Shown here: positions 1 to 37,085 of the stretch, in pieces
How positions within the stretch are numbered: position 1 is the stretch's first letter
Layout: each line of letters begins with the position of its first letter
Virus record (IMG/VR): IMGVR_UViG_3300009788_000206
Location: 1-37,085 of that record
Direction: 5' to 3' (one strand)
From: a virus
DNA length: 37,085 bases
The notes under the pieces: generated by a model
Told to the model about the DNA's origin: nothing
The model's input: the letters and a program-made list of their open reading frames with translations, nothing else
Database searches by the model: none
Translations under genes and position numbers: made by a program

Positions 1-504
1 CCGAAGACGGCTAGAGATTTGATCGACACCATTCATCATCTGTTTCGGCAGAACTACACCGATGGTGGGGTGGCCGTTCTGCTCGACAACTGGGCCCAGG
101 CGCATCGGGACCAAGCCCGCGCCGAGGGTATCGAGCAGGGGCGGCGGGAGGCGTTGGCGACTGCGGGCGCAGCGTGCCGAGAGTTGATCGAGGAGATGGG
201 GTGCGCACCACGCGAAGAGATTCTCATCGCCATCGAGAATTTCGAGGACACGCACTTTCCCGAGAGGGACAACGCTACCCGGGCTACGGTGGATGAGCCG
301 ACCAAGGAAGTGACCGTGCAAGAGGCTATCCGTGAGATGAGCACGGAAGATCTAGAACAGTTATCGAAGGACGCTAGCGGGGTGAGTCCACATACTCACT
401 CGGTTGGCTCCTGTCTGTCGGCGCTGGGCGGGATCGATGTTGACATAGAGTTGTCCCGCCGTCGACTCGAAGAGGCGAAGCACAAGACCGGAGAAAAAGC
501 ATGA
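1..504 (+). CDS. Partial hypothetical protein, C-terminal part
   Basis: The frame is open to the left edge, with no stop before the TTG at 19, so this is most likely the end of a longer gene rather than a complete one starting at 19. The visible 160-odd residues are hydrophilic and mainly helical, with an Ala/Glu/Arg-rich helix (around AQAHRDQARAEGIEQGRRE) and an acidic C-terminal third. I see no signal peptide, membrane segment or known motif and do not recognise the family. The stop overlaps the start of the HNH gene by 4 nt (ATGA), so the two are probably translated together from one plus-strand transcript that begins outside the window. Confidence 0.6.
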   Translation, partial: PKTARDLIDTIHHLFRQNYTDGGVAVLLDNWAQAHRDQARAEGIEQGRREALATAGAACRELIEEMGCAPREEILIAIENFEDTHFPERDNATRATVDEPTKEVTVQEAIREMSTEDLEQLSKDASGVSPHTHSVGSCLSALGGIDVDIELSRRRLEEAKHKTGEKA

Positions 505-1034
505 CAGGTAAGATTGAACGGTGGCGACCAGTTCTGGGGCTGGTTGGTCTCTACGAAGTGAGTGACCGTGGCAATGTGCGTTCGCTGCGGTTCCGAAACC
601 GATTCTGCGACAGACCAAGGGCGCAGCCAAAGTTGCTGGTGCCCGACAAATCGAAAAAGGGGTATCTGCGGTTCGAGTTCGCAGGGCGAAAGCACCCTGC
701 AGCCAGGCTTGTGCTCGATGCATTTGTTGGACCCGCGCCGCGGAAAGAGGCCGACCACGTCAACGGGGTTCGTGACGATAACCGACTGGGTAATCTTGTT
801 TGGGCGACCAGGACGGAGAATGAAGCTCGAAAGCGTGGTCACAGATCTCACTTGAACGGCGCCCGTGTCGGCAACTCTAAGCTGACCGAGCACAAGGTCA
901 GGGAGGCACGACGACTCTATGCCCGTGGATGTGTCACCTTCAAGGATCTCGGTGAGAGATACGGCGTGCGCGAAACAACTGTTGCGGCTGCCATTCATGG
1001 GAGGTCATGGGCTCACGTTTCGGAGGGGAGCTGA
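501..1034 (+). CDS. HNH endonuclease with NUMOD4 and C-terminal HTH
   Basis: A 177-residue protein with the layout of phage HNH homing-type endonucleases. Residues 7-30 (W-RPVLGLVGLYEVSDRGNVRSL) match the NUMOD4 DNA-binding motif. Residues 68-107 carry an HNH core, with D85-H86 followed by N88, N94 and N98 in the usual DDNRLGNLVWAT context. Residues 126-172 (NSKLTEHKVREARRLY...) look like the helix-turn-helix tail often found in these enzymes. Such proteins nick or cut DNA and often behave as selfish genes inside phage genomes; some help genome packaging. Here it sits inside an operon, not in an obvious intron: it overlaps its upstream neighbour by 4 nt and the next gene by 1 nt. The family call is secure; the target site is unknown. 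Confidence 0.9.
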   Translation: MTGKIERWRPVLGLVGLYEVSDRGNVRSLRFRNRFCDRPRAQPKLLVPDKSKKGYLRFEFAGRKHPAARLVLDAFVGPAPRKEADHVNGVRDDNRLGNLVWATRTENEARKRGHRSHLNGARVGNSKLTEHKVREARRLYARGCVTFKDLGERYGVRETTVAAAIHGRSWAHVSEGS

Positions 1035-1333
1035 TGGCATTAATGTCTGAGGAAGAGAAGGATCGGCTCTGGAATGGCGCGTTGGATTTGCTTCGCGAGC
1101 AGGGTCTGGATCCTGATGAGGTGGTGAGAGAAGCCGGTCGAAAGATCGATGCTTGGCGTAAGGCCACCGGGTGGAAGACGAGGATCAAATATAGATGTTA
1201 CGGGTGTCGAAAGTCATTTGTCGGTGACGTCGACACGCCCTGGGTGAGTGACGGGCTTGGTGGAAAGTATCCCGCATGTCCCGCGTGTCATTCCACTGTA
1301 GCGCACAACACGAAACAGCGAGGAGAGATCTGA
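1034..1333 (+). CDS. Small zinc-ribbon protein
   Basis: A 99-residue protein. The start chosen is the ATG at 1034, which overlaps the upstream stop (TGATG) and has a strong GGAGGGGAG ribosome site about 4 nt before it; an in-frame ATG at 1007 lacks this. The N-terminal 45 residues are a charged helix (EEEKDRLWNGALDLL...). The C-terminal half carries two CxxC pairs (CYGC near residue 56 and CPAC near residue 86), a probable zinc ribbon. Such proteins usually bind nucleic acid or a protein partner, but this one has no assignable role. It is the third gene of the plus-strand operon. Confidence 0.75.
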   Translation: MALMSEEEKDRLWNGALDLLREQGLDPDEVVREAGRKIDAWRKATGWKTRIKYRCYGCRKSFVGDVDTPWVSDGLGGKYPACPACHSTVAHNTKQRGEI

Positions 1334-1521
1334 TGCACGAGTTCGATCTGAAGTGGGCGCAATACTGCTGGACTGTGATGGTTTCAGCGGGGTGGGTTGA
1401 TGTTTGTTTGGTCGTGATCGTTCTGGCGCTGATTCGGATCGGCCGAGACGTTGGGGGTATACGCAAGGCGCTCGTACAACCAACCGTAGCGCGAGACACG
1501 AAAGGAAACCCCAATGTTTGA
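1333..1521 (+). CDS. Small single-pass membrane protein
   Basis: A 62-residue protein starting at the ATG at 1333, which overlaps the previous stop (TGATG) and follows an AGGAGAG ribosome site. Upstream in-frame codons from 1276 belong to the overlapping zinc-ribbon gene and are not needed. Residues 11-34 form one hydrophobic segment (WTVMVSAGWVDVCLVVIVLAL), followed by a basic stretch (RIGRDVGGIRKAL). That topology suits a small inner-membrane protein. A holin or a superinfection-exclusion protein would be possible, but nothing in the sequence decides between them. Confidence 0.65.
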   Translation: MHEFDLKWAQYCWTVMVSAGWVDVCLVVIVLALIRIGRDVGGIRKALVQPTVARDTKGNPNV

Positions 1522-1897
1522 AAACGGACTCATTGCAGGAGCGCTGCTCGCCGGACTCGTCCTCGGGGGCACCGCCATGAAATATTTTGGCACCTACGAT
1601 GCCCCGCTGGTTCTCGTGCATGACGCCCCGGACCCGCTACCCGATCTACGGGTGATCACCTCGATGGATGACCTCGACACCGGGATCGCTTGGGATGACG
1701 GGGCGACCGCATTGGTGATCATCGTCGATGGTGTGGGGCTGTGCACGGTAGAGAGGTCAGAGTACAGGGCCGCGTTTGCCCGTATGTGTGGGCTAGGTAG
1801 ACCAGAGTCAAACGCGCTCGAAGTGCGGCCCGTCGAACAGCGGCTCCCCGGTGCGTCTGCTCTTGAAGTCCCCACCCCACCTGATGGGGATGAGTAG
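1514..1897 (+). CDS. Hypothetical protein with N-terminal membrane anchor
   Basis: A 127-residue protein from an ATG at 1514 (AAAGGA upstream), overlapping the previous gene by 8 nt. Residues 5-23 (GLIAGALLAGLVLGGTAMK) are a short hydrophobic, Gly-rich anchor. The middle is acidic, and a Leu/Ile/Val-rich run (ATALVIIVDGVGLCTV) suggests a small alpha/beta fold. I do not recognise the family. The last 30 codons run antisense to the 3' end of the endolysin gene, a tail-to-tail overlap of 90 nt, so the C-terminus may be less constrained. It is the last gene of the plus-strand operon. Confidence 0.6.
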   Translation: MFENGLIAGALLAGLVLGGTAMKYFGTYDAPLVLVHDAPDPLPDLRVITSMDDLDTGIAWDDGATALVIIVDGVGLCTVERSEYRAAFARMCGLGRPESNALEVRPVEQRLPGASALEVPTPPDGDE

Positions 1898-2239
1898 CTC
1901 CGCCGCCGCCCGCTTCCACCCGATGGATAGCGCGGTGTAGAGTTCGCGGTCCCACGTGATGCTCCGGTCCTGCTGGTCGACCACGCCATCCGCGTTGAGG
2001 TCCCCGACGGCCATCACGTCGACGGCGTGCCCGTACCCGTCGTCCTGCGGTAGGTGCTTGCTGTCGAGCGTCCACGAGAACCCGTCGGCCACGAGCTTCC
2101 GCTGGCGCTCCATGTTCCGGAGGCCCTCGGTGATCATCCAGTCGACAGGGGAGTAGCTGAGCGCGAGGGGCGCGAGACGCACGAGGTCCGGGTGGACCCC
2201 CTCGAGATTCGATAGCGATCGTCTTCCGAGTTCAAACAT
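1808..2239 (-). CDS. Endolysin, M15-type L-Ala-D-Glu peptidase with EF-hand-like loop
   Basis: A 143-residue single-domain enzyme predicted to cleave the L-Ala-D-Glu bond of peptidoglycan stem peptides at lysis. It has the peptidase M15/VanY signatures: S60-x-H62 followed by GHAVD (zinc ligands H62 and D74), and WGGDF near 121 followed by FDGPHFE (catalytic D136, ligand H139). Directly after the second zinc ligand lies GDLNADGVVDQQD (79-91), which fits an EF-hand/dockerin-type calcium loop (D80, N82, D84, D91). T5 endolysin is a known case of an M15 peptidase activated by calcium, so regulation by calcium is plausible. There is no signal peptide, so a holin would be needed for release; the membrane protein genes just upstream suit that. 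Its length is normal for the family. Confidence 0.9.
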   Translation of the reverse strand: MFELGRRSLSNLEGVHPDLVRLAPLALSYSPVDWMITEGLRNMERQRKLVADGFSWTLDSKHLPQDDGYGHAVDVMAVGDLNADGVVDQQDRSITWDRELYTALSIGWKRAAAELLIPIRWGGDFKSRRTGEPLFDGPHFERV

Positions 2240-2485
2240 TCAGAACCTCCACTCGAAGCCGCCTATCCCACGGAGCTGGGGCGGGGCTCCTGGTCGTCGA
2301 GTGACGGAGCCCCGGGCGAACGCAACCACAGACTCCTTGAGGCGATAACGCAGATCCAGATTAGCACCAACAACAGCGCCTCCAGTACCACCCTCAACGG
2401 TAGCGCCGAGACCGAGCGAGCCACGTCGAGGACCCAACCAAGCGGACTCCAGTCCATCACTCAGCTCGCCGGCGAGGGCTCGGGC
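2240..2485 (-). CDS. -1 frame extension of the holin-like gene (probable frameshift fusion)
   Basis: This frame encodes 81 residues that look like a real protein: an alpha-helical start (ARALAGELSDGLESAW), then a beta-rich Gly-containing stretch with alternating hydrophobic residues (e.g. ANLDLRYRLKESVVAFARGS), ending in GGFEWRF, an aromatic-x-Phe ending reminiscent of outer-membrane beta-strands. There is no ATG or GTG in this frame that would make an independent gene. The frame lines up exactly with a -1 slip at G GGA AAG in the 91-residue gene, which would give an 84 + 81 = 165-residue fusion. The one rival is a TTG 17 codons in, with GGAG 9 nt upstream, giving about 65 residues. I favour the frameshift. 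Confidence 0.6.
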   Translation of the reverse strand, partial: ARALAGELSDGLESAWLGPRRGSLGLGATVEGGTGGAVVGANLDLRYRLKESVVAFARGSVTRRPGAPPQLRGIGGFEWRF

Positions 2486-2736
2486 TTTCCCAACGATGCA
2501 GCCACCGCCTCTTTGGCCTTCGCTTCCAGGGCCTGCGCCTCCGCCTGTGCCTCTCGGGGCTTGGCGTATCCGCGGCTCGCGATGTACGCGGTGGCGATCC
2601 CGCCCACCACGTAGAGCAGCTCTTCGAGTAGCTCTTCGGGCCAGCCGAGCTTCTGCGCCAACAGGGGCGAGATCATGCCGACGATGGCCACCCACAGTTC
2701 TGACTTGTTTGCCTTCTCAGGGATTCGGAGTTTCAT
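2461..2736 (-). CDS. Holin-like small membrane protein (zero-frame product)
   Basis: A 91-residue protein. Residues 13-29 (ELWVAIVGMISPLLAQK) and 38-57 (ELLYVVGGIATAYIASRGY) are two hydrophobic segments, followed by an Ala/Glu/Lys-rich helix (REAQAEAQALEAKAKEAVAAS). Two membrane segments plus a charged C-terminus next to an endolysin gene fit a class II-like holin, but no family-specific motif proves it. The start overlaps the end of the upstream gene by 20 nt, with AAAGGG about 8 nt before the ATG. Near its 3' end is a GGGAAAG slippery heptamer in the right phase for a -1 shift, so a longer form is probably also made (see the entry at 2240-2485). Confidence 0.75.
   Translation of the reverse strand: MKLRIPEKANKSELWVAIVGMISPLLAQKLGWPEELLEELLYVVGGIATAYIASRGYAKPREAQAEAQALEAKAKEAVAASLGKPEPSPAS
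2485..2491 (-). promoter_or_regulatory. Slippery heptamer G GGA AAG for -1 ribosomal frameshifting
   Basis: Read on the minus strand in the frame of the ATG at 2736, the codons are TTG GGA AAG, so the last G of TTG plus GGA AAG form a perfect X XXY YYZ heptamer. GGGAAAG is the site used by phage lambda for its G/GT tail proteins. Just downstream, at 2469-2480, is the self-complementary CTCGCCGGCGAG, able to form a short GC-rich hairpin with a 4-nt loop, about 5 nt after the heptamer. The zero-frame stop follows seven codons after the slip site. Confidence 0.6.
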
Positions 2737-3100
2737 CGGGGACCCTTTCGATGCGCCACCGGGGGACGCCTACCTGTTCAGCGGTTCGGATCGAGTTGGT
2801 GACGAGGATGCTCATCTGAGCTTTGATCAAGTCTATCTCTTTCTGCCGGGCTTTGTCCCGCTCCACTATCACGGGGTGGCCCACGATCTTTTCGTGCGTC
2901 AACAGGTTTTTGTCCTGCACCTTGTTCACCTCGTCGGCCTTCTCCTTGGCCGTCTTGGCGTTGGCGGTGCTCACGTAGAAGTGGTCGATGACCTTCATAG
3001 AAGCGGTGAGCGCGCCGAGGATCAGAAGAAGACCGCCTAGCGCGGACCTCCATCCAACCGTGACCGTCTTCGCCCTGGTCTCTGTTTCCGTCTCAGACAT
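2717..3100 (-). CDS. Membrane-anchored coiled-coil protein, spanin-like topology
   Basis: About 127 residues. I chose the ATG at 3100 (MSETETETRAK), just after the upstream stop; an in-frame ATG at 3118 adds six residues inside the previous gene. A single hydrophobic segment (ALGGLLLILGALTASMKVI) follows a short charged N-terminus. The rest is a long charged helix likely to form a coiled coil (TANAKTAKEKADEVNKVQDK, then RDKARQKEIDLIKAQ). An N-terminal anchor plus a coiled coil beside holin and endolysin genes resembles an inner-membrane spanin (Rz type). No outer-membrane lipoprotein partner with a lipobox was found, so this role is only inferred. Confidence 0.65.
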   Translation of the reverse strand: MSETETETRAKTVTVGWRSALGGLLLILGALTASMKVIDHFYVSTANAKTAKEKADEVNKVQDKNLLTHEKIVGHPVIVERDKARQKEIDLIKAQMSILVTNSIRTAEQVGVPRWRIERVPDETPNP

Positions 3101-3101
3101 C

Positions 3102-3329
3102 CTACGGACCTTCCCCATCCCCCGGAACCATCACACGCAGATGGAGTATCGAGCCCACCCCGTCCTCCGTTGCGCTGACCGTCGTGACCTCACACTCGGC
3201 CCGGTGGGCTTCGTTGTCTGGTGAGAAGAAGCTCGACACCCAGAGCACGAACACCGCGGTCATGAACGACGTGGCGGTGACCATAGCCACGCTGCCCGCG
3301 TACTTCTTGAGACGCCGAGCGCCGTTCAT
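3102..3329 (-). CDS. Small membrane protein of the lysis region
   Basis: A 75-residue protein. A basic N-terminus (MNGARRLKKY) is followed by one hydrophobic segment (residues 13-32, VAMVTATSFMTAVFVLWVSS) and then a soluble, probably periplasmic, tail of about 40 residues with a single Cys. The ATG at 3329 follows the upstream stop by 1 nt (TGACATG), so the genes are coupled. The function is unrecognised. Its position between exported proteins and the holin-like gene suggests a lysis or envelope role, but that rests on context only. Confidence 0.6.
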   Translation of the reverse strand: MNGARRLKKYAGSVAMVTATSFMTAVFVLWVSSFFSPDNEAHRAECEVTTVSATEDGVGSILHLRVMVPGDGEGP

Positions 3330-3330
3330 G

Positions 3331-3687
3331 TCAGTCGAGCACCGTGGTGGCCGCGAACTTCATCACAATCGAGGCGATCGTATCGGTCACCTGTCCCGGG
3401 GTGTCGTCGCCGAACACCACCGTGAGCTTGGTGCCCTTCTGAATTTTGCACACACCAGTGGCCATACCGAGAGCGACCTCGGCCTTGGTGCAAAATACCC
3501 CCTTTGCCTTGGCTCGAATCGAAACGACCCTGGGGTCGTCCGATGGGATCGGTTTGCTCGTCGAGTACGGGTGCGTGGTAGCGATGGCCGCGTGGGCGTC
3601 TCCGAGAAGCTCGGGGGCCTGCGATAGACCTAGCCCAACCAAGATCCCTGTGGTGACGTACCAGCCTGCTGCTTTCTTCTCTGCCAT
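3331..3687 (-). CDS. Hypothetical exported or anchored protein
   Basis: A 118-residue protein with a clear ribosome site (GAGGAGATC) before its ATG. The N-terminus (MAEKKAAGWYVTTGILVGLGL) is a signal peptide or signal anchor with a weak AHA site near residue 33. The mature part has two Cys (in VFCTKAEV and GVCKIQKG) about 14 residues apart that could form a disulfide in the periplasm. The C-terminal half looks beta-rich (TKLTVVFGDDTPGQVTDTI). The family is not recognised. It lies between the three signal-peptide genes upstream and the lysis genes downstream. Confidence 0.65.
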   Translation of the reverse strand: MAEKKAAGWYVTTGILVGLGLSQAPELLGDAHAAIATTHPYSTSKPIPSDDPRVVSIRAKAKGVFCTKAEVALGMATGVCKIQKGTKLTVVFGDDTPGQVTDTIASIVMKFAATTVLD

Positions 3688-3697
3688 AGTGATCTCC

Positions 3698-4321
3698 TCA
3701 GTCTGCGCCGATTGAACGGCTTTTGTACTCGACTCCGATGTGTACGACGTTGATATTCGATGCGCCGTACGTGTCGGCGGTGGCGTCCCGGAAGCAAATG
3801 AATCCTACGGTGTCACCGGGACTCAAAACGTTACCCACTACATCGAAGTCCATGGTCAGCATGACCTCATAGAACTGCCCTGCGGTGTCGTCGCCACCGA
3901 CCTCCGTGTAGGTGACGGTAATGTTTTCTGACGTCCCCGGGCCGTCGTCGCCCGCAGCCAGGGTCGTATAATCGCAATCTATGATGACGGTCTCATCCAC
4001 TGCAATCGCGGTCGACGCGTCAGAAAAGAAATGGAAGATCACGTCGACGTCAGAGGTCCCTGTCCACGCGGTGGCTGGTACGTGCCAGTTGAAACTCACC
4101 GTCTCTGCGTTTGCATTGAGCCCAATGCCACGAAACGTCCCGATAGTTACGCTATCAGGCGCGCTCGGCCCGAGAATCAGGGATGCAGCATCGATGGAGA
4201 AGTGGCGAGTGTATTCCTTCTGCACCGTCGCAGTTCCGAACGTGAACTCCGAGGGAGCCGCGTAGGCGACCGCCGCAACGAGCAGAGCACCGAGGCCGAG
4301 GATGGTCGCAAGCCGTCTCAT
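3698..4321 (-). CDS. Secreted beta-rich protein with Sec signal peptide
   Basis: A 207-residue protein. Residues 1-21 (MRRLATILGLGALLVAAVAYA, cleavage after AYA) are a textbook Sec signal peptide: RR, hydrophobic core, A-x-A. The mature part is rich in Thr, Val and Asp and looks like a beta-sandwich (e.g. ETVSFNWHVPATAWTGTSDV, then SENITVTYTEVGGDD). It contains two Cys (IIDCDY, GFICFRD). I do not recognise a family. The ATG overlaps the upstream stop (ATGA), with GGTGAAG before it. It is one of three adjacent genes whose products should leave the cytoplasm, odd for a position where virion fibre genes are expected. Confidence 0.75.
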   Translation of the reverse strand: MRRLATILGLGALLVAAVAYAAPSEFTFGTATVQKEYTRHFSIDAASLILGPSAPDSVTIGTFRGIGLNANAETVSFNWHVPATAWTGTSDVDVIFHFFSDASTAIAVDETVIIDCDYTTLAAGDDGPGTSENITVTYTEVGGDDTAGQFYEVMLTMDFDVVGNVLSPGDTVGFICFRDATADTYGASNINVVHIGVEYKSRSIGAD

Positions 4322-4851
4322 ATCTTCACCGCCAGGGTTTGAAGTCGATCGATAATCATGTTCGAGACCGAGGCGTCAGTACCTCGTACCACGAGCCGCA
4401 CCGTGTCACCGGCCTCGACGACCACCGCGCAATCCGTGTGGAGTCCGCCGATGTCGTTCGTACTGTTGAGCCGGCTCATCGACTTACACCCTGACTGGAT
4501 GGTGCCGTTCACGGTGACGCCGGCCTCGAACGTCTTCCCCGCTGCTCCGTGGTAGCTGATGTTGTAGCTGAGCGAATAGCGACCCGTGAGATCCTCATCG
4601 AGATCGAGGTTGTGCTCTGACGCCGAGACCTCCCACCCAACACCCTCACCGACAGCACAGCCGTTTACCTGCACCCACTCGTCTTGAGTGTCGAGGACGA
4701 CGGTCACCGGATCGCCGTTGCCGATTTGGCACTGCGCGAACCACGAGTGGTCACCGCAGATCGGAACACCAACGTGGAGCGCCGATGGGCCCTGGGCACC
4801 GCTAGCGGCGAGCGGTAGCAAAATCAGAAGCGCGAAAATTGATCGGTGCAT
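4318..4851 (-). CDS. Secreted C1q-like jelly-roll protein
   Basis: A 177-residue protein with a Sec signal peptide (MHRSIFALLILLPLAASGA, residues 1-19). The mature part has the rhythm of C1q/TNF-like trimeric jelly-rolls: GRYSLSYNISYHGAAGKTFE, then VTVNGTIQSGCK, and a terminal VVVEAGDTVRLVVRGTD followed by a last strand. Such domains form trimeric knobs on phage fibres and bacterial surface proteins. Four Cys (PICGDH, AQCQIG, GCKSMS, HTDCAV) could pair in an oxidising compartment, consistent with export. SD AGGGAG precedes the ATG. The fold call is by pattern only. It could serve as a receptor-binding or surface-coating protein acting with its two exported neighbours. Confidence 0.65.
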   Translation of the reverse strand: MHRSIFALLILLPLAASGAQGPSALHVGVPICGDHSWFAQCQIGNGDPVTVVLDTQDEWVQVNGCAVGEGVGWEVSASEHNLDLDEDLTGRYSLSYNISYHGAAGKTFEAGVTVNGTIQSGCKSMSRLNSTNDIGGLHTDCAVVVEAGDTVRLVVRGTDASVSNMIIDRLQTLAVKI

Positions 4852-4861
4852 TTGAATCTCC

Positions 4862-6565
4862 CTAGTCGGTCGGGGCGCCTATCGTGGTGTAGATTGCGAT
4901 GACTCGTACGGAGAGGTCGACGCAGTTCGCACCGACCCCAGTGATCTCGACATCGGCGCCACCATTCCACTGTGGGTTTGCGGTGTTCGCTGTTTGGTTG
5001 GCGGGGGTCGTGGTGGTGCCCGAGGTCAGGGCAATATTGTTGCCGAAGAAATCGACCGTGGTGCCATCCCCGTAGTCGGCTGAACTGCACCCCGTGCCTG
5101 TGACGAGCGTATAGGTGGAAACCCCGTGGAGGATTGCGCCGTCGGGAACCAGCCCAGAGGTTGATTTCGATGCCTCCCCACCCCCACCAGCGAAGGTGAT
5201 CGTCTGCTCGGCCGGCGTGAATCCTGTCACCACAACGCCATTGGCCGTCGATGGCGTCAGGGTGAATGCCCCGCCGACGTTTGAGGCTCCGGTGCTGGAG
5301 AACGTGCCAGTCACGGCCGCGCCCGCAGTCGTCACGCCAACGATTTCAGCGCCGCCCGCGTACAAGGCGAGGGAGTCGGCGCCGGTCCGGCCCATGCCGG
5401 TATCGGTATCTGCCGCCCACCTATAACTCGGCACGGTGGTAGTTGCATCCTGCCTCATCTCAGGCTCGAAGTTGTCCTCGCCGCCGAAAACATTCGCCGA
5501 CATATTCCACGAGTCGGCGTCAGTGCCGTTGAGATTGAAGTGTAGAATGCCGGGCGAGGGCTGTAGGATTCCGACAACGCAGCTTCCTGGCGTGCCGCTA
5601 TCCCAGCACAGCGTTGGGTTTGTCGCGTCGTCGTTCTGGGGTAACTCGATATTGTGCGTTGCGGTGTCGAGTTGGAGAGCGATTGCGTTGCCGCCGATGA
5701 TTGTTCCGGTAACCGATGCGTCCCCCGCAACCGTGAGATCTCCGTGAGTAACGATGTCGAGGAACTTCGTCGCATCACCAATCATCATCTGGTTGGCCGC
5801 GGTAGTCGCGGAATCCTCGCCGAGAGCGACGCTATAAGTATGGCTGGTGCCAATAGTGGCGGATTTACCTATTGCAATTGCGCCGTCCGCGAGGTTCCCC
5901 ACCGTGGCGAGCCGTCCAATAGCGATAGCGTACGGAGCCACCGCGCCCACGACATTGGCGCCGTATCCAATGCAGATCGCGCCCGTGTTGGTATTGCAAT
6001 CCGCCACATTCCCAATTGCAATCGCGGCGTTATTCTCCGCGGTCGTACCGTTGCCTATTGCGATAGATCCGTCGACGGTGCAGCTGGCCCCGTTGCCGAT
6101 GCAGACAGCGTTGTCCGTATCAGCGCCAATGGCTACGTTGTTGCCGATTGCGACCACCCTGTCAGAACCAACTGGAATCTGCCCGGTGGTGCCGGTGTTG
6201 ATGTGGATTCCGTTGGCCCCGAGAATATCGAGCCCCGTCCCGATGAGGATGCTGCTGGCCCCAGTGGCCGGGAAGGTGATGGCCCTAGCCCCGTCCTGAG
6301 CGGTTGCCAGCAAAGCATCGGCGCCGGCCCCATCGGCATCAGTAGTCCACAGCTCGAACTGTGTGGACGTGGAGTTGTACTCCAGCCAGTAGTCGCACCC
6401 CGTGCCCAGGCAGAACTTGATGCCGTCGGCCATTGTGGTGTCGATGACGAGAACCCCGCCCGCAAACGATGAGCCCCCCGACCGGTCGAGGAACGGGCCC
6501 CCCCCGATCTGGGCTTGGGCGTTGAACGAAAGCAGTAGGGTGCAGATAAAGGCCAAGAGTCTCAT
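4862..6565 (-). CDS. Fibre-like protein with YadA-type head repeats and Sec signal peptide
   Basis: A 567-residue protein. Residues 1-18 (MRLLAFICTLLLSFNAQA) form a Sec signal peptide. Residues 25-130 resemble the N-terminal part of phage fibres (DYWLEYNSTSTQFELWTTDA). Residues 137-262 carry about eight left-handed roll repeats of the YadA/Hia head type (e.g. VAIGNNVAIGADTD, GSIAIGNGTT, AAIAIGNVAD, YAIAIGRLAT, GAIAIGKSAT). A long Gly/Thr-rich shaft and a fibre-tip-like C-terminus (ending DLSVRVIAIYTTIGAPTD) follow. No YadA-type membrane anchor is present at the C-terminus. By position after the ejection proteins it matches the tail-fibre slot, but the signal peptide is unexpected for a cytoplasmically assembled virion protein. 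SD GGAGG lies 8-9 nt before the ATG. Confidence 0.8.
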   Translation of the reverse strand: MRLLAFICTLLLSFNAQAQIGGGPFLDRSGGSSFAGGVLVIDTTMADGIKFCLGTGCDYWLEYNSTSTQFELWTTDADGAGADALLATAQDGARAITFPATGASSILIGTGLDILGANGIHINTGTTGQIPVGSDRVVAIGNNVAIGADTDNAVCIGNGASCTVDGSIAIGNGTTAENNAAIAIGNVADCNTNTGAICIGYGANVVGAVAPYAIAIGRLATVGNLADGAIAIGKSATIGTSHTYSVALGEDSATTAANQMMIGDATKFLDIVTHGDLTVAGDASVTGTIIGGNAIALQLDTATHNIELPQNDDATNPTLCWDSGTPGSCVVGILQPSPGILHFNLNGTDADSWNMSANVFGGEDNFEPEMRQDATTTVPSYRWAADTDTGMGRTGADSLALYAGGAEIVGVTTAGAAVTGTFSSTGASNVGGAFTLTPSTANGVVVTGFTPAEQTITFAGGGGEASKSTSGLVPDGAILHGVSTYTLVTGTGCSSADYGDGTTVDFFGNNIALTSGTTTTPANQTANTANPQWNGGADVEITGVGANCVDLSVRVIAIYTTIGAPTD

Positions 6566-6598
6566 GCGGCGGCCCTCCTCATGGGGCTAGGTGTTAAA

Positions 6599-7057
6599 TT
6601 ACACGTACCCGAGTCGTGCGTGAACCTTCAGGGTGTCGTCGGTGGTGCCGGCGGTGCGGATGACCTCGAACTTGACCCACTTGTAGTTGAGCGGGATGTT
6701 GACCACCCACTTGAGGTTGCCGGTGATCGACCCCTTTCGGTGCACGCGGTCCACGATCGTCAAGACCCCGGCAATTGCCGTTGCGATCTCTTGGACGTAG
6801 GCCCCGTCGACAGTTTGCAGCGGCTTCCTCGAGTACGAACTATCCCCGTCGAAGTCACCGTCGATGTGCTGCATCTTGAGATCGATCTGGGTCTCGGCGC
6901 CCCCGCGGGTGAGCTCGAATGTCAGCGTGACTTGGTTGCGACCACGGCAGTCAACCCAAACGCTCTCTTTGTCCGCGTCGAGTTCAACGGCGTCGAGCCC
7001 CAGGTTCGCGGGGCTGATATACCCCTGTACGTTTTTTCCACTCTGTCCCGATCCCAT
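6599..7057 (-). CDS. Hypothetical virion protein
   Basis: A 152-residue protein starting at the ATG at 7057 (MGSGQSGKNV), preceded by GAGGAG; longer in-frame readings would run into the ejection-protein gene. The sequence looks beta-rich, with a central helix (GAYVQEIATAIAGVLTIVD) and a final pair of strands (NYKWVKFEVIRTAGTTDD...HARLGYV). No signal peptide is present, unlike the next three genes downstream. It lies 11 nt after the large ejection-protein gene, so it is probably a small structural or fibre-attachment protein. The family is not recognised. Confidence 0.65.
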   Translation of the reverse strand: MGSGQSGKNVQGYISPANLGLDAVELDADKESVWVDCRGRNQVTLTFELTRGGAETQIDLKMQHIDGDFDGDSSYSRKPLQTVDGAYVQEIATAIAGVLTIVDRVHRKGSITGNLKWVVNIPLNYKWVKFEVIRTAGTTDDTLKVHARLGYV

Positions 7058-7068
7058 TGCGAACTCCT

Positions 7069-9867
7069 CTACCCACGCGCCTCGAGGCGCTGGGCTGATG
7101 TTTGGTACTGCTCTGGCATTTTCGATTCGACTTTGCGCGGTGGTGCGGGCCTCGCCAGCCCAACGCCTTGAGGCGTCTGCTCGCTCACGTGCGTCGCCTG
7201 CGCGAGTCGCAGGAAGTCGGGGGTCATCGTCTCGTCGACGGGCACCCCGAAGAACGTGGAGAGCTGTAGGCGCTCGCGGTGGGGGAGTTCCGTCCGCAAC
7301 TCGGCGAGGGACTCGTGGAGGTTCTCGGAGATCGCGCCGTAGATCCACGGGTAGACCTCGCGCAGGGTCTCAACCTCTTCTCGGCTGAGTGTCCCGCTGC
7401 GCAGGTGATCGAGACTACTCATGGGGTCCTCGACCGCCTGCAGGTACCGCTCCCACCGCGCGATGTCGGGGGCCGCGGGCCGCCAGTAGCGGGGGACTAG
7501 GCTGTCGGTGACGGAGGGCGGGGGCCTCGGGGCTCTCTCGTAGAGGAAGCGCATGGCCCTAGCGGTCTTGCCGGCGATCGCCGCGGCGAGGTTCGGGGCA
7601 ACGTCCTCGATGGGCAGCAGGGCGTCGGTGAGGCGCTGGCCGGCGGCCTCAGGGGTCGCCACCATCTCGGCGAGCTCATCGAGGCGCTCGAGGTAGGCGG
7701 TGGCCACAGAGCGCTCAGCGCGTCGGCGTTTGGGTTCTCCGAACGACACGGAGTTGACGGAGATCGGGGCCGCCGAGCGCCTGGCGGCTTTGCCCGTTAC
7801 ACGCGCGGCACCCTGTGCCCTGCGCGCTGCGTTCTTGATGAAGCTCGACGTCGCGGCTTTGATCTTTGGTGTGACGCCACCGGTGATGCGCTCGAGCGTC
7901 GCGAGCTGGCGGATCGTCTGGCCTGGACGGAGGAGCGCCCCGACCCCGCCGCCCACGATGGCTCCACCGAGGCCACCGACGAGACCACCACCCACCGCGC
8001 CCGTGGCCGCCGAAAACCCGCTGCTCGCCGCCATCTTCTCGATCGTCCGCAGTTGGTTGATCGCGATGACATCGACCTCCGCCGAGTCCAGGGTCTTGAG
8101 GACGTCGCTCGCCGCCTTCCTCGCCTTTATCACGTCGTCCATGCGCTCTGGGCTCAGGTTGTAGTTGTCGTCGATCTTCCCCAGCAGATCCTCGCCCGTC
8201 TCCATTTGACTCTTCAGGTAGATATGGTCGTTCGTCTCGACGTGCTCGAGGTCGCGTACGAAGGTCCGGAACTTCTGGTCGTTCGCCTTCCAGACGTCTT
8301 CGAACCCCTCGCTCCCCATCTTCACGGCGAAATTGTTCCGGTAGTTGTTGTTGGAGAGGTACTGGACCCACCCGTAATTGACGTCAGCCTGGATCTTCGC
8401 GGCCTCGCCGTACAGTTCCTCATTCTCCAAGTGGCGGCGGAGGCCCTCGTACATGTCGTCGAAGCGCTTGCGCGTCTCCTTCGTTTTGTATTCGGATCCG
8501 CCTCTCTTGAGCCTCACGCGGCGGGCACCGATGTCCCGTTTAAGATTGTCGAGCATGAAGTTGATCTCGGCGTTGTCCGGGGTCTTCCCTTTGATCATGC
8601 CGAAGATCCGACCCTTGTAGGCGTCGATGGACTTCCTCATCGTCTTGAGGCCAGTCGTTGCCCACGCGCCGGCCCCCTCCTCGAGCATCTCGTCGAGTTG
8701 CCGAGCCACGTCGTCGATCTGGTACAGAGCGCTAGCAGAGACCAGATCCTCGTTGCCCCGGATGATGACTCGCTCGATGTTTTTGAGCTTGTTCGCTCCG
8801 ATCGCTTCCCCCTGGACCCGCCGGCTATGGAGCAAAAACCGATCGTAGGCCTCCCGCAGATCCTGGGCGTGGTCGTCGAGCACGGTCTCCGCCTGGACGG
8901 CCTTCTGACGAAGCTCCTTTCCCTTACGACCTCCGGCGAAGAACGCCTCAAGGGTCTCGTCGTCGGCCCCCGAGGCCACGCCGCTGACCTTCGACCACAT
9001 CTTCCCGAGGCCCGGAGCCGCCTTGTTGCCGGTGGCACGCTCGTAGATCGACTCGATGGCCCGGCCGGTACCTCTGGCCCCTGCGCCCGCTGCGCGGATC
9101 GCGCCCTTTGCCGCGAGACCCCCGAGCCCCAGGGTGCCACCCGCACCACCACCGAGGAGCGCGCCCACACCAACGTGCGTCAAGAACTGCTCGGCGGTCA
9201 TCTCAGGGTCCCCCAGGACCGCCTCAGTGACCGCCTCGCCGCCACCGTACAGGGCGCCCTCTACGGCGCTCCCCGCCGCGAGTGGAACCATTCCCCGGAG
9301 AATCGCCCCAGCGGCTCCAGCGCCTCGCCCAGCTAGCGCGGTGGCCACTCCTCGCTCGGTCGCCAACCCCAGGCGAGCGATACTTCCAGCCGGCGTGAAT
9401 CGCGCTGCGGTGCCCACGGCGCCCCCCACGCCACCGAGGAGCGCGGGCATCACGGCGCCCGCGATCTCACCGCCCAGGGTCGCCGTGGGATTGAATTCTC
9501 GATATCGCCGAAGGGCCTTGTTGGCGTCGGGGCCCCCAATCTCTGAGATAGCTACGTCGGACAACCCGAGCGACGCACCGCGCAGAGCACCGAGCCCCGC
9601 GGCGGCGGCCTCTGCGCCAATGCCCTCGCCGTACTTCTCGCGGGTCTTCCGCTCGTCTCGCGCCTGCGAGGTCTCGACCCCCCAACCCTCGTCGAGCACG
9701 CCGAGCACATCGGCCCCGTCGAACGACTGCACCTGCCCCGTGTTGGGGTTCACGAGATTCAGCTTGGCGCCCACCTGGGTGGTGTAGCGCCTGGACTTCA
9801 GGGCCTCACCGAGCTGGGTGTCGGGCACCTCGGTTGTCTGCTGTGTCTCGTGGTCGAAGAGCAGCAT
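7069..9867 (-). CDS. Large internal virion / DNA ejection protein (T7 gp16-position)
   Basis: A 932-residue protein in the place of T7 gp16. Residues 90-290 are Ala/Gly-rich with several hydrophobic stretches (e.g. GEIAGAVMPALLGGVGGAVG, VGVGALLGGGAGGTLGLG) that could enter a membrane. Residues 300-620 form a long charged helical region (RKGKELRQKAVQAETVLDDH). A second glycine-zipper segment (VGGGLVGGLGGAIVGGGVGA) lies near 635-655, followed by a basic, Pro-containing tail. Alternating helical and glycine-zipper parts are typical of podovirus ejection proteins that form the trans-envelope channel. No lytic transglycosylase motif is evident. It is transcribed after two smaller probable ejection proteins. 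Confidence 0.75.
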   Translation of the reverse strand: MLLFDHETQQTTEVPDTQLGEALKSRRYTTQVGAKLNLVNPNTGQVQSFDGADVLGVLDEGWGVETSQARDERKTREKYGEGIGAEAAAAGLGALRGASLGLSDVAISEIGGPDANKALRRYREFNPTATLGGEIAGAVMPALLGGVGGAVGTAARFTPAGSIARLGLATERGVATALAGRGAGAAGAILRGMVPLAAGSAVEGALYGGGEAVTEAVLGDPEMTAEQFLTHVGVGALLGGGAGGTLGLGGLAAKGAIRAAGAGARGTGRAIESIYERATGNKAAPGLGKMWSKVSGVASGADDETLEAFFAGGRKGKELRQKAVQAETVLDDHAQDLREAYDRFLLHSRRVQGEAIGANKLKNIERVIIRGNEDLVSASALYQIDDVARQLDEMLEEGAGAWATTGLKTMRKSIDAYKGRIFGMIKGKTPDNAEINFMLDNLKRDIGARRVRLKRGGSEYKTKETRKRFDDMYEGLRRHLENEELYGEAAKIQADVNYGWVQYLSNNNYRNNFAVKMGSEGFEDVWKANDQKFRTFVRDLEHVETNDHIYLKSQMETGEDLLGKIDDNYNLSPERMDDVIKARKAASDVLKTLDSAEVDVIAINQLRTIEKMAASSGFSAATGAVGGGLVGGLGGAIVGGGVGALLRPGQTIRQLATLERITGGVTPKIKAATSSFIKNAARRAQGAARVTGKAARRSAAPISVNSVSFGEPKRRRAERSVATAYLERLDELAEMVATPEAAGQRLTDALLPIEDVAPNLAAAIAGKTARAMRFLYERAPRPPPSVTDSLVPRYWRPAAPDIARWERYLQAVEDPMSSLDHLRSGTLSREEVETLREVYPWIYGAISENLHESLAELRTELPHRERLQLSTFFGVPVDETMTPDFLRLAQATHVSEQTPQGVGLARPAPPRKVESKMPEQYQTSAQRLEARG

Positions 9868-9873
9868 GGTTGA

Positions 9874-11460
9874 TCACAGAGCGGGGCCACCCCTGGTTGA
9901 GGCCCGGGGGCCAATTGACTGACCCCCAAAGGCGCGGATCTTCTCCGACGTCCCCCGGTTGGCCTCCTCGAGGAAGCCCTGCAGCGTCACCAAGACGCGC
10001 GCCAGATCGGTGGGGTTGTCGGGCAGCGGGCCGAATACGAGCCTCTGCTCCTCTTCCGGGAAGTTCGCGCCGGCCTCCGCCGCATTTCTGATCATGTTCT
10101 TGAGCGCCGTCATCTTCACGGCCCCGGCCCTCACGACGTCGCGGTCCGCAATCTCGAACCCGTGCTGCTCTCGGAATTGGATCATGTCGCGCAACGAGGC
10201 CTCGAGCGGGGCGTGCTTGCTCATAATCTTGGCGATCTCTTTGCGGTTCTCCTTGTTGGCGTATCGCTGATCAATCCACCGGATGCCTGGGCTCGGCGGC
10301 GGCATGCCCTCGGCGGCAACCTTGGCCTTTGCCGCAAGCGCCATACCCTGGGCCCGCGCAGCACCCTGGGCCGCAATGGTGCGCTGAGCGTTTTCGTTGG
10401 TGACCCCCGCCAGGTTCATCGCGTTCTCGGCCTTCTTCTCCTCGATGATCCCCATCATCTGGACCACGCCCGCATCCTGGGCGCCGATGCTGGACTGGGC
10501 CAGGCGCTGCTTCATTTGCGTCTCAACGTCGTCCCACATCGCAACCTTGAGCGCGGACTCCGCCGCCCGCTCATCACCGAACCGCTGGCGCATGAGCCCA
10601 AGACCGTTCTGTTTCACACCGGCCAGCGTCTTGAGCTTCGCGATCTCACCGCGCTGTGCCTCGATGTCGCGCTGGATTTGGTTCTCGGTCTGCATTCTAC
10701 GCTTCGCTACGGCCTCCAACGGGTTTGGTCCTCCTATGCCGATTGCCGCGTATTTACCCTGAGCAATGGATCCGAATGCCAAGGCGATCGAGTTCGTAAT
10801 CTGGACGCGTCGGGCCCGGCTATAGAGGCGCTCGGGATCCACCTTCTTCGATCGGAAGTCTTGCAGCACGTCGTTGAGTTCGCCCTCCGCCTTGCCCATC
10901 TCCTCTGTTCGGAAGCGCTCAGCCTCTGCTCGATCCGCCTCGAGTTCAGCTTGCCGCTGCTGCGCACCAGCGAGGATATCGGCCTCCTCCTCGTGGTAGG
11001 CGCGCTTGGCATCTGAGGCCATCGCCGCGGCGTCGAGTTGCCGTTCGAGGCTCTGCCCCTGTAGCTTGCCGGCCGCCCCAACCTCCTTCTCGAACTGCTG
11101 CTGGCGCCTCCCGAGTTGCCGGATGGTCCCGGCCATGGGGTTGGCGAACACCGGAGCCGCTCGGGCGGTACCGGGCTGCGGGTTGAACGCCTGGCCCCCG
11201 GCGGGGAGTTGTGGGGGTTGGGCGAACCCCTCGGCCGCCACCATAGGCTGAGCCCCGACCGGTGCGCTGGGTCCGGGGATCGCGACGGGTACGGGGGTCG
11301 CGGTGGCCACCGGCGCACCCTCCACCCCCGTGATCTCCATTGGTGCGGCGGGTTCGGGCGACACGTACTGCTCGTACATCTGCGCGCCCTGCTCGGGGGT
11401 GATCTCCCCCCGGTCGACCATGTCGAAAATCGAGTCCTGTGTGAGTATCGTCGACGCCAT
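9874..11460 (-). CDS. Internal virion / ejection protein, coiled-coil rich
   Basis: About 528 residues. I place the start at the ATG at 11460 (MASTILTQD), with GGAGG 7 nt upstream and just after the previous stop; a TTG at 11466 is less likely. After a Pro/Ala-rich linker (residues 35-110), residues 115-360 are long charged helices (e.g. EVGAAGKLQGQSLERQLDAA, QAELEADRAEAERFRTEE), interrupted by a short hydrophobic piece (NSIALAFGSIAQGKYAAIGI). The C-terminal third is again helical. Its size and place between two other ejection-type proteins match T7 gp15-position proteins. No enzyme motif is visible. Confidence 0.65.
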   Translation of the reverse strand: MASTILTQDSIFDMVDRGEITPEQGAQMYEQYVSPEPAAPMEITGVEGAPVATATPVPVAIPGPSAPVGAQPMVAAEGFAQPPQLPAGGQAFNPQPGTARAAPVFANPMAGTIRQLGRRQQQFEKEVGAAGKLQGQSLERQLDAAAMASDAKRAYHEEEADILAGAQQRQAELEADRAEAERFRTEEMGKAEGELNDVLQDFRSKKVDPERLYSRARRVQITNSIALAFGSIAQGKYAAIGIGGPNPLEAVAKRRMQTENQIQRDIEAQRGEIAKLKTLAGVKQNGLGLMRQRFGDERAAESALKVAMWDDVETQMKQRLAQSSIGAQDAGVVQMMGIIEEKKAENAMNLAGVTNENAQRTIAAQGAARAQGMALAAKAKVAAEGMPPPSPGIRWIDQRYANKENRKEIAKIMSKHAPLEASLRDMIQFREQHGFEIADRDVVRAGAVKMTALKNMIRNAAEAGANFPEEEQRLVFGPLPDNPTDLARVLVTLQGFLEEANRGTSEKIRAFGGQSIGPRASTRGGPAL

Positions 11461-11462
11461 GC

Positions 11463-13199
11463 TCAACCTCCGTTGCGTGCCTCTCGCTCAGAACGCCGTC
11501 GGAGCAGCGCGGCCATAAACGCCTCACCACCCGGGCCACGAGCTGGGGCGGCTGATGCGGGGCCCGACGGTTGGAACGTCCGAGACGCGAGGGACTCAGG
11601 GGCTTGCGCCGGCCCACTGGGCTCGAACGTCCTGGCCGCCATGCGTCCGCGTAGATATCGGCTCATCACGTCCTCAACCCCCGGCATCTGCACCTCATCC
11701 ACGGGGTTGGTCTGTGGACCTCGAGCAAACTCCTGGGCCTCGGACACGGAGGCACCGGGCCCCAGCTCCATCATCTGCCCGCTGGCCGGACCGAACTCTG
11801 GGCGCAAGAAACGAGGCCCGCCCTCCTGCTCGAAGACCACACCCGGCATCTCACCGCCGAGCACCGAGGTCGCCTCCATGCCGGTCTGCGACTCGAGATC
11901 GCTTAGCCGTCGGTTGAGATCCGCGCTGGCCGCGAGGTTGAGCTGGGTGGCGCGCCCCGCGTCGATGGCCTTGCCCTCTGGCGTGTCCGTGACCATGGAG
12001 GCGCCCTGCGGGGTTCGCTCGAGATCCTGGGCCATGATCCCGACCACGTCCTTCCCCCCATCGCCCTTCCCCGCCTTGTAGTCGTACGAGTAGGGGCTGA
12101 TCGTGTCGAGTATATCGCGCACCGCGCCACCGCCTCCCTTGATCTTCTCCTTGGCCCGCACGTCGGAGATCATGGTGACGAGATTACCGGCCGCCGCCAT
12201 CATCCCACCCTGCGCGGCCTGCTGGCGGTTGATGTTCGCCTCAATGATTTGAGCTTGTAGAGCGTTTTCCGATGTTTTCTGGTCAGCGTTCATCTGCTGG
12301 AGTTGCATCTGCGCCGCCATCTGCGCCTGGTCCTTCGAATACCCGAGACTCTCGAAGTACTGCGTCATCTGGTCGTTCATCTGCTGCTGCTGCAACATCG
12401 CTTGCTGGTTCTGCATCCCCGCTTGCTGGCCGAACGCACCCTGCTGGAGAGCGAACTGGTTCATGGCCCCGGCGCCCGCCAACCCCGCCTGCTGCGTGAG
12501 CCCCGCCTGCTGACCGGCAAGCCCGATGTCCTGCCCGCGCACCTGCCCCAGCACCCCGCCGAGTGCCATCTCCGCCTGCTGCTGTTCTTGTGCTCGGAGC
12601 TGCGCGGCCTGCTGGTTGGTCTGGAGGTTGATGTTCTCACCGGTCCTCTGCGCCTGGCGCTGCGCGAGACCCGGGGCCACCGATGGATTTGACGCGGCGA
12701 GGGCCCGAGACGATCGGAGCGCCCCCTCCTGGCCCTGTCGCAACTGCATCTCGGCGAGAGACGGGGCTTGCCCGCCGGCCCTCTGCTGTAGGGCCTGAAT
12801 CAAAGCCCCCTGTCCGGCCCGGGCCTGACCCTGAGGACCCCCTGCGATCTGGGCTCCTCCGTACGTCTGAGCCTGCCCTAACTGCGCGGCCTGCATCGTG
12901 GGAGCGTCACGCCTCTGAGCCGCCTGGCCCTGCGCCCCGTACTGCTGAGCGTACTGCGAGCCTAGCTGGAAGGCCCCGGGGTCCGCCTGGTAGCCCTGTG
13001 GGGACCACAGGTTCTGGACCGGCGCCGTCATCTGGCTGATATCGTTGAACGCAACGCCACCGGTGAGCCACCCCGTCGGGTCATCGAAGGCCCCGCCCTC
13101 ACCGCCTGGCGTACTGAGATCTCCCCACGGGGTGGAGAACCCGCCGATCGTGCCGCCCGCCGGTGCCTGGTAGCTGCTGTATTGGTTGGCGTCTGCCAT
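11463..13199 (-). CDS. Gln-rich internal virion protein with embedded S74 chaperone-like domain
   Basis: A 578-residue protein. Residues 65-340 are extremely Gln/Ala-rich (e.g. QQAGMQNQQAMLQQQQMNDQ). Around residues 343-440 is a segment matching the Peptidase_S74 intramolecular chaperone: it opens with SDVRAKEKI (Ser-Asp-x-Arg-x-Lys), continues through ISPYSYDYK and VVGIMAQDLE, and ends in a helix (AASADLNRRLSDLE). S74 domains normally sit at the C-terminus of trimeric fibres, where they fold the fibre and cleave themselves off. Here about 135 residues follow, rich in Pro/Gly/Glu. The gene order suggests a T7 gp14-like ejection protein. The S74 call is fairly firm; whether it cleaves is unknown. 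Confidence 0.7.
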   Translation of the reverse strand: MADANQYSSYQAPAGGTIGGFSTPWGDLSTPGGEGGAFDDPTGWLTGGVAFNDISQMTAPVQNLWSPQGYQADPGAFQLGSQYAQQYGAQGQAAQRRDAPTMQAAQLGQAQTYGGAQIAGGPQGQARAGQGALIQALQQRAGGQAPSLAEMQLRQGQEGALRSSRALAASNPSVAPGLAQRQAQRTGENINLQTNQQAAQLRAQEQQQAEMALGGVLGQVRGQDIGLAGQQAGLTQQAGLAGAGAMNQFALQQGAFGQQAGMQNQQAMLQQQQMNDQMTQYFESLGYSKDQAQMAAQMQLQQMNADQKTSENALQAQIIEANINRQQAAQGGMMAAAGNLVTMISDVRAKEKIKGGGGAVRDILDTISPYSYDYKAGKGDGGKDVVGIMAQDLERTPQGASMVTDTPEGKAIDAGRATQLNLAASADLNRRLSDLESQTGMEATSVLGGEMPGVVFEQEGGPRFLRPEFGPASGQMMELGPGASVSEAQEFARGPQTNPVDEVQMPGVEDVMSRYLRGRMAARTFEPSGPAQAPESLASRTFQPSGPASAAPARGPGGEAFMAALLRRRSEREARNGG

Positions 13200-13207
13200 G
13201 ATTCACC

Positions 13208-16200
13208 TCACTTGGAGATTGCCGCGTCGAGTTTGATGCCGCGCTTCCCTGCCGTCTCGAGCACGAGCATCGAGGGTCGGAATCCTTCTTTGGTGCCCGC
13301 GAGGTCCGCGTCGTAAATCGCGAACCGGACCACCTGGAGCCGTTGCCGCGCCATGCTGATGCGGATCTGCTCAACGTCCCCTAGAGTGTACCCCGAGCTC
13401 GCGTCGAGCGTCACCGTCTGGATCGGGGTCGTCTCATCCCAATCGACGTACACGTCGACGGTCAACGTGTGGGCGCTTCGCCACTCGCCGAGGATGGCTG
13501 CGCGGAACACTCGCTGGAGTTGGGAGATTGCCTGGATGCGGAGCCACGGGGTCTTGAGTAGCTGCACCCCCGTGTGGTCGGTCGGGCTCTGGATCAACAC
13601 GTATCCGTTGATCGAACTGTGCTGCGGGGCGATGTACCGGTTCCCCCCGAAGAAGATGACGTCGACGGGCGATGCAGCCAAGCCGGTCAGGGCCGCGGAG
13701 TACGACCACCGCTTGAACTCGGTGTTGTAGATGAGGAACCGGTGCTCGTCGGTGAGGAACCAGATCTCCCCGCGGTCGTGGGGCTCCTCGATCTTCAGCA
13801 CGTTGAACGAGTCGAAGTCCTCGACGGGCGCGCCAATGAACAGCACCTGATTGGACCTGTCGAGGAGCCGGATCCCGTCATTGCTCTTGAAGTAGATCCC
13901 GTCCGAAGACCGGTGGATGGAATTCGAATCGACGCACCCGACCCCCCGGGCGATCTCTGTGAGCGGACCGAAAGCCCCGGACCCGGTGTCGTTCGGGGCG
14001 ATCGCTGGCATCGTGTGGATCGCCTCCTCTTCGAACACGATGATCCGGCCGTCCATATGCTCAATCGCCACGGCATCGAACCCCAGGGGCTTCACGAGCT
14101 CGGCCGCGAAACTGACCCCAACGTTGTCGGCGATCGGCTTACTCACCCAGAGACTCGATCGCTCATCAGACGACAGCACCCAGAGCCGGCCGTTCGCCTT
14201 CACCATGGAGTCGGAGGGCGGTGGGCTCACGTTCTCGAGGAACCCTCCCTCGGTGTAGAGCAGCTCGTTGTCAGCTAGATCCGTGTCGTCGACGGTGTCG
14301 GTGAGCGTCAGGGTCCCCGCAGCATCGTCTCTCCACTTCACCGAATTACCGGTGTTGAAATAGACGCTTCCGCCGTCTGTGGTGCGGTAGGCGTAGATCT
14401 CGATCCCGTAGTTCTGGCGCTCGATGAGCACGGGGGGGACGTAGAAGTCGATATCGACACTCTGGAGCGCACCACCACCGGACAGCGTGATGGCCTGCGC
14501 GGCTGACGGCCTCGACCTATAGATCCTGCCGTCTTGGGTCTGGAACTCCGCTACGAGCTTGTAGTTGTAGGTGCCATCGGACATCGAGCCGCCGGTGCCG
14601 GCGCCAGTGAGGGCAAACTCACCTTGAGTCTCGAACGGCCCCATCGGGAGATAGAACCCATCGAAGACCCCCAGATAACCGCCGGTGCGCAGTAGAGAGC
14701 GGCCGAAGTTTGTCGAGCGTTTCGCGCGCCCGTGAGTTTGGTACCGAACCTCAACCGCCTGCTCGATAATCTGGCCGTCGCTGATCAGACGCATTCGACG
14801 ACGGCCCCCGAACCCATAGAGACCGGTCGCGTGGTTTGCGATCTCGCTCATCTCGCCAACCGACGCGAGTTCACCAGCGGCGTCTCCGAGGGCCTTTGCG
14901 GCCACCGACCAACTGATCGCCGTGGAGCCGGTGCGCAGGTGCTCACCGTTGACAACCAGGTAATAGGTTTCTTGCAGCGACTGAGTGGAGGCGATCGGCA
15001 GATAGATGGCCCGATTGTCGTCGAACATCTTCGCCACGATGGTGGCGTGGTAGAGGCTGCGCGGTGGTCTGGTGGAGGCGCCGCTCGATGTCGTGTGGCG
15101 CATGCAGAATATGTAGTTCGGGACCCCCCCGGCGGCAGCGTACTCAACAGCGACCTGGGTGAAGGCCGTGCCCTCCCCCCCCCCGGTGATCCGCACGACA
15201 TTCGCGGTGTCGGTGCTCACGTCGCGCGGACCGAACGACACCGAGACATCGTTCAACCCGCTGGCGCCGATCACGGAGTACCGTGGACGGCTCGAAGAGT
15301 TGCTCTGCCACGTAAGGATGTGGCGGCTCTGCGCCGAGACGCGGGCCACCGAGAGAACGTTCTTCGGCTGCTCCGCGTGGAGGGATGCGTCAGCCTGCAG
15401 GACGGTACCGTCGACCCGCACTCCTATGTGGTAAATCTCTCCGGCGGCGCCATTGAAGTAGTAAATATCCAGGTAGTCGGATCCAGACCGCCACGCCACA
15501 TCCCAGAGCGCGGACGTCGGAAGCACCAAGGCCTGGCCCGAGGAGGTCCCGAGCGTCACGGTGTTGAACACCTGCCATTGGATGACGCTACCCGTACTGA
15601 ATATCCAACCGAGCGACTCGTTCCCGGTCTCCTCAAAAACCACCGGCTTGAATTCGGTGGTGTTGATTTTACTCTGCTCGTACACGACCCGGCCTGTCGC
15701 GTCCTCGGTCACCCGCAAATAGGCGGTCCCGAAGTCGGCGGTCAGGTGCCAGACCTTCGTTGTGTAACCGTTCACGGACGCGGTTTGCACCTGGGCCACG
15801 TCGGTAGTTCCTTTGGAGATCTTCTCGACAACCGTGCGGGCCGCTGGGGCCCATTGGGTGTTGTTATACGTCTGGTCGTACCCAACGAACTCCAGGCGAT
15901 CGCTATCGGGGTCATATGTGCCTACAGCACGCTTTGCCGTGCTGTCCCCAGCGTCCCACAGGCCTTCGAGGTAGACGTTTCCCCGGTGCTCCATCGCGGT
16001 GTCGAAGAACTCGCCGCGCAGAGATCCGCTCCCATTGTAGAACGGCCCCACTACGACGCCGGCCAGCAGCTTGCGGACCGCCCCATCTTTGTCGAAGTAC
16101 CCGTTCTCGACGACGGCGTTGAAGCCCTTAGGGAGCAGCTTGTCGACGATCTTGTTATTGACGCCGACGGCCAGAGGGATCTCGATGGGTGGGTGCTTTT

Positions 16201-16210
16201 TTAGAGCCAT
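13208..16210 (-). CDS. Tail nozzle / DNA-stabilisation protein (T7 gp12 or P22 gp10-like)
   Basis: A protein of about 1000 residues. The start chosen is the ATG at 16210, overlapping the upstream stop (TGATG); two GTG codons just before it are alternatives. The N-terminus, with a conserved-looking NAVVENGYFDKDGAVRKL, and the long run of beta-strands with repeated aromatic/Gly blocks resemble the beta-propeller nozzle proteins of short-tailed phages (tail tubular protein B, packaged-DNA stabilisation protein). It directly follows the adaptor gene by two small genes, as in T7 and P22. The nozzle closes the portal channel and carries the fibres. No enzymatic motif is visible. It is somewhat longer than T7 gp12 (about 800 residues). 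Confidence 0.75.
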   Translation of the reverse strand: MALKKHPPIEIPLAVGVNNKIVDKLLPKGFNAVVENGYFDKDGAVRKLLAGVVVGPFYNGSGSLRGEFFDTAMEHRGNVYLEGLWDAGDSTAKRAVGTYDPDSDRLEFVGYDQTYNNTQWAPAARTVVEKISKGTTDVAQVQTASVNGYTTKVWHLTADFGTAYLRVTEDATGRVVYEQSKINTTEFKPVVFEETGNESLGWIFSTGSVIQWQVFNTVTLGTSSGQALVLPTSALWDVAWRSGSDYLDIYYFNGAAGEIYHIGVRVDGTVLQADASLHAEQPKNVLSVARVSAQSRHILTWQSNSSSRPRYSVIGASGLNDVSVSFGPRDVSTDTANVVRITGGGEGTAFTQVAVEYAAAGGVPNYIFCMRHTTSSGASTRPPRSLYHATIVAKMFDDNRAIYLPIASTQSLQETYYLVVNGEHLRTGSTAISWSVAAKALGDAAGELASVGEMSEIANHATGLYGFGGRRRMRLISDGQIIEQAVEVRYQTHGRAKRSTNFGRSLLRTGGYLGVFDGFYLPMGPFETQGEFALTGAGTGGSMSDGTYNYKLVAEFQTQDGRIYRSRPSAAQAITLSGGGALQSVDIDFYVPPVLIERQNYGIEIYAYRTTDGGSVYFNTGNSVKWRDDAAGTLTLTDTVDDTDLADNELLYTEGGFLENVSPPPSDSMVKANGRLWVLSSDERSSLWVSKPIADNVGVSFAAELVKPLGFDAVAIEHMDGRIIVFEEEAIHTMPAIAPNDTGSGAFGPLTEIARGVGCVDSNSIHRSSDGIYFKSNDGIRLLDRSNQVLFIGAPVEDFDSFNVLKIEEPHDRGEIWFLTDEHRFLIYNTEFKRWSYSAALTGLAASPVDVIFFGGNRYIAPQHSSINGYVLIQSPTDHTGVQLLKTPWLRIQAISQLQRVFRAAILGEWRSAHTLTVDVYVDWDETTPIQTVTLDASSGYTLGDVEQIRISMARQRLQVVRFAIYDADLAGTKEGFRPSMLVLETAGKRGIKLDAAISK

Positions 16211-16566
16211 CACCACACCACCAATCTGACGGTGACACTCGCGCTACACGCAAGTGGCAGGTGTTTGGAGAGATCCGCGTCCGACGCGGCGACGCGCCAC
16301 ACAATGGCCGGTCCCTGAATGTCTGCGAGGTACCAGCCCCTGATCTTCCTATCGAGACCGTGCGCGACGAGGTTCTCGATCCCCGCAGTGAGGGAGATCC
16401 CTTGGTTGTTGCCGGCGTTCTTCTCGATGAACTCTGCCGACAACTGCGGCCGGCGCTCGCCAGCGATCTCGTCGGTGACCGTTCGGATCTGCTGCTGCAT
16501 CACCTCCAGGTCAAAGGGGGTGACCGCTTCACCAGTTGGCTTGTGCTCTTTGAACTCTGGGATCAT
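16210..16566 (-). CDS. Hypothetical head-tail region protein
   Basis: A 118-residue protein. It has a helical N-terminus (DLEVMQQQIRTVTDEIAGER), then a central GIENLVAHGLDRKIRGWYLADIQGP segment that looks like a short helix followed by beta-strands, and a beta-rich end (ASVTVRLVVW). This pattern is common in small proteins between adaptor and nozzle genes of podoviruses, some of which coat or attach fibres, but the role is not settled. Its stop overlaps the start of the nozzle gene (TGATG), so their synthesis is coupled. Confidence 0.65.
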   Translation of the reverse strand: MIPEFKEHKPTGEAVTPFDLEVMQQQIRTVTDEIAGERRPQLSAEFIEKNAGNNQGISLTAGIENLVAHGLDRKIRGWYLADIQGPAIVWRVAASDADLSKHLPLACSASVTVRLVVW

Positions 16567-16569
16567 CGC

Positions 16570-16842
16570 CTAGGGCTCCGCGGCAACCACCTGGATGGCC
16601 CCAGTGTTGAATCGTGCTTGCAGCTGCGTCTTCCCCCCACCGTCGTCGGCGGCGAACAGGCGGACCTCATTCGTGGGGGAGCCGGCCGGCGCAGTCCTCT
16701 CGGCAAACGAGACCGTGTTGTCCTCCATGGCAAACCCGAGCCCCCCGCTGTTCGTGGCCTCGAAGTTCAGCGCGAATAGGCGCTCGGCGAACGTCACCTG
16801 CACGGAGACCACGGGGCCCACTGTCACGTCGCCGACAGCCAT
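16570..16842 (-). CDS. Small hypothetical virion protein
   Basis: A 90-residue protein from the ATG at 16842, which overlaps the adaptor stop (TGATG). The sequence is beta-rich and acidic. Its end, TQLQARFNTGAIQVVAAEP, resembles the conserved (R)FxTGxxQxxAxEP ending of small phage proteins found beside head-completion genes. No catalytic motif, signal peptide or membrane segment is visible. It is likely a minor structural protein of the head-tail junction. Confidence 0.65.
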   Translation of the reverse strand: MAVGDVTVGPVVSVQVTFAERLFALNFEATNSGGLGFAMEDNTVSFAERTAPAGSPTNEVRLFAADDGGGKTQLQARFNTGAIQVVAAEP

Positions 16843-17543
16843 CACCAGTCCTCGAGGCGGTCGAGTTCCCCGCCCCCGCTGTAGCGTACGTCGACGACGT
16901 GCACCGGCTCGTTTGCGTCGCGGTTCTCCGCCGACTCCATCATCGACTTCTCGATTACACTCCGCTCAAACGCGAGATCCTTGATGTCCTGCTCCCCTTT
17001 GATCACGCATTTGATCGCGGCGTCGACGACGATCCACCGGCTCCACCCAGAGATCATCCCCGTTGCCAGGAGATCCGCGTCGGCGACCAACACCGTCACC
17101 TGTGGCGCGTAGAGGATACGGCCGGTGTACGCCTGGTTGGGTGATGGGGTGAAGACGATGTTCGAGCCCCGCAGCATGTAGCGGAGAGCCTCGATGTCGC
17201 GCAGGCCACTGGGGAGGCGCCCAGAGAATCGGTTGCGCTCGGCGTTCCCGTACCTGCGCACTGAGTAGAACTCGTTCTGAGTGCTCCCTGAGATCAGGAT
17301 ATCGACGCCGTTGAGCTTGAAGAAGTCGGCGGGCAGCGCGTATTCGCTGGTGCTCCCCACGATGGCAAGGGCCGCCGTGGTCTCGAAATACGGCTCGTGG
17401 ATAGCGATGAGCTTCTCGTAGAGCGCCTCGTACGAGTCGTTGATGAAGTCGTCGAGCTGGGTGTTCGGGACAAAGCCACCCGACGGCAGATCCGCGAGCG
17501 ACAGTACCCGCGCCCGCAGACCTGCCAGGTCGGTTCGAGCCAT
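16842..17543 (-). CDS. Head-to-tail adaptor protein (T7 gp11 / P22 gp4 type)
   Basis: A 233-residue protein. The N-terminal 60 residues are helical with an early LRARVLSLADLP and TQLDDFINDSYEALYEKLIA, as in adaptors that dock under the portal ring. A beta-rich middle (SEYALPADFFKLNGVDI, then GRILYAPQVTVLV) and a C-terminal helix pair (DAAIKCVIKGEQDIKDLAFE) complete a typical adaptor layout. It lies between the capsid region and the nozzle gene, the expected position. Its length fits the family (about 170-250 residues). The assignment rests on architecture and order rather than one diagnostic motif. Confidence 0.75.
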   Translation of the reverse strand: MARTDLAGLRARVLSLADLPSGGFVPNTQLDDFINDSYEALYEKLIAIHEPYFETTAALAIVGSTSEYALPADFFKLNGVDILISGSTQNEFYSVRRYGNAERNRFSGRLPSGLRDIEALRYMLRGSNIVFTPSPNQAYTGRILYAPQVTVLVADADLLATGMISGWSRWIVVDAAIKCVIKGEQDIKDLAFERSVIEKSMMESAENRDANEPVHVVDVRYSGGGELDRLEDW

Positions 17544-17549
17544 TGTCCC

Positions 17550-17765
17550 CTACTCCCTGGTTTCGTGGTCCATCATCGCGATGTCGAACGCCCTGCGGAA
17601 CGCGGTCATTGCCTCGCGCGGTTTGTTGTCCTGTAGCGCGACGCTCAGATCCGCCATGGCGTTCTCCATGCCCATCTCCTCAACCTCCGGCTCCTCGATG
17701 GGGCTCTCCCCACCGGGGCCGCCGATGGCGTTGAGGATCTCGTCGGTGCTCCCGCCGTATGCCAT
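17550..17765 (-). CDS. Small acidic hypothetical protein
   Basis: A 71-residue protein. A flexible, acidic first half (ESPIEEPEVEEMGMENAMAD) is followed by a helical second half (NKPREAMTAFRRAFDIAMMD). No motif is recognised. The ATG overlaps the stop of the upstream gene (TAATG), so it belongs to the virion operon. It could be a small scaffold-like or packaging-related helper, but nothing in the sequence proves it. Confidence 0.55.
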   Translation of the reverse strand: MAYGGSTDEILNAIGGPGGESPIEEPEVEEMGMENAMADLSVALQDNKPREAMTAFRRAFDIAMMDHETRE

Positions 17766-18634
17766 TAGGCTACCGGGGTCGTTCCGTCTTGGAACATGAC
17801 GTCGAAGCTGATGCGGTTGTCTGCGTCAGCGGCGATGTCGGCCAAGAGCTTCTGGGTGTACTCGAGAAGGGCCGAGTACAGGTAGATGATGTCATTTGCG
17901 TGGGCGCCAGGGACGATCCCGATGTTCAGGAACCCGGGGGCCGCCGCGATGTTGGCGTTGGCCAGGGTGACGGCGTACTCGGCGAGCGTCGCCACCGCGA
18001 GCGCCGGGGTGTTGCCCCCCATCTCCGTGTCGCCAATACCGTCCCACGCCTGCACGTCGATGACGGCCGCGGTGTCCGTATTGGTCCCCTTCGAGATCAT
18101 CAGGCGGACGATGACGTCGGACCCAGCGTCTAGATCCGCGGGCTTCGGTACCGGCGGGAACTGGATCTCGTCAACCTCGGTCGCGGCCCAGACGACGCGG
18201 AGCGCCTTGTCGGTGGCGGCATTGACGCGAGCGAGGGCCGGGACGCTATCGGACGCGAGGAGCCCGCCGTGCGCCGCGAGATTCTGGATGGCATCGCCCG
18301 CAATCTCTCGAGCTGCCGCGACGTCGAGCGGGATCGACATGGTGCTGACCTTCAGCACCGAGATGGCGAGAGTTTTGTTGGCGGCCGAGTAGGCGCCGAA
18401 CTTGATCTCGTACCCGATCGGAGCAACGAGGCGGATATCCGCAAGCGCGCTCAGCATGTGGGCGTATGGTTGCCGGAACGTGAGCAGGTAGAGGCCGACG
18501 CCGGTGCGGGTGACGGAGAAGCCACGGCCCTTCACGGCGGTTGGGGCGCTGGTGCCGGCAGGCGCAAAGCTACCGGAGACAATCTTGACCCCGGCGTTGA
18601 AGTGCTTGAGTTCGTACGAAGTGAGTTGAGTCAT
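17765..18634 (-). CDS. Probable virion structural / head decoration protein
   Basis: A 289-residue protein with alternating strands and short helices. The N-terminal KGRGFSVTRTGVGLYLLTFR segment looks like the small beta-domain of phage head-fibre or decoration proteins. A second beta-rich region (SDVIVRLMISKGTNTDTA) and a helical C-terminus (LNIGIVPGAHANDIIYLYSA) follow. There is no signal peptide. It is the first gene after the major capsid gene, separated from it by a strong hairpin (18680-18715), which is where decoration proteins are often encoded. The exact function is not established. Confidence 0.65.
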   Translation of the reverse strand: MTQLTSYELKHFNAGVKIVSGSFAPAGTSAPTAVKGRGFSVTRTGVGLYLLTFRQPYAHMLSALADIRLVAPIGYEIKFGAYSAANKTLAISVLKVSTMSIPLDVAAAREIAGDAIQNLAAHGGLLASDSVPALARVNAATDKALRVVWAATEVDEIQFPPVPKPADLDAGSDVIVRLMISKGTNTDTAAVIDVQAWDGIGDTEMGGNTPALAVATLAEYAVTLANANIAAAPGFLNIGIVPGAHANDIIYLYSALLEYTQKLLADIAADADNRISFDVMFQDGTTPVA

Positions 18635-18679
18635 GGTGGATTACCTATCGCTCATCCTTGGTATCCGTTCTGGAACTAG

Positions 18680-18715
18680 GGGGGTGGGCGCTTGGATACG
18701 AGGGCGCCCACCCCC
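18680..18715 (-). terminator. 12-bp perfect stem-loop after the capsid gene
   Basis: GGGGGTGGGCGC (18680-18691) and GCGCCCACCCCC (18704-18715) are exact reverse complements separated by a 12-nt loop. The hairpin starts about 25 nt after the major capsid stop on the minus strand. No T-run follows it, so it may be a partial terminator, a pause, or an mRNA-stabilising end that raises capsid mRNA over downstream genes, rather than a full intrinsic terminator. Confidence 0.65.
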
Positions 18716-18740
18716 GACAGACTGGCTAGGTCTGCGAAGA

Positions 18741-19958
18741 TCAGGTGGGGAGAGTGACCCGCACGTTCCGACCGGGTGCCCGACCACCGAGCTGGCCGTA
18801 GTAGCCAACACGGAACTCGTCACCATCTGCAGACGACAGACGGAGCAGCTTGTTCCCGTCACGCTGGAGAATGCGCGGGCACTTCTTCAGCGAGTAGAAC
18901 TTCCAGCACCGCATATCGAGGCCCCATGCGATGTTGGGCTGGCAATCCTGGTCGGCGATGACCTTGATCAGGCCCTTCGGACCCTGCACCTCGTAGGCCG
19001 GGAAGTTGACCTCGGCGGTCGCGTGCACCTGCACATACTCCCGCTTCGAGCCCAGGATCTTCCCGAGGTCGCCCCACCGCTCCATCGACATGAAGTAGTG
19101 AGTGACCCGCCCACCGTGGCGGCCAGCTCGGACCGCACCGTTGATGAGCGCTTCCTCGATGTTCTCGCCGTTGGTGGTCGAGTCGTATCGAGCACCGCCC
19201 AGGCGCACGCTGTCCGCCGTGCGGTCGACGCCGAAGAACGCGGTCGAGGTGACCGAGCTCGGCATCCACGCATCGAGGCCCTTGACCTTGGCGTTGAGGT
19301 CGCCGCTGGTGAGCAAGTAGTCACTCGCCGCCAGGTCGGTCATCACGGTGTTCCAGGCTGCGGAGGTCGCGGTCAGGACGCCCGTATCGCGGTCGATACC
19401 AGCGAGGATCTCCTGTCCCGTGTCGTACGCTCCGCCGTCCGTGGACGTACCGCGAAGAACCATCCCGACCTCGAAGGCTACGCTGTCCTCGGGGTTGGCA
19501 AGGGTGATGACTTGGGCAGAGACCGTCGAGCCCGCCGAGACCTGACCGATGGAGCCAGTCCCGTTGCGGTAGAGGCTCGTCGCCAGCGAACTGGAGATCG
19601 CCTCGAACGCGCTGTCGAATTCTGTCGTCGCGGCATCCATGAACGCGTCGGCGTCGTCCTCCGCCGCATCCATGGTCTCCCCGTCGATGGAGGCAACCGC
19701 GTAGTCCTTCGCACGAGTGAGGACAAAGTCCTCGATCTGCGTCGGCCCGCTGTTGGTCTGCGCGGTCGCGAATGCCGCCGAGCGGCCCGCGATGTTCCCG
19801 TAGATGATCGGGATCGGCAGGTTCTTACCCTTGAACTTCTCGTCCTTCATCAGGAGCGCGAGAAGCGGGTGGTCGTTGTAGGTGAGACGCTCGACCTCGT
19901 CGTCCGTGTAGTGGACTTTCAGGGCGGCGTCAAAACTGGTGAGATCCAGCGAGGCCAT
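18741..19958 (-). CDS. Major capsid protein (HK97-fold)
   Basis: About 405 residues from the ATG at 19958 (MASLDLTSFDAALKVHY), with GGAG 8 nt upstream; a TTG at 19964 is less likely. The layout is that of HK97-fold capsid proteins without a cleaved delta domain: an N-terminal arm, a spine-helix region (TEFDSAFEAISSSLATSLYR), a beta-rich P-domain and A-domain (e.g. RKHYF-like RVTHYFMSMERWGDL), and a C-terminal strand region. It directly follows the scaffold gene and precedes a strong hairpin, as expected for the most abundant virion protein. The fold is inferred from pattern and context. Confidence 0.85.
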   Translation of the reverse strand: MASLDLTSFDAALKVHYTDDEVERLTYNDHPLLALLMKDEKFKGKNLPIPIIYGNIAGRSAAFATAQTNSGPTQIEDFVLTRAKDYAVASIDGETMDAAEDDADAFMDAATTEFDSAFEAISSSLATSLYRNGTGSIGQVSAGSTVSAQVITLANPEDSVAFEVGMVLRGTSTDGGAYDTGQEILAGIDRDTGVLTATSAAWNTVMTDLAASDYLLTSGDLNAKVKGLDAWMPSSVTSTAFFGVDRTADSVRLGGARYDSTTNGENIEEALINGAVRAGRHGGRVTHYFMSMERWGDLGKILGSKREYVQVHATAEVNFPAYEVQGPKGLIKVIADQDCQPNIAWGLDMRCWKFYSLKKCPRILQRDGNKLLRLSSADGDEFRVGYYGQLGGRAPGRNVRVTLPT

Positions 19959-19994
19959 GTGCAAAGCTCCAAGCGGAGCTGATGTCCGATGGAC

Positions 19995-21029
19995 CTATTC
20001 GTCCACAAACACCAGCGTTGCAGCCGAGGTCTTGAGCCGCTCATCGCGGTCCTTGAACGGCTGGACCGCGCGAGGCGGGGCCGTAGCACCTTGGCTGGCT
20101 GTCAACGTCTTGCCCGGCTTTGCTTTGGGGGCTTCTGGATCTGGCGTTGGGGCCGCGGGGTCGGTCTCGGGGGGAGGATTCCCACCGTTCTCGGCCCTGG
20201 CCTTCAGGATCTCGTCGAAGGTCTCTTTGAAATCTGGCAATTCAGAGAGGTTCTTCACGAGTTCCTGCATCTTCGGAACGTAGTACTTATTGACGACCTT
20301 TGCGGCTTCGCCAATTTCAAGGATCTTAGGTTCTCCGAAGGCTTCCTGAGTCCTTTGCGCATGCTGCTGGATGACAGCGAACACCTCGTGCCCAAGGTCC
20401 GCATGTCGCAGCATTTCCAAACCGTCTGTAGTGTCGATGTGGGTCTTGATCTCGGCGTTGTACGACTTGTGAGCCGCCTCGGCATCGCGTCGCTGCTTGG
20501 CCTTGGCCTCGGTATCCTGGGCCTCGGTCTGTGAGGCTCGCCACTTCTCGAACTCCGCGAGCTTCGTCTGGGTCTCCCGGAGTTCGGCCTCGAGCGGGTT
20601 GGTCGGTTTCTCGCCCTGCTCCTTGAGCCATGAGTCGGACCACTCTTGGAGTGACCCGCCTGCGTCGGTCATCACCCCGTAGTCCTTCGAGTCGACGCGC
20701 TTCTTCAGTTCCCGGAGCTGCGCGAGCTCATCCTCCGACTCTTTGATCTTCTTGTCTCGAGTCTGTAGATCGCGGCTCTTCCGCATCATGGCCTCGAGCT
20801 GCTCGTTGTTCCCCGGTGGGGTGGCGGCGGGCTTCTCGGGCTCGGTGGGGGCTGGTTTGTTGGGGTCTACTGGATCGGCGGGGGCCGCGGGGTCGCCGCT
20901 CGGTTTGGCGGCGGCGGGGTCCGGTTTGACCTCCGTCGCCGCGGCCGGGAGCTTGACGCGCTCGGCGAGCAGGTGCGGTTCAATCGGAGTCGCAGGGGCC
21001 TCGGCGGGTGCTTGTGCGGGCGTCGTCAT
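19995..21029 (-). CDS. Capsid scaffolding protein
   Basis: A 344-residue protein between portal and capsid genes. Residues 1-75 are Pro/Ala-rich and disordered (e.g. PAAPADPVDPNKPAPTEPE). Residues 76-280 are highly charged helices likely to form coiled coils (RKSRDLQTRDKKIKESEDEL, RETQTKLAEFEKWRASQTEA). A second Pro-rich linker precedes a short basic C-terminal segment (FKDRDERLKTSAATLVFVDE), the part that in scaffolds usually contacts the capsid protein. This disorder/coil/basic-end layout is typical of podovirus scaffolds. No protease motif is visible. Confidence 0.8.
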   Translation of the reverse strand: MTTPAQAPAEAPATPIEPHLLAERVKLPAAATEVKPDPAAAKPSGDPAAPADPVDPNKPAPTEPEKPAATPPGNNEQLEAMMRKSRDLQTRDKKIKESEDELAQLRELKKRVDSKDYGVMTDAGGSLQEWSDSWLKEQGEKPTNPLEAELRETQTKLAEFEKWRASQTEAQDTEAKAKQRRDAEAAHKSYNAEIKTHIDTTDGLEMLRHADLGHEVFAVIQQHAQRTQEAFGEPKILEIGEAAKVVNKYYVPKMQELVKNLSELPDFKETFDEILKARAENGGNPPPETDPAAPTPDPEAPKAKPGKTLTASQGATAPPRAVQPFKDRDERLKTSAATLVFVDE

Positions 21030-21071
21030 CGCTTCTGATTTTGTAGGCTACTTTTCGTCGACTGGCAAGTG

Positions 21072-23072
21072 CTACGCCGCGACGGCCGGTGCGACCTGTG
21101 GTGGCATCCCCTGGGGTGGTCCGGCAGCCGCGGGTGTACCCGGTGCTCCGGGGCCCCCAGGTGCGCCGGCAGAGTCCACCACCGGTGGTGGTGGCGCCGC
21201 TGCCTTCATGAGGATCCCGGCGTCGCTCATCCACCTAGTCAGTAGATTGCGGCGGGCCTCCGGGGTGCCGTCGTGCTTCGACCTGAGGTACGAGGCCAGC
21301 ATCCGCTTCATCCCGATCTGGAGGTTCTGGGTTGAGTCGGGTGGTAAATACACCATGTCGGCAATCAACTGCTCACGATCGAGGTCGTCCATATCCTTCG
21401 TTGTGGCCTCCTCCAGCTCCTCGTCCTCGGGCTCGCGGTAGATCATGTCGTCGATCACCTGGTCGATGTCGTCGACCGCCGCAGTGACCAAAGACACCGC
21501 GTCCTCGAGATCCGGCATGTCCATGAGCTGCATCCCCTCCTCTTTGGACAGATACCCGGCCTGGATCCACTCGTCGATCTGCGCGTAGCGGGCCGCCGGG
21601 GTCTTCGGGAGCATCGAGGTGGGGAAGATGCTCATCTCGTACTGGTTCTCCTCGATGTCGATCTCCGAGAAGAGGATCGTCGAGAGGAACCGGTTGTTCG
21701 CGACCTTCACCTGTAGCTCTGGGTGCTTTGTGTAGAGTTCTTGGGCCAGGATCACCACGAGCCGCGCGAGGTCCACGAAAGTATCCTCGTACGACTGCTG
21801 CACGACGGCGAAGCGCTCCGAGCCGATATCGTCGTACTCGCGCAGGGCCTTGCCGCTGTTCAACCCGCTCGGCTTCTTGCCCGTAGCGCTCATCTGGTTG
21901 ACGCCGGTGTTCTCGTAGGCCTGCTGGATCAGGAACCCAATCTGTTCCCGGCGCCCTGGCGTGACGTTGTTGGGATTCATGACGGTCGGGGGTGCCGAGC
22001 CCGACGCGTGGGTGAGGACCGCGCCGATCCGGTTGACCCAGTGGCTCTTCGGGATCTTCGCTCCCTCCTCGACGATAATCCTCGAGACTGATAGGTCGAG
22101 TTCGCGCTCCATCGCGTCGACGTGCTTGTTGATGCTGACCTGGATCCCGGTGATCTGGTCGACGATGCCCAACCCCGTCATCCCGAGCACGGGCGCCCCG
22201 TAGAGGAAGAGCGAGAAGGGGAAGCGGTCGTACTTCCACTCCTCATCGAGGAGTGTGTCGTTGTCGATGGTCATCGCCCGCCGCCCGTCCTTCGCATTGG
22301 GCCCGGACGGCAGGTGCCAACTCTCAACGATCTGGATCATGTCCGAGAGGTTGCGGTGGGCGGCGATGCCCGCGCTGGCCTTGGCCTGTGGGGCCATCTT
22401 GATCTTGACCGCGTGCTCGTTCTCCGTGCCGTCGTCGTTCATCCCCCAGTCCTGGAGCACGACCTCGCGCGACAGAAACTTCCGCTGGTGGATTTGTTGG
22501 GGCATCCCCTCGCTGGCCTCGGAGTCGTCGTAGAGCAGCTCGTCGATGAAGACCCGCTCGATCTTGATCTTCTTCTCCTCCCAGTCGATCCAAGACTTAT
22601 AGACTCCGGTGCCCGTCATCCCGCCGTCGCGGAACACCACGGGGCCCTGTTTGTAGACCTTGGACTCTTGGAACACGCCGAGCACGAACTTCGAGAGCTT
22701 CTTGGCGTGACGCTTCAGGCGGTAGTCGGCGCCGTCGGTCATCACCACGGGCCGCGGCCGCTCCTTGGCGATGTGGGCGGTGGCCGTGTCGACCACAGAG
22801 CGACAGACGTTGATGCGGACCCGACCGTTGCGCCGGCCCTGGGTGGTGGCGAACGTCAGCGGCGACAGGCCGAAGACCGGGAGATTACCGTAGAGCCGCA
22901 CACGCCGGAGGTTGTCCTCATGCTTGTGCATCTGGTGGGAGTCGAGGAACCGCACGGTGTCGAACACGGCCTTGTGGACGTCTTTCTCACGCCCCTGCGC
23001 CCTAGACTTCCACCAGTACTCGGGCCTCTGATTGGTTCGTCCCGCCTGCTCGTTGTATCGATAATCACCCAC
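21072..23072 (-). CDS. Portal protein
   Basis: A 666-residue protein that would form the dodecameric ring through which DNA is packaged and to which the adaptor binds. It has the portal layout: an N-terminal region with RINVCRSVVDTATAHIAKERPRP-type wing/stem approach, a central GIVDQITGIQVSINKHVDAM helix typical of the podovirus portal core, and an acidic helical C-terminal region (EDEELEEATTKDMDDLDREQ). It ends in an unusual Pro/Gly/Ala tail (e.g. GAPGGPGAPGTPAAAGPP) that looks collagen-like and disordered. It lies between the terminase and scaffold genes. Confidence 0.85.
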   Translation of the reverse strand: MGDYRYNEQAGRTNQRPEYWWKSRAQGREKDVHKAVFDTVRFLDSHQMHKHEDNLRRVRLYGNLPVFGLSPLTFATTQGRRNGRVRINVCRSVVDTATAHIAKERPRPVVMTDGADYRLKRHAKKLSKFVLGVFQESKVYKQGPVVFRDGGMTGTGVYKSWIDWEEKKIKIERVFIDELLYDDSEASEGMPQQIHQRKFLSREVVLQDWGMNDDGTENEHAVKIKMAPQAKASAGIAAHRNLSDMIQIVESWHLPSGPNAKDGRRAMTIDNDTLLDEEWKYDRFPFSLFLYGAPVLGMTGLGIVDQITGIQVSINKHVDAMERELDLSVSRIIVEEGAKIPKSHWVNRIGAVLTHASGSAPPTVMNPNNVTPGRREQIGFLIQQAYENTGVNQMSATGKKPSGLNSGKALREYDDIGSERFAVVQQSYEDTFVDLARLVVILAQELYTKHPELQVKVANNRFLSTILFSEIDIEENQYEMSIFPTSMLPKTPAARYAQIDEWIQAGYLSKEEGMQLMDMPDLEDAVSLVTAAVDDIDQVIDDMIYREPEDEELEEATTKDMDDLDREQLIADMVYLPPDSTQNLQIGMKRMLASYLRSKHDGTPEARRNLLTRWMSDAGILMKAAAPPPPVVDSAGAPGGPGAPGTPAAAGPPQGMPPQVAPAVAA

Positions 23073-23096
23073 CGGTCACTCCGGACGGGGAGCCCC

Positions 23097-23321
23097 CTAC
23101 TCGGGGTAGAGCTCCTCATCGGTAAATCCGGTGCTCGGGTCGACCCCCTGCTCCTCCGGCACGTCCTCTGGGTCGATCTCCGGCTCCGGCACGACGAACG
23201 CGCCGGGGGAAAACGTCACCTTGAGGTCACCCGCCTCGAAGCCCTGGACCTTCTGCTCCCTGCACCACGAAATGAAGTCTTTGACCGTGCTCAGGTCTGT
23301 AAATAGCTTCTCTACACTCAT
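23097..23321 (-). CDS. Small acidic hypothetical protein between terminase and portal
   Basis: A 74-residue protein. The N-terminal half is mixed alpha/beta (KLFTDLSTVKDFISWCREQ, then GDLKVTFSPGAF); the second half is acidic and Pro-rich (EPEIDPEDVPEEQGVDP). Its ATG overlaps the terminase stop (ATGA), so it is translated with it. No family is recognised. Small acidic proteins in this place sometimes act in packaging or as portal helpers. Confidence 0.6.
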   Translation of the reverse strand: MSVEKLFTDLSTVKDFISWCREQKVQGFEAGDLKVTFSPGAFVVPEPEIDPEDVPEEQGVDPSTGFTDEELYPE

Positions 23322-24829
23322 CCGAATAACGCCTCCACCTCGTCGGGCTCCTCGAGGTCGGCCTCGTCGGCCTCTATCAGCTCTTGCTCGAGCTTGTCGT
23401 AGTATTCGTCGGTCCCGGCTTTCGGCTGCTCCTCCACCGGCTCATGTCGATAGTGCCTCGCCTCGCGCCATGCGTAAAGGCCGGCGTCCGCGCAATCGTT
23501 CGGGAACCTGTCGTCCTCGTGCCCAGAGTCGTCCTTCTGCAGGGCCTCCCACTCGGTGATCAGTGTACCGCATCGAGTGGGGTCCACGTGGATCAAACCC
23601 TTTCGGAAATCGGCGTTCATCGCCTCCTGAAACGCCAATTTGTCTTTCTTCTCGGCGGCGATGAGGGCGAGGTGGTGCCGGCGCCGCATCTCCTCGACGA
23701 TCATCTTCCCGAGGGCCCCGGTGTCGACCACCGTCTTGAGCGGCCCGTACTCGTCCTGGAGCTGGCGGATCCTCTTGGCGACGTCGGTGATGTCCATGCC
23801 GCTCTTCTTCTCGGACCGCACGAACTGGCACCACGGGACGTCCGGCGAGAACGCGACGACGACGAAGGCCGTTGCATCGTCGTGCCCCAGGTCGACGCCG
23901 AGGATGTAGAACCACTCGTACCCCTCGCGCGACGCGGTGGTCCACCGGTACCGGTTCTTCTCCGGGTCCCACTTGTAGACCATCGACCCGTGGTCCCGAA
24001 CCCACAGCGCCAGCCACTCGCGGTTGAGGATCGGGTCGTCGTCGTCCCAGTTCTTCTCTATCTTCTTGGCCTTCAACCAGTTCTTCGCGCGCTGGCGCCA
24101 GTTGCGCTTTCGTCGCCACTTCGGGAACAACGGGTTGTCCAACACGGTCCAGTGGTGCTTCGACCACCCGGAATCCACGTTCATCGTAGCGTCGTAGAAC
24201 ATCCCGGCGCACGCGCGTGATGGCGTGCCGATCATCATCACGGTGCCGCTGTAGTCCTCGAGCGTCGGCTCCAGCACCTCTTCGACGAGCTGCTCGAGGT
24301 AGGCCTTAAACGATGCGGTCTCGTCGAGCACCACGAGCAGGAAGGCGATCCCCCGGAACTTCTCGATCTGATCGAGCTTGTCGGCGCCCGCCACCCAGAT
24401 CTCGGAGCCGTTCGGGAAGTGGGCCACCAGGTCGGAGAGCTTGAACGTGATCCCCAGCTTGTAGTGTCGGTTGAGGCGCTTGAGTTCTGGCCAGATCAAC
24501 CGCTGTGCCTGTTTGCTCGTGATGGTGAGGTAGCCGCAGAGGGCTCCGGGTCGGTTCAGACACTCGCGCACCAGGTACGCGGCGGCCGTCGTGGTCTTCC
24601 CGGCTCGGCGACCGCAGCGGGCGGCCTTCCTGCGTGACGGGTCGCGGATGAGCTTGAGCTGGTGGTTGAACAGGTGCTCGAGGACCCGCTCACCCTCACC
24701 CGTGTACGCACCCACGGTGGTCTCGAGGTACCTCTCACTGTGGCGGTACCGAGCCTCGTCGCTCACCTGCCTGCTGCGGCGGTGGAGCTTCCGTAGGGCC
24801 TGGCGGATGAGGGTAGCGGGTACGGGCAT
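23318..24829 (-). CDS. terL: Terminase large subunit
   Basis: A 503-residue packaging motor. The ATPase half has Walker A GRRAGKT (73-79), Walker B LVVLDE (165-170) and a coupling-motif IGTPSR (200-205). The RNase-H-like nuclease half has three acidic sites in FYILGVDLGHDD (D313), TVVDTGALG (D369) and FPNDCADAG (D445/D448). The enzyme cuts concatemers and drives DNA into the procapsid through the portal, encoded just downstream. The length is normal. No adjacent gene is an obvious small terminase; candidates are among the small genes upstream. The C-terminal tail is strongly acidic (EADEADLEEPDEVEALFG). Confidence 0.92.
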   Translation of the reverse strand: MPVPATLIRQALRKLHRRSRQVSDEARYRHSERYLETTVGAYTGEGERVLEHLFNHQLKLIRDPSRRKAARCGRRAGKTTTAAAYLVRECLNRPGALCGYLTITSKQAQRLIWPELKRLNRHYKLGITFKLSDLVAHFPNGSEIWVAGADKLDQIEKFRGIAFLLVVLDETASFKAYLEQLVEEVLEPTLEDYSGTVMMIGTPSRACAGMFYDATMNVDSGWSKHHWTVLDNPLFPKWRRKRNWRQRAKNWLKAKKIEKNWDDDDPILNREWLALWVRDHGSMVYKWDPEKNRYRWTTASREGYEWFYILGVDLGHDDATAFVVVAFSPDVPWCQFVRSEKKSGMDITDVAKRIRQLQDEYGPLKTVVDTGALGKMIVEEMRRRHHLALIAAEKKDKLAFQEAMNADFRKGLIHVDPTRCGTLITEWEALQKDDSGHEDDRFPNDCADAGLYAWREARHYRHEPVEEQPKAGTDEYYDKLEQELIEADEADLEEPDEVEALFG

Positions 24830-24861
24830 GCGTCACCCACAGCATACACCGCCGGGCTGCG

Positions 24862-25119
24862 TTACTTCAGTCGCCGGACCTTCTTGATGCAACACTTCGG
24901 GAGAGCGAGCGTGTGGTCGTAGTGCTCCGGGCCAATGCTCTGGGTGATCACGAGACTCCCATCTTCGTCCTTGCGCGTGACGAGACCCACAGACCGAACC
25001 ACCAGCCCGATTGGTCTCGATCGCTCGGTCACCTGTTCGGGTTCGTGCCACGACCCACCGATGGAGTGCGGGTCAATCCACGTGACTTCTACGGGGTACG
25101 GCTTAAACGGCTTGCTCAT
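24862..25119 (-). CDS. Conserved-looking small phage protein
   Basis: An 85-residue basic protein. It begins FKPYPVEVTWIDPHSIGGSW, a pattern seen in small phage proteins near terminase genes, and looks like a small beta-barrel (e.g. IGLVVRSVGLVTRKDEDG, SLVITQSIGPEHYD), ending in a basic tail with CC (PKCCIKKVRRLK). The function is unknown. GAGG lies about 11 nt before the ATG. It is the first gene downstream of the hairpin at 25144-25178 and the last before the terminase. Confidence 0.65.
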   Translation of the reverse strand: MSKPFKPYPVEVTWIDPHSIGGSWHEPEQVTERSRPIGLVVRSVGLVTRKDEDGSLVITQSIGPEHYDHTLALPKCCIKKVRRLK

Positions 25120-25143
25120 ATTCTATCGACCTCGAAGAAGGTC

Positions 25144-25178
25144 CCCGGGCTCTGGGACCCCTCGGCCCCGAGCCCGGG
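25144..25178 (-). terminator. GC-rich stem-loop between small genes
   Basis: CCCGGGCTC (25144-25152) and GAGCCCGGG (25170-25178) are exact reverse complements with a 17-nt loop. The element follows the 53-residue basic gene by 12 nt and lies just upstream of the 85-residue gene. On the minus strand it is followed by GGACCTTCTT rather than a T-run, so it could be a weak terminator or an mRNA end that separates the accessory block from the packaging genes. Confidence 0.45.
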
Positions 25179-25189
25179 TGGTTTCTGGG

Positions 25190-25351
25190 TCAGTACTTCA
25201 TCCCGGGGCGTAGTTCCTTCCGGCCGCTCGCCCGGGGCGCTGTGTTCTCCGATGTCGCGGTCGAGTGCATCGGGTTCTTGCCCCCGCCCCCGTAGCCGCC
25301 GCTCTTCTTGCCGCCCTTCTTCCCGCCGCCCTTTTTTCCGTAGCTCGCCAT
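25190..25351 (-). CDS. Small Gly/Lys-rich basic protein
   Basis: A 53-residue gene. The ATG at 25351 has a strong GGAGGAA site 4 nt upstream. The first 26 residues are low-complexity Lys/Gly/Tyr (MASYGKKGGGKKGGKKSGGY then GGGGKN); the rest (NPMHSTATSENTAPRASGRK, then ELRPGMKY) is polar and basic. The strongly positive, disordered N-terminus would suit binding to DNA, RNA or acidic proteins, but no function is established. Its clear ribosome site, codon-by-codon sense and snug placement between the DHH gene and a hairpin support it being real. Confidence 0.7.
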   Translation of the reverse strand: MASYGKKGGGKKGGKKSGGYGGGGKNPMHSTATSENTAPRASGRKELRPGMKY

Positions 25352-25416
25352 CGTGTTCCTCCATGAATGAATTGGCCAATAGTCTCATGAGTACCACACG
25401 GGGCGCAGATGGTCGA

Positions 25417-26280
25417 TCAAGACGGGGAGAACCCCTCCGGCAGTTCAGCGCACTGCCACCCGGCCGCCTTGAGGTGCCCACCGCCGCCACGACCCTTCGC
25501 CACGGCGCCGACGTTGACTCCCGGCTTGTCCGTGTAGAGGCTGATGGTCCAGTGCTCGCCGCCGGCATTGTAGAACGCGCACACGGCGTCGTACTTCTCG
25601 GGGTCCCACACCGACTCGAAGATCTGGGAATTGCCGCGCGCTACGTTCATGCAGATGCAGCGGAGCCCGTCGATCTCTGCGTCGAAGGAGAAGGCGCAGA
25701 TCTCGGCGTTGTGGCTGGCGACGTAAGCGAGGATGGTTCGCCCCTGCTCAATGATGCTGTTCGCTCGCCAGTTGCCGTTTCCCGCCTCCCATAACCAGCC
25801 CCAGCCCTCGGCGTCTGGCGCCCACGCGTGTTGACGCATACCCCACTGAAACGGCATCACGGTCTCGTGCGCGCCGAGATCCCAGACGTCGTAACGGCCG
25901 AGGAGCCACACGGCGAGCGGTAGTTCTTCGTCTGGGAACAACGCGCCCCATGTGAGTTCACAGCCGGCCTTCTCGACATCCAAGACATCGAGTTCCGGGA
26001 AGGGGCGTTCACCCTCCATGATTTTGTCGTACTCTTCGATCGCCGTCTTGTGGTGGTCGATCCACGTCACTTCGCAGATGTCGAACAGCTCGATCATCCG
26101 CTCGAACGGTTGGAGCGCGCAGTCGACCATGAACACGCGGTTGCCGCGGAACTGCTCGAGGTCGATGGGGTCGCCGTACTGGTAGGGGACCAGGATGGCC
26201 TCCGGGAACCGGCGGAGCACGATTGCCGCGGAGCATTTCCCGTCGAGGTCAACGCGGTGGTAGATGCAGAAGGTTTTCAT
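25417..26280 (-). CDS. DHH-family phosphoesterase
   Basis: A 287-residue protein with DHH superfamily motifs in order: HRVDLDG (H8, D11, D13), MVDCA (D53), WIDHH (D75, H76, H77), and the DHHA1-like substrate-binding GRGGGGHLKAAG near 263-274. Members include nanoRNase/pAp phosphatases (NrnA), NrnB and cyclic-dinucleotide phosphodiesterases, using Mn2+ or Mg2+ to hydrolyse short nucleic acids or nucleotides. In a phage it might recycle oligonucleotides or degrade a cyclic-dinucleotide or oligonucleotide defence signal; the sequence does not decide between these. The ATG overlaps the upstream stop (ATGA), with GAGGA before it. Confidence 0.88.
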   Translation of the reverse strand: MKTFCIYHRVDLDGKCSAAIVLRRFPEAILVPYQYGDPIDLEQFRGNRVFMVDCALQPFERMIELFDICEVTWIDHHKTAIEEYDKIMEGERPFPELDVLDVEKAGCELTWGALFPDEELPLAVWLLGRYDVWDLGAHETVMPFQWGMRQHAWAPDAEGWGWLWEAGNGNWRANSIIEQGRTILAYVASHNAEICAFSFDAEIDGLRCICMNVARGNSQIFESVWDPEKYDAVCAFYNAGGEHWTISLYTDKPGVNVGAVAKGRGGGGHLKAAGWQCAELPEGFSPS

Positions 26281-26714
26281 TGGCTATCCTCGATGTGCCC
26301 GAGTTCCTCGAGCAACTGCTTCGCGTCGTCGTACCATGCGCCTACGGTGTCACCATCGCGTTCGCCGGGGGTGCGGGTGCGGAGACTCATTGCCCGGATC
26401 AACATGTTGGCGAGTTTCACGGCCTCTAGTTTGTCTCTGGCCTCCCCCTCGTACACCAGAGCCGAGATCTGCCTCTCGCTGACCTCCAACCGGCCCACCC
26501 GCTCCTCGATCCGCCCAAGGTTGATACCGAGGCGGATGTGGTTCCCATCACAGAGCCCACACACCTGAGCCGCATCGATGTTGTACCCACCATCTAGGCG
26601 TGGCGTCACCTCGAACGTTTCCCCCCCACACCGGGTGCAGTGGTGACGGTTGCTGCACGATACATCCAGCTTGGCGTCGGAGAGTTCGGCTTTGCTGAAG
26701 TGGATGAAGCTCAC
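26277..26714 (-). CDS. Zinc-ribbon hypothetical protein
   Basis: A 145-residue protein. I choose the GTG at 26714, which overlaps the previous stop (GTGA) and follows GAGGTGC; longer in-frame readings lie inside the upstream gene. Near residue 26 there is HHCTRCGG and near residue 52 VCGLCDG, two CxxC pairs forming a probable zinc ribbon. The remainder is helical (RIEERVGRLEVSERQISALV, then ARDKLEAVKLANMLIRAMSL). Its function is unknown. It ends by overlapping the start of the DHH gene. Confidence 0.65.
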   Translation of the reverse strand: MSFIHFSKAELSDAKLDVSCSNRHHCTRCGGETFEVTPRLDGGYNIDAAQVCGLCDGNHIRLGINLGRIEERVGRLEVSERQISALVYEGEARDKLEAVKLANMLIRAMSLRTRTPGERDGDTVGAWYDDAKQLLEELGHIEDSQ

Positions 26715-27076
26715 GACAGCACCTCGGAGACCGGTTCGTAGATCTTCTGGAAGTAGTCTGCATTCTCCGGGTAGTAGGTATCCCCGATGGCCGCCTTTAT
26801 CACCCAATCGCCCGGGCAGACTGTGTGGTAGCCGCCGACAGAAAACTCAAGCTGCCCGGCTCTTGTCACTCCGTGGTCGTGGAACTTCTCTCCGCACTCG
26901 GGGCACGGGGAATCGCCATCAACATCGGGTCGGCGGAACCGGCGTACGACCTTACCCTCACTGAGGAACGATTCACCGTCGGCGCCCGTCAGGGTCTCGC
27001 ATGCGTCCTCTGGGTGGTCGCCGTTCTTGTACCACTGGTGGGCTTCGTAGATGTGGATCTTCCTGAATCTGGACAT
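26711..27076 (-). CDS. Conserved-type phage hypothetical protein
   Basis: A 121-residue protein from the ATG at 27076 (MSRFRKIHIYEAHQW), which has a strong AGGAGAA site. An in-frame ATG at 27175 overlaps the upstream stop (ATGA) and would add 33 residues, but these look unlike the family. The pattern (start KIHIYEAHQWYKNGD, then CPECGEKFHDHG, then GGYHTVCPGDWVIKA) matches a widespread small phage protein with a CxxC...H motif and a CPGDWI-like core. Its biochemical role is not established to my knowledge. It is coupled to the next gene by a GTGA overlap. Confidence 0.7.
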   Translation of the reverse strand: MSRFRKIHIYEAHQWYKNGDHPEDACETLTGADGESFLSEGKVVRRFRRPDVDGDSPCPECGEKFHDHGVTRAGQLEFSVGGYHTVCPGDWVIKAAIGDTYYPENADYFQKIYEPVSEVLS

Positions 27077-27171
27077 GCTTTCTCCTGTGCTGGTTCCGTC
27101 CATCGCAAGTACCGGCCTCTTGTCGCGGTAGATGAGCGGCGCGTTATCTGGAACGATGTTTGCCCTCGCCG

Positions 27172-27375
27172 TCATGATGGGGGTGGTGAGCCCATCGCTT
27201 TGTTCACGGCCTCTGCCGTCAATTTGGTCAGATACTCCCTCGCCTCATCACCGACCATCCCCGCCGGCAGTGCGATGTCGAGCCTGAGCACCCACTCGTC
27301 GCTATCGTCGGAGCGGGTCCAAAGGTCGTCGTCTCTACGTGCGTGGAACAGGTATTTCTTTCCCCACATCCTCAT
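27172..27375 (-). CDS. Small hypothetical protein
   Basis: A 67-residue protein. It looks alpha/beta, with KKYLFHARRDDDLWTR and LRLDIALP strands and a C-terminal helix (EAREYLTKLTAEAVNKAMGS). The ATG overlaps the previous stop (ATGA). The roughly 100 bases between this gene and the ATG at 27076 carry only an open extension of the next frame. The family is not recognised. Confidence 0.55.
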   Translation of the reverse strand: MRMWGKKYLFHARRDDDLWTRSDDSDEWVLRLDIALPAGMVGDEAREYLTKLTAEAVNKAMGSPPPS

Positions 27376-27608
27376 GGTCGCCCCTTCTTTTCATCCGTCG
27401 TGTAGGAAGTTCGGTAGCCGTGCTCCTCGAATCTCTTCAGCGTCCAAATATCGTTGGCGACGCTCTCCATGTAGTTTCGCAACTCCAAGACGTGGATTGC
27501 GGCGGCTTCGTATTGGGTTGACCGCGTGCTGTCTCGGATAAGCGGTAAAAGCTCGTCGATGCGGTTCAGCTTGCTCTCAAGCGCTTCCTCTGTCGGCCTG
27601 AGGCTCAT
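27372..27608 (-). CDS. Small helical hypothetical protein
   Basis: A 78-residue protein from the ATG at 27608 (MSLRPTEEALESKLNRI), with a GAGGGGGTAGAG site just upstream; longer in-frame codons overlap the preceding gene and look like non-coding shadow. It is almost entirely helical and charged (AIHVLELRNYMESVANDIWT), with a basic tail. No motif is seen. It could be a small regulator or inhibitor of a host protein, but only the context of a small-gene accessory block supports that idea. Confidence 0.55.
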   Translation of the reverse strand: MSLRPTEEALESKLNRIDELLPLIRDSTRSTQYEAAAIHVLELRNYMESVANDIWTLKRFEEHGYRTSYTTDEKKGRP

Positions 27609-27610
27609 CT

Positions 27611-28054
27611 CTACCCCCTCGGCAGGTGCCGGCCGTCCTGCATCTGCCGAACGTGCTCGATGGTCCGCGGGTCGTTCACCACGTCGATGATGCTCGTGGG
27701 CTTCCCGGTGCCCGTGCGCTCCGCTCTGAGCTTCGCCTTTACCGAGTCCCACACCTCGATGGGGATTGACCCTAGGTCGATGACGAGGTGCATCCCTCGG
27801 AGGAACTCGGGGCGGTCCACGTCAGCCGGCGGGTTCCCTGCGCGCAGCCTGTAGTTGTTCGCGTTGTCCTCCTCGAACCACAGGTGCCTGACGGGCGGCT
27901 TCTTGTTCCCGTCGCGCACCGCCGTGATGAGGCAGGCGTAGGTCACGCGGATGCGGGCCTGCTCGAGGTTCTTCCGGGTGATGGGTTCAATCCGCCGGTT
28001 TTTGATGCGCTCGAGGCGGTTGGCCTCCTGCATGATGCGGGCGAGGCTAGACAT
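27611..28054 (-). CDS. Hypothetical protein
   Basis: A 147-residue protein from the ATG at 28054 (MSSLARIMQEANRLERIKN). The start overlaps the end of the upstream gene by 8 nt. A basic helical N-terminus is followed by an alpha/beta part (ARIRVTYACLITAVRDGN, then MHLVIDLGSIPIEVWDSV) and a basic C-terminus ending in RQMQDGRHLPRG. No known motif is visible. Stop and neighbouring start are 2 nt apart, so it is part of the same operon. Confidence 0.6.
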   Translation of the reverse strand: MSSLARIMQEANRLERIKNRRIEPITRKNLEQARIRVTYACLITAVRDGNKKPPVRHLWFEEDNANNYRLRAGNPPADVDRPEFLRGMHLVIDLGSIPIEVWDSVKAKLRAERTGTGKPTSIIDVVNDPRTIEHVRQMQDGRHLPRG

Positions 28055-28313
28055 TGGCGAGTTCCCAGTCTCTCGCCTGTCTCCACGCTGGGTACGCCGA
28101 GGCCGCAATTGACGGTCCCTCGGTCGGCGTTTGTTTGACACCACTGGGGTCCTCGCCAATCTCCACGCGCGTGCATTCGGACCTCTTGGTTATCCGAGAC
28201 ACATTGGCGGTCGGCTTCCGGTCTTCCTTCACCGGGTGGCGCTTGCACCTCCCGGTCTTCACGATCGCATGGCATCTGGCCATGGTGCATTGGACAAACT
28301 CAGCTAGTGGCAT
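28047..28313 (-). CDS. Small basic Cys/His-containing protein
   Basis: An 88-residue protein. The N-terminal CTMARCHAIVKTGRCKRHP has Cys and His residues spaced like a small metal-binding knuckle (C9, C14, H15, C23, H26); a later Cys lies in KRSECTR. The C-terminal half is polar. The start overlaps the sulfotransferase-like gene by 14 nt. There is no firm family. It may bind nucleic acid, but this is speculative. Confidence 0.5.
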   Translation of the reverse strand: MPLAEFVQCTMARCHAIVKTGRCKRHPVKEDRKPTANVSRITKRSECTRVEIGEDPSGVKQTPTEGPSIAASAYPAWRQARDWELANV

Positions 28314-28863
28314 CTGCCAACTCCGATTCCAAGAACCCTGGATAGCACCGAGGGGTACGGGGCCGCACTACCGCGGCCATTTTGTCTACGTCGAGGTAGT
28401 TGTCGTACATGTCAGAGATGAGTTGCGCCGACCACTTCGGTTGAGAGAGCAGTGTCTCAAAGTTGAGGCGCACAGTCTCGTGGCCGCTGTACTTGGCAAC
28501 GGTCCGCAGGCCGGTCCGTAGATCCTGTGGGATGAGTTGCCTGATGATGCTTGGACGGCTCAGCATTTCGCTAGCGCCAGCAGCTCGTTGGAATTTTGCA
28601 CGGCTCATGGCCTGCTGGGTGATGTCTCGGTCGAGCCATAGGACCCGATAGCCAAAGCACGTCGGTGGTTGTTCGCCATCTGCGTCCATCACCCCAGGGC
28701 CCAACCACTTCACAGCATCCAGCATGTCGAGATCGGCGAACGCCGTCTTGCTCTCGAACGTCGGGTAGCGCCCAGGCACACGGAGCCCCGCAGCTGCCAG
28801 CATCTGCATCACCAGCGAGGTCCCACAGCGACCGAGGCCCGCTATGAGCAGCTTGCTAGGCAT
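28300..28863 (-). CDS. Sulfotransferase-like P-loop protein
   Basis: A 187-residue protein. The N-terminus LLIAGLGRCGTSLVMQML is the 5'-phosphosulfate-binding loop typical of sulfotransferases (GxxRxGTSLxxxxL). The segment WLDRDITQQAMSRAKF corresponds to the RDP...S...F region that contacts the 3'-phosphate of PAPS. These enzymes transfer sulfate from PAPS to hydroxyl or amino groups. Small versions are known in marine phages. The phage substrate is unknown: a host surface sugar, a small molecule or a protein are all possible. It is shorter than cellular sulfotransferases (often 250-300 residues) but keeps the nucleotide-binding ends. Confidence 0.75.
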   Translation of the reverse strand: MPSKLLIAGLGRCGTSLVMQMLAAAGLRVPGRYPTFESKTAFADLDMLDAVKWLGPGVMDADGEQPPTCFGYRVLWLDRDITQQAMSRAKFQRAAGASEMLSRPSIIRQLIPQDLRTGLRTVAKYSGHETVRLNFETLLSQPKWSAQLISDMYDNYLDVDKMAAVVRPRTPRCYPGFLESELADATS

Positions 28864-29119
28864 CCTGCTTCATGGCGTTGATCGCACGGGCCATCCGCTC
28901 AGGGTCCAGCCTGTTCAGGTGGACGGTGGCCGTGCTCACGATCTCGGCGAGTTGGGTGGGTGGGATTTGAACGTAGGAGTTGAGGCGGAGAGTCGAGCGA
29001 GCTGCGCGCAGGGCGTCGAGCACCTCGTCCCTCGTGAACTCGTGGGCCCACGGTGGACCATCCGGTTTGCACAGGCGATCAGCGGCCTGCGCGACCGTGA
29101 TGTGGGTGACGTGCGACAT
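28856..29119 (-). CDS. Small helical hypothetical protein
   Basis: An 87-residue protein. It looks fully helical (TVAQAADRLCKP, DEVLDALRAARSTLRLNS, then RLDPERMARAINAMKQDA). The ATG overlaps the upstream stop (TGATG), and the stop overlaps the start of the sulfotransferase-like gene by 8 nt. No motif or family is recognised. Confidence 0.55.
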   Translation of the reverse strand: MSHVTHITVAQAADRLCKPDGPPWAHEFTRDEVLDALRAARSTLRLNSYVQIPPTQLAEIVSTATVHLNRLDPERMARAINAMKQDA

Positions 29120-29733
29120 CAGTCGCCGGAGTCAGACGCTCCGTCGGGGCCGCTGTTCAAGGAGCCCTCGGTTGTGGTCTCCTTTTCGGCCCCGGGCAGG
29201 GTCGTGTCCACGTCATCGCCGTACACGTGGCGCAAGCGCTTGACGGCGGCGACCCTCACCGACGGGCGGGTCTCGTAGTGGATTACCGCGCGCAGCCAGT
29301 TCTTGGCGTCCTCGGCCCCATCTCCGTCCTTGGGGAACATCGAGCGGTTGATCTTGGTGATGGCGTCTCTGGCCGCTAGATCGCAGGTCGGAGCCTCCTG
29401 GGGCACGACGCCACCGTGACCCGCGGCACCGGCCGTGGGTTTGGGTGGCTCTTCCTTCACCGTGGCGGGTTGCCCGTGGAACACCGGGGCCCCGACGCAC
29501 ACGCCGTAGACCACCGCCAACCGAGCCCGATCGGCCAGTGGGGTGGTGTCGCGGTGCGGAGGGAAACCACCACCAGTCAGGCAGCGGTGAACGTCTTGGA
29601 TTGTTCGCTGGTGCTCGTCGCCCGGGGAGCCCGTACAACCCACACCGTAGAGGCCGAGCGCCCGCAGCGCATCGACTACGCGCTCGACAATCTCGAGGAT
29701 CTCGGACTGCTCTACGTCGGTGCGCGGCTTCAT
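29119..29733 (-). CDS. Hypothetical protein with helical ends
   Basis: A 204-residue protein from the ATG at 29733 (MKPRTDVEQSEILEIVERV), which overlaps the upstream stop (ATGA) and has GGAG 8 nt before it. Longer in-frame readings are shadows of the upstream gene. The N-terminal helix pair is followed by a Gly/Pro-rich middle (GHGGVVPQEAP), a helical stretch (DAKNWLRAVIHYETRPSVRV) and an acidic, disordered tail (KETTTEGSLNSGPDGASDSG). The family is not recognised. Confidence 0.6.
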   Translation of the reverse strand: MKPRTDVEQSEILEIVERVVDALRALGLYGVGCTGSPGDEHQRTIQDVHRCLTGGGFPPHRDTTPLADRARLAVVYGVCVGAPVFHGQPATVKEEPPKPTAGAAGHGGVVPQEAPTCDLAARDAITKINRSMFPKDGDGAEDAKNWLRAVIHYETRPSVRVAAVKRLRHVYGDDVDTTLPGAEKETTTEGSLNSGPDGASDSGD

Positions 29734-30143
29734 CGTGGCTGCTCCATCTTCTCTCGGTGGTCTTGGGGGTTGTAGGTATCCCACGGGGTGACAAAAACAA
29801 AGCTCGACAGGTGGGCGAGGATCGCGGGGCACCCCTCGATTGATTCACCGTCAATCTTAGAGGCCTTTGCCTGGTCCATCCCATCCTTGGTCCCGTAAAT
29901 GGCTACGGTATCACCGATGAGATACGCGACGACGTTCTTGAGGGTTTCGTCGCAGCCCGGGGTGAGGTTGTAGTTCGGCTTGAAGCTACCACCGTGGCGC
30001 GGGTTCATTCCCTCGCGCCACTTGAGCCAGCGAAGACGTGTTCCCGGGTGCGGCTTCGTCTCCTCGACCTCCTCGGGCTTCTCAACCTCCCGAGGCGGGG
30101 TCTCGGGTTTGTCGTTCTTCGCTGCTGTTGAGGCTCGTGGCAT
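29730..30143 (-). CDS. Hypothetical protein
   Basis: A 137-residue protein. A charged, disordered N-terminus (ETPPREVEKPEEVEETKPHP) is followed by a folded part (TRLRWLKWREGMNPRHGG, VAYLIGDTVAIYGTKDGM, then LAHLSSFVFVTPWDTYN). The start lies 62 nt inside the end of the GNAT-like gene, so the two genes overlap in different frames. No family is recognised. Confidence 0.55.
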   Translation of the reverse strand: MPRASTAAKNDKPETPPREVEKPEEVEETKPHPGTRLRWLKWREGMNPRHGGSFKPNYNLTPGCDETLKNVVAYLIGDTVAIYGTKDGMDQAKASKIDGESIEGCPAILAHLSSFVFVTPWDTYNPQDHREKMEQPR

Positions 30144-30615
30144 CTAGGCGCTCCCTGAATTGCTTGAACAGGATGTATGGGTTGTACACCACGCGAAAGC
30201 GATCGGGCAACCGCTCGCAATCGCGCGTCCAGTGGGTGGTGAGGATCGGCTCGCCCGGCTGGTGGCCCACGGTCTCCAGCATCTTCGCGGCGATGCCGAA
30301 GTGCCGGACGTAGAACCGGGTGAAGATGAAGTGGATGACGAGGTGGCCGTCGATGCGCTCGTAGCAGCAGAACCCCACGAGGTGGGTGGGGTCCTGGTCG
30401 TAGCACGCCACCACGGTCTCGCAGGTCTCGAGCAGGCCCTCGAGGATCTTCCGGTGGTGGGAGTGGAATATTTGGCGCGGGATGTTCTTGGCCCACAGCG
30501 AGTCGCGCGCGTAGGTCTCGCGCCAGCTCTTGAGGATGTAGTGGACGTCGCCGTCGACCGCCATGCGGATGCGGACGGGGGTGGTGCGGGCTGGTTGTTC
30601 TTGGGTCTCGGTCAT
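30082..30615 (-). CDS. GNAT-like acetyltransferase
   Basis: A 177-residue protein resembling phage-encoded GNAT-fold proteins: an early RIRMAVDGDVHYILKSWRE, the VVACYDQDPTHLVGFCCYER beta-hairpin, and VIHFIFTRFYVRHFGIAAKM, which has the strand-then-RxxGIAxxL acetyl-CoA-binding arrangement. GNAT enzymes transfer an acetyl group from acetyl-CoA to amines, including tRNA, proteins and small molecules. In phages they can modify host RNA polymerase or block toxins; the target here is unknown. The ATG overlaps the upstream stop (ATGA). Confidence 0.7.
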   Translation of the reverse strand: MTETQEQPARTTPVRIRMAVDGDVHYILKSWRETYARDSLWAKNIPRQIFHSHHRKILEGLLETCETVVACYDQDPTHLVGFCCYERIDGHLVIHFIFTRFYVRHFGIAAKMLETVGHQPGEPILTTHWTRDCERLPDRFRVVYNPYILFKQFRERLDATSLNSSEERQTRDPASGG

Positions 30616-30908
30616 GTGGTCGACTCTTCGAGTTTTGTCGCATCCTCGGCGGTGAGTGTAAGAATACCGACCGACAGAGCAAAAGTGTCACAATGCGCCA
30701 GTGCAGATGCGAGGCCCGCCTCCTCCAGGTGTTCGTCGAATAGCTTCTGGAACTCAACAAACGGCGATGGTTGGTTTTCGCCACACCGAACCTCCCCGTT
30801 CGGTAAGATCTCCACCGGTGGTTTACCGGCGGGGCAGCTATCCAGGTGCGGGCAGCCGCTGTTCAGAATCTCTTCTAGTTCTTCAATCGTTTTCTTTTCG
30901 CTCGCCAT
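30612..30908 (-). CDS. Hypothetical protein with Cys-rich patch
   Basis: A 98-residue acidic protein from the ATG at 30908, which overlaps the upstream stop (TGATG). A charged helix (EKKTIEELEEILNSG) is followed by CPHLDSCPAG and a later RCGENQ, a Cys arrangement that could bind zinc. The rest is helical (FVEFQKLFDEHLEEAG). The family is unknown. Its stop overlaps the GNAT-like gene start. Confidence 0.55.
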   Translation of the reverse strand: MASEKKTIEELEEILNSGCPHLDSCPAGKPPVEILPNGEVRCGENQPSPFVEFQKLFDEHLEEAGLASALAHCDTFALSVGILTLTAEDATKLEESTT

Positions 30909-31327
30909 CACTCTCCTCCGCGGCCGGCAATCGCCAGCCTTAATCGTGACAAAATCTCAGGGTTCTCGAGCAGCATCGTGATGAGCTCGTCGTCGGTCAT
31001 CCGGTCGATGTCGTCGAGCTTCTGCTGCTCCCGCTCCTCGCGCGACAGGTCGACGAGGGCCCGGACGTACCGGGCGAACTGCATGGTCTCCTTGGGCTGG
31101 AGGCCGGTATTGCGTTGGGATTTGGTGAGAAGGTTCGTGAGTTCGTTGCCGAGGATGGCTTGGGAGTCGGTCATCAGCCTGTGGACCGGGGGGACTATCA
31201 GTGCGTCCCGCAGGTCCACCACCTGGGGCTCCCTGGTCTGGGTCTCCACCGTCATCGGTGGGTCTTTGCCATCGCTCGACACGTTTAGCCTTGGTGCCTT
31301 CTTCTTGCTCTTCGACCGCTTCGACAT
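30908..31327 (-). CDS. Hypothetical helical protein, possible small terminase
   Basis: A 139-residue protein from the ATG at 31327 (MSKRSKSKKKAPRL). The very basic first 15 residues suggest nucleic acid binding. The rest is helical (VVDLRDALIVPPVHRLM, ETMQFARYVRALVDLSREER) and ends in TDDELITMLLENPEIL. No HTH is obvious. The basic arm plus an oligomerisation-like helical core would suit a small terminase subunit, otherwise missing here, but it lies 6 kb from the large subunit and the resemblance is weak. Treat as hypothetical. Confidence 0.55.
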   Translation of the reverse strand: MSKRSKSKKKAPRLNVSSDGKDPPMTVETQTREPQVVDLRDALIVPPVHRLMTDSQAILGNELTNLLTKSQRNTGLQPKETMQFARYVRALVDLSREEREQQKLDDIDRMTDDELITMLLENPEILSRLRLAIAGRGGE

Positions 31328-31364
31328 GGTTGTAGCATACGCGTTGGTCGCGCCGTCTACAGGG

Positions 31365-31856
31365 CTACCAGCTCTCCTGCTCGCGCTTCTGCTCCTCGCA
31401 GAACTCGCCATACTCCTCGAACGTCATGTTGAGCTTCGTCCTCAACTCCTCGAGCCGCTCCACCCCGTCGTCGTGGGTGGCCAGAACCTCCTCGGCCCTC
31501 CTTTTGGCGACGTTGATGGCCTCCATGTTCGTCTGGATGAGCTGCTCGGCTCGCCGTCGGACGTGAGCCGTCCTCTCGTACTCCTGCCGCACGCACCCGG
31601 GGCAGTGTTTGGGTAGATCCTCTATGCTCAGAGTCCCCAACGCGGTGAACTTCCCGCACCTCGTGCACTTCACCACCCGGACGAACGCCGCGTCCTCCCC
31701 GTCCCTCACCACCCCGCGCCTCTCGACTGAGTCGATGGCAAACCGCGCCTGGGTTTGTAGGTAACCGGCGCACTCCGCGCGCTTCTTGTGCTCGCACCCG
31801 TCGAAGCTGTGCGCCGCAATTTTCGCCAACGTGTTCAGTAAAACAAGCGTATCCAT
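31365..31856 (-). CDS. Zinc-ribbon, coiled-coil hypothetical protein
   Basis: About 163 residues. The ATG at 31856 (MDTLVLLNTLAKIA) has a strong AAGGAG site 6 nt upstream; an in-frame ATG at 31880 overlaps the previous stop (ATGA) and is the alternative. Near residue 57 is KCTRCGKF and near residue 77 HCPGC, two CxxC pairs of a probable zinc ribbon. A long charged helix follows (EYERTAHVRRRAEQLIQTN, RRAEEVLATHDDGVERLEEL). The role is unknown. Its stop lies 37 nt before the next start. Confidence 0.6.
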   Translation of the reverse strand: MDTLVLLNTLAKIAAHSFDGCEHKKRAECAGYLQTQARFAIDSVERRGVVRDGEDAAFVRVVKCTRCGKFTALGTLSIEDLPKHCPGCVRQEYERTAHVRRRAEQLIQTNMEAINVAKRRAEEVLATHDDGVERLEELRTKLNMTFEEYGEFCEEQKREQESW

Positions 31857-31876
31857 GGTCTTCTCCTTGGTTGTGG

Positions 31877-32137
31877 TCATCGAATGTTGACGGCTCGAGC
31901 GATTACCCCGATGAGTCGCCGCTCCTCGGTGGCCGCCCGGTCGTACACCTGGCCCGTGGCCTTCTTCGTCAGGATGCGGTACTCGGCTTTCCGGGTTCGA
32001 GCCCACTCGAGCAGTTCACCCCGCTCCTCCGCGGTGAGCCCCGGGGGTTTTCGGGTCTCGTGGTCGATGGTGCCCCGCACGTCGAGGAGTAGCTCGGCGT
32101 CGTGCGCGGTGCGGATGTCGATACCGTCGATGGTCAT
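31877..32137 (-). CDS. Small hypothetical protein
   Basis: An 86-residue protein. It looks alpha/beta with IDGIDIRTAHDAELLLDVRG and a helical AEERGELLEWARTRKAEYRI. No motif is seen. The ATG overlaps the stop of the methyltransferase gene (ATGA), so the two are probably co-translated. It could be an accessory to that enzyme, but only adjacency supports this. Confidence 0.55.
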   Translation of the reverse strand: MTIDGIDIRTAHDAELLLDVRGTIDHETRKPPGLTAEERGELLEWARTRKAEYRILTKKATGQVYDRAATEERRLIGVIARAVNIR

Positions 32138-32772
32138 AGCGGGAGTACCTCCTGAGATAAGCGGCGTGCTGCGATCTCGCAGTACTTTTCAATCGCCTCG
32201 ACACCTATCGCCGAGAGGCCTAGATCCTTGGCGGCCCGAAGTGTGGTCCCACTCCCCATGAATGGGTCGAGGACGCTCTGGGGCTCGTCCGGGCACTTCT
32301 GGATTGCCCACTTCATCACATCAAGCGGCTTCTGTGTCGGGTGGTCTCGGGGCTCCCGGCCTTTGCGAAGCATTCCGTTCCACATGTGCCTGATGAGTCT
32401 GACCGCCGTCCCATAGTTCGTCCACGCCATCTCGGCGTCGGCGAAATCGCTGGCCCCGTTCTGTTTGTCCCAAATAAGCCAGCAGGACGAAGGGGGGAGG
32501 TCGTAGTAGTTGCCACCGAACACCGCGGCGAATCTGCCGGCGGCCACGACCGCGCGCATCAGGTCTGCACTGATGGGCTCGTTGTCCCATTCATCATCCC
32601 CATAGTCTCGAGCCACGGCGAGGACGCTGCGGCTCTTGTTCTTCCCGGCGGCCTCGCCGATACCGTATGGGGGGTCGGTCAGCACCAGATCCACAGGGGC
32701 GAGCTCGGGTAAAACCGCAGCGCAATCCCCGTGGTAGATCACAACCCCGCCATGCTCGTAATAGGGCTTCAT
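32134..32772 (-). CDS. DNA methyltransferase (N6-adenine or N4-cytosine, beta-type order)
   Basis: A 212-residue enzyme from the ATG at 32772 (MKPYYEHGGVVIYHGDC), overlapping the RusA stop. The catalytic motif DPPY is at residues 33-36 (VLTDPPYGIGE) and the SAM-binding DPFMGSGTT motif comes near residue 170, the order typical of beta-class amino-methyltransferases. It would methylate the exocyclic amine of A or C in a specific sequence. No target-recognition domain is obvious beyond the middle part (NYYDLPPSSCWLIWDKQNG), so the site cannot be predicted. With no partner restriction enzyme, self-protection against host restriction is the likely role. Confidence 0.85.
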   Translation of the reverse strand: MKPYYEHGGVVIYHGDCAAVLPELAPVDLVLTDPPYGIGEAAGKNKSRSVLAVARDYGDDEWDNEPISADLMRAVVAAGRFAAVFGGNYYDLPPSSCWLIWDKQNGASDFADAEMAWTNYGTAVRLIRHMWNGMLRKGREPRDHPTQKPLDVMKWAIQKCPDEPQSVLDPFMGSGTTLRAAKDLGLSAIGVEAIEKYCEIAARRLSQEVLPL

Positions 32773-33185
32773 GATGGGAACGACACCTCCACCACGGTCC
32801 GCCCCTGCCTGGGTGGCGCCCGGTGCTGCTCGTACCGGTCGTCGAGCCACTTGCGTGCGTCGTCGAAGATCACACCCTCGATAACCAGGGCGTCGAGAAG
32901 CGCCTTGCACCCCTGGCGGAAGTTCGAGTCGTCCAGGTCCCCCGACGAGTACCGGTGGAACGTCACCTGGGCGCGCATCGGGTACGCGGCGAACATATCA
33001 ACCTTCCGCCGACGGCCTGGCTTGGCGCGGAGGTAGGTTGGGGAGACCCCAGCTCTCGCCATCTTCTGGCGGATCTGCATGCACAGCCGGTCCCGGTACG
33101 TCGCGTAGGTCCCGGGGTGCATCTTCCGGAGGGTGTTGTCGCTGGGTGTCGGCTTCGGTAGCTCGAGCGTCAGGGGTTCGGGCAT
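32769..33185 (-). CDS. RusA-type Holliday junction resolvase
   Basis: A 138-residue protein with RusA features: an N-terminal LTLELPKPTPSDNTL, a basic middle (RAKPGRRRKVDM), then the acidic core GDLDDSNF (D83, D85, D86, N88) followed by K94, LLDAL, and the second acidic patch VIFDDARK (D108, D109). RusA dimers cut four-way junctions during replication and recombination, and help resolve branched DNA before packaging. The ATG has GGAG 8 nt upstream and lies inside the 3' part of the neighbouring upstream gene, which runs on 188 nt in another frame. Length matches the family. Confidence 0.85.
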   Translation of the reverse strand: MPEPLTLELPKPTPSDNTLRKMHPGTYATYRDRLCMQIRQKMARAGVSPTYLRAKPGRRRKVDMFAAYPMRAQVTFHRYSSGDLDDSNFRQGCKALLDALVIEGVIFDDARKWLDDRYEQHRAPPRQGRTVVEVSFPS

Positions 33186-33744
33186 TGCTTTGCTCCGTTT
33201 CGTGGGCCCGGTGGGTCCCGCCAGGGGTAATTTGGGGGTATCTCGTTGGTGGTTGCGGGGCTCTCTCGCCCGGCTTCCTGGGTGGTGGGGGCTCAGGCAT
33301 CTTCTTGCGCATCGCGATATCGTCGACCAACTGCGCTATCGCCCGGGCTCGGCGCTGGTGCACCTCCTGGTCAGATGGACGGCCCCCAGGGTCAATAATC
33401 CACCTCCGGTTCTCCTCCTCGAACTGCCGGGCGAGCACGGCCCCCGGGTTGTCGCGTGGGAGATCTGGCTCCTCAAACGCGGAAACCTGGTGGGGCTTCT
33501 TGTCCGCGGCCCTCTCGCGGCTCCGGGCTTTACCGGCGAGGGCCTTGAGTTGTAGCGAACTCGGGGCGCGCTCCTCATACTCCTCGCTGGCCGCGAGTTC
33601 GCGCATTGCCAAGATGTGAGCCACGGTGAAGTAGCAGCCATCGATGTCCTTCGTGTAGGTGTCGACCTGCTCGGGGGGTGGTCGGTACGGGTAGCGGTGG
33701 AAAATGTTCTCCACCGTCTGTCGGATGAAGCTCCTACTCGCCAC
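32998..33744 (-). CDS. Probable helicase loader
   Basis: About 248 residues from the GTG at 33744, which overlaps the initiator stop; upstream in-frame codons are shadow of that gene. The N-terminus RQTVENIFHRYPYRPPPEQV followed by a YxxxxxD-type helix (VDTYTKDIDGCYFTVAHILAM) resembles the N-terminal domain of the G40P-type loader family (SPP1 gp39), which brings the replicative helicase to the initiator. The middle is charged (KARSRERAADKKPH) and the C-terminal part is Pro-rich and disordered. The last 62 codons overlap the RusA gene in a different frame, so that tail is probably dispensable. Its position just after the initiator fits the role. Confidence 0.6.
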   Translation of the reverse strand: MASRSFIRQTVENIFHRYPYRPPPEQVDTYTKDIDGCYFTVAHILAMRELAASEEYEERAPSSLQLKALAGKARSRERAADKKPHQVSAFEEPDLPRDNPGAVLARQFEEENRRWIIDPGGRPSDQEVHQRRARAIAQLVDDIAMRKKMPEPPPPRKPGERAPQPPTRYPQITPGGTHRAHETEQSNARTPDARATEADTQRQHPPEDAPRDLRDVPGPAVHADPPEDGESWGLPNLPPRQARPSAEG

Positions 33745-34618
33745 CCGGCTCGGGCTTGAACTCGGCATACTTCTTCTCCTTTTCGGCTGCGATGAGGGCG
33801 TCGAACCCGTTTGGGTCGTCGTCCTCTGGTTCCGGGGGTTTGGATTGGGCGATGAAGCGGTCGATTTTCTCCGCGTTCTTGAATATTTGACGCAGCCCGG
33901 TGTATTTATTCTCCTGGTGCCATTTGTCGAGTTTGTTGCCGTCGACCGCATGGCACAGCTGGTCAGGGGTGTACCCTCGATCCAGCCATTTACGGATTAT
34001 CCGATCCCCCTCCTGGTCCGCCTGGATCATGTTGCCCGGGTACACAATGAGGTAGTGGGTAAGAACCCTCTTAGCCCCCTTACTGGTCGACCCAATAGGT
34101 GGCATTTCGCCTTTAGATAGGTTGGGTTGGGTTAGGCTGGGCTGGGCTGGGCTGGGAGCATGCTCGACCCGTTGGGTACCCACTGGGGGGTCGTTGGGTA
34201 CCCTTTCCTCCACCAGCACGCAGGAGGAAGAACACCAACGAGTCCGCCGATGTACGGTTTCCTCTTTGACGTGCCGTTTGTGCGCCGACTCCTTACCCTT
34301 CTCTCTTCGCTCGGTCTCCGAGACCACCCAGGGCTGCGCATCCTCCCAATCGTGGATCTGGTAGTTTTGGGGGCCACCGTCGATCAGTTGGGTACCCAAT
34401 AGGCACCCAACGAATTCTTTTGGGTCCCCATCCCAATATGCCTCGTCCGCGATGTCCTCGTCTGACATGCCGGTGAGGTCGCCATCGGTCCGACGCTGCG
34501 CGGCAAACGCCCACAGCTGCCAGAGGGCGATCTCCCCCACATCCCCGAGTTGCCGTCGCAGCCTCCGCCGCTTCCTGCTGGTGAACCACGCCACCTGGAT
34601 CCGGAAGTCGTCCGCCAT
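33734..34618 (-). CDS. Replication initiator / replisome organiser protein
   Basis: A 294-residue protein from the ATG at 34618, overlapping the upstream stop (TGATG). Residues 1-95 look like a winged-helix domain common in phage replisome organisers (FTSRKRRRLRRQLGDVGEIA, then DLTGMSDEDIADEAYWDGDP, then YQIHDWEDAQPWV). A basic, Pro/Ser-rich linker (about 100-190) follows. The C-terminus has DRIIRKWLDRGYTPDQL and NKYTGLRQIFKNAEKIDRFI, similar to the C-terminal DnaD-like domain of such proteins. The linker coding region holds a cluster of TTGGGT repeats that may be its own binding site, as in lambda O. It is followed by a probable loader. Confidence 0.75.
   Translation of the reverse strand: MADDFRIQVAWFTSRKRRRLRRQLGDVGEIALWQLWAFAAQRRTDGDLTGMSDEDIADEAYWDGDPKEFVGCLLGTQLIDGGPQNYQIHDWEDAQPWVVSETERREKGKESAHKRHVKEETVHRRTRWCSSSCVLVEERVPNDPPVGTQRVEHAPSPAQPSLTQPNLSKGEMPPIGSTSKGAKRVLTHYLIVYPGNMIQADQEGDRIIRKWLDRGYTPDQLCHAVDGNKLDKWHQENKYTGLRQIFKNAEKIDRFIAQSKPPEPEDDDPNGFDALIAAEKEKKYAEFKPEPGGE
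34090..34425. repeat. TTGGGT / ACCCAA repeat cluster, candidate replication origin
   Basis: Nine copies of TTGGGT or its complement lie in 336 bases, at 34090, 34122, 34127, 34172, 34194, 34388, 34394, 34405 and 34420. Two copies extend to CGTTGGGTACCC (34170-34181 and 34192-34203, 22 bp apart, two helical turns). A third forms the perfect palindrome TTGGGTACCCAA (34388-34399). ACCCAATAGG occurs at 34090-34099 and 34394-34403. The cluster is inside the initiator gene, mostly over its linker, as lambda ori lies inside gene O. It is not strikingly AT-rich, so the melting site may lie elsewhere. Confidence 0.55.
34124..34156 (+). repeat. G-tract repeat with G-quadruplex potential
   Basis: On the plus strand, six GGG tracts (34124, 34129, 34139, 34144, 34149, 34154) are separated by TT, CT or a short spacer, mostly as GGGCT pentamers. 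This fits a G-quadruplex-forming sequence with very short loops on the non-coding strand of the initiator gene. It codes for a Pro/Ser/Gln-rich linker in the protein. Confidence 0.55.
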
Positions 34619-34839
34619 CACTCAACCCGCCAAACCCTCAAACCATCCTCGACGGTTCGAGTGACGTACTTCTCCTTGTACGCCCGCCCCCTTGAAAAGG
34701 CGGCGTTCCTGGCTGATTTTGCGGAGGTCTTCGGGACTAGGAACGAGTCCCCTATCCTCATCTCGTCCCAGGGGTAACCGATCCACGGTGATGATGGTCG
34801 GTCTGGGATCGGAATCCCCTTCTCGATGACGAAAGGCAT
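34618..34839 (-). CDS. Small hypothetical phage protein
   Basis: A 73-residue protein. The form FVIEKGIPIPDRPS, then YPWDEMRIGDSFLVPKTSAK, then KYVTRTVEDGLRVWRVE is a pattern common in small phage proteins located near replication or regulatory genes. It looks like a small beta-rich or ribbon-type fold. The function is unknown; a DNA-binding or regulatory role is a guess from position. It is the first gene downstream of the 349-base control region and is coupled to the initiator gene (TGATG). Confidence 0.65.
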   Translation of the reverse strand: MPFVIEKGIPIPDRPSSPWIGYPWDEMRIGDSFLVPKTSAKSARNAAFSRGRAYKEKYVTRTVEDGLRVWRVE

Positions 34840-34870
34840 CTAACACCCCAAAACGGCGCACCACCCACCC

Positions 34871-34948
34871 TGGTGTCATGCCCAGGAGTGGACCCGAGGG
34901 CGGGGGGCGCGCCGAACTTACTGTTTGAATTTCCTGAGCATGACACCA
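34871..34948 (-). repeat. 17-bp inverted repeat upstream of the replication operon
   Basis: TGGTGTCATGCCCAGGA (34871-34887) pairs with TCCTGAGCATGACACCA (34932-34948) over 16 of 17 positions, the first 11 perfect. In minus-strand RNA the odd position is a G-U pair, so the leader could fold into a 17-bp stem with a 44-base loop about 30 nt before the start at 34839. It could be an attenuator or leader hairpin, or two half-sites for a repressor. Confidence 0.55.
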
Positions 34949-34972
34949 CCACCGTACGATCGAACCCGAGGC

Positions 34973-34996
34973 CCGATCAACCGATTAAGCCGATCA
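34973..34996. repeat. Three tandem CCGATYA heptamers
   Basis: CCGATCA (34973-34979), CCGATTA (34981-34987) and CCGATCA (34990-34996) repeat at 8-9 bp spacing (TGATCGG on the minus strand). The short regular spacing suggests binding sites for a DNA-binding protein within the control region, but no cognate protein is known. Confidence 0.4.
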
Positions 34997-35001
34997 CCAA
35001 C

Positions 35002-35017
35002 TTGCGAAATTTGGCAA
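35002..35017. promoter_or_regulatory. Operator-like near-palindrome
   Basis: TTGCGAAATTTGGCAA is symmetric at 14 of 16 positions (TTGC...GCAA around AAATTT). It is AT-richer than the surroundings and lies upstream of the replication operon, so it could be a repressor operator. No repressor gene is visible in the window. Confidence 0.35.
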
Positions 35018-35188
35018 ACCGGTAATACGAGGCGCGTGGGTTTCCCAAATCCTGCAATAAAACCGGCTTGGTTGGCTGGTACGGGTTCTGCATAGGACCA
35101 CCCGGACACCCAGCTCCACGGGGTACTGCCAGGCCGCACCTGCAACCCGGTAGCCCGTGAGCGCAGTACGTGTAGATGGGTGGCGGCA

Positions 35189-35734
35189 TCAGGTCACCTG
35201 CGCCGTGGGGTTCCCGAACGGCCCGTCGGTTTTCACCACTTTCGGGGGCGTCGCGTTCCCCGCGATCGTCAGCTGGGTGGAGAACTCGAACGATTGGATC
35301 TCACCCGTCATCATCACAAGGGCCCCAGCGTCCTCCAGGGTCTCCACGATAAGGGGCAGCGCCAGCTTCACGCTGACCTTGCGAGCCCCCTTGTACGACG
35401 AGATCCCCTTGAACTCCGGGGTGCATGAGAACGCCCCGAGGCTCCCGATCTTCAGGGTGTGGGTCTCGAAGACCGATTTGACGTCAAACTTCTCGATCAA
35501 CCACCGGACGTCGTGCTCCTCGGTCCCCGCCTCGAGCGGCAGGTTCTTCTGGTCGACCTCGACCGCCGCCTTGAAGATGACGTCGGCGAACTCCGGGGTA
35601 AAGCGCCGCGCGAGCTCGGCGGGGTCCTGGTCGAACGAGATGATCATCGTGGCGATCCTCGCCTCGCTGTGCTCGTGGTACACGGTCTTGATGGCCTTGC
35701 CCACCGCGGCCTTGAATTTGGCTGTAACTCTCAT
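35189..35734 (-). CDS. Hypothetical protein
   Basis: A 181-residue protein. The first half is helical and basic (VTAKFKAAVGKAIKTVYHEH, then DQDPAELARRFTPEFADVIF). The second half is beta-rich (THTLKIGSLGAFSCTPEF, then ARKVSVKLALPLIVETLEDA and FSTQLTIAGNATPPKVV). It has no signal peptide or known catalytic motif. It is the last gene before the control region and overlaps its upstream neighbour (ATGA). The family is not recognised; a nucleic-acid role is possible from position only. Confidence 0.6.
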   Translation of the reverse strand: MRVTAKFKAAVGKAIKTVYHEHSEARIATMIISFDQDPAELARRFTPEFADVIFKAAVEVDQKNLPLEAGTEEHDVRWLIEKFDVKSVFETHTLKIGSLGAFSCTPEFKGISSYKGARKVSVKLALPLIVETLEDAGALVMMTGEIQSFEFSTQLTIAGNATPPKVVKTDGPFGNPTAQVT

Positions 35735-35925
35735 TCAGATTCCCCCTCACCCTCGGCGGCGATCTTCGCGGCCTCGAGTGCGCTTTCCCATGTTGTTGTG
35801 AACTCCACCCCCCGAGCGGCGGCGGCATCTCTCTCGGCTTCCCACTTCCTTCTGGCGACGTACCAGTACGCCGGGCCCGGTACGTATCGGCTCGTCATGC
35901 GCCCAGATTTGTCGTAGGTGGTCAT
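35731..35925 (-). CDS. Small hypothetical protein
   Basis: A 64-residue charged protein (RMTSRYVPGPAYWYVARRKW, then ESALEAAKIAAEGEGESE) with an aromatic patch and a helical acidic end. No motif is recognised. Its stop overlaps the next start (ATGA). Between it and the methyltransferase gene lie 36 bases with nothing notable. Confidence 0.55.
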   Translation of the reverse strand: MTTYDKSGRMTSRYVPGPAYWYVARRKWEAERDAAAARGVEFTTTWESALEAAKIAAEGEGESE

Positions 35926-35961
35926 ATCTGAGGTATCTCCATAGTTGGGTTTGAATGGCGG

Positions 35962-36699
35962 CTACAGTAGCGGTTCTTGTTTCTGCCTCGGCCCCACAGG
36001 CAGCCGTATCACTGGCGTATAGCCCGCTGAGAGCCGTCTGACGGCCCTGGCGTAAGTCTCAGGGGACTCCTCCGCCCCGATGGCTCTACGCCCCTCTATG
36101 GCCGCCGCAAGCAGCGTGGTGCCGCCTCCAGCGAAGGGGTCGCAGACGAGGTCGCCGGGGCGGGAGTAGTCGGACACGATTGCCCGCATGAGCCACATAG
36201 GCTTCCCCCCGATGTGCCCGCCCCGATCAGGGGTGCCGGAATAGGCCCCAGGCAGTGTGCCCCATTTGCTCAGTTTTTTGGAGCGCGCCACGTTTGCGTA
36301 GATCGCCCACGAGCTAGGCCCATCCCCGCTGAGTCTCACGGTCATGCCACGGATCACGCACGGTAGGGGTTGGAATGTGGTTTTGCCGGCGCTATTCAGT
36401 GCCGCCCTGTAGTGGCGGCACAAGACGTCGTCAGAAAGGGCGACGAACCAACCGCAGCGCTGGGCCCATCGGTGGGTCAGTTCAGACACGTCTTCGGGGC
36501 TGAGTGCCTCGTAGCTCAAGGCTCTACGGTCTGCCCCATCCTTCTGGTCTGCGCACTGGCCGTCGTGGGTTGTATCGGAGTATGGCGGGTCCATGACCAG
36601 CGACTCACACACAACCCCCGATAACGCGTCCTGCCACCGACCACACCGTAGCTCCATCGCGCCGCAGGGGCTCACCCAAATGTCGCCATGTTTTGCCAT
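35962..36699 (-). CDS. DNA methyltransferase (DPPY type)
   Basis: A 245-residue enzyme. The catalytic motif DPPY is at about residues 37-40 (ESLVMDPPYSDTTHDG) and the SAM-binding motif DPFAGGGTT lies near residue 190 (DLVCDPFAGGGTTLLAAAIE), the order of beta-class N6-adenine or N4-cytosine methyltransferases. The middle (GAYSGTPDRGGHIGGKPMWL) may form part of the target-recognition region. It differs clearly from the enzyme at 32134-32772, so the phage probably methylates two different sites. It starts 3 nt after a shortened MT-A70-like gene. Confidence 0.85.
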   Translation of the reverse strand: MAKHGDIWVSPCGAMELRCGRWQDALSGVVCESLVMDPPYSDTTHDGQCADQKDGADRRALSYEALSPEDVSELTHRWAQRCGWFVALSDDVLCRHYRAALNSAGKTTFQPLPCVIRGMTVRLSGDGPSSWAIYANVARSKKLSKWGTLPGAYSGTPDRGGHIGGKPMWLMRAIVSDYSRPGDLVCDPFAGGGTTLLAAAIEGRRAIGAEESPETYARAVRRLSAGYTPVIRLPVGPRQKQEPLL

Positions 36700-36701
36700 A
36701 C

Positions 36702-36950
36702 CTAGACCCTCTCAGCCACCGTCACGTAGCGGAACCCACCCCAGTGGAGGAAGAGCCGCGTCGCGTGGAGCATCATGGGGCCGGTCGACCACAGGAAGAG
36801 GGCGGCGTCCTGGCGCGCGAGGTTCGAGACCCAGGTGCCCATCGCGCGGAGCTCCGCCATCGACATGCGGCGGTAGTTCGATGGTCGATGACGTTGTTTG
36901 TCCTGATATTCCCAAGGGTTATCCGACAAAATCACGTTGTAGCGCGCCAT
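36702..36950 (-). CDS. Shortened MT-A70-like methyltransferase
   Basis: An 82-residue protein from the ATG at 36950 (MARYNVILSDNPWEYQDK), with GAGG about 9 nt upstream. DNPWEY matches the DPPW-type catalytic motif of MT-A70 N6-adenine methyltransferases, and SNYRRMSMAELRAMG plus QDAALFLWSTGPMM fit the next conserved blocks. The reading frame then stops at YVTVAERV, about halfway through a usual MT-A70 domain (about 170-200 residues), losing the part that completes the SAM site. It may be a remnant, or work only with another protein. The same frame stays open upstream to the right edge with a Cys-rich sequence, so a longer N-terminus cannot be excluded. Confidence 0.65.
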   Translation of the reverse strand: MARYNVILSDNPWEYQDKQRHRPSNYRRMSMAELRAMGTWVSNLARQDAALFLWSTGPMMLHATRLFLHWGGFRYVTVAERV

Positions 36951-37085
36951 TCCTGGCCCCTCGCTTTCCCGGCTATCGTTGATTCCATCGCTTTGGCAAC
37001 ACCTCGCAATGCGCCGGCCGTGTGCGCAGCATTCCCCGGGGTCAGTTTGTCGGCATTCAGCCGGACTCGCCACGCCCCGGTTCTC
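36932..37085 (-). CDS. Partial hypothetical protein, C-terminal end
   Basis: A frame entering from the right edge, ending at the TGA at 36934-36932 and overlapping the MT-A70-like start by 19 nt. The visible 50 residues (RVRLNADKLTPGNAAHTAGA, then LRGVAKAMESTIAGKARGQE) read as a sensible helical C-terminus, more so than the other open frame here. The operon therefore continues beyond the window. The family cannot be judged from this fragment. Confidence 0.45.
   Translation of the reverse strand, partial: RTGAWRVRLNADKLTPGNAAHTAGALRGVAKAMESTIAGKARGQEWRATT

Follow-up and report, generated by a model that had tools for sequence, protein, structure and literature searches.

A small holin-like gene on the minus strand of the window (positions 2736–2461) very probably undergoes programmed −1 ribosomal frameshifting near its end; from sequence comparison, we place the probability of this reading at roughly 0.88. 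The window is the whole stretch of viral DNA analyzed here, the 37,085 nucleotides of IMG/VR record IMGVR_UViG_3300009788_000206. According to the proposed mechanism, most ribosomes would stop at the TGA of the gene and release a 91-residue protein, while a fixed minority would slip on the heptamer G_GGA_AAG and yield a 165-residue fusion carrying a helix and four β-strands. Slippage would be stimulated by an upstream GAGG in the window and in the relatives with GGGAAAG, and by a 3′ hairpin in the clade with AAAAAAG. The phase, the heptamer, the −1 frame, and the selection acting on the β part come from the comparison itself; that slippage occurs, and at what frequency, we infer. The features of the locus are as follows.

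2717–3118, minus strand: small protein combining a single hydrophobic segment with a long helical region (from sequence)
2461–2736, minus strand: holin-like gene, 91 residues, two hydrophobic segments, the 0-frame product (from sequence; homologues at the corresponding position of 34 loci)
2508–2511, minus strand: Shine-Dalgarno-like GAGG, 16 nt 5′ of the heptamer (from sequence; putative function)
2485–2491, minus strand: slippery heptamer G_GGA_AAG, in phase (from sequence; an in-phase heptamer in 35/35 distinct sequences)
2465–2476, minus strand: palindrome CTCGCCGGCGAG (no evidence for a stable RNA hairpin)
2240–2491, minus strand: −1 frame extension of the fusion, with a helix, four predicted β-strands, and C-terminal GGFEWRF (from sequence and model)
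2435–2437, minus strand: TTG in the β frame with GGAG 9 nt upstream (2450–2447), a rival start (not kept as a start in relatives)
2263–2457, minus strand: nested frame-0 ORF (ATG 2457, GTG 2460) with one hydrophobic segment (from sequence and recoding test)
1808–2239, minus strand: M15-type endolysin, directly 3′ of the β frame (PHROG 465, E 1e-40)

The Holin-Like Gene and Its Neighbors

The holin-like gene starts with ATG, ends with TGA, and lies between the tail fibre region and the endolysin. As read from the sequence and the neighboring genes, its product is a small protein with two membrane segments, a charged C-terminus, and an adjoining endolysin. It had no match in Pfam and matched PHROG 962 weakly (E 0.064), and the corresponding protein of locus L244 gave a weak match to PHROG 9987 (E 0.017). 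From this anatomy and the neighboring endolysin, we infer that the short 91-residue form is a holin. The endolysin directly follows the holin/β locus in the window and in L245 and L246 (PHROG 465; also PHROG 894, tested for L245), and an endolysin-like protein (PHROG 33083) follows in L217. A gene similar in design to that at 2717–3118 precedes the holin in most relatives inspected; the arrangement in L244 is different.

Two other observations concern this region. The endolysin (2239–1808, minus strand) contains DLNADGVVDQQD, which resembles a calcium-binding EF-hand-type loop within the M15-like domain. In many relatives, very small Lys/Arg-rich proteins are clustered after the β gene (e.g., L205 4224–5115 and L240 4209–5408).

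The Probable Shift Site and the −1 Frame in the Window

The initial annotation had described a 91-residue, two-segment membrane protein gene with an in-phase GGGAAAG, followed by a −1 frame of 81 codons ending in GGFEWRF, and these elements were all confirmed. The heptamer occupies 2491–2485, is phased TTG GGA AAG, and stands 28 nt 5′ of the TGA of the gene. The −1 frame extends for 81 codons past the Gly-Lys, to a TGA at 2242–2240, giving a fusion of 165 residues. What had been missed is a 65-codon ORF in the original frame, which opens immediately past the holin stop and includes a hydrophobic segment.

By itself, the window offers weak evidence for a frameshift, and its relatives carry the weight. 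A comparable heptamer appeared in 3% of synonymous recodings of the last 15 codons of the gene, which makes its presence modestly unlikely. Codon scores in the window did not separate the frames, as the −1 frame and frame 0 after the stop scored equally, both near zero.

Conservation among Relatives

No match came from scanning viral contigs with the holin, p133, and β frame of the window itself, and loci reached through the endolysin did not show the β protein. Relatives were found by way of the major capsid protein, whose alignment to two distant relatives led to 60 contigs, and later by alignments of the β part, which led to 24 and 45 loci. Two contigs from the capsid search, L111 and L112, carry the same gene pair as the window. 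The β ORF of L111 (read as L183/L200) is in the −1 frame relative to the holin that it overlaps, and the last codons of that holin are CTG GGA AAG TCC CAA GAG AAG TAA; in L112, where the pair is divided between the two ends of the contig, GTG GGA AAG lies inside the holin. After removal of duplicates, the comparative set consisted of 35 distinct sequences, namely the window and 34 IMG/VR loci.

It had been proposed at the outset that relatives should keep both the heptamer and the −1 frame, and this is what was found. The β ORF lies in the −1 frame of the holin wherever both are readable (35/35 distinct sequences), and every one of the 35 has an in-phase slippery heptamer before the holin stop: GGGAAAG in 24, AAAAAAG in 10, and GGGAAAC in 1, at 10–40 nt from that stop. 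The β parts of the relatives share 19–37% identity with that of the window. From holin stop to β stop, the distance is exactly 212 nt in 19/19 readable loci of the first β scan and 221 nt in the window. Synonymous recoding of the holin end produced an in-phase heptamer in 1–21% of cases per lineage, and the product over six deep lineages (the window, L244, L245, L239, L211, and L205) is about 7e-10, a figure to be taken as a guide only because the lineages share ancestry. In a tree of the fusion, the sequences with AAAAAAG group together in a single clade (support 96/87). As read from the sequences, one slippery heptamer has been swapped for another in that clade (GGGAAAG to AAAAAAG), with the phase retained.

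Several side observations came from the same contigs. About 10 of them (L209, L218–L222, L225, L227, L237, and L247) start or end inside or very near the holin/β overlap, as if assembly often fails there, at a genome end or through local variation. The last β codons of relatives, such as ATG AGG TGG TGA in L211 (4220–4235), resemble the Shine-Dalgarno sequence of the next gene, and the conserved R-W end may therefore be partly a translation signal. IMG/VR contig 3300024265_000317 is 99.99% identical to window positions 14539–29444 over 14,906 bases and is the same virus, in part. The putative major capsid protein (19964–18741, minus strand) has some 60 relatives among viral contigs, but at E 1e-3 none of 50,697 named phage records matched it.

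Putative Stimulatory Elements

Both G_GGA_AAG and A_AAA_AAG are highly shift-prone in E. coli, and the published internal Shine-Dalgarno element is located 10 nt 5′ of its shift site (PMC5009743). In 20 of the 24 GGGAAAG sequences, a GAGG, often extended to GGAGG, has its 3′ end exactly 13 nt 5′ of the heptamer; the spacing in the window is 16 nt, and the element is absent from L239, L240, and L243, which also have GGGAAAG. This Shine-Dalgarno-like GAGG is the probable stimulator in the window and its GGGAAAG relatives, judging from its placement. Most AAAAAAG sequences have no GAGG and have instead a hairpin that begins 5–6 nt 3′ of the heptamer. The hairpin was significant in the three strongest AAAAAAG loci tested (z −3.9 in L201, −3.1 in L203, and −4.6 in L205) and weaker in L223 (−1.6), L217 (−1.1), and L232 (−1.4). 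RNAalifold showed no two-sided changes (covariation) in the AAAAAAG clade, so that its hairpin rests on stability and one-sided changes.

For the window, a GC-rich palindrome about 5 nt after the heptamer had been put forward as a 3′ element. The palindrome, CTCGCCGGCGAG, in fact starts 8 nt after the heptamer, and it was rejected as a stimulator, as the RNA 3′ of the heptamer folds no better than shuffled sequences (z +0.8; +0.1 and +0.4 for windows of 57–61 nt).

Selection on the β Frame and Alternative Explanations

In the first 126 nt after the holin stop, both frames are similarly constrained in 17 relatives (pN/pS 0.60 and 0.64). Past this doubly coded part, in the last 86 nt, the values for 17 relatives were 0.22 for the β frame versus 1.34 for frame 0, which indicates that the β frame is coding. 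This result bears directly on the scarcely credible proposal that the β frame is non-coding and that the 65-residue frame-0 ORF after the stop is the sole gene. The equal scores of the two frames in the window would agree with such a proposal, as would the frame-0 ORF's own excess of hydrophobic codons; however, beyond the short frame-0 ORF it is the β frame alone that is conserved, and the β C-terminus is conserved in all loci. That the frames are joined by transcriptional slippage rather than by ribosomal frameshifting is very improbable. The six A residues of AAAAAAG would suit this process, but 25 of the 35 sequences use GGGAAAG or GGGAAAC, with runs of three bases only, and a Shine-Dalgarno-like element upstream exerts its effect on ribosomes (PMC5009743).

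A quite improbable alternative, though better placed than these two, dispenses with the frameshift and makes the β part a separate gene that overlaps the holin and is translated from TTG 2437 in the window or from GTG or ATG in the GGGAAAG clade. The initial annotation had stated that the −1 frame has no start of its own. This held insofar as no ATG and no early-enough GTG is found past the heptamer, but it overlooked the TTG at 2437, which has GGAG 9 nt upstream. The relatives likewise point both ways, as a GTG (ATG in L212) stands at a fixed place throughout the GGGAAAG clade, whereas other lineages have no usable start: in L217/L233 and L223/L238, the β frame is free of ATG, GTG, and TTG from the end of the holin up to the last eight codons, and in L244 the first possible start falls within the domain, 37 codons before the end. 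With three lineages in this state, initiation cannot be the general route to the β part. A separate gene would also leave unexplained why 35/35 sequences have an in-phase heptamer, why this was exchanged for a different slippery one, and why GAGG stands at 13 nt, while the fixed GTG is explicable by a Trp codon of the nested frame-0 ORF. The TTG of the window and the GTG of the GGGAAAG clade may be additional independent starts alongside the frameshift. Because the heptamer is shared with lambda G/GT, a tail assembly chaperone of that type was considered as well; it was rejected on account of the two hydrophobic segments and of where the gene lies, with the tail fibre region on one side and the endolysin on the other.

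A Nested ORF in Frame 0

Frame 0 reopens after the holin stop with an ATG or GTG close by, and in most loci the resulting ORF has 37–65 codons and a hydrophobic segment, which often follows a basic stretch; in L244 and L245, the ORF comes after a second stop. Across the nested ORF of the window, 24 β codons end in T versus 6.9 expected from the window's own usage. Each such T is the second base of a frame-0 codon, so the frame-0 codons are hydrophobic. The corresponding T excess in relatives is 1.9-fold along the hydrophobic stretch, falling to 0.74-fold beyond it. Synonymous recoding of the β codons rarely matched the frame-0 hydropathy (P 0.0002 for the window and ≤0.011 in 16/16 lineages). 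Collectively, these patterns suggest that a nested single-span membrane protein is likely to be a third product of the locus.

Fold and Possible Roles of the Proposed Fusion

The β part of the window was modelled as a helix and four strands of 10–15 residues, with a mean pLDDT of 72.5; a first AlphaFold2 model from 12 rows was set aside (pLDDT 55). The β domain had no match in Pfam, and a Foldseek search with it returned nothing below E 0.1. A match of the fusion to PHROG 1397 (E 0.018) was dropped, as 12 of 14 control genomes also match at that loose cut-off. The model aligned to the Hia and AtaA anchors with Z 5.9–6.1, with unrelated sheets scoring equally or higher. Porin strands and trimeric-autotransporter anchors gave a low rmsd to the model, as did unrelated sheets, all at Z <8. 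Since unrelated sheets align equally well, the fold does not favor any one place of action for the β part. The last strand has alternating residues and ends in W or F, a pattern like that of outer-membrane proteins, which is suggestive and no more. As read from the sequence, neither the fusion nor the nested ORF of the window has a lipobox.

Our preferred role, held tentatively and by analogy at a little short of an even chance, is that the fusion is a minority long form which co-assembles with the short form and sets the timing of lysis, much as the dual-start holin of lambda does through a different mechanism. As a second choice, which appears rather unlikely, the fusion could act as a single-protein, spanin-like link whose β part is directed towards the outer membrane after hole formation. 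A bolder reading, less likely still, is that this locus of about 500 bases encodes three proteins that all act on membranes: a holin, a single-span protein nested in an overlapping frame, and a fusion of the holin with an outer-membrane-inserting β part that would function as a spanin of a new type. If that three-protein reading is true, the proportion of inner- to outer-membrane effectors would be fixed by ribosomal slippage.

Novelty and Significance

Programmed frameshifting and lysis cassettes are both of known kinds, and no description of a conserved −1 shift in a lysis gene of a tailed phage was found. The literature search, which covered the smaller part of the subscription papers, returned no frameshift in a holin, antiholin, or spanin gene. 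Annotated programmed frameshifts of tailed phages are nearly all in tail assembly chaperones, which account for 2397 of the 2476 joined genes in SEA-PHAGES, the rest being hypothetical (PMC10885494). Searches of INPHARED phages by tblastn were empty or not meaningful with every version tried, and the holin/β protein family had no counterpart in INPHARED or PHROGs. Neither the β protein nor the nested ORF was matched in PHROGs or in those named phage records that were searched.

Frameshifting conserved in a lysis gene would represent a novel means of fixing the ratio of lysis proteins. The interchangeable slippery sites and the two kinds of stimulator across relatives would offer a good natural series for studying the evolution of shift sites. 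Gene callers are likely to overlook the β protein and the nested ORF throughout the group.

Comparison with Known Systems

In the tail assembly chaperone gene G/GT of lambda, a −1 shift shortly before the first ORF ends adds a C-terminal extension, and slippage sets the ratio of the two products; tail chaperones are encoded before the tape measure gene. The holin-like gene resembles G/GT in the place of the shift and in the C-terminal extension, and the heptamer GGGAAAG is common to both (PMC5009743). The two are not homologous, as the window gene has two membrane segments, a β extension, and an endolysin neighbor.

The dnaX gene of E. coli combines A_AAA_AAG with a 3′ stem-loop, like the AAAAAAG clade, and has an internal Shine-Dalgarno sequence 10 nt 5′ of the site (PMC5009743), compared with 13 nt in the GGGAAAG clade. 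Unlike the shift in dnaX, which ends the protein early, the shift proposed here extends it, and in the holin/β family the two stimulators mostly occur in different clades.

The two-form principle is shared with dual-start holins. For example, lambda S105 and S107 are two forms from one small membrane protein gene whose N-termini differ by the choice of start, whereas here the frameshift would add a C-terminal domain of about 80 residues.

Coding in overlapping frames is known in lysis genes from Rz/Rz1 and from the coat and lysis genes of MS2, as in the present locus; Rz1 is a lipoprotein with a start of its own. In MS2, coat translation is cut short by a frameshift, which opens the lysis start and yields no fusion lysis protein (PMC10885494). 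The unimolecular spanin gp11 of T1 joins a membrane segment to a region in which a short helix precedes at least four strands, like the fusion (PMC6139136). In gp11, the lipobox is N-terminal and the transmembrane segment C-terminal; the fusion has N-terminal transmembrane segments and no lipobox seen, and its order is thus the reverse of that in gp11.
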